NCBI GenBank assembly: GCA_009829735.1
Contig: CM020618.1
Location: 42,236,878 to 42,300,877, forward strand
Reading direction: 5' to 3'
DNA length: 64,000 bases
Source of the DNA: Pyropia yezoensis
Lineage: Eukaryota; Rhodophyta; Bangiophyceae; Bangiales; Bangiaceae
Below are positions 1 to 64,000 of the stretch, piece by piece; positions within the stretch are counted from its first letter, which is position 1, and every line of letters starts with the position of its first letter. The notes under the pieces are model-generated. The model made no database searches. It saw only the letters and a list, made by a program, of their open reading frames with translations, and was not told where the DNA came from. The position numbers and the translations under genes were made by a program.

Positions 1-630
1 CCGGCCGCTCTACCCCGGACGCCTTCTTCCAACGCCGGCGGCGCTGTGCCTCCGCTGGAGTTGGGTACTCCGGTCTCGGGGGCCGTTGTGGACCGTCCGG
101 TAGTGTCATCCTCGGGCCGGTTCGAGATTCCGGCGCCGACTCTGCGCCTTACCCGCTTCCGGGTGCCTGACTGGTACCTGAACCAAGGTGGTCCAACATG
201 CGACCAGTACGACGTCGGCATGATTGAAGACCAGCTGGGTCGTCTTCCGGTGCAGGTTGAAGGCGTCGGGTCCTCTCTGGTGCTGGGTACTTACGCCAGC
301 GTCTTGAACGACGTGGTCGACCGGGTGTTTGCTTGCGCGGACAGCGGCCAGATGTCGAACAACCCGGTGGTTGGCGAACTTCTGGCGACTTTGACGCGGC
401 ATGGCCTGGCCCAGCAGTGGTCAGAGACCTTCACGGGCTTCCAGCGGCGCCGACGGACATATCTGGATGAGCGGGAGCCACCGGCAACTACTGGTACTAC
501 TCCGATGGCGTCATACCGGGATGCGCCGCGTCCACCGCACTACGTCATCCCGTCTTCCTCCGGTTCCCGTCGTACCGCGGGTGCAGCGCCGGAGGACACT
601 CCCGCGGCTCAGCGTCCGCGCCGGGAGTAG
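1..630 (+). CDS. C-terminal part of an unidentified ORF opposite the pol of element A (5' end off window)
   Basis: The frame is open from base 1 to a TAG at 628-630, at least 209 codons, with no start needed inside the window. It runs convergently toward pol of element A, whose stop lies only 145 bases away. The middle of the protein looks like a normal globular sequence (VPDWYLNQGG, then a helix-rich stretch around FTGFQRRRRTYLDE); the tail is rich in Pro, Ser, Thr and Arg. I do not recognise a family. It could be an antisense gene carried by element A between pol and the 3' LTR, as in some plant LTR elements, or an unrelated host gene end. A purine-rich tract (631-695) follows the stop. Confidence 0.5.
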   Translation, partial: PAALPRTPSSNAGGAVPPLELGTPVSGAVVDRPVVSSSGRFEIPAPTLRLTRFRVPDWYLNQGGPTCDQYDVGMIEDQLGRLPVQVEGVGSSLVLGTYASVLNDVVDRVFACADSGQMSNNPVVGELLATLTRHGLAQQWSETFTGFQRRRRTYLDEREPPATTGTTPMASYRDAPRPPHYVIPSSSGSRRTAGAAPEDTPAAQRPRRE

Positions 631-775
631 TAGTTGGAGGCAAGGAGGGTGAGGGTCTTGGGAGAAGCGAGGAGGGAAGAGGCGGAGAGAAGGGTTGCTC
701 GAGCGGGTGCTTGTTTTCCTTAATTGTTCCATGCTTGCGTTGCGTGTTATCCTTGATATACCCGTTCCCTTCTTC
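631..775. other. Gap between convergent ORF ends, with a plus-strand purine tract
   Basis: Bases 631-695 are almost entirely purine on the plus strand. That would suit a polypurine tract for a plus-strand element, but no LTR follows it; the next feature is the end of pol on the other strand. Otherwise nothing is recognisable. Confidence 0.4.
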
Positions 776-3700
776 TCAATCCTCTTGTTCCGCATCCGTT
801 GCGGGTGAGCTCGTCTCGTCCCGAGGGTCTTGGTTGGCCCCGTCCTCTTGGTCCTCCTCCGTGTCCGACTCCAGAATCTTGCCGGCTCTGGCCACTGGAG
901 TGCCCTCGATCCCGTTCCGTCGCGTGTAGGCACAGACGTCCGCGATGGGTAGCCGGTTTGAGGGTTCCCATGTATCATCTGCCGGGTTGAAACCGAACCA
1001 GCGTACTCGCAGGTACAGGCGTCCATCTCTCCAGGCATGGTCGACAAACTTGACGTAGACAAATTCCCGACCTTCTTCTTGGGATAACCAGGGTATCGCA
1101 GTCCGCTTACGCCGGGTCAAGTCCCGTTGGCTTGGCGGTGGAGCTCGGGTGACATGGTCGCTGCTCACCCGGTACGGAGAGCCATCCACGTCTAGAAGGA
1201 AGGTCCAGCCATCCGTATTGAGAATCTCATAAGGTCCATCCGTCTTAGAGTCCAGCTTCCCCCGGGTCTTGCTATGGTTGTCCACAAAAACCCAGTCGCC
1301 ACCACCCAGTTCCTTGTTCTTTTCCCGGACACCCTTGTCATAGTCCCGCTTGTATCGCTCCTGGGTCTTTGAAATTGACTCCTTGACTCTTGGGAGCAGG
1401 AGCTTTAGTTGTTCCAGGAACTCATCCTTTGCCTTGGGACCTGACTTCAGTGCAGGCTGGAGACCGTCTGGTATTCTTTCCAGGGAGAAGTTGGTCAGCC
1501 GCCTTGGGGTGACAAAGTCGAGTGGAGCGACTCCCGTTGTCCGGTGAACTCGGGAGTTGTAGGCTAGAGTGAGGACAGCCAGGAGCTCGTCCCAGTCTTC
1601 TTGGTGCTCCTCCACGTAGTGCCGTAGCATGTCCACTAGGGTCCGGTTGAATCGTTCCACCTGGCCGTTCGTTTGAGGGTGGTACGTCGTGGTGTACAAG
1701 TTCTTGATGCCCATCAGGTCACAGACTCCTTGGAAGAACAGGGATGCAAACTGGGGACCGTTGTCGGTTAAGACGGAGTCTGGAGGGCCGTAGGCAGCTA
1801 TCCAGTACTCGCAGAAGGCCGACGTGACATCCAGAGCCGTGATGGTTCTCAACGGGATTGCTCGAGTGAACTTGGAGAACCGGTCACAAATGATGAGTAG
1901 GTATATGTTGCCACTGGAGGTCTCAGGTAGGGGCCCCAGGATGTCCATGCTTAAGCTTGCAAAGGGCTCCGCCGCAGGGAATAGGCGTAGCTTAGAAGTC
2001 TTCTTCCTCTGGGACAACCGGTTCCTTGCACAAGAAATACAAGCCTCCAGGCACTTATGGACGTCACTGGCCATGGTTTCCCAGTAATAGTGTCGTCTCA
2101 TGGAAGCATACATCCGATTGATACCAGGATGTCCGGCCTGGGGAGACGAGTGCTCCAGGCGTAGGATGTCAGTCCGTAGGCTCCGGGGTACGTAGACTTG
2201 AGTTGCCCCATCGAAGGGTGACACCCGTACTAGGAGTCCGTCTGTAGACTCGGAGAAGCGACTGTTCCGGTTCAGGTCCATTTGGTGGCGAAGCTCCAAG
2301 CATTGAGGGTCCGTCAATTGTGCCTCCAGCATCCGGTGAATGGTTACCGGTTGATGAGCTTCAGGTGTCTCGTACAGGGGAGCGTGCCAGCCACGTCCGA
2401 CATTCGGGAGGATAAAGCAGGGTATTTCCTCCGGGATAGGACCGGTATCGGCTGCAGGAGTCTCCAGCCTGGACATGGTGTCGGCGCAGTGGTGCTCCCT
2501 CCCTGCTCTGGTGCACACCTTGTACTTGAACTCCGAAAGGCGTAGGCGCCACCGGGCGACCCTTCCTTGACTGCTGTCCATGCATAGCAGCCACCTTAGA
2601 CTGGCGTGGTCCGTCCGGATGAGGAACTCTTGTCCTTCAAGATATGGACGTAACAGGAAGCAAGCCCAGACGACCGCCAAGCACTCGCGCTCGGTCGTCG
2701 AATAGTTCTTCTCGGCTGGAGTCAAGACGCGACTGTAGTAGCCTATCGGGAGGAAGTGCCCATCAGGTTGCTGCTGGAGTAGTGAGCACCCCACCTGGAC
2801 GCCACAGGCATCAGTCTCCAGAACAAACTGGCCCTCCCGCTTGGGTAACGCCAGTACTGGAGTGGTGGTCAGGCGCTTCTTGAGCTCTTCGAAGGCTGCT
2901 GTCTGCTTCTCGTCGAACACCGGGAGTTGTGCTGGAAGCTTCTTGCTAGTAAGCTTGGTCAAGGGCCGGGCAATCAGAGCGTAGTCTCGTACGAACCGGC
3001 GGTAGACGTTGCACATACCCAGGAAGCTCTTGAGTTCCGTCTGGGTTTTAGGTTGCCGTGCATGCCGGAGGGCCTTGATGTTCTTCTCATTGACTCGGAG
3101 CTCCCCCGGACTCAGCACGTGCCCCAGGTACTCCACCTCAGTCTCAAACAGGTGGCACTTCTCGGCCTTGAGGGTAACTCCAGCCTTGGACAGGAGGGCC
3201 AGGACCTCTCGAAGGTGCTCCAGGTGTTCCGCTGGGGTCTTGGAGAAAACAATGATGTCGTCCAGGTAGACCAAACATGTTCTCCACCTTAGCCCCGACA
3301 GGATGATGTCGATGGCTCTCTGGAAGGTTGCCGGAGCATTAGTGAGACCAAAAGGGAGACGCTTGCACCGGAACAGTCCCATGTGGCACGTGAAGGTAGT
3401 CTTGTCCTTGTCCTCGTCAGCCAGAGGGATCTGCCAGTAACCGGCATTACAATCCAGCGTCGAGAAGAGGGTGGCATCACCAAGATAGTCGAGGCAATCA
3501 TCCATCCGGGGTATCGGGTATACATCCTTGACTGTCATCTCGTTCAGGCGTCTGTAGTCAACGCAGAAACGGAAGTGACCGCCAGGTTTCGGGACGACTA
3601 CCACCGGGAAAGCCCACTCGCCATCAGACGGCTCGATAACATCCATCTTGAGCATCTTGTTAACCTGCTTCTCAATCTCATCCCGGCGATGAGGTCCAGC

Positions 3701-4876
3701 CCGGTATGGGTGCATGTGCACTGGTTTGGCATCTGGCTTGAGTTGAATCCGGTGTAGGGTGGCGTCCATCTTGCCCAGCTCTCCGGACCACAGGTGCCGA
3801 TGTTCCTGGAGAAGCTTCTCCAGTGCCTCCTTCAAGTCGAGAGGGACGTTTTCTTGGTTGACCTTCGGCATCCCGGGCGGTGCTTGTTCGGGCTTCGGAG
3901 TAGTACGGCCAGCCTGCTCTTGTTCCGGAGATACGTCTAAGGCCGTCAAGTTGGATGCCAGCTCTTGTTGCAGGTTGAAGAGGTCTTCCTTGCTCATAGC
4001 GCGGGCGGACCCCCGGTAAGGCTCTGCTGTACCAACTCGAGTGCCCTTGGCGAGGGTTATTGGCTTCCGGCTCACGTTGACGATCAGCACCGAGAACGGG
4101 GTGTGCCTCTCCACCTTCTTGTGGTGTCCGTGGGCTAGGTATAATCGGTGTTTCGCCAGAAATTCCTTGCGTCCGTAGATCAGGCATTGACCTGCAGTCC
4201 GGGTCGTGACTTGAACCTTGGTCTCCGAGCGAGGAGGTAGGAGCACCGGTTTGATGAGGGTCAAGGTAGAGGGTGGGATGCGTTCCTTCTGGTTCTTGGC
4301 CACACGAACCTTGGTGTCCAGGTGCTCCAGCACTGGTGACACAAACCCATGGTTGAACTGCACCTTTCCTTCTCCGGGTAGGATGCTCTTGACATGCTGC
4401 TTCTGGAAGTCCCAGCCTAGGATGAGGGGGACTGATAAGGTCTTGACTACTAGAAAGGGAAAAAGCATTGGTTCATTGTTGACATAGATGGCGACGGGAA
4501 GACGGCCAAGCGGTCGTAGGGTTTGACCTGATGCGTCTACAATCCGGGTCTTGGTAGGCGCTCTCCAGGCATGTCGACGCCAGCCCGGAGGTAACAGGTT
4601 CTCAGTGATGACGCTTGGTCCGGCTCCCGTGTCGACCACCGGCGTAACAGCTTGGGGGAGGCTATCCCCCACACGCATACGAGCATTAATCTTGAGGTTT
4701 TCCTTACGCAGGACGAGCAAGGTCCCCTTGAACAAACAGGGTGTCCAGGCGGCTACCGGTTGAGCAGGTAACTGCCGTCCTTTCTCCCGGCACGCAAGGG
4801 GAGAACAGGTAGAAGTACCCTGCCGTTGGAGATTCGGGAAGACACTTGGGGAGAGCGCCTGCCCTACTCGTTTCCC
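776..4876 (-). CDS. pol: Element A Pol polyprotein (protease-RT-RNase H-integrase-chromodomain-like)
   Basis: Read from the -1 shift at 4876 to a stop at 776; the first start-like codon of the frame alone is TTG at 4735, so it is most likely made as Gag-Pol. Domains in order: retropepsin with VVDTGAGPSVI; reverse transcriptase with LVYLDDIIVFS; RNase H with ETDACG, TTERECLAVVW and TDHASLRWL; integrase with an HHCC zinc domain (GHPG..., CISCARNR) and a core with SMDILGP, TDNGPQF and NGQVERFNRT giving D, D and E. A chromodomain-like segment near the end (VYVKFVDHAWRDGRLYLRVRWFGF...DDTWEP) is followed by an acidic tail. All catalytic residues I could check are present and there is no internal stop, so the gene may be functional. 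Confidence 0.93.
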   Translation of the reverse strand, partial: GKRVGQALSPSVFPNLQRQGTSTCSPLACREKGRQLPAQPVAAWTPCLFKGTLLVLRKENLKINARMRVGDSLPQAVTPVVDTGAGPSVITENLLPPGWRRHAWRAPTKTRIVDASGQTLRPLGRLPVAIYVNNEPMLFPFLVVKTLSVPLILGWDFQKQHVKSILPGEGKVQFNHGFVSPVLEHLDTKVRVAKNQKERIPPSTLTLIKPVLLPPRSETKVQVTTRTAGQCLIYGRKEFLAKHRLYLAHGHHKKVERHTPFSVLIVNVSRKPITLAKGTRVGTAEPYRGSARAMSKEDLFNLQQELASNLTALDVSPEQEQAGRTTPKPEQAPPGMPKVNQENVPLDLKEALEKLLQEHRHLWSGELGKMDATLHRIQLKPDAKPVHMHPYRAGPHRRDEIEKQVNKMLKMDVIEPSDGEWAFPVVVVPKPGGHFRFCVDYRRLNEMTVKDVYPIPRMDDCLDYLGDATLFSTLDCNAGYWQIPLADEDKDKTTFTCHMGLFRCKRLPFGLTNAPATFQRAIDIILSGLRWRTCLVYLDDIIVFSKTPAEHLEHLREVLALLSKAGVTLKAEKCHLFETEVEYLGHVLSPGELRVNEKNIKALRHARQPKTQTELKSFLGMCNVYRRFVRDYALIARPLTKLTSKKLPAQLPVFDEKQTAAFEELKKRLTTTPVLALPKREGQFVLETDACGVQVGCSLLQQQPDGHFLPIGYYSRVLTPAEKNYSTTERECLAVVWACFLLRPYLEGQEFLIRTDHASLRWLLCMDSSQGRVARWRLRLSEFKYKVCTRAGREHHCADTMSRLETPAADTGPIPEEIPCFILPNVGRGWHAPLYETPEAHQPVTIHRMLEAQLTDPQCLELRHQMDLNRNSRFSESTDGLLVRVSPFDGATQVYVPRSLRTDILRLEHSSPQAGHPGINRMYASMRRHYYWETMASDVHKCLEACISCARNRLSQRKKTSKLRLFPAAEPFASLSMDILGPLPETSSGNIYLLIICDRFSKFTRAIPLRTITALDVTSAFCEYWIAAYGPPDSVLTDNGPQFASLFFQGVCDLMGIKNLYTTTYHPQTNGQVERFNRTLVDMLRHYVEEHQEDWDELLAVLTLAYNSRVHRTTGVAPLDFVTPRRLTNFSLERIPDGLQPALKSGPKAKDEFLEQLKLLLPRVKESISKTQERYKRDYDKGVREKNKELGGGDWVFVDNHSKTRGKLDSKTDGPYEILNTDGWTFLLDVDGSPYRVSSDHVTRAPPPSQRDLTRRKRTAIPWLSQEEGREFVYVKFVDHAWRDGRLYLRVRWFGFNPADDTWEPSNRLPIADVCAYTRRNGIEGTPVARAGKILESDTEEDQEDGANQDPRDETSSPATDAEQED

Positions 4877-6624
4877 GGCTCCGAGGAGTCCTTAGAGGTT
4901 TCGGTCTCCAGGTCAAAGTCCGTAGGAGCTTCCCTTGCCAGAGCCTCCGTGATGCTCTGTAAGGTTGCCACTCGGATGGCATGTACCTGTGCCTTGTCCA
5001 TCTTGGAGGGTGCCCGCCGGTCAGCCCAGTTGACCGCCTTTGCAAACACCAGTCCTTGACGCTTGAGTTTCTCCTGGAGATCCTCGGGAATGGTCGGGCA
5101 CTGGTAGGACATATGATCCTCCTTCTGGCACAGCCAGCAAGACCGGAACCGCTGGTTCCTGATCTGCTTGGGGGCGACCAGGGAAGGTTGCTCCTTAGAA
5201 ACGAAGCCGCCCCACTTGTCCCTTGACTCCATGGGTGAGGCCTCGCCAACTGCGAGTACCGGTACAGGGTTATCACCTCCCTTATACTTGTCGGGTCCGG
5301 GACGAACTCGCGACAACGGCTTGGGGGTTGATACCATAGGAGCCTGGAGGGCCTTGGCTTGCCGGTGCTTGCCCTGGGTATAGGCCATCAACTGCTGGAA
5401 GGTATGTTCTTGATGTTCCTGGTTGTAGTTCTCCGCATCCACTTGAAGATATTCAGGAAGCCCCTCCGAGAAGATCATCTTGAGCCTGTCCTCAGGGTAA
5501 ACGTTGCCACAAGCATCGCTCATCTCCCGGACACGACGGGCGAACGCCTCTGGAGTCTCTTGTCTCTCCATGGTTGCCCGGTTCAGCCTACCGACTGCCT
5601 TACGCAGGGAGTCCGCGTCTGCGTAGTTGGACAGGAGCCAGTTGACCGCCTCCGGATAACTCGCGACGGTACGTCCAACAATGTGCCCGGCAGAGTCTGG
5701 TAGAACCTGTGCAAACCGCTGTTCCGCTTCTCCGGTCATGAAGTTAACCAGGAGATAGAGAGCCTTGCCCTCGGACACATCGTTGTCATTGCATGCCTTG
5801 ACAAACCGGCGCAGGAAGGCAAAGATAAGCGCCGGTCTCTTCCCGGAAAACTTAGGATGTCCCCCAAAGCTCGGCTGCATTCGCCGGTTCAGGGATGCCA
5901 TCTTCTTGGCCATCTTCCGGGTGTAACCTTGGTCTTGGTTCTCCAGCCGGTAGTTACCCCAATACGTGACCTTGTTCAGGGTGGCATCTCCCACTTGGTG
6001 GGCAGGGAAGTCGAACTCGACTAGCCTGCGCCGGGTAGGACCGGGAGATGCATCCCAGTCATATCCCTCCTCAGAGCTGGAGGAACTGGTCTCGCTGGTG
6101 CTAGAGCGGCGGCGACGACGCCGACGCCTACGGCTGTTCCGGTCACCGGTCTTGGAGCTCCCCGCCCCATAGGACGCAAGGGGAGGAAAAGCTTGGCCGG
6201 TCCCAGGAGTCGAAGTCTCAGGAAGACCCGTAGAACCAGTCATAGCGGTGCCTCTGGCACTGCTAGTGCCCACAGGAAGAGGTGTATACACCCAGCTGCC
6301 ATGTGTGGGTCCAGGAGTAAACACACCAGGGGCTATCCCTGGAGGTTGAAGAGTAGAACCGACAGGAGGGAGACGTCTGCTGCGAGCGGACTCAAACGCC
6401 GTTGACCCCGGGGTGGCTCCCACAGGAGGAACAGCCGGAGGAACGGGAGCAGGGGGTACTTGGCCGCCTGTAGACTCCAGTCCACTACCGGATGTCACGC
6501 CCAGGTCTGCTTCACCCGTAGGGAGAACGCCGGGTTGGGCACCGTCCCCCGCGGTGACCAGGGATGCGTCAAGGGACGCGGGGTCTACCCCTTCGGGCAC
6601 CGTCGTGCCAGGGAGGGTAGCCAT
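4864..6624 (-). CDS. gag: Element A Gag polyprotein
   Basis: 586 residues starting MATLPGTTVPEG, with ATG at 6624. The first 150 residues are a Pro/Gly/Thr-rich low-complexity segment, followed by a run of arginines and an acidic serine tract (about residues 165-195). The central part (GEAEQRFAQVLPD, ...ALYLLVNFMTGEAEQ, METPEAFARRVREM-like helices) matches the retrotransposon Gag capsid type. A CCHC zinc knuckle, CWLCQKEDHMSYQC, lies near residue 490. It forms particles and binds the element RNA. The end overlaps pol in the -1 frame, and the shift heptamer sits just before the TAG. Confidence 0.9.
   Translation of the reverse strand: MATLPGTTVPEGVDPASLDASLVTAGDGAQPGVLPTGEADLGVTSGSGLESTGGQVPPAPVPPAVPPVGATPGSTAFESARSRRLPPVGSTLQPPGIAPGVFTPGPTHGSWVYTPLPVGTSSARGTAMTGSTGLPETSTPGTGQAFPPLASYGAGSSKTGDRNSRRRRRRRRRSSTSETSSSSSEEGYDWDASPGPTRRRLVEFDFPAHQVGDATLNKVTYWGNYRLENQDQGYTRKMAKKMASLNRRMQPSFGGHPKFSGKRPALIFAFLRRFVKACNDNDVSEGKALYLLVNFMTGEAEQRFAQVLPDSAGHIVGRTVASYPEAVNWLLSNYADADSLRKAVGRLNRATMERQETPEAFARRVREMSDACGNVYPEDRLKMIFSEGLPEYLQVDAENYNQEHQEHTFQQLMAYTQGKHRQAKALQAPMVSTPKPLSRVRPGPDKYKGGDNPVPVLAVGEASPMESRDKWGGFVSKEQPSLVAPKQIRNQRFRSCWLCQKEDHMSYQCPTIPEDLQEKLKRQGLVFAKAVNWADRRAPSKMDKAQVHAIRVATLQSITEALAREAPTDFDLETETSKDSSEPGNE
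4870..4876 (-). promoter_or_regulatory. -1 ribosomal frameshift heptamer GGGAAAC, gag to pol of element A
   Basis: On the minus strand the last gag codons read CCG GGA AAC GAG TAG, so the heptamer G GGA AAC has the canonical X XXY YYZ phase. A -1 slip there enters exactly the open pol frame (GGG AAA CGA ...), which stays open through the protease. The gag stop is two codons downstream. Seen directly; that it works is inferred. Confidence 0.75.
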
Positions 6625-6769
6625 GTTGGTCTCTTGACAGCCACAGTCCAGTTACCTGCGTGTCCAAAGATCGCAAGACCACAAGAGAGGGGTTGGAGAG
6701 CCAGGAATGGGGTTCCCGTGAACGGGTGCAAATAATTCCCAAACCACAGAAAAAGACAGAATAGGAACA

Positions 6770-6787
6770 ACGCAACCGCTGCTCCCA
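6770..6787 (-). other. Candidate primer-binding site of element A
   Basis: On the minus strand TGGGAGCAGCGG begins two bases after a possible LTR end ...GAGACA (plus-strand 6790). Position and the TGG start fit a tRNA primer site, but I cannot match it to a tRNA. Confidence 0.3.
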
Positions 6788-6789
6788 AA

Positions 6790-7405
6790 TGTCTCTTCTC
6801 AAACACTCCAATCCCCTGCTGCTCCACCAAATATGTGGTATAAAACTCGATCCTCTCAGACACGTGTCAATATCCCTCGGGGGAAAGGGACAGGTAACGC
6901 AGAAAGGGGAACTACGAGAATGGTATGCCTGTTGCCTCACGTGCCTGCTCGCAGAGCAAACAGATACGCACGGTAGTGCACACGGGGAAGAGGAAAGCAA
7001 ACGCGCAGTTGTCTTTTTCCCTGAGGGCGCGGGCCGAGGGCGCCTCGCTGTCCCTCTTAACGTGCATCTGGGGGAACCCCGGCACGTTGGCCCGGTAGCC
7101 CCCCCATAACCCCGAGTGGCCCCGACCCGAGTCTAACCTCGTCAGGTCGGGGGCCACTATCACTACTAATTCTATTCCCACTCACTAATCTCACACTCAA
7201 ATTCTCTCAAATCAAGTCCCTCACAAATATGCAAAAACACATCAGAAATCCCTCTCTCGCGTGTGGATAGCGTAGTCCACCGCATCCCAGTGCCGGGCAC
7301 GGGCCACGGCCGCCAACCATCGCCACACGGCGGGCGTGTTCTGGCACCTGGTGCCCTCTGGTTGCAGTCCCGGGTCGGCGCCAAGTCGGGGCCAGGGATG
7401 CTACA
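6790..7405 (-). repeat. Candidate 5' LTR of element A (616 bp)
   Basis: Bounded on the minus strand by TGTAGC (7405) and ACA (6790), then a 2-nt spacer and a TGG-type primer site. No second copy is in the window, so length and limits are provisional. It is richer in A/T than the coding region and holds a strong hairpin at 7116-7157. Confidence 0.4.
7116..7157. other. 42-nt hairpin inside the candidate LTR of element A
   Basis: Outer arms GTGGCCCCGACC and GGTCGGGGGCCAC pair with a single bulged base. Inside them CGAG and CTCG pair around a TCTAAC loop. It could be a termination, packaging or R-region structure of element A. Confidence 0.6.
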
Positions 7406-7790
7406 GGGCTGCACTCCTTTAGTGCGCACGCCCGCCCATGCTTTGTTCTGAGAGACATGCTTTGTTTTTGGACCGTTCTGTGCCTACCGGCGGTGCGATG
7501 GGGAAACGCATGCTTTGGAGCACCTCGGGTGCCCCGACGCGAGTATATAGTGCGTGAGTGTCGGCGCCACCGGGGGAGACGAGAGGGGAACGACAGACAC
7601 AGACCAAAGACACTGTTTACCTTTTGTACCCTCGATCCCCACCGACGTCGCGCCCATCTTCTTCCCCAGACCCACCCCCGTCGAGACCACCGTCCTCTTC
7701 CCCGTGCCCCGCCGCCCCATTGGCTCGCAGGGCCCGCTGACACCCCCACGAGTACGTTGAGGGCTCCCCGGTTTTAGGTGGGTCCTCACA
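7406..7790 (+). repeat. 5' LTR of element B, 3' portion only
   Basis: Matches 14103-14487 over 385 bp with four transitions. Contains TATATAG at 7544-7550, which is TATACAG in the other copy, and ends ...CTCACA. It is cut exactly where element A begins. Confidence 0.8.
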
Positions 7791-7792
7791 TG

Positions 7793-7812
7793 TGGTAGCT
7801 TCCGATTGTTCG
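7793..7812 (+). other. Candidate primer-binding site of element B
   Basis: TGGTAGC begins two bases after the LTR end. The same first seven bases occur in the initiator-tRNA-Met primer site of yeast Ty elements; the rest does not obviously match, so the tRNA is uncertain. Confidence 0.4.
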
Positions 7813-8026
7813 ACTTTCTACCTGGCGGTGACTGCGATTCCGTGCGTGATTTGGACCTTCCTGCGATTGTGACGTCGTGTTGCCCCCTGCGTTCGGCTTG
7901 CCACGGGCATTGTAATACGAACGCAGTGGGTTCCACGAATCACACCGAAAGAATGTTTTCCTGACACTGCCATCGCGCTTGATGTCACGGAATTTTTCTT
8001 TTTGGTCAACCGATTGTTGAATCCCA

Positions 8027-8770
8027 GTGAGTTCCAAATCAGGTTCCGAATATTCTTCCTCGGCTGTGGCGGCCGCGTCGGCATCCTCCGGCACGACGGC
8101 CCGCAACACGGTGGCCACGTCACGTGGAAACCCTGAGACCCGCGCACCCCCGACGACCCGCGCACCCCCGACGATCCGCGGCGCTGGTACAGCGCGCGGC
8201 TCGTCGGCACGCGGCAGTCCGTCGGCACGCGGCCCCGTGGGAGGGCACCACCACCCGGGGGCACGCAGCCCCCCGGCGGGCGCCTTCTCCACCTCCACCC
8301 AGGCGGCCCCCCCGCACCTATCCCTGCTGGGGCGGACCGCCCCCAAGCCCCCCCTCTCGGGCAAGGGCAAGGGCCCTGCCTCGGCGGGCACAGCGGCCCG
8401 GACGAACCGGCGCCTGCTGCTACCCCCGCAGGAACCGGCGCGCCGTTTCATCGCGCCGCCCCCCGCGCTGATTGGGCACATTAAGCCGACCAACGCGCGG
8501 GCGGTGGAACAGCGCGAACAGCGCCGAATCGCCAAGGCCCGCCGCATCCCACTGGGCACACACCAGTGTAAGCCCTGCGGTGTGACGTGCAACAGCCTAT
8601 CGGTGTTGCGCGACCATCGCAACTCACGTCGGCATCGCAATACTGTCAACCGCCCTTCCACTCTCCCACGCTGCGATCCCTGCGGGCGTGAACTTGATTC
8701 GGTGGTTCAATTTGAAAGCCACTTGCGTGGCAAGGCGCACCACCGCCAGCTGGCGCGGGGCACCGATTGA
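8027..8770 (+). CDS. Zinc-finger ORF (two U1/matrin-type C2H2 fingers) between the 5' LTR and gag of element B
   Basis: An open frame of 247 codons with no ATG; it opens just after TTGAATCCCAG (8026), which resembles a splice acceptor preceded by a T-rich tract, so it may be a spliced exon or a captured gene fragment. The first 150 residues are an Ala/Pro/Arg/Gly-rich disordered segment. Then come two fingers of identical spacing C-X2-C-X12-H-X5-H: CKPCGVTC...HRNSRRH and CDPCGREL...HLRGKAH. That spacing is typical of U1-C/JAZ/ZNF346-like fingers, which bind double-stranded RNA or RNA-DNA hybrids. It lies in sense ahead of gag, where most Ty3 elements have only a leader. Its role in the element is unknown. 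Confidence 0.6.
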   Translation: MSSKSGSEYSSSAVAAASASSGTTARNTVATSRGNPETRAPPTTRAPPTIRGAGTARGSSARGSPSARGPVGGHHHPGARSPPAGAFSTSTQAAPPHLSLLGRTAPKPPLSGKGKGPASAGTAARTNRRLLLPPQEPARRFIAPPPALIGHIKPTNARAVEQREQRRIAKARRIPLGTHQCKPCGVTCNSLSVLRDHRNSRRHRNTVNRPSTLPRCDPCGRELDSVVQFESHLRGKAHHRQLARGTD

Positions 8771-9113
8771 CAACCTCCATTGATCTACCGCGAGAGCCCG
8801 ATTTTCCCTCTCTGATCTCCCCCCCGCGTGAGAATCCGACGAGACCGACTCGGGCCCGAGCGCGGAAGCCGACCGAAAATCCGATTGCGCGCCCTCGAGC
8901 GATTCGCTTGTGATTGGATTTAACGAAATAGTGTTGCAAGCTCTTGATCTCGTCACCGCGATCCCTCGGCACTTGACCAATTGTCGCGCGCCACTACGTT
9001 GCTTGACCAAATTTCTTACACAAATCTATCCGGAGTTCGACTGGGCAATTCTTGTAAGTCCAGGTAGCTCTGTCCTGTGAAATTGTAACTTCTGGAGTTA
9101 ACTCCTGGAAACG

Positions 9114-9992
9114 ATGGACCCCTCGAGTATTGCTGGCGGGACCCCGGTCACTTCTGGGTCGACATCCGGCACCCCCAGTGTCGAGGCATGGAATCAGCTT
9201 ACGACATTTGTGACGCAAATGCGTGACGAGCTCAAAGCACACAAGGTGGAATTGGAAGACACGATGCAGCAGCTCGCCGAGACCAAGGCGAAAGCAGCCC
9301 GCGAGAACGCAAAACCCGCACGGTCGAACAAGCCCGGACTTTTCTCTGGCAAACCCGGGACCATTGAAGCGTGGTGCTCCCACATGGACTCCTACGTCCG
9401 GCTGAGTGAACCCGCCGAAGCGTGTCGTGTCGCTTGCACCTATCTCGATGGAGAAGCGTTCAACTGGTGGCATACCTATAGTCAGACTACAGACGTTTCG
9501 AGCTGGGACGCCTTCCGTGCTGCACTCATCCGGCGCTTCAGTCCCCTGAACAAGACGCAGGCGGCACGGGACAAGCTGCACGCATGGCGACAGATTAAGG
9601 ACGTCGGGACGTTTAACAAGACTTTCCTGAGCGTCGTCGTGGACATCCCAGACATCACTGAAGCGGAAAAGATTGACCGCTACACGCGAGGTCTGAAGCG
9701 GGACATCTGGCAGGCACTGTGCCTCAAGAACTACACTGAACTCGAGCCTCTAATGACAGACGCCCTGCGCGTAGAAGCTGCCAAGGCTGGAGCCTCGCGC
9801 TTCACGAACAACCTCAGCAGCACCTCTGGGAAGCCGTCTGCGACGGGTGTCGTCCCCATGGACATTTCCAGCATCAAGGTCGAGAAGCTCACGCCCGAGG
9901 AGCGCCAGCGCTGTATGCGCGAGGGACTCTGCCTCCGCTGTCGCGAAAAGGGCCACCTGGCAAAGGACTGCCCAAAAGGCCAGCGGAACTGA
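9114..9992 (+). CDS. gag: Element B Gag
   Basis: 292 residues from the ATG at 9114 (MDPSSIAGGTP) to TGA. An N-terminal coiled-coil-like segment (FVTQMRDELKAHKVELED) precedes a clear retrotransposon Gag capsid domain (KPGTIEAWCSHMDSYV, GEAFNWWHTYSQ, FRAALIRRFSPLN). A CCHC knuckle, CLRCREKGHLAKDC, lies at the C-terminus. It is much shorter than the gag of element A, so the two elements belong to different Ty3 lineages. Its last codons overlap pol through a -1 frameshift heptamer. Confidence 0.92.
   Translation: MDPSSIAGGTPVTSGSTSGTPSVEAWNQLTTFVTQMRDELKAHKVELEDTMQQLAETKAKAARENAKPARSNKPGLFSGKPGTIEAWCSHMDSYVRLSEPAEACRVACTYLDGEAFNWWHTYSQTTDVSSWDAFRAALIRRFSPLNKTQAARDKLHAWRQIKDVGTFNKTFLSVVVDIPDITEAEKIDRYTRGLKRDIWQALCLKNYTELEPLMTDALRVEAAKAGASRFTNNLSSTSGKPSATGVVPMDISSIKVEKLTPEERQRCMREGLCLRCREKGHLAKDCPKGQRN
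9971..9977 (+). promoter_or_regulatory. -1 ribosomal frameshift heptamer CCCAAAA, gag to pol of element B
   Basis: The gag frame reads TGC CCA AAA GGC with the stop at 9990-9992, so C CCA AAA is in canonical phase. The -1 frame is open from here through protease and RT. A small possible hairpin (ACCGT ... ACGGT, starting near 10000) lies downstream, a little farther than the usual spacer. Confidence 0.75.
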
Positions 9993-12900
9993 AGCAGCAA
10001 CCGTCGTCAACAACGGTGAAAGATGCTCCTTTGGTTCCGGAAAACAAATCGTCACCCTTTGAAGGCCCGCGTCTCGGGCTACTGCTTTCTACTGCTTCTG
10101 TCAATGGCCATGTTGTAAAGGTGCTGTTCGACGACGGGTCTCCCATCAACGTCGTCTCCAGGCGCCTCATGAAAACCCTAAATGTCAAGACCACTGAAAC
10201 GGACTTCGCGGCAAACATGCCCGATGGACGTTCCCATGTACTCGCTGAAACCATTGAACCCTTAGAGATTCACATCGGCCTTTACCAAGAACGACTACGG
10301 TTCGCCGTATGCGATCTCAGTGCGTACGACGTTATCCTCGGTAAGAAATGGCGCGATGACAAGGGCGCCAAGATCAAGAACAAGAAGAACAAGATATCCT
10401 TTAAGTTCAACCACAAGAATATTTCTATCACCGCCTCCCTCAAGAAACCGGAGGGCCTCATTAGCCGGCAACGACTCGCACGTGACCTCATCCAAAGGAC
10501 CCCTGTATTCGCCATCTACCTGCAGTCTGAAGACCCCTCAAGCAGCTTTGACATCAACTCCATCATTATGGGAGAAGCTGAAGACAAAAATGAAGTCCAA
10601 CAGATTCTCAAGGAGTACGCTGACGTCTTCCCGGCTGAGCTCCCGGACGGACTCCCTCCCGAGCGTAGTCACAAGTTTAGCATCAAGCTGACCGACGACG
10701 CTGAACCACGTCGCAGCGGTATTTACCGCCTCTCCGAGTGGGAACTCGATGAACTCAAGACGCAACTTGCGACCCTGATTCGGAAGGGATTCATCCAGCC
10801 AAGTGCCTCACCGTGGGGCTCCTCCGTTCTATTTGCGGCGAGGAAGGACGGCGGCTGGCGAATGTGCATCGACTACCGAGCATTGAACAAGGCCACCATC
10901 GAGAATGCGTATCCTCTACCACGTATCGATGACATCTTTGATCAACTACGAAAGGCCAAGTATTTCACGAAGATTGACCTCCGCTCTGGCTACCACCAGA
11001 TCCGGCTGGACCCTGACACCATCCCATTGACGGCGTTCCGGACCAAGTATGGATTCTACGAGTTTACTGTGCTACCCTTCGGACTGACGAACGCCCCCGC
11101 AGTCTTCATGAACTTGATGAACGATGTGTTCAGACCCTACCTGTACGACTTCATCTGCGTCTACTTAGACGACATTTTGGTCTACAGCGAAACCTACGAG
11201 GATCATCTCAAGCACCTGAGAAAAACCCTGGCCAAGCTACGAGACCACAAGCTTTACGCCAAGGCAAGTAAGTGCCAATTCGCTCGAACCACTGTCGATT
11301 ACCTCGGCCACGTCATATCTGACGCAGGCTTTTCCATGGAGGACCAGAAGGTCCAAGCCATTCGGACGTGGGCAACCCCCAAGAGCAAGAAGGACGTGCA
11401 GTCCTTCCTCGGTATGGTCAACTTCTATCGCCGATTTATCAAGGGAATGGCCGCAGTTGCTACCCCTCTTACGAGGTTGACGGGGAAGGTCGACTTTGAG
11501 TGGACGCCGGACGCTCAAAAAGCCTTCGAGCAGCTGCGGACTCTGACAACAAGTGCACCGGTACTAAGGCCGTTTGACAAACGATATCCCATCTACGTGT
11601 CTACTGATGCCAGCGGGTATGCTATTGGCGCAGTCTTCGAACAAGACGACGGAAAGGGACGGCGTCCAGTGGCATTCTTCTCCCTGACCTTGAATATCCA
11701 CGAACAACGCTACAGCATCCGCGAACGTGAGCTGCTCGCAGTGGTCCAAGCCATCCGGCACTGGCGCTGCTACCTCCACGGAAGACCCTTTGAGGCCCAT
11801 ACCGACCACTAGTCCCTGAGATACCTGCGAACCCAAGAAAGGCTGAACGACCGCCAAGTCAAGTGGCTTGAACTTCTGGACCAATTCCAGTTCAAGATTG
11901 TCCCGATCAAAGGCATCTCCAACGGCGTAGCTGATGCCCTTTCCAGGCAACCTCAAGATGCCCCTGACACGCACGAACCCAACCAAGATCTCCTTAGTCG
12001 AGTGCTGACCAAGGCCATTGACGAAACCCTCAAGAAAACTGAAATCAACAACCTCATGACCATCAACCAAAGTGATCAAGACCTTGCCACCCTAGAACAA
12101 GAGTACAAAGTGGACCCCGAATTTGCCGACCTAGCCAAGGACCCGGTATCTCCCTACCGGTTTTATATGAGGTTGTTGAAACGAGGTGACCGTACGTGCA
12201 TCCCCGCTGGTACTCTACGCCAAAGACTCCTCCACGACTACCACGACGTCCCGTGCCAAGGGCACATGGGAGTGAAGAAAACCACCAAGGCCGTTGCTTC
12301 CAATTACTACTGGAAGTCTATGCGGCAGGACATCCAAAGATACGTACAATCATGTGATTCGTGCCAGCGGAACAAGGCTAGCACTCATTCACCTCTGGGT
12401 CATCTCAAACCACTCGAACCCCCAAGCCAAAGATGGGCAAGTGTCTCCATGGACTTTATCACCCCACTGCCACTGACACCACGAGGCCACAACGGCATTT
12501 ATGTCGTTGTTGACCGACTCACCAAGATGATTCGCCTGGCACCAATGAAGCCGGAATGTACAGCGCCGGTCACAGCTCAGCTTTACCACGATCACTTCGA
12601 TCGCAACCACGGCCTACTTCAAGAAGTCGTCTGTGACCGCGACCCCATCTTTTTCTCCAACTTCTGGCGGTCACTGACAAAGATCCTCAAGGTCAAGATC
12701 AAAGCCTCATCGGCCTACCACCCGCAGACGGACGGCCAAACTGAGATTATGAACAAGAAAATTGAAGAAATCCTCAGAAACTTCGTCAACCATCATCAAG
12801 GCGACTGGGATCTTTTCCTCGTTGGCGCGGAAGTTGCGTACAACCGGTCACCTAATGCCGTAACCACGTACTCTCCATTTTTCTTGAACTACGGGTTTGA

Positions 12901-13507
12901 ACCAAGGACCGTGCCTATGGACATCCTCGACAGCAGGGACTCAAATCTTCCTGCTGTGTCGGATTGGCTATCCAGCCTCCACGATGCTCAAAAGACGGCT
13001 ATCGCCGCCATCAAGAGCGCCAATGAGACGCGCGCGGCGTACGCAAACCGTCATCGCCGACCATGCACAATCGCTGTGGGCGACCACGTACTTCTCAGCA
13101 CCAAGAACCTCTTGCCCGACGCTTTTCAAGGCGCTCGTAAGCTGATGCCCAAATACTCCGGACCCTACAAAGTCACGGAGAGCATCAATGACGTCACGTT
13201 CCGTCTCGATCTTCCTCAAGCTGTCCTCGATCGCAAAGTTCACAACGCCTTCCATGCCAGCCTCCTGAAGCCGTACCGCGCTGATCCGTATGGTCGACTT
13301 CCTCCCGTTCCACCCCCGGTTGCATTTCCGGATGGCTCGGTCGAGTATGAAGTGGACTCCATTATACGGTCACGAAAGCGCCGTGGACGACTGCAGTACC
13401 TCGTCAAATGGAAAGGCTGCGACATCAGCGAGAACTCTTGGCTGACAAAGCAAGACCTTGTGAACGCCCCTGAAGTTTTAGACGCGTTTCTTCGATGCGC
13501 GTCCTAA
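9978..13507 (+). pseudogene. pol: Element B Pol polyprotein with one in-frame TAG
   Basis: In the -1 frame relative to gag. Domains: protease with LFDDGSPINVVS; RT with KIDLRSGYHQI, LPFGLTNAP and VYLDDILVYS; RNase H with STDASGYAIGA, RERELLAVVQAI and HTDH; then a TAG at 11810-11812, after which SLRYLRTQERLND continues the same domain without a frame change. Integrase follows, with an HHCC motif (GHMGVKKT, CDSCQRNK) and core (SMDFITPLP, CDRDPIFFS, DGQTEIMNKK). A canonical chromodomain ends the protein (YEVDSIIRSRKRRG..., YLVKWKGCDISENSWL). One C-to-T change in a CAG codon would explain the TAG. With LTRs about 99% alike, the copy is recent but probably dead unless the stop is read through. Confidence 0.9.
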
Positions 13508-13518
13508 GGGGGGGGAGG
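13506..13518 (+). other. Polypurine tract of element B
   Basis: AAGGGGGGGGAGG lies between the pol stop and the TGTAAGG that I take as the start of the 3' LTR. Position and composition are as expected for the plus-strand primer. Confidence 0.7.
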
Positions 13519-14487
13519 TGTAAGGATTTGCCCCTTAAATCGCCACCCGGAACCCAGGGGATATGGACTGGGACCTCTCCTTACATGTCCGGCCCCGACA
13601 ACTCCCCCCAAGACACATCAATTCCCCACTACCCTGGGCGACACCACGCTGTATCCGTGACATTTTGCGGACGTCGGCCGACCGCACGAAAGCCGCCGTC
13701 AACGCACTGTCGGAACCCTGTCATGGACGTCGAAACTCGACAACGAGGAGCGAGTGACATCGTCGACCAACCACGGGCGGACATCCCCGTCTGTGCTGCC
13801 TGAATTTTATTCTCTGCGCTGCTTGAAAGCTGGCATCAAGGACCAGTCACATGATTCACCGACACTGAGGACACCGCACATCCTCGCTGGCGGCTGAGTG
13901 CGATATGACTGGCTCGCCGGCTCTTGGATTGATTGAATTCGGCCAGCTGGTTGGTGACTGGCTGGCCGGTCAAGGGATTGATTGAATTTGGCCTTGCTGG
14001 CCCTTACAGCCAGTCGGACCTTCTGGCCGACCGGCGTGTGGAGCCGGCTGGTGGGGCGCGCTGGGCGCCATCCACGGGACCCCCTTCGTTTCGGGCAAAC
14101 TGGGGCTGCACTCCTTTAGTGCGCACGCCCGCCCATGCTTTGTTCTGAGAGACATGCTTTGTTTTCGGACCGTTCTGTGCCTACCGGCGGTGCGATGGGG
14201 AAACACATGCTTTGGGGCACCTCGGGTGCCCCGACGCGAGTATACAGTGCGTGAGTGTCGGCGCCACCGGGGGAGACGAGAGGGGAACGACAGACACAGA
14301 CCAAAGACACTGTTTACCTTTTGTACCCTCGATCCCCACCGACGTCGCGCCCATCTTCTTCCCCAGACCCACCCCCGTCGAGACCACCGTCCTCTTCCCC
14401 GTGCCCCGCCGCCCCATTGGCTCGCAGGGCCCGCTGACACCCCCACGAGTACGTTGAGGGCTCCCCGGTTTTAGGTGGGTCCTCACA
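13519..14487 (+). repeat. 3' LTR of element B (969 bp)
   Basis: Starts TGTAAGG directly after the polypurine tract and ends ...CTCACA. The last 385 bp are shared with the left LTR remnant. TATACAG at 14241-14247 is the TATA-box position. A 19-bp direct repeat (GGATTGATTGAATTYGGCC) occurs at 13926 and 13975. Confidence 0.65.
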
Positions 14488-14843
14488 GTGCTCCTGTGCA
14501 CCTTCAGGACGTGGCAGAAATTATCCTTGAGGAGTGGGCTGCGGTATCACCCGCGGTAATTGCGCACTGCTGGGTCAAGGCGAGCGTCCTCCCTCTGGCT
14601 ATGGAGGCGCGCATTTTAGCCGATTACGGCGACTACCGTGCCTCCCTTCGTCCCATTGCGGAGGACGTATCCGAGGTCCTGGATATGATCGGGGGTTGTG
14701 CCCTGTCGCAGACCTGCTTTGGGGACGGTGACAGAGCTGAGAACGAGCTCGCAGTGGAGAGCTGGCTGGGTCTGGAGGAGGACCCGCACGCGATTGAGGA
14801 CACTGTGGACGAGGAGTGTGGGGTGCTTGGAGCGGAGGACTAA
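14488..14843 (+). pseudogene. 3' end of a pogo/Tigger-like DDE transposase, interrupted by element B
   Basis: Immediately after the 3' LTR the frame reads APVHLQDVAEIILEEW, AAVSPAVIAHCWVKASVLP, then an acidic tail ending GVLGAED. The pattern W-x2-VS-x2-I-x2-CW-x-KA-x-(I/V)LP is the hallmark of the C-terminal part of pogo-type DDE transposases. No start or catalytic part is present, as expected if element B inserted within the gene; the 5' part should lie off-window to the left. Confidence 0.6.
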
Positions 14844-15196
14844 AAATGGTAGGTAAAACACTCGCTGTCGGTGGAACATAAGATGGAGAGCATCCACAGA
14901 GTGCCAAAAAACGGCCAAGTGCTTTGCACATGTCGTGGGGTGGTTGGGGTGCAGGCGCAGAAGGGTGGCCAGCGCTAAGGTGGTCAGGCGCCCTGTCATT
15001 GACGATCGACCTGGGTCGACTGCTCCACCGATTCGAACGATCGACGACCTTTTATCAATCAGGAGAATTACCGCAGCAGCTCGGAACAGCAGGCACTCCG
15101 AGATAGATGGGCTACTTGCTGGCGCACCCCTGCTAAATGGTCGAATAATGACTGTACTGGGAAGGGCTGCTGGGAAGGGCCGGGGGGGGGAGGGGG
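14844..15196. other. No gene seen
   Basis: Moderately GC-rich sequence after the transposase fragment. Overlapping frames on both strands are low-complexity and match nothing I know. Confidence 0.4.
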
Positions 15197-15331
15197 TGCC
15201 GGCGCCAGCCAATGGCGGGGTTGCTGGGAGGGGGAGGGAGTTGCCGGCGCCAGCCAATGGCGGGGTTGCTGGGAGGGGGAGGGGGGTGCCGGCGCCAGCC
15301 AATGGCGGGGTCACTGGGAGGGGCCGGGGGA
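15197..15331 (+). repeat. Three 45-bp tandem repeats, each with a CCAAT box
   Basis: Units begin at 15197, 15242 and 15287 with TGCCGGCGCCAGCCAATGGC and continue with a G-rich segment. The period is exactly 45 bp. The inverted CCAAT plus G-rich boxes could be promoter elements, or simply a minisatellite. Confidence 0.75.
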
Positions 15332-15710
15332 GGCGGGAGGGGGTGCCGTACGTGGCGTGCGCACCAACGTCCAGGAGCGGTGGCTTCCGCCTGAAGCCCG
15401 CCGGAATCGTCCCGTCTGCGCCGGGGGGGAGGGAAGAGGGCAGTGCTGCGCTCGCTACCCCCCCGCGGAGAGGGTGGACGGCAGCCGCTGCCACCACCAC
15501 CACGGTAAAGGCTGCGACGAAAAGGGGGTGTAGCCGCTGTCGCGGACGCGCCATGGAGGGCCGGCTTCGAGGACGGGCCCCGGGGAAGGCGGCCGAGTGG
15601 CGCGGAAGTGGAGGAGGGGGGCGTTTCCACCCAGCGACCGGCACAGCTGATGAAGCGGCCACCGGGGCCCCGGTCGCTTCCATCAAAAGGCCGCTGACTG
15701 TACGCCCCCC

Positions 15711-16109
15711 GACATTGCCCGCGGCGAGCACATCCGCACCGCCGCCATGGCCGCCGCCAACGCCACGTACCGGCACGTGGACGTGGTGCTGACGCCCGCG
15801 ACCTAGTGCCTGCCGCCGGCCGTGCCCGCCGACACCGCGACGGGTGGCCTGGACGTGGAGGTCGACTCGACGCTGATCCGGTACACGCTGTGGACCAACT
15901 GGACAGGCCTGCCGGCGGTGGTGCTTCTGGTTGCCACCGCCGCGGGAAGGGTGCCCGTCGCCCTCCAGGCGCTCGGCCCGCCCTGGTCCGAGGCCCTCCT
16001 CTTGCGGCTGGCCGCGGCGGTGGAGGGGGGGGCCCTGGCGCCGGGGGGGGACGGAGGGGGGGAGCGCCCGCCACCCATGCTCGACTATGCGCTCCAGAAA
16101 TACTTGTAG
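15711..16109 (+). pseudogene. Amidase-signature family (FAAH-like) C-terminal remnant
   Basis: The frame from 15711 reads DIARGEHIRTAAMAAANATY, RHVDVVLTPAT, TAG (15804-15806), CLPPAVPAD..., IRYTLWTNWTGLPAVVLLV, G-RVPVALQALGPPWSEALL, LRLAAAVE, ending YALQKYL. VDVVLTPAT, (N/T)WTGLPA and the GLPxxLQxxGxPWxExxLLRxAxAxE block are the conserved C-terminal landmarks of amidase-signature hydrolases, including fatty acid amide hydrolases. The catalytic Lys-Ser-Ser part is missing upstream. With the internal TAG this is most likely a decayed fragment, although an undetected intron cannot be excluded. Confidence 0.65.
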
Positions 16110-17766
16110 CGCTACCCGCTGCGCGGCGGGTGGGGGGGGGGGGGAAGCTTCATACGGTCGCTACGCGGCAAGCAGAGCCAGCGGGCGGCGGCCGTGTGGT
16201 GGCCGTTGCCAAGATGGGTCTTTTGTGTAGCTGCATGGCCACGGGCCGTCTGGCCGAGTGCCGTCTGTGCCGCTCCGTGCCGCCTCCCGCCGCGCCACCC
16301 CCCTCCCGCTCCCCAGCGGACATGCACAAAACCCTGATGGTGACTGCGACCGCCCTCCCGACATTCGCACCAACGTACCGCCCTTTTTCGCAGCCGATGA
16401 CGGGCGCATCGCCTTCAGGGAGGTTGCCACGCGCACGGCGTCGGGCCTCGCCGCCCTCGCGCGGAGTGCAGCCTGTTCGCCGATGTGGCCGTCGATGCGC
16501 AGGACAACGTCGGCGGCGGAAAGGACGCCAACATCGGTGGGGACCGTGTAGCTGAGAGGCACGTCCTCGCCTTCGCTGCGAAGTGCCTTCGAGAGGGGGA
16601 CAGGATGCCTGTCACAGGTGACTGTCGCCGCCACGGTGGTCGCGTTCATGGCCATCGCGTCTTTCCCGTCGAGTACGATGGCTCAACGGAGGGCTCACAC
16701 GGATCCGGGGACACGTAGTCGACCGTTTGATAATTATGAACACGAAGCCTCGTGATCGTTTTTTTTCTTTTCGCGATAATCTACTCATTAATTTTGACAT
16801 GATAATTATCACCTCTCAACCCTGACATTTGCGCCGCCATTGCATTCAAGTGGGTATTGGCTGCTGCAAATCCTGGACACACAACGGAACCGAACCTCTT
16901 GGTGTCGATCCGAACCGAACCTTCAACCCTAAAGTTTAGTTCCCGCGAAGCCGCGACAAGAGCAAGGATACGAAGCGCAATACGTCTGCCATACCAACGC
17001 TGCATGCTAGTTTGAAGAGCCGTCTTCAACGGCACCGTCCCGAGACACACCCAGGAGAACTGCGAAACAGTCTGAGCTCGATACGATCATTAGCGACGAA
17101 TGTATGCATGCCGCATTTCTGACCGGCCTAGCTATATGGAATCCACCTTTATGTAGGCATGTGCCAGGCTTATGAGGACGTCGCGCAACTTGCATGATGC
17201 GTGGGCGTGCTTCGCATCGCCGCCACTGGGGCAATGCCGCTCATCTACCCCATCTACTCTGAAGGGCAGCGGATTTCCCTCTGCTGCTGTGCTTGGTCAC
17301 GACTGGGCGCGCTTGCCTGGTTGGGGGCATGTCCAAGGGCCGCATTGTTCGCTTGGCAAGCTAGGTGGTGCCTGCGCATGGCCACCGACCCCAACGAAGA
17401 AAGAAAATGAACACCTCCACATTTCTCTCTGACCAGCTGTTGTCATCAGCAGTCTCGCCGCAGATGGTCTCCTTCCTCCAGTGCTGTCACATGTTGTGGG
17501 GCTCGTGCCAACGTCTCCACGCCCCCTGGGTCCACCATACCCGTGGGCCTGCGGAGGCCCGCGTGAGCTTATGCAAGCCCCCCGCCACGTCCACCGCGCT
17601 ACAGTCCAGTCCCAAAACGCGCGTGGGATAGGAATGCAGGACTGTACGCCCTGTGCGCCGTACAGTACGCCCACGCACGTCGGCACAAGCATACAATCCA
17701 CAAAACGTACGCACGGTGATGGCTGTCCGCGCTGTCTATCTTCACGCCCTCCACTCCCTTCCCCCT
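16110..17766. other. Intergenic; no gene supported
   Basis: The left part is GC-rich with G runs, the part from about 16700 to 17250 is the most AT-rich of the area, and the right part reaches the end of CHMP1. Frames here (for example 16655-16161 minus) have no recognisable domain. Confidence 0.4.
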
Positions 17767-18652
17767 TCACATTCCCCCTGGCCTAGTGCCCCCCGCCAGC
17801 GCCGCAAATCGCGCCTCCAGGTCCGCACCAGCCGCCGCCCCCGATGCTTCCCCAACACTGGAAGCCGAGCCCACGCCGTGCCGAGGCACCAGCGGCTGGC
17901 TGAGCTCGTCGGCTACCTTGAGCCCGTGTTCCGCAGCCACCTGCTCTAGCAGACCATCCACCTCCGCGGCGGGCGTTGACAAGGCTGTGCTCTCGCCAAT
18001 GCTGCCCTCCACGAACTTGGCAGACAGGTCAAGGTCTTCGAATTGCCGCTCGAATGTATCCATCGTGCGGGCGATAGCGTTGACGTCCATGCTCGCGAGT
18101 GCAGAGCCGAGGCTCGCCGTCACCCCAGACATGTCGGCCGTTACCGCCGACATTTGTTGGTGGCCCTCGAGCTTCGACGACACCGCCTCCAGCCGCGACT
18201 GGAGACGAAGGTAGTTGAGGGAGGTGTGGTGAGCGCGGATGGCGTTCTCTGCGTAGATGCGCGCCCCGTCCGTGTTGCCCTTCTCCAGAGCAGTCTTGAG
18301 GCGTCTCTTCTCGGTGGCAATGTTGGCGTTGGCCTTGGTGGCCAGGCGGCCCAACGACTTCGCCGTGAACTTCATGTTGAAAATAGTGTCTAGAGGAAAC
18401 CCATCACCAACAAAGAGAAGGGAAAGCATACAAAACAAGCGGGTAGTGAGCATATGACCGACGACGACGGCAGCCAAGGCATGTCAGTCTCTGGACGTAG
18501 CACCAGGCAGCATCCTGCGCAGTCACCAACCCGTCACCAACCGCTGAAGCACCCGCAACAAGCACCTGTCACGTACCTTCCATGCTGGGTGGCGGCGGCC
18601 CCGATGGGCGCGGCGGTGGCGGCGGTGGCGCCTTCTTCTTGAACAGGCCCAT
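17767..18652 (-). CDS. CHMP1: CHMP1/Vps46/Did2 ESCRT-III subunit, two exons
   Basis: Exon 1 is 18652-18577 (ATG at 18652), exon 2 is 18389-17767, with a 187-bp intron bounded by GTACGT and TTTCCTCTAG. The spliced protein has 232 residues. It begins MGLFKKK with a Pro-rich segment, then DTIFNMKFTAKSLGRLATKA, matching the DTLFQLKFTAKQL start of CHMP1. Conserved blocks: KGNTDGARIYAENAIR, SRLEAVSSKLEGHQ and FERQFEDLDLSAKFVEGS. A C-terminal MIM1 motif, DLEARFAALAG, would bind the MIT domain of Vps4. CHMP1 is a late regulatory ESCRT-III subunit in multivesicular-body sorting and cytokinesis. The splice phase (GAA G / AC ACT) restores the conserved D-T, which fixes the junction. Confidence 0.93.
18390..18576 (-). 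other. Intron of CHMP1 (187 bp, GT-AG)
   Basis: Donor GTACGT at 18576, acceptor CTCTAG ending at 18390. Joining the flanks produces the expected CHMP1 N-terminus. Confidence 0.88.
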
Positions 18653-19948
18653 AGCGGCGGCGAGTAGAGCGGCCGCGGCGCACAGTCCCCGCACAGATGA
18701 CGGGTGAGCGACGTCTGGACAGAGGGAAAGGCAAGAGTGGGAAGGTGGCGACGGAAGAAGGGGGGGGGGTCGGCAATCGGATGTGGGCGTTGAGGGCGCG
18801 AGTAGCACGCACTGCGGGCTGTGGTGCCGGACACTGCGACGTGGTGGCGCAAGCGGGCCACCCTTTTGGCCAGAGCGCACGCACAGGTGACAAGGCGCCC
18901 CCACGACTGTGCCAGCGCGGTCTGCCCAGCTGGGCACGGCGCTGCCATGCAGCGATGTTCCTCGCGTCGGCCAGAGCTGCTCTGATTGGCAACCTCCTCC
19001 TCCTGAGCCACGTGTCTACGGTTCATTGACCGAAACAGTCGCGCGTCGTGCTGTACATCAGCATTGCTGGTTGTTTTGAAGTGGCAAACCCCTTCTGAAA
19101 TAAGGTGAACGCCCAGATCCAGTTCATTTCCTCTGCAGTGTCCCGTTAAGTACTGTCGGCAGCACCCGCGCGAGAGAGCATCGGATCCGCGCTTGGCCGT
19201 GTGAGTGGGCATCCGCAGATAGCAGATGGCGACCTACCGGCGCTCCCTTCGCTGGGATCCACCCACCCGTGGGGGGGAGTCGAGGGCGGTCTGCTCAGCT
19301 TCGGGCGGAGCGGCCGCCAGTCAGCCAACGCTGCTGCGGCGGGGGTGGCGGCCACCGGGGCACACAGGCCAACGGCGCCATGTCGCGGCCGGCCGTAGCC
19401 GGCCGATTGTCCCATCGGCCTCCTCGACGCCGAGGCGTTGTCCGCCTGCCGCCGCCGACCTCGTCCGCCGCTGTCGGTGTGATCGGCCGGGGGGTGGTGG
19501 GGCTTGGTGGAGGAGGCAGGGGGGGGGGGGGGGGGGGGGGCGTAGGGTGAAGGCGTCTGGCACTGTCGGCACACCCGCAACCCCCTGAACGGCTCAGCCA
19601 CCTTGCTGGGGTTGTGGGGGGTGGTGCGGGGGTGCGGTACAATCGCCAGCCAGCCTTGTGCGGCCGCCATCCCCGTGGCGGCGGCAGGCGTAGCCGTGAA
19701 CCAAACGCACCGCTAGTCGGCGCCGTGGGTGTGGCGGCGCGTGCCGCCTCGCGGACGGTAACGGTGTTCCCAGCCAGACGTCGACGACCCCCCTTGTCCC
19801 CTCTCTTCCACCCTTCCCCCCTCTCCTGTTTTTTATTCTCTCTTTGGCGTTCCCATCCTGTGGCTCCCCTCTCCCGGACTGGTCATTGCTGTTGACTGCT
19901 GCTGCGCTACGGCTACCCGCTTTTGCGCGCCATCCGAATCGCCCAACG
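18653..19948. other. Intergenic between divergent genes
   Basis: Lies between CHMP1 (minus) and the membrane protein (plus), so both promoters should be here. A 20-base G run occurs near 19520-19540. I see no clear TATA box and no supported gene; the frames on both strands are Pro/Arg/Gly-rich artefacts. Confidence 0.4.
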
Positions 19949-21397
19949 ATGGCCAAGCTGGTGAGTGCCCGGCTATTTCGCCACTACGCGCTGGGATTGC
20001 CCGCGTCCGACTCGTTGGCCGAGTTCCTGTCGGTCACCTTGCACATTGCGGGGTCGGTGTTTTTGGTTGCTTCGGCACTCCCTGGCCTGACGTCACTGGC
20101 GCACCTGGCGGGGCGGGGCGTCAACCTGTCCCTTCTCGCGGCCGTGTGCTTCATCGCGTCGACGGGCTGGGACGTCCTCGCCTCGCTCGCCGCCCACACC
20201 CTCTCTTACACCCAACTGCCTGCGGCGGTCAAGGTGGGGTGGGATGATGGCGGACGGGTGGGGGGAGGAGGGGGAGGGTGCAGGGGCGACGGGGGTGGCG
20301 ACAGCCCCGGTGGAGCCTGTCGACCGGAGCCGCCCGCCTTGGCAGGCCGCACCCACCGCTCAGGCGAGTATGCAGGTGTCGGCGGGGCCTCCACCCGCAG
20401 CAGCCCTGGTGGGCCCCTCTCGGCCAGTGGCCACCCCCCGCACCCGACGCGGGGTCAGGCCCTCTGTGACGGCATCGTCGCGCTCGGCACCTTTGCGTCG
20501 GCGGTGGCGCGGCTCAATGCGGCGCTCCTCCTGTGGCTGGCTGGTGACGGCGCGTCGACCGCGTCGACGGCAGGCCGCCGGCACGGGGTGTGGGCGGCGG
20601 GCCTGGGCGTTGCGTCCATGCTAGTCGGCCTGCCGCTGGCGGTGAGCCCGTGGGAGGCGGGCTGGGGGGGTGCCCCGCCCCCCCCCGGTGGCTGGGCGCG
20701 CGCCCACCGGATTGCGGTCGGCGTTTCCGCCATCCTCATCGCCGCGTCGGTTGCGGAATTAGTCGTGCGGCTGCGCCTGAACGAGGCGATTGAGACGGCT
20801 ACGGCGGTAGCGGCCGCGGCAGCCACGTCCTTGGGCTCAGCCGACGCCACGCAGGTGACGGTGGACCCGACGCTGTTGGGCGCCGACGCGACCCTGTCGT
20901 GGCTGCTCCTCGCGTCGTACGCGATACTTCTGGTTGGGGCGGTGGCCAACCAGGTGCGAGTGGGGGACCTCCCTACCGTGGACGCCTGGTGGGCCGCCTC
21001 CGCGACAACGGCGACTGGTGGTGGCGGCAGCGGCGGCGGTGGGGGGCGGTCCCGCGACGTGGAGGCGTGGGGCGGCAGCGGCGGATCGGGGGGAGACGCC
21101 AAGGTCGCCCGTCACGCCGCGTCGGACGCGAGCAGGGAGGGCGGGCGCGGGGGCTCTAGCGCCAACCACTCGACCGAGGCTCGCTGGGCGTCGGGCCGGG
21201 GGGGGGGGGGGGGGGGGCGCGACGGCCACGACCTGCCGGGCCGCCGCGCGCGGTCGGGGAGGGAACGCGACGGGGGGGGGCGCGGCGACGCGGCTGCCAT
21301 CGAGTCTCATGACGTGGATGCGTATGTGGGGGGGGGTGGGGGGGGGGAAGAGAAGCTGCTGCGGTCGAAAAAGTACCGCAGGGAGCGGCGACGGTGA
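19949..21397 (+). CDS. Multi-spanning membrane protein of unknown function
   Basis: 482 residues from ATG at 19949 (MAKLVSARLFRHYAL) to TGA. About six hydrophobic segments: LHIAGSVFLVASALPGL; NLSLLAAVCFIASTGWDVL; VALGTFASAVARLNAALLLW; GVWAAGLGVASMLVGLPLAV; IAVGVSAILIAASVAELVV; and WLLLASYAILLVGAVANQV. A Gly/Asp-rich loop separates the second and third, and the C-terminal ~130 residues are Gly/Arg/Ser/Asp-rich and probably cytosolic. The paired hairpins with GS and W motifs recall YrhK-type membrane domains, but I am not sure of that. Long G runs make the tail sensitive to sequencing errors. Confidence 0.6.
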   Translation: MAKLVSARLFRHYALGLPASDSLAEFLSVTLHIAGSVFLVASALPGLTSLAHLAGRGVNLSLLAAVCFIASTGWDVLASLAAHTLSYTQLPAAVKVGWDDGGRVGGGGGGCRGDGGGDSPGGACRPEPPALAGRTHRSGEYAGVGGASTRSSPGGPLSASGHPPHPTRGQALCDGIVALGTFASAVARLNAALLLWLAGDGASTASTAGRRHGVWAAGLGVASMLVGLPLAVSPWEAGWGGAPPPPGGWARAHRIAVGVSAILIAASVAELVVRLRLNEAIETATAVAAAAATSLGSADATQVTVDPTLLGADATLSWLLLASYAILLVGAVANQVRVGDLPTVDAWWAASATTATGGGGSGGGGGRSRDVEAWGGSGGSGGDAKVARHAASDASREGGRGGSSANHSTEARWASGRGGGGGGRDGHDLPGRRARSGRERDGGGRGDAAAIESHDVDAYVGGGGGGEEKLLRSKKYRRERRR

Positions 21398-23324
21398 CAA
21401 GGTGGGCGGAGCGGGGGGGGGGGGGTAGAGAGGGGGGGGGGTGGCATTTTCCCTCTGGGCCTTAATCCTCTCATGCCTGGGCTATTTGCACCCATGGTTG
21501 CTCACCCGCCTGCCGCGCAGGTTACCCACGGTCGTCCGCTTGGAGTGGACCGCTGTTTTGCACCCCACTGGCTGCTCGTCGACGAGGCAACCAGAACCCT
21601 GGGCTTGCTGGACGCCCGAGTCCGCTGGGGTGCAGCCCCCCGCTGCAGCTGGGGAGTACCCCTTCCCCTGCGCCCAGCTGGGCGGAGTCCGCTATTTGTG
21701 TCGGCTGGTTACGGCTGCCAGCCCGCCGTGGGCTCGTCCCGACGTCGCCACGGCGGTCCCGCCGCGTTGGGAATGTGGGCTCGCCCTCTCATGGGAGGGG
21801 AAGGGGCGTGCCGAAGGCTTTACGTGACTCGTTCAGCGCCCCCCCCTCGCCGTGTGTTCCACCGCAGCGTCCGTTCGCGCGGCGCCGCGGTGCCACCGGC
21901 GTCCTCTTCCTCGACGGCCAGATGAGTCCCCGGTGTCCACTGAGCTACTGCCCCGTGGGAGGCTGCTGCCACGACCGCCGCCTCGGTGGTTGGGCGCAGA
22001 GCGAGGCCCTACTGTGCTCCCGCCCTCCAGTGTGTACCTACAGTAGGTGTATAGAACCGGGGACCAATTTACATTCATTGTCATTGTCATTCCCGCGGGA
22101 GCCCCCCCTCCGCGGCGCCCGCATGACAGCATCCATGGGAGGGGTCGGGGAGGCTGACGCTTGCTGTGGGGTCCCCACGCTCGGCCCCTGTGTGGGGACC
22201 TCCCCACCCGGTGACCATCGGGGAGGGGAGTCGGAGGCGTGGGTGGGGTACATGACAGTCGGCTGCGGTCGGCAGACGCTTTGCGGCCGTCGCAGCCTGC
22301 CCGCGCGCACAGCCTGGCCTGTTGTGGGCACAGGGGGACGACGGGCTCCGGGGCGGGGGTCCACCGCTGCCGCGATCATGGCCAGTGTTTCGGCGAGGAG
22401 CGGCCAGCGCACAGAACTGACCCGCCTCCCCTGCCTCCTCTGCCTCATCCCCGCCCGAAGGCGGACGGAAGAAAGGGAGGCGAGGGCGTGGGAAGCGTAT
22501 ACGAGCGCCCATGCAGGGATGGGACCCCGCGCTCGCTTTCACTGGCGGCCACAGGGGAGGAGGGGGTGAGGGGTGGACAGAGCCGAGAAGGATGGGGGGG
22601 GGGTGGGTTGGCGGCTTGCACCCGCCGCTCTGTTCCTCACACCCATCGTCGTCGACCGCCCTACCCTTCCACGCGTCGGTGCGCCGTTGCCGCGCATGCT
22701 GCCGCAAGCGGCGCAGCCAACAGGGGCGCCCAGGCGCAGCGGGCGGCGCAAGCCGGAATCCTCTATCCCAGTCACCAAGCCGCCGGCCAACGCACCTGCT
22801 GTCCCGATTTTCGTCCCCGTGGGCCCCCCCCCTCGCGCGCGCTGCGCAACGGGAGGGGGGGGGGAGAGGGCAGGCGCATGTGACCGGCCAACCGCTGAAT
22901 GTTGCGGCCCAGCCTGCGCCCTGAGAGCTCCTCCCCCCCCCCCCTTCGGCACCCAATGTGGGCGCACACAGGGGCGGGCGTTGCCGCCGGCGGCCGCCCA
23001 CCGCCACGCGCCGTGAGGGAGCGGGAGCGGGGCCGCGGGGGCTTGCGAGCGTAGTGGTGGCGTAGAGCCCCCGGCGGCGGGTCATGGTGCGAGGCGCAGC
23101 AACTCTGACTTTGCGTTCAAGAGGTCCAGCGGTCGGCCGGGGTGCGCCGTCCGCATCCCGCCCTGCACCCATCGGCACCCCACAGCCCACCACTCTCTCA
23201 TCTCGACCACTTCTGTAGCGCACTCCCACGGCCACCATCCCATCGGGTTCATCCGTGCCGAACCCCTGCACCGCCATCCCCTCTTCCCTTTCCCTTGATT
23301 GACCGAAACCACCCGCCCATCACC
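21398..23324. other. Intergenic, no gene supported
   Basis: GC-rich spacer with G and C runs. Frames over 200 codons occur on both strands but are compositionally biased and share no domain I know. Around 22030-22100 there is a short AT-richer patch with CTACAGTAGG and repeated TTGTCA units. Confidence 0.4.
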
Positions 23325-24266
23325 ATGGCCCGCCTCATCCGTCCCACCACCCTTGTTACCAGTCTGCTGCTCGTGGCTGCCACCGCTGTGGCAGCATCTA
23401 CAACGAGCGCCGAGAACGTGGCCGTGAGCAGCTCCCGTGATCATCCGCTCAAGGCTACCCCCGCGCCTGGCCGTCGGGGCCGCATCGTCGGCGGCCGCCC
23501 CGTCGACGACTTGGACGAGTCCACCGGCGTGCACTTTATTGCCAAGCTCTTCACCCGGGACGACGGCTTTTACTGTGGCGGCACCGTCGTGTCTGACTAC
23601 CCGCATGTGCTGACGCGCGCCGGCTGCAGTCCGCAAGTGGGGGACATCGTTCGCCTCGGCGGGGCGCGCCTCTTTGATGGCCTTGTCACGCGTGTGCGCG
23701 CGGTGGCCGTCCACCACAAATACAATCCGGTAGGGGACGTGGCGGACGTTGCGGTGCTCACCCTCGAGAAGGTCAAGCCGTGGAAGTTGCGCCGCGCGGG
23801 GGTCTTGCCAGCAACGCTGAACAAGAAGTGGGACAACCCCCACGGTCTCTACCTGACGGGCTATGGGGCGACGGACAAGGCCGCACAGTCGGCAGGGAGC
23901 CTTCAGCTCAAGCGCGGCTACCTGCCCGTGGCCTCGTGGACTCACTGCCGCAAGATCACCGACGCCATCCGCGTGCCGGGGCTATCAAGGGTTGGGCTCC
24001 CCATCAACCCCAATGCGCAGGTGTGCCTGTGGGGCTCTAACCGGAGCGGCGCGCTGTGCGAGCGCGATGTGGGCGGTCCGATGTTCCGTGTGAAGAACCG
24101 TAAGATCAATCACAACGGGCAGACCGAGACGGTGCGGGTTTACGAGCTGTACGCCATCAGCAGCTTCTGGATCGCGACGACAAACGAGCGCTGCCCGCAG
24201 GGGATGCCAAACATTGGATCCAAGGTGGCAGAGTACTACTATTGGATTCAGGGCCAGATGAAGTAG
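23325..24266 (+). CDS. Secreted trypsin-fold protein lacking the catalytic His and Ser (pseudoprotease)
   Basis: 313 residues from ATG at 23325, with a good context (ACCATGG). Residues 1-24 are a signal peptide (LVTSLLLVAATAVAA). GRIVGGRPV at 52-60 is the classical S1 activation site. C84/C101 would form the 42-58 disulfide. Where S1 proteases have TAAHC, this reads LTRAGC (Gly100 for His57). Asp141 in DVAVLTL corresponds to Asp102. The GDSGGP site is CERDVGGP, with Val249 in place of Ser195. So His and Ser are replaced and Asp is kept, and the protein should be non-proteolytic. Such S1 homologues act elsewhere as binding proteins or inhibitors; no specific partner can be inferred here. Confidence 0.85.
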   Translation: MARLIRPTTLVTSLLLVAATAVAASTTSAENVAVSSSRDHPLKATPAPGRRGRIVGGRPVDDLDESTGVHFIAKLFTRDDGFYCGGTVVSDYPHVLTRAGCSPQVGDIVRLGGARLFDGLVTRVRAVAVHHKYNPVGDVADVAVLTLEKVKPWKLRRAGVLPATLNKKWDNPHGLYLTGYGATDKAAQSAGSLQLKRGYLPVASWTHCRKITDAIRVPGLSRVGLPINPNAQVCLWGSNRSGALCERDVGGPMFRVKNRKINHNGQTETVRVYELYAISSFWIATTNERCPQGMPNIGSKVAEYYYWIQGQMK

Positions 24267-26280
24267 AGCGGTGCGGGAGAACGGTGCACGTGCCGAGAGA
24301 GCCAAACTGTCGAACGCCTTTACTTACTGAAGTGGGTGTCGTTGAGAGAGTGACTCGAGTGGTTTTCTAGCGGCCTCCCTGGACCAGTCACCCCCAACAA
24401 GGGGGTAGTCTGTTGTATTGCGTATATACATATGTTTGTTTTTTATCTGATCAAACTGGCTCCACCGCGCGAGAAAAAGCAACGGCAAGCAAAGTCCTCC
24501 GGATGACCCAACACACCGCTTAAATAGGCCCCATTTTGACGGCAGCGCCGGAATGTTCTCAGACACAAAGCACAGGCTGGGAGCCCTCCCATTGGTCACG
24601 CCTTGAGCACCCAACCTCCGGCCAAGAGAGCAGATGAGTGGCTCACAGCTTCCAGCGAAGATGTCACCAAATATATCCAGCCAACCGACGGCGTGCCCTT
24701 GCATTGGATGTAGCCTACAATGGGTGGTAAAATTTCCCAGGCGCCCACCAGGCACGAACACGTGCGTGTGCTTTGTGCCTGGCCGTCAAGACTGCCCCGG
24801 TGCTCGGACACGAAAACACGGAGTTAACCCTGTGTCTCGGCAGACACGTGCACTTTTCTGGCCCCCGTCAAGACGGAGCCTTAACATGGCACACGAGCCT
24901 GTTTGCTGCCACTGCTGCCACACTTTCCGTCAAACTGTCTTCGCATCTGACTATTTAGTTCGTCTTCGAACAGCTCGCTTGTGTGTCGTCAGCCCTTAAG
25001 CACGGGATTTAAACAAGACTTGGCACAGGCAAGTTACGATTGGATCACAGTGCCGATCAATATTGATTGATCGGCATTGGAATGCCATGGCACTGTGCGC
25101 CGTCGGAACCGGCCGGCTCCTTTACTCGTGTGTCCATCGACGGTACGGTAGTCTCCCCTTCAAAGGTGTCCGTACGCCACCAATAGGGCACCATATGAGT
25201 CCCGTGCGCAGTGCCGCATGCCGGTCGAATGGGCGGTGCAGAGTTTTCCTCGAGCTGTTGGCCAAGGTGAGCCAAGGTATGTTCTTTTGTTCTGTCCGCG
25301 CTCGCGGCCTATGTCCCTGTTGTTTCTTGTAGCTCTTGAGGGCTGCTTTTTTGGGGATGATGAACATTCGACGGTATCCGACGCCAGCCTAACTCTGGCA
25401 CACGCTGGGGAAGCAAACGAATTCAATGGCGTCGTCCGCCTCGGCGGGCGGTGCCCCTGACCTGAAGCTTGACGATGGTTGCCTGTTGCTGACGAGGAGT
25501 GCATCGGTGAAGGTAGGCGATCCAGTACTAACTTTCCGACGCCGCGGTTTCGTTGTATCCCGAACACGGTCGTGCCTTGTATTGCCATGCATCCAGGTAG
25601 AGAAGCGCTGTGGACTGCTCTGTCGCTGCTTGACAGGTTGTCATCCTGTTGTCCCAAGTTACGTGTCCTATTCCGTGACATTGTTTCTCTTCTACACTTG
25701 CTTTCGTGCCACCCTTGATACGTCTGCCTTGTATGCCTTCCCTTTCAGCTTGTTCTTCGCACTCAGCTTCCGTTCCCGGCCGACCATCCTGCGGTGTGCA
25801 TTTTTGCCTAGCACCGGCACGCTCCGTGCCGCCAGGGAGAGAGGCCCGCAGCGGCTACCATTTTGTCCCAATGCATTACGCAGGCGTGTTACCCGGCTGG
25901 CTGGCGATGGTCAGCGCGTCCATCCTGATGCGCCAGAGCCGGCGACCATTTTGGGCCAACGGATGTGGGACACTTCCCAGCGAAGACATTCAGTCGGGAT
26001 GTCATCCCTAATCGCTCTTTGCGGAACCATCCGCGGTGGCAAGCGGGACTTGACACCCTGGATGCGCGCACACGGGGCGCCGCAACGCCATTGTCCCTCT
26101 TCTTCCGCCGTTTGAAAGTGCGCCGAGGAAGCTGTCACTGTTTCCCGCGCTTCTCCTCGCGTCTCGAGGGACCCAGCCCCTGCACACGATGGACGCGAGG
26201 CAAACCATGACAGCCTGACTGTCACCAACCTCGCAAGGTAAATTCTGCTCGCCTTCCCGCGGTTGGCACAACCCCTCCTG
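24267..26280. other. Intergenic, about 2 kb, no gene supported
   Basis: Clearly lower GC than its surroundings. It contains the inverted-repeat structure at 25046-25097 and short frames on both strands with normal composition but no recognisable domain. It may hold decayed transposon sequence. Confidence 0.35.
25046..25097. repeat. Nested inverted repeats
   Basis: CACAGTGCC (25046-25054) pairs with GGCACTGTG (25089-25097). Inside, GCCGATCA (25052-25059) pairs with TGATCGGC (25068-25075) around an 8-nt AT-rich loop. Confidence 0.6.
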
Positions 26281-26955
26281 TTAGCCGCCCGACGCCGCTG
26301 CCCCTCGTACCGCCGCTAGCACCTCGACCACCTGCTCATCCACCGCCACGCCAGCACCTTCCCCCCCCTCATTGCCTTCTTCGATGGCTTTCCGCTGCCA
26401 TGCCAGCCGGCCGCGGCAAACGAGCGCGAGCCCAACCCCGCCCGGCGTGTAGCCCATTTCAGCTTCCGTCCATCCCGCAGTGTCCACAATCGCCGCTACC
26501 CCTAGCGTCTTGAGGTAGCCGTACATAAAAGGGCGTAGCGGCCGGGGAACGCGGGACGCGGCAACGACGGGGGTCACGGTCAGGGAGAGGCCCTCGTCAG
26601 CTGCCGCAGCGGCTGTCGCGGCGCCAACGGCGGCAGCAGCTCCCGAGCCGCCGCGGTCTGCAATGATGAGCAGCACAAGGGGGGGGGGCGGGGGCGGCAG
26701 CGACTTCGCAAGGGCGGCGGCGGCAGCAGGGGGAAGTGGCAGCCCCAATGAGTCTGCTAGGAAGGAAGGGTTGGACGCTGACACCGCCGGCACCGCCGCC
26801 GCCATCGCCACTTTGGCGCGCAGTTTCCCAGAGGGAGCGGAGGGAGTGGAGGGAGCGGGCAGGGCGAGGCCACCCGACAGTGAACGGCCGCCAGTCGTGG
26901 CCCGCGGGCGGCCGATGCCAGGCACGGGTGGGGGCGCAGAGGTAAAGGAGAGCAT
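26281..26955 (-). CDS. Unidentified alanine/proline-rich protein
   Basis: 224 residues if the ATG at 26955 (MLSFTSAPPPVPG) is used; the frame stays open upstream to 27276 but only with a GTG. The N-terminal half is Ala/Pro/Ser-rich and contains a Pro run. The C-terminal half looks structured: LVLLIIADRGGSG, then LRPFMYGYLKTLGVAAIVDT, AEMGYTPGGVGLALVCRGRL, an acidic patch and a final helix (VDEQVVEVLAAVRG). I do not recognise the family. It could be a terminal exon of a larger gene. Confidence 0.35.
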   Translation of the reverse strand: MLSFTSAPPPVPGIGRPRATTGGRSLSGGLALPAPSTPSAPSGKLRAKVAMAAAVPAVSASNPSFLADSLGLPLPPAAAAALAKSLPPPPPPLVLLIIADRGGSGAAAAVGAATAAAAADEGLSLTVTPVVAASRVPRPLRPFMYGYLKTLGVAAIVDTAGWTEAEMGYTPGGVGLALVCRGRLAWQRKAIEEGNEGGEGAGVAVDEQVVEVLAAVRGAAASGG

Positions 26956-27276
26956 GGTTGGGGGGGGGGGAAGGGCTATGGTGCTGGGACCGTATGGTCC
27001 GGGGCGGGGGCCAGAGGAAGCGAGATAGCGCCGCCCACCGAAACCGCCTACTGTCCAGGCGAGGGAGGAGATGGGAGATGCAGTGGATGCGCACCTGTTG
27101 GACGCCCAGGCGGGTGACCAGGGGCACGCTGCCGTTGGGGGACGGCGCCAGTAAAGAGGCGGGGACGAGCCGGCGCGAGGTACCGCCGCCTGGTGCCGCA
27201 GTCGCCGCCGCTGCCGCCCGGTGCCGCTGTCGCTGCCGCTGTCGCTGCCGCTGCTGCCCCCCGCCGGCAGGAACAC

Positions 27277-28684
27277 CGGCTGGCGGCGGCGCGCGCGCCG
27301 CAGACCGCCCCCCCGGTCCCCGACGCACCCAGGCGGGCAGCACGCGACGGCAACGCAGCGGCAGGGCGGGCAGCGGCGGTCCAGCGGTCGTGGTCACAGG
27401 CGGTTACGGTCCGTGGCAGCGGCGCTTGCCCCCTCTCCCTCCCCCCCCCACTCGGCCCACCCGGGCACGGGGGAAGGGCAGTGGCCGGGGGGGGGAAGTG
27501 GGCCTGCCGTCCGGGCTCCCGCCTGGATGATACCCCTCCCAATGGGGTCATCCGTGCCTGAACAAGGAGGCGCCCGGAAGCGCCAGCCGCAGCAAGGCGG
27601 CAGTGGCGGTGGCCACCAACCCACGCGGGGGAAGTGACACTGGGATGGGGGAGGAGACGGATAGGGCAGCCAGGAAGGAAAGACTTGGGGAGGGCGGGGG
27701 TGGGTAGTCTCACTTTCTCCCCTCAATGGGAGCCCCTCGCTGCGGGTGTGCCTCGTCAGTGACGCCAGACGAGGCGTACAGTACATACATAGGCCGGGCC
27801 AGCACGCTCTGACGACGGGGCGCCATTGGGCAGGAAAATTCGCACGTGGCAGCCTGCCCACCAGGCGACCCCGCCTCCCCACCCACAGCGGCGGCGCCGC
27901 TGCAAGGCGGGGCCACGGCGGGCGACGAGCACTGCCACATCCGGTGTCTTCGCGGAGCACCCCCCTTCCTCTTGACCAAATGTCCAGTCGTCCCTCCAGT
28001 CGTCCCTCCAGGCATCCTCATGGTCGCCGCAGGGCCAACGATATGTATCGTATATATCGCGATAGCAACTAGGCGGTGTGGCGCGCGATCATGGTCGCGC
28101 GTCAGGTTCACGTGCAGTCGACAGGGCTATGGAGGCGACGGTGGCCACACTATGGCTGCAAGCTCCATGGCGTATTTAATGAACTACCATACAATTTGAC
28201 AAATTGACTGACACCCCTCTCAACCTGATTGGAAATGTACGTGCTCATGAGCTGCTCAATGCAAGCAAGCACTTCCCGCGTGGTCGGCATCGGGTCGGTT
28301 CCCCGCCGCGGGGCGTCTTCTCCTCCGCCAGCCTTTGTCCTGACAGGGGGGAGGCAGAGGGGCGCGTGTCGCGCTAGTCATGGGCTCTCGTCGTCCTTGC
28401 ACGTGCCGGCAGCTGCGTTTGTTCCCCCCCTGCGACCTCACCACCCCCGCCCTGCGAGGTGGATGGGGCGGCGGCGACCAGCGGCTGGTGCGGTGCTCCT
28501 ACCCCGACCGCCGCCACCACCACCGCCGGCCGTGTGGAACTGCCAGCCGCCGCGACGGGGACTGTGTACCTCGTCAACGCCTGCCCTTTGTGGCCTCCAT
28601 CGCTGACCATTGGCGGTGACTCATCTCCCCGGCTGTCCCTGGCTCTTTCCCCCTTTTCCACGTGCCCCATCTTTGTGGACAGCC
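27277..28684. other. Intergenic between divergent hypothetical genes
   Basis: Highly GC-rich with many overlapping frames. Short AT islands with TACATACATA (about 27782) and GATATGTATCGTATATATC (about 28040). No gene supported. Confidence 0.35.
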
Positions 28685-29851
28685 ATGGGTGCTTCCCAGC
28701 TGGCACTAGATGGGCGCCCGCTCCCTCCGACGTGGGGTCGGCATCGCCCCGCCGTCACTCTCCTCGCTGCCACTGCCTTGTCCGCCGGGGCGCTCCTTGC
28801 CGCCCCCGCTGCCGCCGCCGCCGCTGCTGCCGCAACTTCCGCCGCACCGGCCAGCATCCCCGCTGCAGTGCCGGCCGCCGCCCTGGCCGCTGGTGCCGGC
28901 TTGATGGTGGGGACACCCCCCCCGCGCCGCGCCCACCGGCGCAACAGCCCGTGGGTTGTCCCTGCCGAAGACCCCCGCGCTGCGTGGCTCGCAGAAGACC
29001 TGTCGATGGACGATGAGCTGGTGGCGGGCGGCGGTCGCGGTGGCCGGGGAGACCCCGTCGCTGCAGGCCCCCGAGGGCTCCTCACAGGTGCGGGGCGGCC
29101 CCTGCGGCTGACGATGACGGCATCCGCCGGCGCGGGGACGGCCACCACCACCCCCCCTGTAGAGGTCGCCACGGCCTTCCCATCCACCCCCGCGGGCGCG
29201 TCGGGCGCGTCGCTGGCTAAGTTTGTCGCCTCCCGCCCGTCCGTCGACACCATCATCGATGGCCAGTGTGGGCACCACGTGGGCGCCCTGCCGCTGCTCC
29301 TCCGCCGGCTGGGTGCCCTCCCCGCCACATGGGCGCCCCCGCCCGTCCGTGCCCGCGGGGGCACACCCGGCGCCTCTGCTGCCGCGGACGCTGCGGCTGC
29401 GCCACCAGAGCCCGCCTCCCCCGCTCGCAGGTACGTGTGCGTCACGGCCAACCGGGGGGAGCAGCGGCGGGTGCAGAGCGCCATGGCCGGCGCGGCCGCG
29501 ACGGTCGCTGCCGCCGCGACACCGGGTGGCGACGGCAGCAACGGTGGGGGGGGCGTGTCGCTCGTCTACCGCCTTGTGTGGCAACTCGAGGCCTCCGGTA
29601 CCGACGCGGCCGGTGTCGCGGGGGGGGTCGGGGAGCAGGGCGGCACGGGGGGCACCAGCGGCGGCGCTATCGCGGGCCTCCATCCCCGCGGCAAAGTGCG
29701 GGCGGTGGCGGTGGTGGCGCCCCGGGGCCTCGACGACCGCGCGTTTGGGCAGGCGTACCGCCGTGCGCGGAGCGGTGGGGGGGGGGTCCGCTGGCTGCTT
29801 ACCGAGCGGGGGGGGCGTCGGGGGGGATTGCAGGCATTTCAACTGTTTTGA
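28685..29851 (+). CDS. Unidentified Ala/Gly-rich protein
   Basis: 388 residues from an ATG at 28685 in good context (GCCATGG) to TGA. An N-terminal hydrophobic alanine-rich stretch (VTLLAATALSAGALLAAP...) could be a signal or transit sequence. Structured-looking parts are SLAKFVASRPSVDTIIDG-Q, HHVGALPLLLRRLGALP, RYVCVTANRGEQRRVQSAM, GVSLVYRLVWQLEAS and KVRAVAVVAPRGLDDRAFGQ. Linkers are Gly/Ala-rich. No family recognised; several G runs make small frame errors possible. Confidence 0.4.
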   Translation: MGASQLALDGRPLPPTWGRHRPAVTLLAATALSAGALLAAPAAAAAAAAATSAAPASIPAAVPAAALAAGAGLMVGTPPPRRAHRRNSPWVVPAEDPRAAWLAEDLSMDDELVAGGGRGGRGDPVAAGPRGLLTGAGRPLRLTMTASAGAGTATTTPPVEVATAFPSTPAGASGASLAKFVASRPSVDTIIDGQCGHHVGALPLLLRRLGALPATWAPPPVRARGGTPGASAAADAAAAPPEPASPARRYVCVTANRGEQRRVQSAMAGAAATVAAAATPGGDGSNGGGGVSLVYRLVWQLEASGTDAAGVAGGVGEQGGTGGTSGGAIAGLHPRGKVRAVAVVAPRGLDDRAFGQAYRRARSGGGGVRWLLTERGGRRGGLQAFQLF

Positions 29852-30165
29852 AGCGTCGGAGTGGATGGTGGGGGCGCCGGGAAGAACTGGGTATGACTGC
29901 GGGCCGAGGCGCCCGAGGAATGCAATGGGGCGCCTCACTCTTGGCATGTGTTCTTGCTTTTTTGTTCCCACATGCACGCAAGCCACCGTTTACTTGCAGA
30001 TGGACGGGAGCATGACGGCTGGGGGAGCGAGGCGGCGATGACGCTGCGTCCAGCTATCCCATGTCATGTCATGTCAGCTTTACACATGGACCGCCCACGA
30101 CGTATCTACTATATATACATGGCTACGACACAAGCGCCTCCCTGTGCCTACACACTGCCGCCCCA
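29852..30165. other. Spacer between convergent genes
   Basis: The 3' ends of both neighbours fall here. AT-rich island CTACTATATATACATGG at about 30103-30122; otherwise nothing recognised. Confidence 0.35.
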
Positions 30166-30645
30166 TCACAACAAGTTTTTGTCACAAAACTTTTGCAGAC
30201 CCTCCATAGCTGGCTCAGCCATCTCATCCATCTTGCCTTGCAGAGTAAATGAAAACGGCGCGAGGAGGTAGCGCAACCGCACATCAGCGGTGTAGTTCAC
30301 GTCCGTCCCTGGGGTGCCGTCGGCCGCGGGGGCATCAGTCAACTCGAGGGTGTCCACGGACCGCACAAAGGTGGCGTTTCCAGAGAATACGAGGGTGCTC
30401 TTGGCCTCCTCCACCTCGTACTTGGTCGTCGTATAATCCACCGACATGGGCTTGGCGTCGGGGCTGGGCTTGAACATGATGAGCCACTTGGTACCGGCGC
30501 CAAACGCGTCAGCCGGCTGGCCCGCCTGCCGGGACGACTCGACAATGGCGGGGTCCCAGCTGGATGCCCGTGACCAGTCGCGCAGGAGCTCAAAGCAGCG
30601 CGGCCGCGAGGCGGCCACGTGCAGCGTCTTGGAAAACTTGACCAT
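30166..30645 (-). CDS. START/SRPBCC-fold (polyketide cyclase/lipid-transfer-like) protein
   Basis: 159 residues from ATG at 30645 (MVKFSKTLHVAASRPRCFEL) to TGA. The layout is that of a single SRPBCC domain: first strand, FELLRDWSRASSWDPAIVES, GAGTKWLIMFK, YTTTKYEVEEAKSTLVFSG, a long strand with TDVNYTADVRLRYLLAP, and a C-terminal helix (MDEMAEPAMEGLQKFCDKN). Members bind hydrophobic ligands in a cavity between sheet and helix; the ligand cannot be predicted. The length is usual for the family and no targeting signal is seen. The frame stays open upstream to 30951, but family alignment starts at this ATG. Confidence 0.75.
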   Translation of the reverse strand: MVKFSKTLHVAASRPRCFELLRDWSRASSWDPAIVESSRQAGQPADAFGAGTKWLIMFKPSPDAKPMSVDYTTTKYEVEEAKSTLVFSGNATFVRSVDTLELTDAPAADGTPGTDVNYTADVRLRYLLAPFSFTLQGKMDEMAEPAMEGLQKFCDKNLL

Positions 30646-33600
30646 GCTGCCTCCCAGGGGCGGAGGGTGTGGAAGCAACAGAGGGGGGAGGAAGGGGGCG
30701 GGGTGAGGCACGCAAGGGTGTGGCGCGACACCTTCGGCAGTGCGACGCTGGCAGGCAGAGCAGAAAGAACAGGGAACTCCTGGATGCAGTTGGGACGATG
30801 ACGGCAGTTCACAACGCCACTCGGCAACGCAGGAGGTGGGCGGTTCGTTCTTGAGGCCATTCATGCCATCGGGCACTAGTGTTTGCCGGATGGAGCCATA
30901 CTGTACATGCGACTCGCGCTCACTGCGACTCCACGCCAGCAGGCAATGCATTCAACGGACAGAACGGGAACCGAGTCGGAGACTCAGAGCCACACAATCG
31001 CAGCTGCGAGGCTGGTGGAAGGACAGCCATGCACCCATCACCATTCCGATTGAATGTGCATGCAGATTGAGCCGCCATCGACGGTCGGATGTAGTTAGGA
31101 AATGTGATTCGCAGCGCGCCGACTGCTCATTGGTCCTCCATGTGTTCGCCCTCCCTAAAAACACATCGTCCTTAGGAAAGAGTGGCGCGTCCGATTTGCA
31201 GCAAACCCAAGTGCACTACACCGCAGACGCAATGATTCCGCCTCCAAGCGGGCCGCGTCTTTTTCTTGAGCGCGCCCAGGTGCAAGGGGGGTTCGAGAAC
31301 GAGGCGGGTCGGGTGGTAGAGCGAGCGTGTTCCTGACCAACATCCACACTGACCTGCTTTGGGCTGGTTTTCCAACGACCCCGGCCAGAGTAACGCACAT
31401 CGTAACAGGCACGGGTGCATAGGAGCACCCCACGGAGATTGAAGAGAGGGAAGAACAGTGAACAGAAGGGTGAGGGAAAAACGACGACGATCTGAGGAGC
31501 ACGAACAAACGTGGCTGAATAAGTGTGCAAAAAGTCAGGGCGGGCGCCCCCACAGATGGTGGGAGCACCCCACAAGCAAGCTGCACAAAACAGCCGCCTC
31601 TACCTGACCCATCGTCACCAACACCAGGTGCGTCGCCGCCCTGGTGATGGCATCACTCTGGCACCACTACGACCCGGCAGGCGGAGGCAAACGCGGCACT
31701 GCCCGAAGCAGAGCACGCACGTCCACAGCGCCTAACAGGAGATACTGGGTGCCGACTTGGGGGGAGGGGATAAGAACGAGGAGACAAAGAGAAGAGGGAG
31801 GGAGCGGGGGGTGGGGAAGGAAACGGCAGGTAGGAGATGATAGTGTGCACGATAACGTGCACGACGACAATCAGAGGGTCTCTGTCCCGCGCACCATGCC
31901 ACGCCATCGACAGCGGGGACCCTCCTCTACCCCACCACGACAGGCGGCATAGGCGCATGGGACGCGGGCTCAGCAGCAGCGGCAAGAGCGAGAAAACACG
32001 GGACCCGCAGCGCTCATGTAGTGGAAGGAATCGCCAACATCAAAAAGGCCGCGCACAGCTGGGTCTGGTGACAGGAAGCGGGATGGGGAAGGAAAGAGGG
32101 TGGGTGGGCGATGCAGGCCGTCGACCTGTGGTCGTCGGGAAAGGGAGGGGAGGGGATGCGCTCAACCCTATCGCCAAACTGGCTGGCCCGGAGCAAAGCG
32201 AAGGAAAATCATGCGATGCGAGCACCCGATCTGGTGAATGCTGTGGGGGGTGGAAGGGACGCTGCACCAAAAACGGGCTGCATGGAAGCAAAACAAGGGA
32301 AAAACGCAAGGTAGGGATGGCGAGGAAGGACAGGGCAGTGGCGTGGGGAGCCCCGAAAGACACAGAGGCAAAACGATGTAGGTCGTAGAAACCAGGAGGG
32401 CACAGACCGGATCAAGACAAGTAAAAGCATGCAGAGAACAGAAAACAAGACGAAGCGGCCAGGCCACAGTAGCAAATCAGCACCCTCCCACCACCACTGA
32501 CGCGCCTCACCCCGCCACCTAGCAACGAGGAAGGGCGAGCTGACGACAGGACGCAAGAGCAGTAGGCATTCTATACAGGGCGGCCGAGGGCCCGCCAAAC
32601 AAGGTCAGATCCGATCATCGCCGGCCAGCCCCTCGACGCGGACCGCGCCGGCCAGACGGGTCCGAGGTCTTGAAGAGCCGCACGGTCCCTTCACGCCCTC
32701 GCCGCGGACGGCACGTTCGTTTCGACAACCACTTCGCGGCTGTGCCACAGACGATGGGTCCCAACAATGTCGCGGACAGTCCCAATGGCAGGTGCGGGTT
32801 GCTGAGAGGTGCCGACAAGTGAGGTGCCGAGAGGTGCCGACAAGTGCCGAGGAGAAACGGGCAGAGTCGAGGATCGTCGAGAGTTGCCGAGTGGCGGTGA
32901 AGAGTGCCGAGAAGTGCCGAGAAGTGCAGAGAAGTGTCGAGACGTGCCGAATGGTGCCGAGAGGTGCCGATAGGTGCAAAAGCCCTCGCTAAATCCAAAC
33001 GGATCAGGTGTTTTCTGGTCTTGTGTGACACGTTGTAGACTTACACTGGTGTTTGTGAACATTTTGACTGTGTCTTTTCAACAGCGTTGCGGAGTGACCG
33101 TGAACGACTGAACGAGTCACCAGGCCTATTATATGAACACGGCCGACTGGCGATGATGGTGCGCACGTCACGTTGCTGATTGACTTCCACGCAGTGCCTG
33201 CCTGGGCAGGATCCTATCCACATACGTGGTTACTTCCACCACAGTACTGGGTGACACGCAGAGCTCGTGGCAAATGAAGTGCCAACGGGATGACGACGTG
33301 CACGCGGCCATGGCCGGCGTGTTGGCCAAGTTGGCTACCTGGCGCGGCGGCAACGGCTGTGAAGAGCATGGACGGCCGCCTCGGCGCTGTGGCAGGCAGC
33401 GGGGGGGGACCCAGCAGCCAGCAGTCGGCCGCCCACCCCCCCTCCCCCTCCCCGCTCTTTGCCAAGTGTCCGCTGCCGCCGTGCGTGCGTGACCAGGTGC
33501 CGAGCCACAACCCCCCGAGCTGCTGGGCAGCCCTTCCCCCCGACGTTGGCGCACGTGCGTGAAGGTGCACGCCCCCGCCGTTCCCGCGCTGCCAACCGCG

Positions 33601-34938
33601 TCCACCACGGCGGGGCCGTGCCCGCGCGACGACGGCTGCCCGCCACCGTCGGTGCCAATGCCGCCGCCACCGTCCCCAGCTGACACCCACCTTTCCGTAC
33701 GCACGACGCGGCCTGCTGGCAACGGAAGCCGCCGCCGCCGTCCCCGCACCGCCTCCACAGCTGGCACCGACGCCGCACCGTGCGCCGTGCCCAGTGCGTC
33801 GTCAACCCGCCACGTGCGTGGCGCAACCACCCCCCCCCCCCCACCTGGACCGCCCGTGACGGCTATGGCCGCGCCGCCGGAAACCGCGGCAGCGCAGCGG
33901 CAGCCGTCGTGCAGCGGTGGGGTCTTGTCGGGGGGAGCGCGGGCCGGGGGGCGGCCAACGACGAGGCAACACCGGTGGGGTGCGGCGCGCGATAGAAAGG
34001 AGGAGGTGGTGGCCGGCCGCCACCCCGCACAGTTGGCAGCGAGGGGGAGTCGGCCAACCCGCCATCCGCATGTACAGTACATAGCTGGCTACACGATCAG
34101 TATGGGGGGGAGACAGGGCAGCAGCGCGGCCGTGGGAGGGCTGGCACGGCCCACCCTCCACGTCTGCCTGTTCACCGCCCACGGGCCCGGCGCTGGCCTC
34201 CCCGCCGCCTACGCTTGTCCCCACCGCCACCGGACCTGTCGTGGCCACCCCCGCAGCGCCCGCCGTCCCGTCTGGCGCGGCCGTTTCCCCCCTTTGCCGC
34301 CCAGGCGCACGGGCGGGGGTGCCTACGGACCCGGGGCGGCGGGGCGGAGTGGCCGCATCCGAGGGGGGTGCGACCCGCAGACGCGACGTGCCCTGCGGGT
34401 GCCCGGGTGGGGAGACGAGTGGCCGTTCCCTTGACAACCCGGCTTGGCTTGGGCGGTGGCCCCGACGTTGTCCGTGCCTCCAGGGGGGAGCGGCTATTCA
34501 AACTCTGGGAGAGGCACCGGATACGGGGGGGCGCGGGGTTGGGGTCCACCGGCGTTTGAGGTAGTAGTCGGCATGCCCATCGACCCCGTGGGCCGCACAA
34601 GCGGGAACGTGCATGGATAAAGCGACAAGAATAATTATAGAGCGGAGAAGGGGGGGGAAGGGGGACAGCGCGCGGCTTCACTGCCTTTGCCACCGGCCCC
34701 CCCCTCGCCCCCCCCCCCCCCCGCCCGTAGCACGTGTCCTCCCCCCACCGCCGCTGCCCTCACTCCCGCCCCCCATCCCCGCCTCCTCTTCCGTCCTCGC
34801 CCTCGTCTCCGTCCCACCCTCTCCTCCAGCCCCCGCTGCCGCCGCCGCCGCCGCCGCCAACCCCCCCCGCCCCCCCCCCCCCCCCCCGCCCTTTCCACCA
34901 AGCCCATCTCCCCACAGAGCTGACACACCCGCCGCGCC
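30646..34938. other. 4.3 kb without a supported gene
   Basis: Contains the tandem repeat at about 32800-32980 and GC-rich segments from 33.2 kb on. Frames up to about 300 codons occur on both strands (for example 34082-33168 minus, 33559-34434 plus) but overlap each other and are Pro/Arg/Gly/Ala mixtures typical of random GC-rich sequence. Confidence 0.35.
32800..32980. repeat. Degenerate ~11-bp minisatellite
   Basis: Repeated units close to GTGCCGAGAAG and GTGCCGAGAGG. Because the unit is not a multiple of 3, all minus frames read similar RHLSAPLGTSRH-type repeats, which shows they are not real proteins. Confidence 0.7.
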
Positions 34939-36921
34939 CTACGAAAAGTTCTCCTCCCGAAACGCAAACCGCACGTTCGCGCCGTACGAGTCGCTCATCG
35001 TGGAGGTGCCGGTGGCGTCGGCCTTTGGGCGGCCCCGCTCCGCCGCGTCGGCGGCGCCACCCGCGTCGCCGCCGCCGGCAGCGCCGGCCGCCGCGGCCGC
35101 CCCGTCGGTTCGTCGAAAGCCGCGGCGGAGGAAGCCGCTCACCGACCCGGCGGCGGCAGACCACGGGGTCATTGCGCCGCTGCCGCCGCCGCCGCCAGGA
35201 CCGCCGACTCCGCCGGCGGTGACATCCCCGCCCCCGCCCCCCTGCCCACCACCACCACTACCACCACCACCGCCACCGCCACCGCCGCCGCCGACGCCGC
35301 CGACGCGCGTCGCGTCCCGCGACAGGGCGCCTGTGCGGAGGCCCTTGACAATACTGGCGGTCATGGCACCACGCGCCGCCTCCTGAACAGCGGCGCTCAT
35401 GGTGTGGGGCCCGCAAAAAAAGATGCCCACCGTGGTGCCGCTCTTGCTCCGCTCCGCAATCCCCCCAAACACCTCGTCCCAGTCGGGGCGCCCGTAGTTG
35501 GTCCGCAGCGGGATGCGCTCATAGTCGAGCATCCACGGCTCCACCGCCGCCGCCGCCCGCGTAATGTACCGGTGGAGGCGGACGGTGCCCGAGTGGCACA
35601 GCGGGAGGAGCTCCGACACCAGCCAGCTGTCGTCGGCCTGCGTCTGGGCCGTCCACACAAAGTCCAGCGACCGGGTGTCGGAGTGGGTGGCCCGCACGTT
35701 TTGAGCGAGCAGCACCCGGCTGCCAATGACGCGGATGAGGCGGTAGACAAGGGTGGCCAGCACCCCCGGCCACAGCAGCCCCACCCGAAGGCCCGCGGCG
35801 GCGGCGCCCGCGGCGGCGCCGGCGCCCGCGGCGGCCGCCGCGGCGACCGCCACGGAGAGCCACGTCAGCGGCAGCAGCAGCCCCGCGTCGACCACCGCGC
35901 CGAGGGAGGACAGGTACGCCACGCCGCCGAGGGTGGTCCACTCGAGCGCCACCGACACGGTCAGCGGCACGGCGGTGGCGGCGGCGAGCACCAGGTCCGC
36001 CACCGCCCAGCCGGTGCGGTTGTACATGGCCAGCCCCGCCGACCGGGGGGTGAGGGCGCCAAAGACGCGGCCAAAGGCAACCAGCGCAAACCGCGCAATG
36101 ACCAGCCACACCAGCAGCATGGACGCGGTGACCGAGTGCAGCGCCTGCAGCGCGCCAATGCGGGTAGCCATGGACAGCTGTGGGCGGTACCACGGCCGCC
36201 GGCGGCTGCTGCGGCGGCTTGCCGCCGCCGAGCGGTGGCCCCCCCCCCCACCTCCGCCACCACCACCGCCCCCGCCGCCGCCGCCGCCACCGCCGCCGCG
36301 GCGGCGGTCGCCCGGTGACGGTGCACCAGACGCGGCTTCGACCGCCGACGTGGTCGCGCCCGCGAGCGAGTGGCTGCTGCCGTACAGGCCGCCGCCCCCA
36401 GTCGACAGGGCGCTCGTCCGCCGGCGGCGGCCGCTGAGGCCACCCGCCGCCGACGAGCGGCGGTGCCGGCGGCGGTCACGGGCGCCCTGCCGGCGGAGGT
36501 GGCGGAGCATGGCGGAGGAGCCAAAGGACAGCCCAATCAGCTGCTCCGCGCTAGAGTGCAGGAACGCAGAGTGCCGCAGCAGGTGGCCGAGGCTGCCCAA
36601 CGACGCCGACTCCATCATGTCCAGGTCTTCCTCATCACCGCTCTCCTCGCTGTCATCGCTGCCGTGGGCGTCGGCGTGCAGGGCGGCGTCATCGTCGTCC
36701 TCATCATAGCCAAGGCTGCTCTCGTCGGCACTCTCCACCATGCCCCCGCCGACTGCCGCCGCGTTGCTTCCCCGGCGGCCCCCAGTGGTGCGGGTAAACG
36801 GGTTGACCCCCTCCCCGCGGGCCATCCCGTACCACGGTGGCAGGGGCGTCGCGTCCTCCAACACCCGCCCCAGGCTGCCGTCCGACCCACACGTGTGCGC
36901 CGACTCCTCGTCCGAGTCCCG

Positions 36922-36959
<38 letters not shown>

Positions 36960-39940
36960 CGCCGCCGCGCACCAACGCAGAAAGCCGCCAACGCCGCCCA
37001 CCAGGGCGTCCGTCGCCCCCCTCGCCACGCGTGGCCCCTCTGGAGGGGTGCATGGCCTCCTTAGCGGCACCGTCCAAGTCGCCACTGAAGTCGGAACTGA
37101 GGTCGCTGTCGGTGGGCAGGTGGGCGTCCCCCCCACTGGGGGAGCCCCCCCCTATCATCGCCCCATCTACGCCATCATCACACACGTCGAGGTCGGCCGC
37201 GTCGGCCACATCGTAGTCGGCGGCTGCTAGCCCCCGGTGGGCGACGCGGGCGGCCAGTTGGGAGCTCACTGGGCTGATGGCGCTGCCAAAGCCCGCCCCG
37301 CCGGGCACGCCAAGGCCCGTCGCCTTGCCGTCGTCGTCCGTGTCCACCCCAATCGCCGCCGCCAGGCGCGACGTCGACGATCCGCCAATCAGGGAGGTGC
37401 CCCACGGGCGTGCACCCGCGTCGCCGCCGCCGCCGCCGCCGCCGCCGCCAGCCCCCCCCCCCCCCCCCCCCCCCCCCAAGTCCACCGCCACCGCATCGCC
37501 GAGCGACACGCGGGCGGCGCCCTCGTCCTCGGCGCGTGCAAAGCTCATTAGCTCCTCCACCACCGCCGCCCGGCTGGCCGCCATGGACAGCCGCCGGTCC
37601 GCGGCGGTCTGGCCCTTGTCCGCCACCGGGCTGCCACCGCCGCCGCCTGCCGACGCGGCGCGCACGAGGGCGCCCCGCGGGGTGCTGTTGCCGCCGCCGC
37701 CGCTGCTGTCGGCGGCGATGGCAGCGGCAAAGGCGCTGGCCAGGCCGCCGAGGGAGCCCCGCCGTGTGAGGCCCGACACGGACAGGGCCGACGCGGGCGG
37801 CGTTGGGGATGCGGCCGTCGACGACAGCGGCGGCTGCGGCGGCGGCGGCGGCGGTGGCGCGGTCATGGACGAGGACGGCGGCGCCGAGCCGTCCACCTCT
37901 TCGAGGAGGCCCGCCAGGGAGGCGGTGGACGACACGGGCCGGAGCTTGGCCGGCGCCGCCGCCCCGCCGGGGGAGGACGACGCCAGCCCCACAATGACCG
38001 CCGCGGTGGACGACGCGATGGACAGCGCGGACAGGGCGGGGCTCATGCCCACGCCCGCGGATACCCCATCAGCGGCACCCCCGCCGGCGCCGCCCGCCCC
38101 CGGCCCTCCGCCGTGCCCCACGATGCCCCCTCCAACGCCCCCGCCGCCGCCGCCGCCACCGCCGGCAGCCACGCCCAGCCCCGTGGCCGACGACCGTGAC
38201 CGGGAGCGGGTGACGAGCCCCGCGGCAGCGGCAGCAACGACCGAGGCGGTGCGCTCGCCAAGGCCCAGCACCCCCCCCCCCCATCGTCAATGGCACTCCC
38301 CCCCGCGGACGTCACGTTGGTGAGCGACGACGAGTGGCGGTGGTTTTCCACAAGACCCAGCACCCCCCCTCCTCGCCCCCCTTCCCCCGCCGCCGCCGCC
38401 ACCGCCGCCGCCGACCCTTCCACCGTCCGCGCTGAAGTGTTGTGCGCGCCCATCGGGTTAGAGAGGCGCCCCCCCCCACCACCGCCGCCGCCTCCCCCCC
38501 CCCCCCCCCCCCCGCCGCGTCGCCTCCACCGCCGCCGCCACCGCCTCCGGCGCCCCCCCCGCCCCCCCCCCTGCGGGCTGCCCAGTTGAGCATCCAGTGG
38601 TGGGCGGCCTTGACGACGGAACAAAACGGGGTGGCGCCGACGCCGCCGCCAATGAGCACCACGTGGGAGAATTGGCCCACGTGCTGGGCGGGCGACCCGT
38701 GAGGGCCCCGCAGGTGCACCACAATGTCATCGCTGCCGCCGCTACCCCCGGCACCGCCGCCGCCTCCCGGCACTGGAAACGAGATGGCCGACGAGCTGTC
38801 CGAGCCGCCCAGTGACGCCGAGTCCCCACCACCGCCCCCCCCACCGCGGCCGCCGCCGCCGCAAGCCGCGGCGGTGCCCCCCGCATTGGCAAACAGGTCG
38901 TACAGCTTGGCCGTCCAGTCGCCGTTGCGCTTGATGTAAAAGACCATCTCCGACTCGTGCGGCGCCGACGCGATCGTAAACGGGTGCCACTCGATGCGGC
39001 TGATCGCCGGCACACACAGCTCCGCGTACTGGCCCGCCACATAGTCAAACGCGCGGGGGAAGCGGAGGCACAGGATGCTGTCGCCGCCACCACCACCACC
39101 ACCACCACGGCCGCCGCCGCCGCCGCCGCCGCCACGGCCGCCGCCACCACCATTAGCAGCCCGGCCGCCGCCGCCGCCGCCGCCGCCGCCACCGCGGGGG
39201 CCCGCCGCCGCTGCGGCCGCCGACCCGCCGACCGACGCGCGGGAGAGGAGGAGCTTGCACCGCTGCGTGCCGACCGCCCGCACGATGCGGTCAATGGCGT
39301 AGACGGCGAGGGAGACGGCCACCCACTTGACCGTGTGGGGCTTGCCATAGTGCATGCCATGCAGGACGAGGAGGACAAAGAAGGCCACCCCCCCCCCCGC
39401 GTGGGCCCAGTAAAACACCTCAAAGTGCCGCGCCCGCACCGCCCGCAGGCTGGTGCCGCGGATAAAGGCGAGCACCCCCACCAGCCCGACGCCGCTCACC
39501 ATCAGCGACACGCGGCCGGTAAACCCACCCGTCCAGTCGGCGCGGAGGGAGTAGGCCACCACGTGGGCGCCCACGTGCACGCCCGCCGCCGCCAGCAGCA
39601 CGTACGCCACCGCCGTATGGCCGGCGGGCATGGCCTTGTCAAACGGGACGACCATATTCAGCGGCGTTGCGCGGGCGGCGGTGAGCGTCGCGCGGGCGGC
39701 GAGGAGCAGGATGAGGAAGGCGTTGAGGTTGAGCACGTTGCCCGCCCCCCGGGCAACGGGCATCACCCACGCGTGCGCCGACCCGTCGGGGTGCAGCCGC
39801 CGCTCGGGGGTGGCGGCGGCAAAGAAGAGGATGGCGTTGGCGAGGGCGTAGAGCAGCAGGAAGGTGACCACAAACGCGTGCGCCGACAGCAGCGACTCGA
39901 CCCGCGATACGGCCGACGCCACCCGGTGGCGGGCCGCCAT
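34939..39940 (-). CDS. NOX/RBOH: NADPH oxidase / respiratory burst oxidase, split by two homopolymer frame breaks
   Basis: Start ATG at 39940, end TAG at 34939. N-terminal part (39940-38520): ferric-reductase membrane domain without EF-hands; heme histidines fit H108/H122 (GHTAVAYVLLAAAGVH) and H180/H194 (FYWAHAGGG...LVLHGMH). Then the FAD site (HPFTIASAP) and NADPH site (GGGVGATPFCSVVK). C-terminal part (from 38271): a long Ser/Gly/acidic linker, about four more hydrophobic helices (36150-35700), then VGIFFCGPHTMSAAV and the terminal FREENF, both standard NOX C-terminal motifs. So the NADPH domain is interrupted by linker and helices. Three consecutive frames are joined at C runs near 38500-38514 and 38272-38282. 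Each needs the same shift, as if one base were missing. It would transfer electrons from cytosolic NADPH to oxygen outside. Confidence 0.85.
38272..38282 (-). other. C-run at a reading-frame break in the NOX gene
   Basis: The frame ...SAIDDGGGG before this run continues after it as VLGLGERTASVV only in another phase. A one-base indel in the run, real or from sequencing, is the simplest explanation. Confidence 0.6.
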
Positions 39941-39949
39941 GCCGGCGAC

Positions 39950-39990
<41 letters not shown>

Positions 39991-41520
39991 CACACGCCCA
40001 GAGGGGGGGCGCCGCCCCCGCCCCGCGGGCGCCCGCCTACCCGCACACACGTGCGCGCGCGCGGACGGAGCGGGGGAGGGGCGGGGGGGGGGGGAGACGG
40101 TGGGGGGAACGGGGGGGTGGACGGGTGGTGACGTGAGGAGGGGGGGGGGACGTGCGTAGCGCGTCGGCGACTGGCGGACGACACACGGCTGGGGTGAGGG
40201 GGGGGGGTGCGTCGTACGGGGGGGGGCGGAACCGCGCGGCGGGGAGGTAGGCGCGCAGCCGCCTGGGGCGGTTGCAGGGACGCTGGGGTCGGGGGTGGGG
40301 TGGGGGTGGGGGTGGGGGATGGATAGATAGCCCGGCGGCGGGTTGGGCGCACGTGCGCGTCGGGGAGGTGCGGAAAAAAAAAAGAGAGACAAATCTAGGG
40401 GAGAGGGGACCCAAGGGAGGCGGCGGAGGGAGGTGGAAAAAAAAAAAAAAAAAGAAAGATGGGGGGGCGAGACGGCGGAGGGGGAGGGAGGGGGGGGGGG
40501 GGGGGGATGGCCGCGTCGCACGCGGCAGCGGTCCGTCTACGCCTAGGGGACGTGGGAGTCGCCGGCGCCCCCCCCCCCACCCCCCCACCCCCCCCCCACC
40601 CCCCCACCCCCCCCCCCCCCCCCCCGGCGCCCCCCCCCCACCCCCCCCCCCCCGCGCGCCGACCGCGGCGGGCCCGCGGCGCCCGCTCCACTACTGCTAC
40701 CGCGGCATGCGGGGCCCCACCAGCGGCCACGGGGGGGGCGGCGCCCGCCCGCCGCTGCTGCCGCGGCGTTGCCGCTGGGCGCGTCCCCCTGCCAACCCCA
40801 CCCCCCCACCCCAACCCCACCCCCCCCCCCCCCCCCCCCCACCCCTTGCCACCAGTGTGTCGCCAGTCCCTTCCACCTCTACCACGCCGCCGCCGCCGCT
40901 GCCGCTGCCGCTGCCGCTGGCTGCCTGCCTGCCCGCCCACGCCCCCCCGACTGCCGACCGCCGCCGCCGCCGCCGCCAGCCGGCCGGCCGGCCGCCGCCG
41001 CCACTCGGCGGCGGCCGCGCCGCACCACACGCCACGCGCCGCCACGCGGCGCCCCCCGCGCGCGCGCGTGTGTGTCGGTCGCCGCGGCGCGGCGCGTCGC
41101 GTCGTGGCGGGCAGCCGCCGGCGGGGGGCCCTGTGGCGCCCCCCCACCGTGGCCGCCGCTGTGCGCAACGGGCCAGCGCAGGCGCGCCACAGACGCGCAG
41201 CGTGAGGGGGTACGGTGGGGAGGGGGGGCGGGGCGGGGGGGGGGGGGGGGGGTGGGGGTGGGGGGAGGAGGAGGAGGAGGAGAGAAGCAAGGGGGGGGGG
41301 GCGCCGCCCACGCCACAGACGGGGGTGTGGTTGGGCGAGAGGAGCCCCCCCGGCCCACCCCCCCCCCCTCCTCCCCCCTCCCCCATCCTCCCCCCCCTCC
41401 CCCTGGGCTGGTCCTCTCCCTTCCCCCCCCCCCCCCCCCTTTGGCCGTGCCCAGCTGGTGGGGGCGTGGGGTGCGTGGATAGGCCATCTGAGCAGGGGGG
41501 AGGGGGGACGATGGATGGCA
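39941..41520. other. Homopolymer-rich spacer upstream of NOX
   Basis: A CCG-repeat run (about 39955-39990) just upstream of the NOX ATG, then alternating long G, C and A runs. Very large frames occur on both strands because of composition only. Could hold the NOX 5' UTR and promoter. Confidence 0.4.
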
Positions 41521-41697
41521 GCGCGTGGCAGAGGCGGGGTGGGTGGGGGGTGGGTGCGTAGGTGGGTGGGTGGGTGGGTGGGTGGGTGGGTGGGTGGGGG
41601 GTGGGTGGGTGGGTGGGTGGGTGGGTGGGTGGGGGGGTGGGTGGGTGGGTGGGTGGGTGGGTGGGTGGGTGCGTAGGTGGGTGGGTGGGTGGGTGGA
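41521..41697 (+). repeat. (GGGT)n microsatellite
   Basis: About 170 bp of nearly pure GGTG/GGGT repeats with a few interruptions. Strong G-quadruplex potential on the plus strand. Confidence 0.9.
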
Positions 41698-44440
41698 GCA
41701 GCGCCGTCGAGTGGAGCAGATGCTGGGAGGGGGAAGAAAAAGAGGAGGAAGAGAAAAAAGAAAAGGTCGGTGCGCCTCAGTGGTATCGGCTACCAGCCCC
41801 CGGGTGGCCAGCCGCCGTCATTCGACACGGCTCTTGGGTGGCAACCGCCGCCAGGGGTGGTGGTGGGGGGGGGGGGGCGGTGCCGGGGGGGGTGGGGGTG
41901 GTGTGGTGCGGTGGCGTGCCGCGGCTGTCAAGGCCGGGGCCTATTTGGGGGGGGAGAGAGCCGTCGCGGAAGAGGTCAGTGGGGGGGGTGGGTGGTGGGG
42001 GGGGGGGGGGAAGGCCGTGGGGGGGCACCCGCGATCCTCCCGTGCCCCTTCTGTCCTTCTCTGGCCTCGCCGTCGTCGCGGCCAAGATCCCGCCGCGGTG
42101 GGGCGGGCAGCCAAGATCCCCAGCCGCCTGCGCGCCGCCGCTGTGACAGGGACAGTGTGGCAGCTGGGGGGGTGCCAGTGGGGAAGGGCCCCCCGCGGTG
42201 GAGCGTGGCCGCGCCACTGCCTGTCTGGCGGTAAGACAAAGCGTCTATGGATTTTCCCCAGGCGCGCGCCGTCGGGCCGGCGGCGGGGGGGGGTGGGTGG
42301 GGGGGGGTGGTGGTTGGCTACACCTGCACCCCACTTTGAAACAGGCGGTGCCAATTAAATATTACGTTTTCTTTGGAAATGTACCCCCCCCACGTGATGG
42401 TGGCATCATCCATTTCGCTCCAACGCAGGCAGATTCTGGAACGAGGCACGAGGCCGGGGGACTGGCCGTTCCGCCGTGGCAGCGTCTCTCCCAGGCCGGG
42501 AGCAAAGTATGTACCCGAATCGGCGCTCCTCCGGTATGGTTGCAGACTTGCACGTCGCGTGCGCGGAATCCCGTGAGCGTTTATGGTCACGTAGAGCACG
42601 CGGCGGTTGGGCACTACGGGCCGGGGCACGTTTTATGCAGTGCTTTGCTTTGTTCCGCTCGGAGCTGTATTTTTCGTCTGTTCCGCTCAGTGCTGGTCAG
42701 TCACTGACATGATACGTGCTTCTTTGCTCACGCTGTATGCTTCATTCATGTACTCGCTGCGGATGGTGCGGCGTGAGTGCTAGATGGCTCTTCGTATGGG
42801 GGATGGTCGTCCGCCGGTGGTGGGCAATGACACGACACACGCAGCGCCCGTAGGACGTTGGACGACGTGTAGGATATGGCGATGACAGGGGAATGACCAC
42901 GTCGGCGACGACGTCGTCGGCTGTGCACAGTCGTGCTCCGTAGGTGCTCCGGAGCCGCTTTTGGGAGGTAGAAATAAAACGAATGATTCATCACCTTTGA
43001 ACCCGTACCTCGCAATCATGCATGCTAGACGATACCTGAGAAACACCGCGCACGAAACATCTGTTGGGTGTTGTCTGTCCCACACCATGTGACCATTGTG
43101 CATGCAGTTCAACGGATCATACAAGCAACGAGACCCCATCCCCACACAGCGAACACTGCGATGCGAATATGTGTTCGTGCTTTCATAATCTATATCTCGA
43201 GCAACTATCACGAAAGAACACCGTCCCGACTGCGCCCTGTGTACTCGTCGGAGACGTATTCAGTCAACCCGTCCCATAAATGTGGGGTGCTGTGTACTCG
43301 GGGTGCCGCTGGTTCGCCCCGCCCATCCTGATCCCCCCGTCGGCCGCCGCCGCCAGCACCCACCCCCACCCCCCCCCCCCCCCCCCCTTCCCTCTCTCTT
43401 TCTCTGTGGCCGACGATGCGCGACGGGCCGTTCCCCCCCTCCCGCGATCCCCCCCCCCCTCGGATGCGGGGGGGTGCTCCCGATGAGGGTCCCCCCCCCC
43501 CCCTGATCCGCGGCGCGCACGCGGGCGCACGCTCCCGAGAGCGGGGGGAATTCAGTGCAGTGCAGTGTAGCGGGGAAGGGTGGGGGGGGGGCTCGAGGGC
43601 CCGACTAGGGGGGGGGGGGGGGGGAGGGGGGGGGAGGCGACGAGCAGCCGCGCGGGCCTGCGCAACGGGGGCGGCTGCCCCCCCTTTGTCCAGACACGGA
43701 CGCGCGCGTGCACGGTGGGATCTGGGTGGGGGTGCGGGTGGGAATGGGGGTGGGGGGGTGGGGGCGGGGGGGGGTGGAAGACTGCAGATGCGCACGCGTG
43801 CGACTGGTGGCCACTGGGTGGTGGCAGTGGCAGTGGCGCCAAGAAGGCGGGGGGGGGGGGGGGGGGGAGGGGGGGGTGGAGGCATGCGTCTACTCGATAG
43901 GGGCAGTGGTATTTTAACTAGGGGAAGACGGGGGGGGGGGGGGGCGGCAGGCAGTGGGCAGCAGCGCCAGTGGGACTGCCAGTGCCGTGCCAGCGACAGC
44001 CCGCGACGCTGGCAGTGCTGCCGGGGGGGGGGGGGGGGGGGGGGGGGGGAGCAAGGCGGCCAGTCGGCCGGGGCGCGTCTGCTGGGGATGAGCTGGCACG
44101 GGTCTGGGAGAGAATCGCAGGGTAGGAAAGGAGAGACGTTTCAGGGGCGGAGCTGGGGTGGAGGTCCGCGTGGGGTGGTAGGCGAGGGGAAGGAGAGAGG
44201 GGGCCGCTCGGTCCCTGTGGTCTCCCCTCCATTCCCCCACTGGCCGTTGGTGGTGGTGGGGCGCGGGTGGGTCACCGGTGGCAGTGTTTTTTTTTTGTTG
44301 TCGCCCATCCCACATACCCCCCCACCCCATACACCCCCCCCCTCCCTCCTGACCTCTGTCCGTCCATAGACATCACCCCCCATCCCGTTGCCCCAACGGG
44401 GCGACGACACGGTGCCGGCCAGCGGAAGAGCCGCGGTCGA
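41698..44440. other. GC-rich spacer with many G runs; no gene supported
   Basis: G runs of 10 to 30 bases near 41865, 42000, 43610, 43850, 43930 and 44025-44050. Between about 42350 and 43280 the sequence is closer to balanced composition but still has no recognisable gene. Confidence 0.4.
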
Positions 44441-45658
44441 CGTTGTGGTATGTATGTAGATACATAGAGCGCGCCTAGGGGTGGGTGGGCGGGGGGGGGG
44501 TGGAGAGGAGAGGCAGCGGCCGGCCGACTGGGGGTGCGGTAGGCAAATAGTTAAGGGCTGTAGCGAAAGGGGGTGTGTGGTCTGGGATCTCGGCCGGGGT
44601 GGGGGCAGGATCGTCTCACACGTCTGCAGCCTAAAAAGTCCAAGGCTTTTGTCGGAGTCTTATCCAGCCATTTTATATGAAACGCCGCCCATACTATCGC
44701 ATAGGTCGTCAAGTGTGAATCCGTGCCTGACGGGGCTAACAACCTGCAACAGCGAATCCCAACGCAATATGCATGATCTTCAGAACATTGCATCCAAAAC
44801 GGTCCAAATATGCGTCAAATCTGGTGTGTATGCTCCATGCGGTGGTTCGTGGCCTCAGACAGCAACACTGGATTTCCAAGCACCTTCCTGCCGGATTAGG
44901 CCGAGTTACCTCAATCAATGTAACTTCATCCACATTGGAAGTCAAGAATGGGGCTTGGTCTTGGTCATCCCCCATTCTTTTTGAGAATGGGCGCTGACCA
45001 AGACCATTCCCCATCTGCGAACCCGATTTGGGCCGTTCTGGGAGCACATGTAGCCCATGTCACGGCAATTTTTCCAATGCCATTCCAGGTGTACTCGATC
45101 GCATCTGCGACGCTGGACGATCGCTGCTCGAACGACGACTCAGCACCCCCCCCCACCTCGGACTGTGGCACTTCGGGACAGATGTTCTACCGTCTTTCCC
45201 GGCTCGCCTAGCACCCCTTGCTTTGGGTTCGGTACACTGTCTGCCGCGTCCGGTCGCCGGTCGAGAATATCACGCGATCATTTCGACAGTCCCAATGGGC
45301 ACGCGGTCTGGGAGGGGGTCAGCATGCTGTCGTACTGTCGCAGCCGGGCACCTCCCTGGCGGCGCCACTGGCGGGCCCCGCACGGCCCGCACTGCTGGCG
45401 CTGTGTGAATGGGGGAGCGAACGCCAGGTGGGGAGGTTCTTTGGCTCCCATTGGCTGGGCAGTGACAGGTGGGGCTAGTGGGCCCGGGGGCGGCTGCACA
45501 CAGGCTCCCCTGTCATGTTGCCTTACCAGGTTGTGGCGGTTGCGGGCCAGTCTCCGTCGTCGTCGCCCCCCGTCGCCCCCCGCCGTCGTCGAGACCATCC
45601 TCGTCGCCACCACCCCCGCGGCACTGCGGGCCACCACCGACGCCCGTGGCCCGACCCA
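44441..45658. other. Lower-GC spacer left of the Harbinger transposase
   Basis: Holds a small palindrome TATGTA-N6-TACATA (about 44448-44465) and the long hairpin 44948-45014. No gene supported. Confidence 0.4.
44948..45014. repeat. 67-nt near-perfect hairpin
   Basis: Outer arms of 20 nt pair at 18 positions (ATGGGGCTTGGTCTTGGTCA with TGACCAAGACCATTCCCCAT). An inner stem CCCATTCT/AGAATGGG closes a 5-nt loop TTTTG. It may be a MITE remnant or small-RNA precursor. Confidence 0.7.
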
Positions 45659-47137
45659 ATGAACCCTCACGACCTCGCGCTGGACCAAGATGTTGGTGCA
45701 CTGCTGTGGGACCAGGAAGATCTGGAAGCTGCTTCTGCTGTTGCCGCACACCTGGCGGTCATGCGCCGCTTTCGGCGGCGGGCGCGCGCGTCCCGTCGCG
45801 CCCGCCGGCGTCGTTTCCGGGGGTCGCCCCGAGGTCGCGGGGCTAACAAGCAGCGTGACTTTGCCCTGGGTGTTCACCTCATCTTGAAGGACTATTTTGG
45901 TCTGAGCGGGGCACCGCCGGTGTACTCGGAGAGTGACTTTGAGCGTCGTTTTTGTGTTCCCCGGCAGCTGTTTGTGCGGATCTACCGCGCGCTGTGCGAG
46001 CGGCCGTGGTGGAAGCAGTCCTTGAATGCCACAGGTTTCCTGCAGTCCCATCCGCTCCAGAAGCTGGTCGGCGCTTTTCGTGTGCTGGCCCACGGGGAAG
46101 CAACGTACCGTGCAGACGAGTACGGCCGCGTATCCGTCTCAACCAATGAACTTACTGTGAAGCGCCTGTTGACCTTTCTGAAGGATGAGTTTGGATCTAT
46201 TTACCTGCACCCCCCCAACAATGCAGAGCTAGCGATCATATTGCGACGTAACGCGGCCAGGGGGATGCCGGGATGTACCGGGTCGCTGGACTGTTCTCAA
46301 TGGGAGTGGAAGAACTGCCCCAAGGGTCAGGCGGGCCTAAACCAGAACAGGAAGGGGCGGCGCGCGGTGGTGCTGGAGACGGTTTGTCACGAGGACCTGT
46401 ACGTCTGGCACCTCTTTGTGGGCTGCCCGGGAAGCATGAACGACCTGAACGTGATGCAGCAGTCGCCGCTCTACCACGCCGTCACTGCTGGGGACTGGCC
46501 TCCCCGCAATAAGCCCTTTACGGTCAACGGCAAAACGCGCACGCTGCTTTACTATCTGGTTGACGGCATCTACCCCAGCTACGCTTTCTTTATTGCATCG
46601 TACAGCAACGCAAACATTGAGAAGCGGAAGACGCTCAACCGGCTGCAGGAGGCGTTGCGGAAGGACGTAGAGCGGCTCTACGGCGTTTTGACAGCCCGCT
46701 TCCACATCGCCGTGCACCCAGCGCGCTACGCACGGGTGACTACAATCTTCGCAGCGGCGAAGGAAGTGGCCATCTTGCACAGCACAGTAACAGAGCAACC
46801 CAGGGGGGGTTATCTTGGCCAGCAGCGGCGGGAACTGGCCGCGGCTGCCGCAGGATACGTGGGGGGAGTTGACGGGGAGCTTGGAGCTGTGGACGCTGCC
46901 GCCGGGACTGGCGCACCTGGCGACGGGGGGGGCGGCCGGCCAGCTTGGGGCATCGTCGCCGGGGACCACGAGCCGCCCATTGTGCAGCCGATCGGCCAAG
47001 CTGCCCCAATCGCTTTTGTACGGGCGATGCACGCGTGGAGAGAGGTGCGCTGTACGCGCGAGCACGAGGCACTGCGGGACGACCTCGCTGAGCATATCTT
47101 CGCCGAGCGCCGGGCTCTCTTGAAGCAGTACCTGTGA
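45659..47137 (+). CDS. PIF/Harbinger transposase (DDE nuclease, plant-type)
   Basis: 492 residues from ATG at 45659 (MNPHDLALDQDVG); the frame is open from 45515 but the extra part is low-complexity. An Arg-rich stretch (residues ~35-65) is followed by the N-terminal helical domain (FERRFCVPRQLFVRIYRAL). The nuclease core reads GCTGSLDCSQWEWKNCPKG (first Asp), FVGCPGSMNDLNVMQQSPL (second), YYLVDGIYPSYAFF and EALRKDVERLYGVLTARF (Glu). These are the diagnostic blocks of PIF/Harbinger and the plant transposon protein family. All catalytic residues are present and no stop interrupts the frame. It faces a DNA-binding-type ORF on the other strand, the usual Harbinger two-gene layout. Confidence 0.92.
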   Translation: MNPHDLALDQDVGALLWDQEDLEAASAVAAHLAVMRRFRRRARASRRARRRRFRGSPRGRGANKQRDFALGVHLILKDYFGLSGAPPVYSESDFERRFCVPRQLFVRIYRALCERPWWKQSLNATGFLQSHPLQKLVGAFRVLAHGEATYRADEYGRVSVSTNELTVKRLLTFLKDEFGSIYLHPPNNAELAIILRRNAARGMPGCTGSLDCSQWEWKNCPKGQAGLNQNRKGRRAVVLETVCHEDLYVWHLFVGCPGSMNDLNVMQQSPLYHAVTAGDWPPRNKPFTVNGKTRTLLYYLVDGIYPSYAFFIASYSNANIEKRKTLNRLQEALRKDVERLYGVLTARFHIAVHPARYARVTTIFAAAKEVAILHSTVTEQPRGGYLGQQRRELAAAAAGYVGGVDGELGAVDAAAGTGAPGDGGGGRPAWGIVAGDHEPPIVQPIGQAAPIAFVRAMHAWREVRCTREHEALRDDLAEHIFAERRALLKQYL

Positions 47138-47423
47138 GGGACCTGTCGCTACTTGGCATCATGTACATGGCATTAAAAGGTTTTTTTTTCCCCCGTTCAG
47201 CAGGTTTTTTTTTTTCCTTGGACTTTTTTTGTCTTGGCGGCCATATATATGAGCGGCCAGCGCGCAAGAGACCAGGTAGAGGAGTGAAGAGAGCCTGTCT
47301 TTGACAGTGGACACCACACGCGCAGCATACCGGGCAGCGTGTGAGCAGGTGAGACCTCAGGGGTATGAGCACAGTGGGAGAGAGCCAGAGCCGCGGACAG
47401 GGGCGCCACCGTAGCGTTGCCTG
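47138..47423. other. Spacer between convergent Harbinger genes with T runs
   Basis: Three T runs (about 47180-47230) follow the transposase stop. Mirrored A runs at 47824 and 47858 lie inside or near the other gene's 3' region. They may mark 3' ends of the two transcripts. Confidence 0.4.
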
Positions 47424-49173
47424 CTAGGTGACACGGAGTGTGGTGACCCCCAACAAAGCAGAAACGCCGCCAACACCCGAAACGCCACGCTGTCGGGGAG
47501 GGTGGGGGGGCACGGCCGCCGGCGGGGAGGCGGCCGCCCCCCAAAAAAGCACCAATGCCGCCAACAGCAGCAACGCCGCTGCCGTCCGTGGGAGGGATGG
47601 CGCCGCCTGCGGGTAGAAGGTGGCGCCATCGGCGCCGGCGAGGTTTCGCTGATCGGAATCGGGGGGCGCCGCCGCCGCAAGGCAGGCGGGCTGCCCCCCC
47701 AAAACACGCCGCCCCGTTGGAGGTGGCAGCGTCCGGGGCGGCCGGCCGCGTGTCTGGGGGCGCCGAAGCCTTTGCAGGTTGGTTGCAGACAAGGCACTTT
47801 GTGCACAAGGAGAGAGGTGTAGGAAAAAAAAAAACGCACCCTGCCCAACGGGTTCGAAAAAAAAAATCCTTCGATAAAAGCATCTACAATCACCCACAGC
47901 ATATGCACAAACTAAAAACAAAGCGGCGTCATCAGACTCACTGCTCGACTGGTCGCTAAGGCGAGGGGTCCTCGCTCGGCCGCTGCGGAAAGACAGGCCA
48001 CTGTCGTAGGATTCCCCTACCACGAGGGCCAAAGTAGTACGCAGCGACCGGCTAGCCACCTGGGAAGCAGCCAAGGCCTTTGACAGTTGGGCCTTGGCGG
48101 CACGAGAAAGGGGTCCACTCTTGCCAGCCCACCCACATACAGGAGTGGGACTGGCGTTGTCGTCGGCCGGCCCGCGCGAGGCAGCATCGGGAGTTGTAGC
48201 GTCGGCAGTTGCGGCACCCTGCTCGGTGGAAATCGGGGACGGGACCTCGGGCTGCGGACCGGGCGCCACAGCAGGCGGTGCCGGCGAGGGCGCCACAGTC
48301 AACGGAGCCGCGGGGCGCGGAGGTGGCGAGCGCTCCATCTGCGACTCCGCGTCGTCATCATCGATCACCTCGTACACGGCGGAGACCCCTGTGGCTTTGT
48401 AGCCCGCCACAGCGGCAGTCAGGTCGGCAGGGGTCCAGGATGTCGCGTGCGGGGGGCCAACAGGGACGCCTGCAGCCTCCAGCATCTGCCGCGCGTTCGT
48501 GCGCATGAATACCTTCGCCTCCTTGGTGTCGCGCATGCCCGGCTTGTTGAAAAGGATGATGGCAGACCGCTCGGCGGATGCAGCAGCAATGGCGTTCAGT
48601 GCATCCGTGCTTGCGCGCACCTCGCGCGCTGCAGCCAGGTCCTCCTTCCGTCCCCGCTTTGCCGCCTTGCTTCCAGTGGTGCGGGGGTCAAGCTTGCGGC
48701 CGGGGCCCCCCACTTGGCCGGTCGTGCGGAGGCCCTTCGTCGGGTCGCCCATATGGTAGTACTTGCGATTCACCCCAGCGTCCGTCTTGGCTTCCTCCTG
48801 GCGCGCCTAGTGATCGCGGATGGACTCGTTATTATCCACGCTCTTGCTCTGGGCCAGCGCTCCCTGGATGAAGGCCTCCTCGGACGGGTTGCCGGTCAGC
48901 TTCAGCCGCTGCACGGCCAGGAACGATGACGTAAACGCACTCGTCCCCTTCTTCACCTTGTCCCATGTATTTGTCAGCCCTCTCACCGTCCGCTTGCTCG
49001 TCTGCGGCAGCGCGCCACGGGCGCGCATCAGGTCCAGGTACTCCTTCCGCACGCCGTCATAAAAGTCGGCTCCCTTCTGGTCCGTCGCCACAATGTTGTC
49101 CCGCGTCTTCTCCAGCCAGGCCTGGCACACGCAGGTCAGCTTCACCTCGGAGCAGCCCAGCCCCTAGCCCATG
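47424..49173 (-). pseudogene. Harbinger partner protein (NAM-associated/Myb-like), two in-frame TAGs
   Basis: From ATG at 49173 the frame reads MG-TAG-GLGCSEVKLTCVCQAWLEKT, then DNIVATDQKGADFYDGVRKEY, TSKRTVRGLTNTWDKVKKG, SGNPSEEAFIQGALAQSKS-type helix, DNNESIRDH, TAG (48809-48807), ARQEEAK..., and continues to 47424. The block CxAWL-x5-IV-x-TDQKG-x2-F and the later NxW segment are typical of the SANT/NAM-associated proteins that accompany plant-type Harbinger transposases. They bind the transposon ends. Both stops can arise from a CAG codon by one C-to-T change. The last ~130 codons are Pro/Ala-rich and may be out of frame. Confidence 0.6.
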
Positions 49174-49419
49174 GTGACGGTAGCTCTGTTAGCGAAGCGG
49201 TGGGGCTTGAGCCTTATAGTGGGCGCGGTAGGCGTGGCGTGGCAGAGGGCTTCGAGAGGAGGCGCCTGGCGGGCCGGCTTGGTCGTCGTGGTAGGGAGGC
49301 CGCGGGGGCGGGGGCGGGGGCGGGGGCGGTAGGGGCGGGAGCGGCGGGACCCGCCGGTCGAAGTAGCGCGGCGGGCGCTCTTTGTCGTAGGGAAGGGAGG
49401 GCGGGGGACGGGACGCTGC

Positions 49420-49863
49420 TCAGTGGTCGCCGCGGTCCTCGTTGCCCGCGTCGTTGCGTCGGGTCGCTCGGTAGTCGTCACGTCCATCAGTGGGGAAGAC
49501 GGGGGTACGGGGGCGTGGCGGCTCGTCGGGGTGGTTGCAAGGAGGGCAGGGGAAGTCGGTGCGTCGGTACCACTCGTCCTTGCCGTTGTGGCGGTTAGTG
49601 GGGGTGCCGGCGTCCCAGCTACGGCCTCGGCCGCCATAAAAAGGCGGCGGGGGCACGAAGGTCCAGCCGGGAGGGGGCGCGGCCGCCCACGGGCAAGGGC
49701 ACGTCCAGTGGCAGAGCGAAGAGGGCGGCGTCGACAGCGACGGCGCCCAGTCGGCGTACGGCTGCTGCAGCTGCTGCTGCTCCCAGGAGGTGCCGCGGGG
49801 ACGCGGCGGCCCCGCCGGGCCGCCACGGCGACAATCGCCGCGGCCATTGCAGAAGCCATGCAT
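49420..49863 (-). pseudogene. Proline-rich coding remnant next to the Harbinger partner gene
   Basis: 147 codons from ATG at 49863 (MHGFCNGRGDCRRGG) to TGA. The text after the TGA still reads like protein (PSLPYDKERPPRYFDRRVPP) until about 49195. Rich in Pro, Trp, Tyr and Asp, like a disordered N-terminal domain. Perhaps an exon or separated N-terminus of the partner gene; unproven. Confidence 0.3.
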
Positions 49864-50219
49864 GGCGGGCAGGAGCGGGTGGCGGGTAGAGAGGGCTGGG
49901 CGAGCCGCGCGTGGCGCGGTGGCGGTTGCGGGCGGGAGGGTCGGGTGGAGCTGGGCACGGCCGCCGTGCACGGTGGCGGCGGTGGAAAAGCGCGGGCGCG
50001 GCGGCGCCGTTTCCACGGGCGGGAGAGTAGGCTCCGTCCCACGGGAAGAAAGCGCCACGGGGCCCCGTGCGCGCATCCACCCCCCTCCCCCCGATCCACC
50101 CCTCTTAGTGCGCCCCCCGATCCCAACACCCCCACACGCCCGCGCACACCCACCAGCCCCCGCCCACGAACGCCCGCCGGCCGCCGCCTACGCACACCCC
50201 GCGCACGCGCTGGAGAAGG

Positions 50220-51950
50220 TGCCCCGCACAGATTTTGGTTGCGGCCCCCACGGGGCACCCCGCCCACTGTGTGTGCCTGGAGGGCGGTGTGTGGGGGGGG
50301 GGAGGCAGCCTTGCAGACTTTGCGGTTGGGGGTTTGGGCGCCGACGGGGCACCTCGCCCACGGCGTCTGCGTGGAGGGCGGTGGGGGGGGGAAGCTCGGG
50401 AGCCCGGTAGAATTTCAGGTTGGGGTTTGGGCCACGGACGGGGCGCCCCGCCCGCCGGGTGTGCCTGAAGGCCCGTTTCGGGGCGCCCTGTACACTTCGC
50501 GGCTGGTGGTTGGGGCGCCGACGGGGCGCGCCGCCCATGGGGTGTGCCTGGAGGGCGGTGTGGGGGGGGGGGCGGAGCCCCGCAGCACTTGCGGTTGGGG
50601 GTTGGGGCGCCGACGGGGCGCCCCGCCCACGGGGTGTGCCTGGAGGGCGGTGTGGATTGGGGGCGGGAGCCCCGCAGCATTGCGGTTGGGGGTTGGGCCA
50701 CGGAGGGGTCGCCCCGCCCGCCGGGTGTGCCTGGAGGGCGGTGTGGGGGGGGGGGCGGGAGCCCCGCAGTATAGGAGGTTGGGGGTTGGGGCGCCGATGG
50801 GGGGCACGGCCCACCAGTTGCGGATGGAAAGCCGAGTTGGATGGGCCGGGGGGGGGAAGGGCCGGCTTTTGTGGTTGGGGGTCGGGTCGCCGACTGGGGG
50901 GCCCGCCCGCCGATTGCGGATGAGACGCCGAATTGGGAGAGAGCAGGAAGGCTCCCAGGTCTTCTGCTTGCGAGTTGGGGCGCCGACAGCGAGCCCCGCC
51001 CACATGATGCGGATGGAGGGTGATGGGGGGGGCGGGGCGAGACGGCCCACAGCTTATGTGTTTGCGGGTTGGCGCGCCAACAGGGCGCCTGGCCCGAATG
51101 TCGCGCCTGGAAGGCGGGATGGGAGGGGGGGGGAAGGCGCCCCACAGCTATTCCGGTGGGCGGTCATGGCACCGAAGAGGCAAGCAGCCTGCCAGGATTG
51201 CCTGGAAGGCGGTTGTTTTGGAGGGGTGTGAGGCAGCCCCGCAGCATTGGCGATTTTGTGAAGGGGCGCCGACAAGGCGACCCGCCCCCGGGTCGCGAAT
51301 GGAATGCGGCGTGTGGCGGGGACGGGGGAGCGCCAAAGCTATTCCTGTTGAAGTCGGGCGAAACCGGGAGCCCCGCGCGGGTGGGGGCTTCTGGAAGGCG
51401 CTGGTGGGGGCGCAGTGTGGGGCGCCGGACTGAAATCACAACTGTGATCAGCGTGTCCGACCGGCCGCAGCGCGCGCGCTGTGTCGCGTTGACAGCCGTG
51501 TGGAGGGGGTCGGGAGGCGCCTGGTGCGCATTGTGGGCACATCGACCGGGCGACCCGCTCGCGCAGGTGTGGCTAGACGGTGGAGTGGGGGTAGGGGGCA
51601 AGCCCAGCAGGGATTGCAATCCGTTTGGCGGATTCTGATTGGCCACCCCGCGCGACCATTGGCACTGGACGGGTGGTGAAGGGCGGGGAGGGAAAGGCCC
51701 GGAAGGTATCGTCCTGGAGATCGGGGAATCCGAATGGGCGCCGCGCCTACGTGCTGGCGACTCGGCGGCGGGCTGGAGGGGAGCCACAACGTGCGGGGCT
51801 CAGATTGGACCTCCCAGCGCCCAGCACATGGGGCTTCCGTCGGATAGTGCGGGGGGGTCGTGCGCCAACCAGGCAACACGGTTGGGATCGTGCCGCAGGA
51901 CCCATGCGGTTGTGGTGGTGGCGTCCGCCGGGGCGGCCGGCCCCAGTGGT
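50220..51950 (+). repeat. ~92-bp minisatellite, about 17-18 units, decaying to the right
   Basis: Each unit has the pattern GGTTGGGGCGCCGACGGGG, CGCCCGCC.., GGAGGGCGG, a G run, and GAGCCCCGCAGCATT. Units start near 50232, 50321, 50415, 50499, 50591, 50682, 50776 and so on. The best-conserved copies lie at 50500-50780; those after 51000 are increasingly diverged. Long frames across it are produced by the repeat itself. Confidence 0.8.
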
Positions 51951-53047
51951 GGCGGCCGACAGTGGGCTTGAGAGGAGAGGTTGAGGGACTCCCCCGCAGC
52001 AGGCAATGTAGGGACTTCCGTGACAGGCGGGAGCATGGGTGACACGCCTGCGCCAGACCCGACACAGGCAGCAAGAACCTAGCCCCCCCCCGCTTTGTGC
52101 GGGTGTATGACGGAGGCAAACAGTACAACCGGGCCGACAGCATTATGGCGACGCGCTGAGTGCGCCGGTCGGAAAGGGCCCTGACGAGATATGCCCACAA
52201 GAGCGCGTTCTGTGCAGTGATCGTCAAATAAATTGGTGTCTTTCAAGTCTATTTGACGCGTACGATCGCTCACGATCGACAAAATTTAGTCAACATGTCG
52301 CCCTTGATCGTGTCATAGTAGTTTACACAGGGGCTCCTTCAGTTGTGATCTGCGACGATCGCGCTCCAGCTCCGGACCGCGTGAGTTTTGTCAGTGTGAT
52401 CCCCCGAATAATCTGTTTTCTCGTTGGACTTGGTCCGACGTCGTCGAGCGACTACTCGACGGTTTCATGAACGGATTCAGCCTCTGGAGATGCCGCTCTA
52501 GACAAGTCCGTCTGAACTGGTTGGGGACACCTGATTACGGTTGGTCCTCCAGTCAGAAGCGGCCACGTGCGCTCATTTCAGCCTGAAATGAAACTTGCTT
52601 GCGGATGGTCCCGCTGTCGCTGGTCGTCCTCTAACGTCACCACTATCATCCGATGCGGCAGCGCGGTTCCAGGCGGTTCCAGCTGTTATGATTGTTGCTG
52701 ACAGCAATGCCACCTGGGCTCCATACTGGCAATTTCGTGACGGCGCTCCATCGTTGTGATGTGATGGAACGTGATGGGCCAATCGCACGGCTCCATCACT
52801 TTTCATCAGCCTCGCTCGCACATACCGGCCGCGCTGGTGAGTGACGCTGAATCCTCGCGCTGCGTTGTGTACTTGTTTTGTATTATGTGTCTTGCTGTCC
52901 GTGTGGGGTATGGAGGGCCGTGTGCGTGCATGTGGCAAGCGGCTCCGCGCCTACTTATACGCCTTCTCCCATCGAGTAGCGAGGAGGGAGTCGGAAGGAT
53001 AAGGCAAGTGGGACTCTTTTGATACACTGGTGCTTAGGTGCGCTCGG
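51951..53047. other. Lower-GC intergenic sequence
   Basis: From about 52230 the composition is close to balanced. No gene, RNA or repeat recognised. Confidence 0.35.
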
Positions 53048-53516
53048 TGTGCCAAAAACCACTTGCACACACGACACCCAAGTTGGGGCGGTGTACAAGG
53101 GCTGCCTCCCGTGTGGGGGGAACCGGAAGAAGTGCAAGTCGCACACACTCTGTCCCTGTTGTGGGGCAAACCCCCCACTGACGAACAAGAGGATGGTGTG
53201 TGGTCCAACAGTTTCTTGGTCGGGACGGGGACGCAGGGCCAAGCCCCGCTGTCCCTCCCCTTATCCCCCCAGGGTCCACTCAGAATCTCGCCACTCAGAA
53301 TCTCCCACCCCAGCACCTGCCCACCGGGCCACACGAAAATTCAAGACGATAAATGCAGAAAACCCTCAAATCCAAGTTGGATTTACTACTAAGCTAACTA
53401 TCCCAAACTTAGGGAATATGGACCCAAATGCAGGGGGAGGAACGGATCAGGCTAGTGGCCTGCCGCCCCTTGCATGGCACGTGTTGCCCCCCTACCTGGG
53501 GGTCAATACTGCTACA
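53048..53516. repeat. 469-bp LTR, copy 1 (probably solo)
   Basis: Begins TGTGCCA and ends TGCTACA. Identical in length to copy 2 (61647-62115), with about eight substitutions. A 15-bp direct repeat (CACTCAGAATCTC..) lies inside, and AAATCCAAGTTGGATTT (53368-53384) is a perfect 17-nt palindrome. Neither side shows element C sequence, so it is best explained as a solo LTR; I see no clear target duplication. Confidence 0.8.
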
Positions 53517-54500
53517 CGTGCCGCAGCGCGGCCGGCATCGAGCGTTGCAGCGTCACCCCCGGCTGCGGTGATGTCGTGGCCGTCGGCTCCCGGCTGGTGC
53601 TGGGCGAGTGGCGGTCGTCCCATGGGTGTGGCGGGGCGGGCGTGACCAGCCGGCGGGCCGTTACCACCCCGGCAGTTGAGTGGTCCCGGTCGTCGGCTTC
53701 CTGCTGGTGCTGGGAGGGTGCTCGCGGCACCCTGCGTGCGGTGACCAGGCGGGCGCGCATTGGCTGCTGTGCCACTGCGGCCGGCTCTGCCCCCCTTTTG
53801 CTGCTCAAGCCGCCGATGTCCCATGAGTGCCGCCGTCCATCGAGAGCCGGCTCGCTGGCGGCTGCTCCACGCGGTGCGGTGCGGTCGCGGGGGGCAGGGC
53901 AATGCTGGCGCCTGGGAGGTCTCCGTTGTCCACTGTTTGCCGCCTGTTGTCAAGCAGCAGATTGTGGTTCCACACCCCTCCGGCAGCTGTGCAGTCGCGG
54001 CGGCCGCCTCACTTTGTGCGAAGCAGACGCGGGCTTGTACCCCGCTGGTGCCGGGTGGGTGGCCGTCGCACCCTGGGTTCGGCGCGTCAGCGGGAGTCCG
54101 CTGGTCTGCGGAGCGCTGTGCGGTCGTCGGCGGCGGCGCCCCGCCGGAGTCTGGACAGTGGCGGTCGCCCCCTCGGTGCCGCCGCGCGGCGAGCACCAGG
54201 TCTTGGTATTGGCGACTCTGGTCCCTGTGGAGCCCCGGCCGGGGGCGCTACGCTCGTGCAGGGCAAGCAGCTGTCGCCTCGTGTTTGTAGCTGTGCGGTG
54301 GTTAGCGTGCCACCCGCGTGGGACAGACCTGGCACTTCCTTGAGCTCAGAGCGTACTTCTCACGGAATCAACGTTTTCTCTTCACAATCAATGCACTTAC
54401 GGCCCTCATAGTCCACGCCCCTCGTGGCCCTCCCGTCGTTCTTCGCACTCAGGAGACACGAAAGCGCTCCCAACCATCTACCCGGCCGGTAGCGCCACTC
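53517..54500. other. No gene supported
   Basis: GC-rich sequence with long overlapping frames on both strands, Cys/Arg/Ala/Pro-rich and mutually shadowing. Some recurring CTGGTGCTGGG-type motifs hint at old repeats. Confidence 0.3.
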
Positions 54501-56830
54501 GCACAATGGTCATTGGCTATCTGGGGCCGGCGCGCCCTCGGCGGCCTCGTAGACGTCGTCGCCGTCCGCGTCGTCAGTTCCGGAGTCGGCGACACCATCG
54601 TTGGCTTCATCGTCCTGTTCCACAGTGGCGCGATTGCTTGGATCCTCGTCGCGGAGTCGGAGTTCCCCCTGGGGTTCCTAAGTCTCGCGGAACTTCGCAT
54701 GCAGATCGCCCAGTAGCTCTTCCCACAGCATGCGGTGGCCCGCGCTCATGGCCGGGCCGTCGTCCATGGGCATGCCTGCCATGCGTTTCAGGTGCTCTAT
54801 GATCTTCACCAGGACCAGAGCGAGGTGCGGCAAGAGGCACACGGAGCGTGGCTTCTGCGGCGCCGACGGGTCGGCCTAGGAAAACGTTGCGCCCGCGCCG
54901 ACCCAGTCAATGACGGCCACGAGCGCATCCAGGACCGCCGCCCACGGCGCAACGTCATCCAACAGCTTGTTACTGCTGAGCAGCACCAATGCGTTCTGCT
55001 CAGTCAGAACGACGTGGGCGCGCTTCGCAGTGGGCGCCTTGTACAGCTGCCCCATCTTGTGGTTTGAGTGCTTGTAGGCACTATCGACGAAGTGCTTCAC
55101 CGCCGTCTGCCGAATCTGCGTGTAGAAGTACAACACCGTCTGCTTCAGATAGCGGTTGACCTTCTTCTTGGTGTGGCCCGTCGGGGAGTGCTTCGACGGG
55201 AGCCGCACCGGCAAGTGCAAAAATGCGCTAGCATCTGTGGGTGACATGCTCAGCGTGTCCATGGTAGAGACCAGCAGCAGGCGACTGAGCCATGTGTTCG
55301 TCTGGAAGACGCTCGTCGCGGAGGCTGCGTCACGGAAGTTACACCGCATCTCAGGCAGTAGCACGTTGTGCGCGACCGGGAAAAGACAAGGCAGCAAGAA
55401 AAGGTTTGTGCGCGAGCGCACAGGTAGGAAGATGTAGGACGGTGTTAGAAGCAGACCGTTGGACAGGGCAGCCCACGTTGAAGAGACAGGGCCCGTGCAC
55501 TACAGCTACGAGCTCGACCACACTCACCGTGGCATACCTTCACCTGGTCGGCCATGGCACGCGAAATCGCGTCCTGGTCGACTTCAGGGTCCTTGTCGCT
55601 CTGTGCGGAGCTTCCGACCGCAGCGCCTCATACTTTTTCCGCTCCATTGTTGTTTTATGCCTGGAGCGCCAGCGCCACCGCCGTCACGCCCCGGGCAGTA
55701 GTCATGGACTGCGCCAATACGCTAAAATTGTCCAGCTTGCCGGCGCTGGTACCGACCACGCTGGCGAGGCCGTCGACACTCTTCTGCAAGCGCACAAGTC
55801 TGGTGTCCACCGCCTTTAAACCGACTGCCAGTGCACGGACCGCAAGGTCCAACGTAACGGGGGCAGCTGGTGACGCACTGGACGTCCTTCCGCCTGCAGG
55901 CCCAGCCGTACCACAGCGCTTGGGTAATGGATATCGCGAGCGGGCACCTGCACGGCCGTGACGCCCACTCAGAGGCGTCGCAATGCTGGCACCGCAAGCC
56001 GAACAAGCCGGCTCAGCGCTCGTTCCAAGGCTTTCTGGCTGCGGGACTGCCTGAGCCGGCGCCGCAGGGGCCGCCATAGTACCTGCCAGGACCGCCGCAG
56101 ACGTTGATGGGGCCTCGGTGTCCGTGGCCGACGACTCGAGTACGCCGCCATTGCGCATCGGCCGAATGTTGAGCTGCATCGGGAGGGCTCGAGCATTGGC
56201 GCGGGGCACCGGGACGCTGCATTATTCCGACGACCAGTGGTGGGCATGGGGCCTGGAAGAGTCCCCAACAGGTGGCGCCGACGCCCTCCCAGGGGTGACA
56301 AAAGAGTCGCCGGCAGCACCCAACATCATGCCCCCCCGGGGGTCCCCACTGGGCACGCAAGCTCTCGGATGGACGGGAAGACCTGCACGAGACGGCGACG
56401 GTAAGGGCGCCGCGCCGCTGTTGACGGCACAGGTCGGCGCGGCCCGCCCCCCTGCGGCGGCAGCCCACTGCGATGCGTGCGAGTTGGTCGACAGTGGTAA
56501 CGACGACCACGCCGCCATGAGATGGCCAGCCGTGGGCACATCGTCCCCATTCAGAAGCTTCGCACCGACTTTATTTTAGAACAACCCTCTGGCGTCAAGC
56601 GACGCGGGCTCATCGGCAGCATCGGTGGCACCACCCCCGGCAGAGTTCATCGGGTAGTAGAAAGGCAGGCCACTCGGCCCGTGCTGCAGCGACGCTGACG
56701 AAAGCTGCTGTGGCCCGGCTCCAGGCGGTGGCGGGATGAAGCCTGCGCCGCCACGCCCGTCTGCGCCCGGCGTCCCATGGTTGTTGTAGCCGGACCCGTG
56801 CGTGGTGAAGGAAGGGGATTGAGGTGGAGA
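54500..56830 (-). pseudogene. Decayed protein-coding region of unknown family
   Basis: Consecutive minus-strand segments read like protein but are broken by stops. From the right: GYNNHGTPGADGRGG... PFYYPMNSAGGG; TAA at 56578-56576; NGDDVPTAGHLMAAWSSLP...; TAA at 56224; MQLNIRPMRNGGVLES... RLVRLQKSVDGLASVVG; TAA at 55657; then 55421-54876 with FRDAASATSVFQTNTWLSRL, KKKVNRYLKQTVLYFYTQ-I and DDVAPWAAVLDALVAVIDW; TAG at 54876; LPHLALVLVKIIEHLKRMAG and HRMLWEELLGDLHAKFRET; TAG; and an acidic tail. I do not recognise it. A transposon-associated gene is likely given its neighbours. Confidence 0.45.
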
Positions 56831-58570
56831 AGCGGGCAGTCACAGTTAACAGGGTAAGGAGGGCGGAGGAGCCTTAGAGGAAGATGGTCCGTAGTCAGTG
56901 TTGGGGTGGTGCGCTCCAGTCAAACACGGCCGTCCCCACCTCAAGTGCTACACTTTTATAGCCGCTCCCACCCCCCAAGGTGCCTTCCAACACGTAGGCG
57001 GGAGAAAGCGTCTCGAACAACAGCCGAGGCTGCACGCTGGCTCGAGGAATCCCGTCTCGAAAGCTGCACAGCTACAGCGCCGCGCGCGCAAGCGCGCACA
57101 TCGGCGGCGACCGGGTCGTGTCCCGCCAAGGCCGCCGCTCGGGGCGCTGATCTCCCGCGCTGAGCCCCTGACACAAGAGCTCGTACGGCGCCCACACGCC
57201 CCTGCTACTGGCAGCCGCTGTGTACCGTCACCATAAATTCAGCCAGGGAAAAGCGCGGGACGGCGCCGGCGAAGCGGCTTAATCAATGCAGCCAGGGACA
57301 AGCGCGGGACGGCGCCGGCGAAACGGCCGGGATCGGACACGAAACATGGGTCGGAACAGGAGGTACGCGTCCACGGGTTAGGAAAAAGAATACGCAGAAA
57401 GCACACCGCAATTGCGCGCCACACGATACTGGCGCGCCCGTCATGATAACGACGAGCCGAGGTACCCGGCGTCGGGCAAGCCTGCACGATGCGGGGGTAG
57501 GGGCAGATGCGGCGTTTACAATTCAGCGGCGTGACGTACCCAGGAAAGGAAGCGGACCCCAGCAAGGTGGGTGCTGACTGCTCCTCTAGCGCCGCAGTCT
57601 CGTCCATACCTTGCCTCTGCTACGAAGCAGCAATGGCATGGGCTGTCCTCGGGCCACTCAGTCGCCACAGAGGAGCGTCGCCGGTCGAGCTTTGAGGGCG
57701 CGCTTTCTCCCAGGCAGGCGCGGATCCGTGAATGGCACTCGGTTGCGAAGCAATACCATCGGATTTGTGGAGTACGTACTAGGTGTCCCATTCCGCAGTA
57801 CATGTACGGAATAGTACGATACAAGTCTAAAGGATGCGCATAGATATTGGTCAGTGTGCACTATAGGACAACCTTACAGCGCTTGATGCAGAATTTAGTC
57901 TTGTATACCTACCAAGTTATCAAACGAGTGAAGCTTATTTGTGCTGAAAATGTTTTCTTCCACATCGAGTGCCCAAGATCGGCACATTACACTTTCTCGC
58001 TGCGAGGGATGGCACCAACCCGCGTCGAACCACACGCTCAGTCGTCTTCGGTCTCCTTCGTGCTGTGGCGCGCAGCGCACGCAGCAGCGCTGTGCACGGC
58101 TATGGTGCAGTGCGAGCCGCGGCTGCGCGATTACGGTCCCAGCCTGGGGCGCGGTTTCGCATCTGTACAGGTGCGTCCCGCATTTTTTTTCCACTTGAAA
58201 GTCCTGTGCAGGTGCCTGTTACGACATGCGGTGTGAGCGCGGGGTGCGGTGATGTGATCGGTGACGTGCCCCTGGGCATGGCACCTTACTGGTGCATTGC
58301 GAGGATCGAGCACGTGATGCCCGCTCGTGTGTGGATCACCTTGTATGATGCTTTGTGCCACGGCCCATCCGTTCACCATACTGACTGTCAGAAGCACATG
58401 CGGGGGCAGTACCTGGCTGCAATGCACTAGGCCGTCCGTTTGAACCTCGGGCTACCTGGGGGGTGCCAAAGTCCAGGGAGTGTGGCGTGTGTGGCGTGCA
58501 TGTGGGACCCTCCGCGCACTCCGGCAGGTCCGGACGTCCTTGAGCTGGATGGCCCACTGACGCCAGGGTC
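56831..58570. other. Intergenic between divergent decayed genes
   Basis: Contains an imperfect ~36-bp direct repeat at 57242 and 57291 (period 49; GCGCGGGACGGCGCCGGCGAA core). No intact gene seen. Confidence 0.35.
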
Positions 58571-60984
58571 GTCGGCGTCAGGCTTCACGCCGACGAGGCG
58601 GTTATCTCCTGGAACGGGGCGTCCTACGTGTACCCGATACGGATATTCATCGTGAACGTGCGTGGCGGTAGCAGCGCGTGGGAGACCATTGGGCTCATCC
58701 CGAGCTGGCAACGGCAAGAGTGACCGCGCACGCCAGAGGGTCAGTGATGAGCGCAACGATCTGTTGTAGCGGTGTTTGGCGCTTATACTGGGCCGCTTCA
58801 TCCATGCGAGTGAGCATGGGACGCGCGTCGACCTAGCTGGGCATGGGTCAGTCTTGCTGGTCCCGCGTGTGGTTGGGGTCGTTGTGGACCAGATACAAGA
58901 GCGTGAGATGGTGGGCCTCATGGGGCACCAGTGCATGCTCATCTGCACGCACTGCATGACGAGGAGGGACGACTCCCGCACTTTTCGCGGCGAAGACGCT
59001 CTGCCTCGCCAGGTCCATTCCACGCTGGAGGAGCAGATGACTGCTACCCTGTCTCGCGTGGACGGTGGCCGTCTTCGATGGCGCGTGGCGTTGGCGAGCA
59101 GCTGTAGTGCTCTACCTTTTGTCCTCGTTCATGCGGCTGTCCATGGGCTTGGCACGGGGTCGGCGCATTCGTACGACGTTGTTTCTTTCCACACTCTCCA
59201 CGTTTGGAAGCTGGGTGTCGTGCGGACTTTGGCGCAGGATCTACCGGCAATGCTTGAGGCTGTTTTTGAAGGCCATTCCGCCCTGCGCGGCTGTATGCAG
59301 GACACTCTTGACGTGCTCAACATGCGTGGGTTCGAGCCAGGCCGTCTCTGCCGTGCGTGGCCTATAAGTCCTGGGGACGTGCCATTCACGCCTGCGTGCG
59401 AGCCCACTCATCGTCTCTCTCCCTCCGTAGCCCTTCATCATTCTCGTCTTGTTGCACACGCGCGAGCGGTGCAGCGCCAGGCACGGCTTGCTGAATTTCG
59501 CCTCTCTTTCGTTCATTGACTTGCCATGGCTTGCTGACTTGCGCCTCTTTCCAGTTCATTGCTCTGCGCCCCCATGGTCGATTGCGTTCCTTTGCCACAG
59601 ATGCTTTGTCCCTCGGTCAGTGAAGCAGCCGACGATGAAAGGCCATCATTGGCGCAATTTCTGCGTTGAGTGGCCACACATGGTGACGGGGCCAGTTGGT
59701 CCTGCGGGCTGGCGCGAGCCACCGGCCCTGCGAGTCTCCTCACGCACGTCGTTGGTGGCCTTGGGCAGGCCCGTCGAGACTGACGGCGGAGACTCGGACG
59801 CGTCCGAGGAAAGGTGGGCCGGGGGTGCCCATCGGGGGAGGAACCTTATCGACGACCCCAGCTACGGGGAGCTCTTCGGCCACGCCTTTGTCGAGGATGC
59901 GATACTGCGCACGATGTTCCAGGCCGCCAAGCTCAACAACCTGTTGTTCGGCGACAACAACGCCAACCCGGAGGTGACCACGGACACTGAGGCCCAGGAG
60001 ATGGCGCACCTGGCCCGCGCGCTGGTGGGCACCATCCAGGTCCTTCTCGGCGAGATGCGAAGCACCAAGTTGCACCGCATGCTGCACCACATGCTTGCGG
60101 AGCTGCAGAAGGTTGGCAATCTGTGGGAACGCGACACAAGCCTCAACGAGGCCAACCACTCTTCCATCAAGGCCATGTTCCGCCGCACGAACCGGGTCGG
60201 CAGCTCGCTGTTGCTGCACATTCTCCGGGCCATTGAGACTCAGACGAACGTACTGCAGACGTTCGAAGAGGAAGAGCGGCAGGCAGATCGCGACGCTGGC
60301 TTATCGGCGGTGGCGCAGGACATCGCGGCCACCGTCGTGGACGGCGGAGCAGAGAAGGACGAGGACACTACGGCCCAGCTCAGGGCGTCCAAGCGCGGGG
60401 TGACCGTCTCCTTTGCCACAGTGGAGGAGCAGCCGGGATTGGCTGGATTGACCGCCGTGTTCAATGTGCCGCCCACCTCCACCGCTGTGATGGTGAACAC
60501 CATTGTCAAGCATGCTGTGTTTGAGTGGGGCGCGCCATCCGTGCGCCAGCAGGTGCGCTCCGCCGTGAGGTTTCGTGGCGCGCCGTGGTTCTCTTTCATT
60601 CGGTACAAGGACGCTGCGGGTCAGACGCAGTGGGGCATGGTCAAGGTGGTGCTGCGAGCGGTTGCTCGTCTTCCGTGCGTGGTGGTGCACAGAATGCGCA
60701 GGGCCGAGGCGAATCTGACCTGCATTCTCACGGAGTTCGGCTGCCAGCGGCTGGCGTGGGACTTTGTGTCCCCACGCGACGAGTGGCCCCGTCTTGAGGA
60801 CGTTGAGCTCTCCTCAGTCCTTCGCCTGGGGCAGGTCCACTTCGACTGGCAAGACCTAGCGGAGAGGAACGGTCTACTGGCCATGCCATCGACCCTCCCG
60901 CAGACGGCGGAGGAGCGCAGGGCAACGCGACTCTTCACAAATGTGTCTCATCCGTGGACGACGCGTGCACGGCGTTACTTTTGA
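58571..60984 (+). pseudogene. TNP2/Plavaka-like (CACTA-type) transposase, broken
   Basis: First block in frame 2: HADEAVISWNGASYVYPIRI, NVRGGSSAWETIGLIPSW, up to TGA at 58719-58721. It continues in frame 3 with RARQRVSDERNDLL, TAG (58767-58769), RCLALILGRFIHASEHG, RVVGVVVDQIQEREMVGLMG, CMLICTHCMTRRDD and SYDVVSFHTLHVWKLGVV. After a gap or intron the third block (ATG at 59635 to TGA 60984, intact, 449 residues) has NLLFGDNNANPEVTTD, STKLHRMLHHMLAELQKVG and SLNEANHSSIKAMFRRTN. The order WNG..YP..., GxIPSW, D..E....GxxC..C, (F/V)DxxHxxxLGV, KxHxxxH and NE..H..IK.. resembles fungal Plavaka and plant TNP2 transposases. Frame breaks argue for a decayed gene, although introns could explain part of it. 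Confidence 0.5.
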
Positions 60985-61646
60985 CCATGTGGACGTCGGC
61001 GAGTGACGCACTATGTCCCCGTTGGTTCGCATTGTTAGGGCTGCGCTCGTGTGGTCTGGCTTTTACGTCGGTTATCTGTTTCTCATCTCCACTGCTCAGG
61101 TACTCGTGACATTGACAGGTATGCTCCTCCCTTTTTACAACCTCTCATTTTACATGAACGATGACTCCCGCACCGTGCCGACCATAGGCACCCGCACCGT
61201 TGCATGAGCGTTTCCATCGGTCAAACTCCCGTGCTAGCTTTCGACCCCTCCGTCCTCTTGGGGACCAATATTAGCACCATGATAATGCGCCTCACGCCCC
61301 CAGCGGAGAAGCTTTAGAGAATTGCTGCCGCCGCCACAAAGCGGCATGCGGAGCGCTGACCGTGCACCGAAGGCGGATGTGTGGCGACCGTGGTGGCCGT
61401 CGGCGTGGCCATGGCGTGGCCGTAGCGCTCAGCACGGCGCTTGCCACCTGTGGCCTTAGCACAAGTGATTGGTGCGGGCGCCTACCGCGCCGCTGCCACC
61501 GCCGCTACCGTAAAGGCGGACGGGTACGGGAGGCAATTCATCCCCCCAGACGCCCACAGAGCCTTCTGGGCTCTGAGAGCGTCTCCTGTCGGCATCGGTA
61601 GCGGTGGCGGCAGGCGCGACAAAAGCCGGTACAGCCGAGTCGACGG
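60985..61646. other. No gene supported
   Basis: Short frames only; one (61013-61207) has a hydrophobic stretch but no known domain. Confidence 0.35.
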
Positions 61647-62115
61647 TGTGGCAAAAACCACTCGCACACACGGCACCCAAGTTGGGGCGGTGTACAAGGG
61701 CTGCCTCCCGTGTCGGGGGAACCGGAAGAAGTGCAAGTCGCACACACTCTGTCCCTGTTGTGGGGCAAACCCCCCACGGACAAACAAGAGGATGGTGTGT
61801 GGTCCAACAGTTTCTTGGTCGGGACGGGGACGCAGGGCCAAGCCCCGCTGTCCCTCCCCTTATCCCCCCAGGGTCCACTCAGAATCTCGCCACTCAGAAT
61901 CTCCCACCCCAGCACCTGCCCACCGGGCCACACGAAAATTCAAGACGATAAATGCAGAAAACCCTCAAAACCAAGTTGGATTTACTACTAAGCTAACTAT
62001 CCCAAACTTAGGGAATATGGACCCAAATGCAGGGGGAGGAACGGATCAGGCTAGTGGCCTGCCGCCCCTTGCATGGCACGTGTTGCCCCCCTACCTGGGG
62101 GTCAATACTGCCACA
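61647..62115. repeat. 469-bp LTR, copy 2, at the edge of element C
   Basis: Bounded by perfect 7-bp inverted termini TGTGGCA and TGCCACA. The sequence just right of it (62116-62126, GTCCCCTCTCC) reads as a purine tract on the minus strand directly before TGTGGCA. This fits a 3' LTR of an element whose gag-pol lies on the minus strand to the right. A 5' LTR of a plus-strand element is the alternative, but no TGG-type primer site follows. Several short hairpins with 5-nt loops occur inside (62047-62061, 62075-62087, 62087-62101). Confidence 0.85.
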
Positions 62116-62234
62116 GTCCCCTCTCCTCAGTTCCGACCGACCCGGTCGGCCCTGTGAGGGGGTGCGTAAACGCACGTCTCGGCGTTGGGGGCGCGACTTG
62201 CTGTCCCCCCTTGAGTACGTAACGCGGATGTGGA

Positions 62235-62253
62235 GGCGGTCACGTTGACCGCC
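62235..62253. other. Perfect 7-bp-arm hairpin, loop ACGTT, in the element C leader
   Basis: GGCGGTC and GACCGCC flank ACGTT. One of the series described in the findings. Confidence 0.8.
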
Positions 62254-62430
62254 CCTCTCCTCAAGCTTGCCCACTCGGCAGCTTGCTCTCCTCAGTTCAC
62301 ACCTCACCATCACCACCACCTTCCCTTCACCTTCCACGGGGCCGCCCCACGCTGGGGAGGCCACCCGTCAACCCACGATCCGAGTCCCCCTCAACTCGAG
62401 GCGGGTCTCGTGCCGCTGTAGCCAGGGCGT

Positions 62431-62451
62431 CTCTCCCCAACTTGGGGAGAG
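62431..62451. other. Perfect 21-nt palindrome just before the element C ATG
   Basis: Arms of 8 nt (CTCTCCCC / GGGGAGAG) around AACTT; the A-C-T centre also pairs. The ATG follows two bases later, so a folded RNA would sit at the start codon. Confidence 0.85.
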
Positions 62452-62453
62452 TC

Positions 62454-64000
62454 ATGGCGACCCCGGGAGTGGAGACGGACTCTCTTGTCGAGCGTATGGA
62501 GGACAGCACCTACGGTGCAGCACCCGCCGGGACTTCCGGCGGGGGCTCCGCGATCGCTCCGGGGGATGGGACTCCCGCGTCACCCGGCTTTGGGTTGACG
62601 GCGGGATCTCCCCCGGAGGCGGGACAAGTTGTCCCGCGTGAGGCCTTGGGGCGGTGGTTTTACCCCGCTTGGCCTCTATATGAGGAGGGGTTGATTGTTC
62701 TTCGCTGTGGCCGACTTGGCGCAGCGATGGGTCGGGTATGGGACCGCCTACGGGAGAAGTATCCCCGTAGGGTCAGGTTCCCTGCCGGCTTCAGGACGGA
62801 CCAGTTTGCCTTCCTGGACGACGAGGAGGTCGAAGACATACAGCGGGCCAAGGCCATGGTGGACCGCGGGGGAACTATCCCGGGTCCCGGCGACTTGCCG
62901 ACCTTTACTTGGGACGCGGTGGCAACTCGCCCCCCGTACCTTCACGAGGCCGATCCACACACTCATCACTTTGATGTGCGGATGGAGAAGGACTTCCGGC
63001 GAGGTCCCTACTTGGTGACCTCGGCTCAACTTGAGTTTCCTCAGCAGTCTGCTGCCAGTAAGGAGCAGTACTATCCGAAGAAGCCCGAGTGGTGGCCTCA
63101 AGTTGAGGTCCCCTACGGGCTCCCGGCGTTGCTGCCACGGTTGCTTGACCACTTCGGCTCCGTCATGTTGACGGCTGGCCCTGATCACCTGGTGCGGGCC
63201 ATGTTGGCCACCCAGTGGCTCCTCGAGGTCATGTCGACCTGGGTGTCTTGTGTTCAGCGGCGGGGGATGCTCTGGCATCTCCCCCTCCGGCTTATCCAAG
63301 GTTTGGAACAGCTCACCCCTCAGCTAGTTGCTGAGGGGTGCTCATCAGGACAACTCACTCTACTTGAGGAGATGCTCCGCCTCCACAAGTCTATCGAGTG
63401 GGAGAGCATTGAGCACAAGTTGCGCCGCCCCACTCGTGGGCCCAAGGACGATGGCGCACTTCGCCAGTTCGTGTGTGTCGCTCGTGAACTTCACGACGGC
63501 CGTGTGGTCCGACGAGGGGGGTTGGGCATCGGGGACTACCCGTATGCCCCGGGGGTGGATCGCCACACTGCGCCACCCCCGGACAAGCCCATAGTTATGG
63601 CTGTGCCCTCATATGATGACCATATGACTCAACCCACGGCGGGGGCCCCAAGTCGGGGTCGCAGTTACACCCGGGTCCCGCCACCTCGGCGTGCCCCTCC
63701 GCTTCCTCCTGTCCCCTTCCAGCCGCACGGGAACATCCCGATTAGCGTGGCCGTCGAGTCGTCCACCCCGGTGTCCCCCAACTTGGGGGCCACCCTCCTG
63801 ACGGTATACCCCAAGTTGGTGTTACCGCCCACGCCTCTAACCTCAGAGATGATGATCACCACGTTGGTGCGCACCATTTCCTGGTTGGCCGCGTCGACCG
63901 CAACCCTACAGAGTTCCGAGACTCCTCAACTTGAGGAGCGCGTTCGTACTGCAGTGGCGACCGCGAGTTGCGAGTCGGTGGCGGAGTTTATGACAGCCGA
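62454..64000 (+). CDS. Element C ORF, unidentified protein (3' end off window)
   Basis: ATG at 62454, open for 515 codons to the last base. The start MATPGVETDSLVERMEDSTY is followed by a Gly/Ala/Pro-rich segment, then globular sequence: LGRWFYPAWPLYEEGLIVLR, MGRVWDRLREKYPRRVRFP, FLDDEEVEDIQRAKAMVDRG, MEKDFRRGPYLVTSAQLEFP, KKPEWWPQVEVPYGLPALLP, LVRAMLATQWLLEVMSTWVS, RRGMLWHLPLRLIQGLEQL and LTLLEEMLRLHKSIEWESIE. A Pro/Arg-rich region and hydrophobic helices come later. I recognise no family. It could be a Gag-like protein of element C or an accessory ORF antisense to gag-pol. The coding sequence itself is filled with short palindromes, so codon choice appears constrained by nucleic-acid structure. 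Confidence 0.7.
   Translation, partial: MATPGVETDSLVERMEDSTYGAAPAGTSGGGSAIAPGDGTPASPGFGLTAGSPPEAGQVVPREALGRWFYPAWPLYEEGLIVLRCGRLGAAMGRVWDRLREKYPRRVRFPAGFRTDQFAFLDDEEVEDIQRAKAMVDRGGTIPGPGDLPTFTWDAVATRPPYLHEADPHTHHFDVRMEKDFRRGPYLVTSAQLEFPQQSAASKEQYYPKKPEWWPQVEVPYGLPALLPRLLDHFGSVMLTAGPDHLVRAMLATQWLLEVMSTWVSCVQRRGMLWHLPLRLIQGLEQLTPQLVAEGCSSGQLTLLEEMLRLHKSIEWESIEHKLRRPTRGPKDDGALRQFVCVARELHDGRVVRRGGLGIGDYPYAPGVDRHTAPPPDKPIVMAVPSYDDHMTQPTAGAPSRGRSYTRVPPPRRAPPLPPVPFQPHGNIPISVAVESSTPVSPNLGATLLTVYPKLVLPPTPLTSEMMITTLVRTISWLAASTATLQSSETPQLEERVRTAVATASCESVAEFMTA
63314..63340. other. 11-bp-stem hairpin with TAGTT loop inside the element C ORF
   Basis: CACCCCTCAGC and GCTGAGGGGTG pair perfectly around five bases. 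Longest uninterrupted stem of the series, inside coding sequence. Confidence 0.85.

Follow-up and report, generated by a model that had tools for sequence, protein, structure and literature searches.

An array of short hairpins with a constrained loop apex in a Ty3/gypsy-like LTR element of Pyropia yezoensis

The existence of a dispersed assembly code in RNA genomes is a long-standing matter of debate, since the signals involved are degenerate and difficult to recognize. Assembly guided by packaging signals has been proposed for MS2, human parechovirus 1, and HBV. In the kissing-loop dimerization elements of HIV-1 (the DIS), MLV (GACG tetraloops), and Ty1, hairpins with complementary apices join two genomic RNAs, and there is one such site or a small number of them toward the 5' end of the RNA. 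In the HIV-1 DIS, a 5' purine lies beside the kissing contact, and Kim and Tinoco (2000; cited in PMC516450) reportedly described, by their title, a kissing complex of a retrovirus that has just two G-C pairs.

Packaging-signal-mediated assembly of single-stranded RNA viruses relies on many dispersed short stem-loops that share a recognition motif (PMC6281560). For Ty1, a second source describes two hairpins with complementary 7-nt motifs (PMC5454406). The LTR elements named Sirevirus carry a high-copy symmetric motif with a CGG-CCG core in their LTRs and near the env gene (PMC2829016). Perfect inverted repeats can also come from a single template-switching event, as stated in another report (PMC8794818).

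The host element and its hairpins

The window is the stretch of 64,000 nucleotides of Pyropia yezoensis DNA that was analyzed. The hairpins belong to family C, a 9.3-kb LTR element of the Ty3/gypsy, chromovirus-like kind that is encoded on the minus strand. Positions 61647 to 64000 (minus strand) hold the 3' end of its sense strand, and the element runs on to about position 9401 of locus L009 (G000:C1). The 3' LTR of this copy (61647 to 62115, minus strand; 469 nt, TG...CA) has zero differences from the 5' LTR. The LTR pair lies at 125 to 593 and 8933 to 9401 of L009, a direct repeat at an 8808-nt offset, and the 5-bp repeat GACGG flanks the element, as read from the printed ends. A domain search of pol found RVT_1, RT_RNaseH, Integrase_H2C2, and rve in that order on the minus strand of L009. 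The element thus has the RT-RNase H-integrase order, the TG...CA LTRs, and the short target duplication of the Ty3/gypsy group. The integrase C terminus has a subthreshold match to the chromodomain PF00385 (E, 2e-4; 21.7 bits, below the 25.1-bit cutoff), and the Gag frame has one CCHC knuckle (zf-CCHC; E, 2.8e-6). We scored 40 copies of family C including the one in the window, the others being 97 to 98% identical. The GC content of the element is high.

The open reading frame through which the first-pass annotation followed the palindromes is antisense to gag-pol; the reverse transcriptase, RNase H, integrase, and chromodomain matches are all on the minus strand. This antisense frame (62454 to 64000, plus strand) encodes 569 amino acids from its ATG, extends beyond the end of the window, and lies between the integrase/chromodomain region and the 3' LTR. 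It is under protein-level constraint, with variants among copies distributed 36/32/81 by codon position. Homologues are P0122 and P0123, together with those of the related families D and E. The AlphaFold model of the product has a pLDDT of 33 and was set aside, and the Arg-rich tail of the family C product is absent from the end of the family D homologue. We considered this product as a reader of the hairpins; this is not supported because family E carries a homologue and lacks hairpins and because the family D product shows no such tail.

Within the window, the AST hairpins (those with A-[C/G]-T at the apex) are all given here on the minus strand by their sense loops. The loop GACTT is found at 61730 to 61744 and 63645 to 63659, and GAGTG at 61740 to 61754 and 62267 to 62281. 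AACTT closes the hairpins at 61968 to 61982, 62619 to 62637 (7-bp stem), 63095 to 63109, and 63808 to 63822, and AAGTT those at 62000 to 62014, 62431 to 62451 (8-bp stem), 63482 to 63496, 63775 to 63789, and 63922 to 63938 (6-bp stem). GAGTT occurs at 62388 to 62402 and 62919 to 62933, AAGTC at 62523 to 62543 (8-bp stem) and 62887 to 62901, CACTA at 62047 to 62061, AACTA at 63314 to 63340 (11-bp stem), AAGTG at 63452 to 63466, and TAGTC at 63529 to 63543. Two 7-bp palindromes, also listed on the minus strand, have other apices. The one at 62235 to 62253 has the variant sense apex AACGT (ACN class), while that at 63609 to 63627 has a TGA apex on the plus strand and belongs neither to the AST set nor to an enriched variant class.

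The first-pass annotation had listed 18 palindromes in this region, and each was recovered with its exact coordinates, arm length, and center. It had counted five with arms of at least 7 bp; the excess is borne out, and the count with a 5-nt spacer in 61647 to 63938 is 6, where scaling from the remainder of the window predicts 0.45. Its view that only the structure recurs while the arms differ holds for the arms, which are unrelated, but the apex is constrained as well: 12 of the 18 listed centers are A-[C/G]-T and, by inspection, 5 of the other 6 are NGT and 1 is TGA. It had followed the palindromes through LTR, leader, and frame. The LTR element is indeed tiled, over its whole length, but the supposed leader sits at the 3' end. 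An Rfam search of the 64-kb window at gathering thresholds gave 0 matches.

If arms of 4 or more are admitted, 61647 to 63938 contains 41 centers of 5-nt-spacer palindromes, and the same scaling predicts 14.5. Odd spacers (1, 3, 5, 7, and 9) are raised and even ones lie at background level or close to it, spacer 2 being slightly high over the whole element (17 versus 10.6 with arms of at least 5). Whole-element counts cover 8,808 nt, one LTR plus the interior. There, a spacer of 5 with an arm of at least 7 occurs 15 times, against 0.68 ± 0.74 (maximum, 2) in 60 dinucleotide shuffles. In one copy of family C, 76 of 316 AST centers form hairpins, where the other 62 centers predict 7.2; in family D, it is 59 of 332, with 6.3 expected. 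This amounts to one hairpin per about 116 nt in family C and 152 nt in family D.

Family C has hairpins in its LTR as well as in gag, in pol, and in the antisense gene, and they occur in all three reading frames. In 200 synonymous shuffles of family C, the observed counts were 12 versus 1.80 (maximum, 6) for gag, 32 versus 3.79 (maximum, 9) for pol, and 20 versus 1.90 (maximum, 6) for the antisense frame; in 100 shuffles of family D pol, the count was 27 versus 2.99 (maximum, 8). Composition and protein coding therefore do not give the excess, which survives the shuffle controls that the first-pass annotation had proposed. Adjacent hairpins keep a minimum distance in family C, with 1 of 75 gaps below 28 nt against 8.3 expected (a fraction of 0.0005 of 2,000 placements). 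The rest of the window is near chance (31 versus 23.2), and 5 of these 31 are inside a solo LTR of family C at 53045 to 53516 (minus strand; 98.3% identity).

Apex classes, stems, and variation among copies

Both AST apices are strongly enriched (AGT, 73 versus 6.7; ACT, 62 versus 6.8). Variant apices are enriched in reverse-complement pairs, TGT (13 versus 4.8) with ACA (13 versus 5.2) and ACG (13 versus 6.0) with CGT (11 versus 5.6). In the same count, ACN (36 versus 18.9) and NGT (30 versus 17.5) are raised, and no enrichment was seen for NCT (13 versus 14.5) or AGN (20 versus 18.6). The apex set is thus closed under reverse complement (ACT with AGT, ACA with TGT, and ACG with CGT). This set, AST plus ACN/NGT, is the main clue at this locus, and a description as different arms around a shared center masks it. 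The two apex classes stand near 1:1, at 33:43 in family C and 29:30 in family D.

The two loop flanks, positions 1 and 5, change jointly between the families. From family C to family D, A:G at loop position 1 goes from 51:15 to 19:26 (Fisher P = 0.0003), a shift of which the background has a share, A:G at non-hairpin AST sites going from 48:67 to 42:109. At loop position 5, T:C goes from 29:13 to 13:30 (Fisher P = 0.0005), and non-hairpin AST sites show no such shift (36:64 in C and 47:86 in D). Positions 1 and 5 do not pair within hairpins (21 versus 24.3; 15 versus 19.3). Family C loops are strand asymmetric, with 29 having only the 5' purine and 5 only the 3' pyrimidine (P = 4e-5); no asymmetry was found in the loops of family D. 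Modeling the loop motif as a mixture of two orientations brought no gain over a single orientation and was rejected; with equal proportions, the fit was worse by 5.1 log-likelihood units. Complementarity over the full 5 nt between C-class and G-class loops is hardly raised (0.105 versus 0.071 in C; 0.092 versus 0.090 in D). Nor do the classes clearly alternate along either element, with 44 switches versus 37.4 in family C (7.5% of shuffles as high) and 23 versus 29.6 in family D.

The main variation test covered 71 sites among L009 and 16 other copies of family C, de-duplicated. AST hairpins had 61 minor alleles at paired stem positions versus 105.1 expected (ratio, 0.58; 0.43 to 0.75) and 35 in loops versus 66.5 (ratio, 0.53; 0.36 to 0.70). 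Decoys with permuted partners gave 191 versus 212.4 in stems and 139 versus 143.1 in loops, and palindromes with other centers gave 216 versus 249.8 and 174 versus 157.0. AST hairpins were as high as decoys in a fraction of 0.006 of bootstraps for stems and in 0 of 3,000 for loops. Counted over all ten stem positions, paired or not, the ratio is 0.87 (0.61 to 1.14; decoys, 0.94), so that no clear stem constraint appears at that scope, while loops are constrained (0.57).

An earlier count used 18 loci that represent 16 copies, since the loci of two pairs are parts of the same copies (1,263 and 1,264 shared positions, all identical). The same loci entered the counts of the analysis that gave the spacing floor and the loop-orientation comparison. 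The earlier count agrees on paired positions, with stems at 62 versus 109.3 and loops at 37 versus 67.1 (decoys, 194 versus 220.3 and 139 versus 143.5). When only loci other than L009 are compared within this set, the stem effect is weak (0.0258 versus 0.0299) and the loop effect clearer, with AST hairpin loops at 0.0192 versus 0.0381 at non-hairpin AST sites; in the antisense frame, stems vary slightly more than other positions do (0.0304 versus 0.0251). Our first polymorphism counts, made against L009, were dropped, as selecting sites in that copy biases the set toward unmutated stems.

With two copies counted twice over about 1.3 kb, stem breaks are removed about alike whether they are sense G-U (22 versus 37.8), antisense G-U (16 versus 32.0), or other (24 versus 41.1). 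With the same double counting, 0 of 62 stem changes relative to the commonest pair are two-sided, among copies that at 97 to 98% identity are too alike to decide the compensation test named by the first-pass annotation; relative to L009, 1 of 54 is a two-sided Watson-Crick change in a partial set of equally similar copies. In families C and D pooled, stems with three of pairs 1 to 4 in Watson-Crick form have G-U as the remaining pair in 26 cases and A-C in 26. This lack of G-U tolerance over A-C speaks against an RNA reading because an RNA stem should accept wobble. Local folding predictions give an MFE z of −2.45 for the sense RNA, with 68% of tested hairpins having a mean pair probability above 0.5. 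For the antisense RNA, the predicted folding is about equal (z, −2.21; 72% of hairpins).

Family D, which is about 58 to 59% identical to family C in pol, also carries the array, and five other families of this genome lack it. Of 27 mapped pol hairpins of family C, 4 coincide with hairpins of family D, against 0.17 by chance. Two of these four have exchanged apex C and G, and one, when the printed sites are read by eye, has changed from A-U to G-C on both sides; family D helps modestly with the question of compensation. Its loci differ from L032 at only 4 to 18 positions each, too few differences for a variation test. Among pol columns with agreement in 80% or more of the homologues, family C departs from the shared residue at 8 of 36 that fall in hairpins and at 27 of 344 elsewhere, and no circular shift is as high. 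Hairpins thus coincide with extra amino acid changes at conserved positions of pol. No relatives were found in public viral contigs. Public genome contigs gave two distant loci, on contigs labeled bacterial MAGs, where the hairpin feature is absent. Most close relatives by protein lie in metagenome contigs.

Readings of the array

A folded RNA genome or sites read as hairpins remain the leading class of explanation, and we regard the interpretation given by the first-pass annotation as partly supported overall. Within this class, we tentatively favor stem-loops of the genomic RNA in two complementary apex classes, RACUY and RAGUY, which would condense, dimerize, and package the RNA via loop-loop contacts, perhaps with Gag. 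Because the two classes are complementary and near equal in number, a contact between a C-apex and a G-apex loop is possible. The genomic RNA of families C and D would be an array of about 60 to 76 short stem-loops, in which the stem sequence would be free provided that pairing is kept and the sense-strand apex would read R-A-S-U-N/Y. A C-apex hairpin would kiss one with a G apex, either within a single RNA or between RNA copies; the most likely role would be multivalent condensation and dimerization of the genomic RNA and its selective uptake into the Gag particle. In favor of this reading are the density of the hairpins, their excess over synonymous shuffles, the reduced variation of loops and paired stem positions, the departures at conserved pol columns, the closure and near 1:1 balance of the apex classes, the joint shift of loop positions 1 and 5 without pairing between them, the strand asymmetry and spacing floor of family C, the sites shared with family D, and the local folding. 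In a bolder form that we find rather doubtful, the whole genomic RNA would be written in a two-class loop code, where many-to-many kissing zips RNA copies together and the distributed dimerization and packaging is strong enough to alter the amino acids of the element's own polymerase. Against the favored reading stand the lack of preference for G-U over A-C, the unclear stem constraint when all ten positions are counted, the hardly raised 5-nt complementarity, the background share in the loop position 1 shift, the unclear alternation of classes, the near absence of two-sided stem changes, the lack of strand asymmetry in family D, and the about equal folding of the antisense RNA.

The loops could instead be packaging signals read by protein, with Gag or another protein binding the R-A-S-U-N pentaloop on a short stem and dispersed sites guiding coassembly while no loops touch. 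Such a reader would leave numerous degenerate stem-loops that have free stems, one loop motif in common, and a 5' purine preference, and it would also fit constraint on loops and paired stem positions, the strand asymmetry in family C, and the footprint-like spacing floor of about 28 nt; the zf-CCHC match in the Gag frame (E, 2.8e-6) offers a candidate. However, protein reading does not predict the closure of the loop set under reverse complement (ACN with NGT, without NCT or AGN) or an apex where C and G interchange with A and T excluded, and the stems show no G-U tolerance. We judge it unlikely.

Still less probable, in our view, is a cause at the DNA level, either a copying or repair process at a palindromic R-A-S-T-Y site, where a break or pause, fold-back, and copying of one arm from the other would create the short inverted repeats, or selection for palindromes in double-stranded DNA. 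A double-strand process fits the strand-symmetric apex set and the equal G-U and A-C counts, and the replaced amino acids and the absence of clear constraint once unpaired stem positions are counted point the same way. In family C, conservation tends to be confined to one arm of a hairpin (mean absolute difference, 0.353 versus 0.231; P = 0.001; 19 of 32 pol hairpins usable). Template switching can also produce perfect hairpins (PMC8794818). Yet the arm asymmetry has no direction bias in family C and no excess in family D (21 of 27 usable). Recopying of arms would spread changes to both, whereas recent copies have fewer changes in loops and paired stems and next to no two-sided changes. Gaps gather only mildly at hairpins (in C, 61 of 261 events fall within 15% of codons; in D, 69 of 258 fall within 13%), the loops of family C are strand asymmetric, and related families of the same genome lack the array.

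Another role of the RNA, in nuclear export, stability, escape from silencing, or pairing of sense and antisense transcripts, would suit hairpins spread over LTR, gag, pol, and the antisense gene. If both strands were transcribed and read, wobble would be disfavored on either strand and the loop set closed, as the observed counts are. That sense-antisense version leans on presumed antisense transcription, and family E has a homologue of the antisense frame without hairpins; we think such a role very improbable. Chance, composition, or codon usage has nothing in its favor beyond the high GC of the element; it is contradicted by the shuffles and decoys, the occurrence in two families, and the near-chance level in the rest of the window, and its probability is negligible.

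Comparison with known systems

Among the matches listed for dispersed hairpins, palindromes, packaging, and kissing loops, no title or abstract opening describes such an array. The signal is visible from sequence alone at about ten times expectation, with two families that carry it and related families without it as controls. Since families with and without the array exist, the origin of such a code can be placed on the tree and is testable. The array is also a case in which a feature at the nucleotide level goes together with changes at otherwise conserved residues of the polymerase.

As in viruses assembled through packaging signals, the stem-loops of families C and D are dispersed and share a recognition-like motif. 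Unlike those viruses, the host is an LTR retrotransposon, with loops closed under reverse complement and strict Watson-Crick stems. With the kissing loops of the HIV-1 DIS, MLV, and Ty1, the array may share complementary apices, its core ASU classes being complementary and near 1:1 and complementarity over the full 5 nt hardly raised; it differs in having 59 to 76 sites along the entire element. Sirevirus, a plant LTR element, likewise has a symmetric motif in many copies but differs in its location and its CGG-CCG core (PMC2829016). For template-switch hairpins, the available part of the source describes no fixed apex (PMC8794818), and constraint on the loop is not predicted. Family C resembles Ty3/gypsy chromoviruses in its LTRs, CCHC gag, RT-RNase H-integrase order, subthreshold chromodomain match, and 5-bp flanking repeat and stands apart from them by its hairpin array and antisense gene.

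A hairpin array along the family C element

The first-pass annotation had described window positions 61647 to 63938 as an LTR element tiled with palindromes that share a 5-nt center but differ in their arms, and all 18 palindromes listed there proved exact (18/18). With a spacer of 5 and arms of at least 7, we counted 15 palindromes in 8,808 nt of this element (family C) compared to 0.68 ± 0.74 in 60 dinucleotide shuffles; spacers of 2, 4, and 6 were near chance (1, 0, and 1 versus 0.7 to 0.9). The excess falls on the centers A-C-T and A-G-T. Scoring as an AST hairpin (apex A-[C/G]-T) any center flanked by five pairs of which four or more are Watson-Crick, we found 76 hairpins among 316 AST centers; the other 62 triplets of this sequence predict 7.2. 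They occur in the LTR, gag, pol, and antisense ORF and are not reproduced by synonymous-codon shuffles. Their mean spacing is 116 nt. Only 1 of 75 gaps is shorter than 28 nt; random placement of AST sites with a minimum separation of 17 nt gave 8.3 (2,000 trials; fraction, 0.0005). The figure for the related family D is 2 of 58.

The window copy belongs to a complete LTR element, which runs from 125 to about 9401 in the longer cut L009 (window position = L009 + 61522); the interval 61647 to 64000 is its low-coordinate end. The two LTRs (469 nt each, 0 differences) are flanked by GACGG. Reverse transcriptase, RNase H, integrase zinc, and integrase core domains lie in gypsy order on the minus strand, with a sub-threshold chromodomain match, and a CCHC knuckle is encoded in the gag frame. 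Since pol is on the minus strand, the sense RNA reads from high to low coordinates and the interval is its 3′ end. The ORF there, which the first-pass annotation had mentioned, is thus an antisense gene (window 62454 to 64000, plus strand; L009 932 to 2641; 569 amino acids from the ATG). In family C its product ends in an Arg-rich tail, its variation by codon position is 36/32/81, and homologues were found in family D (34%), family E (29%), and a JGI protein, P0123 (31%), with no match in 3 kb adjoining element A. It appears to be an antisense gene that these gypsy elements have conserved.

The genome searched has 107,475,971 bases in 11 contigs, including contigs of 43.59, 34.33, and 29.39 Mb. 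According to the Pyropia yezoensis genome paper (PMC7423979), there are three chromosomes (scaffolds of 43.6, 34.3, and 29.4 Mb), GC content is 65%, and repeats, chiefly LTR elements, make up 48%. In each of two DNA searches, in which segments of the element served as query, at least 40 copies scored, including that in the window, the others being 97 to 98% identical, and a solo LTR lies at window 53045 to 53516 (98.3% identical). Intact copies exist. Despite its identical LTRs, the L009 copy is interrupted in the gag and pol frames by stops that are absent from all 10 to 11 other copies compared; this hints at copying in trans or at error-prone reverse transcription. Families C and D each have dozens of copies with near-equal scores and long open pol frames, suggesting recent bursts. 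Elsewhere in the window are two tandem 46-nt repeats (57233 to 57327; 91% alike, spacing of 49 nt) and, at 34939 to 39940 on the minus strand, adjoining frames with ferric-reductase-like FAD/NAD-binding and transmembrane domains, likely a host gene.

Constraint on stems and loops

Variation was assessed in L009 together with a further 16 copies (represented by 18 loci, because two of them had each been cut in two) at 71 sites where the hairpin is present in at least half of the covering copies. The hairpin was kept in 686 of 739 site states, counted by locus with doubled stretches included. Paired stem positions held 61 minor alleles versus 105.1 expected, and loops held 35 versus 66.5. Permuted-partner decoys gave 191 versus 212.4 (stems) and 139 versus 143.1 (loops), and palindromes with other centers gave 216 versus 249.8 and 174 versus 157.0. 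Pairwise differences and variable-position counts went in the same direction, more weakly. When all ten stem positions were counted, unpaired ones included, stems resembled decoys (0.87 versus 0.94) and loops remained below them (0.57 versus 1.08). Changes to G-U of either strand were removed about as strongly as other stem breaks. As to compensation in the arms, raised earlier as a check, two-sided changes numbered 0 of 62, or 1 of 54 when counted against L009.

Where at least 80% of 60 homologues (each >50% identical) share a pol residue, family C has a different one at 8 of the 36 columns that fall in hairpins and at 27 of the other 344. The columns occupied by hairpins are also more permissive (identity between homologues, 0.503 versus 0.595), and at permissive columns family C differs no more at hairpins than elsewhere.

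Hairpins in other gypsy families

Family D, 58 to 59% identical to C in pol, has 32 to 34 AST hairpins per locus (six 5-kb loci scanned of 12 cut), 59 versus 6.3 expected in one full copy, and 27 in pol versus 2.99 in 100 synonymous shuffles. Two gypsy elements in the window serve as natural negative controls: element A (776 to 6624, minus strand; ~45% identical in pol) has 3 hairpins versus 3.1, and element B (10016 to 13507, plus strand; ~31%) has 3 versus 2.3, with no array in either. The array is likewise absent from family E (8 loci; 1 to 3 versus 1.5 to 2.2), family F (2 versus 1.6), and the P0018-like family, whose 8 loci are slightly above chance (9, 5, 5, 1, 5, 5, 5, and 5 versus 2.8 to 3.4). 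In a 13-row tree, one group (93/98, not starred) holds C, D, and the proteins P0001, P0002, and P0011, and its sister group holds E, F, and the protein P0012. This branching is consistent with a single gain of the array.

Of the C hairpins in pol, 27 can be mapped to D, and 4 of these match the position of a D hairpin exactly (0.17 expected); controls gave 0 of 27 for family E and 1 of 29 for a P0018-like locus (L024; 9 hairpins). By inspection, both sides of a pair have changed from A-U to G-C in one coinciding hairpin, a one-sided change has removed one pair in two, and apex C and G are swapped in two. Family D retains AST at 13 of the 27 C hairpins and at 34 of 115 AST sites outside hairpins. 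Most hairpins have thus changed place, yet the array itself has been maintained. Retention of number and apex through this turnover of places suggests that the array as a whole, and not its individual sites, has a function, for instance in condensing, dimerizing, or packaging the genomic RNA.

Loop motif and possible roles

The family C sense loop reads A51 G15 C6 T4 at position 1, A, C33/G43, T at positions 2 to 4, and T29 A17 G17 C13 at position 5, and 44 of the 76 hairpins are closed by C-G. In family D, position 1 is G26 A19 T7 C7 and position 5 is C30 T13 G11 A5, and 7- and 9-nt loops on the same AST center are commoner than in C. With C and D pooled, the enriched apices form reverse-complement pairs (AGT/ACT, TGT/ACA, and ACG/CGT), and the only one-step variants raised are ACN (36 versus 18.9 expected) and NGT (30 versus 17.5); NCT (13 versus 14.5), AGN (20 versus 18.6), and ANT (4 versus 3.7) are not. 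The apex set therefore maps onto itself under reverse complementation. This closure would be predicted either by pairing between apices or by a dependence on double-stranded DNA.

We tentatively favor a role in RNA kissing and packaging, in which loop-loop contacts between apices would serve condensation, dimerization, or packaging of the genomic RNA. Such contacts are favored by the closure of the apex set, by the near-equal numbers of its two classes, and by the way loop positions 1 and 5 changed together from one family to the other. Against a simple kissing model, G-U is not tolerated and full-loop complementarity is hardly raised. Packaging signals read by a protein are a less probable explanation. 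In family C, a purine at loop position 1 only (29) outnumbers a pyrimidine at position 5 only (5), which argues for a single strand; family D has no such asymmetry (14 versus 12). A DNA-level or copying cause is slightly less probable again; the lack of G-U tolerance and the hardly raised complementarity leave room for it. Other RNA roles are less probable still.

As for known systems, retroviral GACG tetraloops are described in PMC516450. The available part of a Ty3 study (PMC11381356) reports a well-folded core over about 19% of the RNA and packaging sequences that are not precisely defined, and no description of a recurring loop motif was found in it. By analogy, dispersed packaging signals (PMC6281560) and Ty1 kissing loops (PMC5454406) would be the systems nearest to the family C array in their working.
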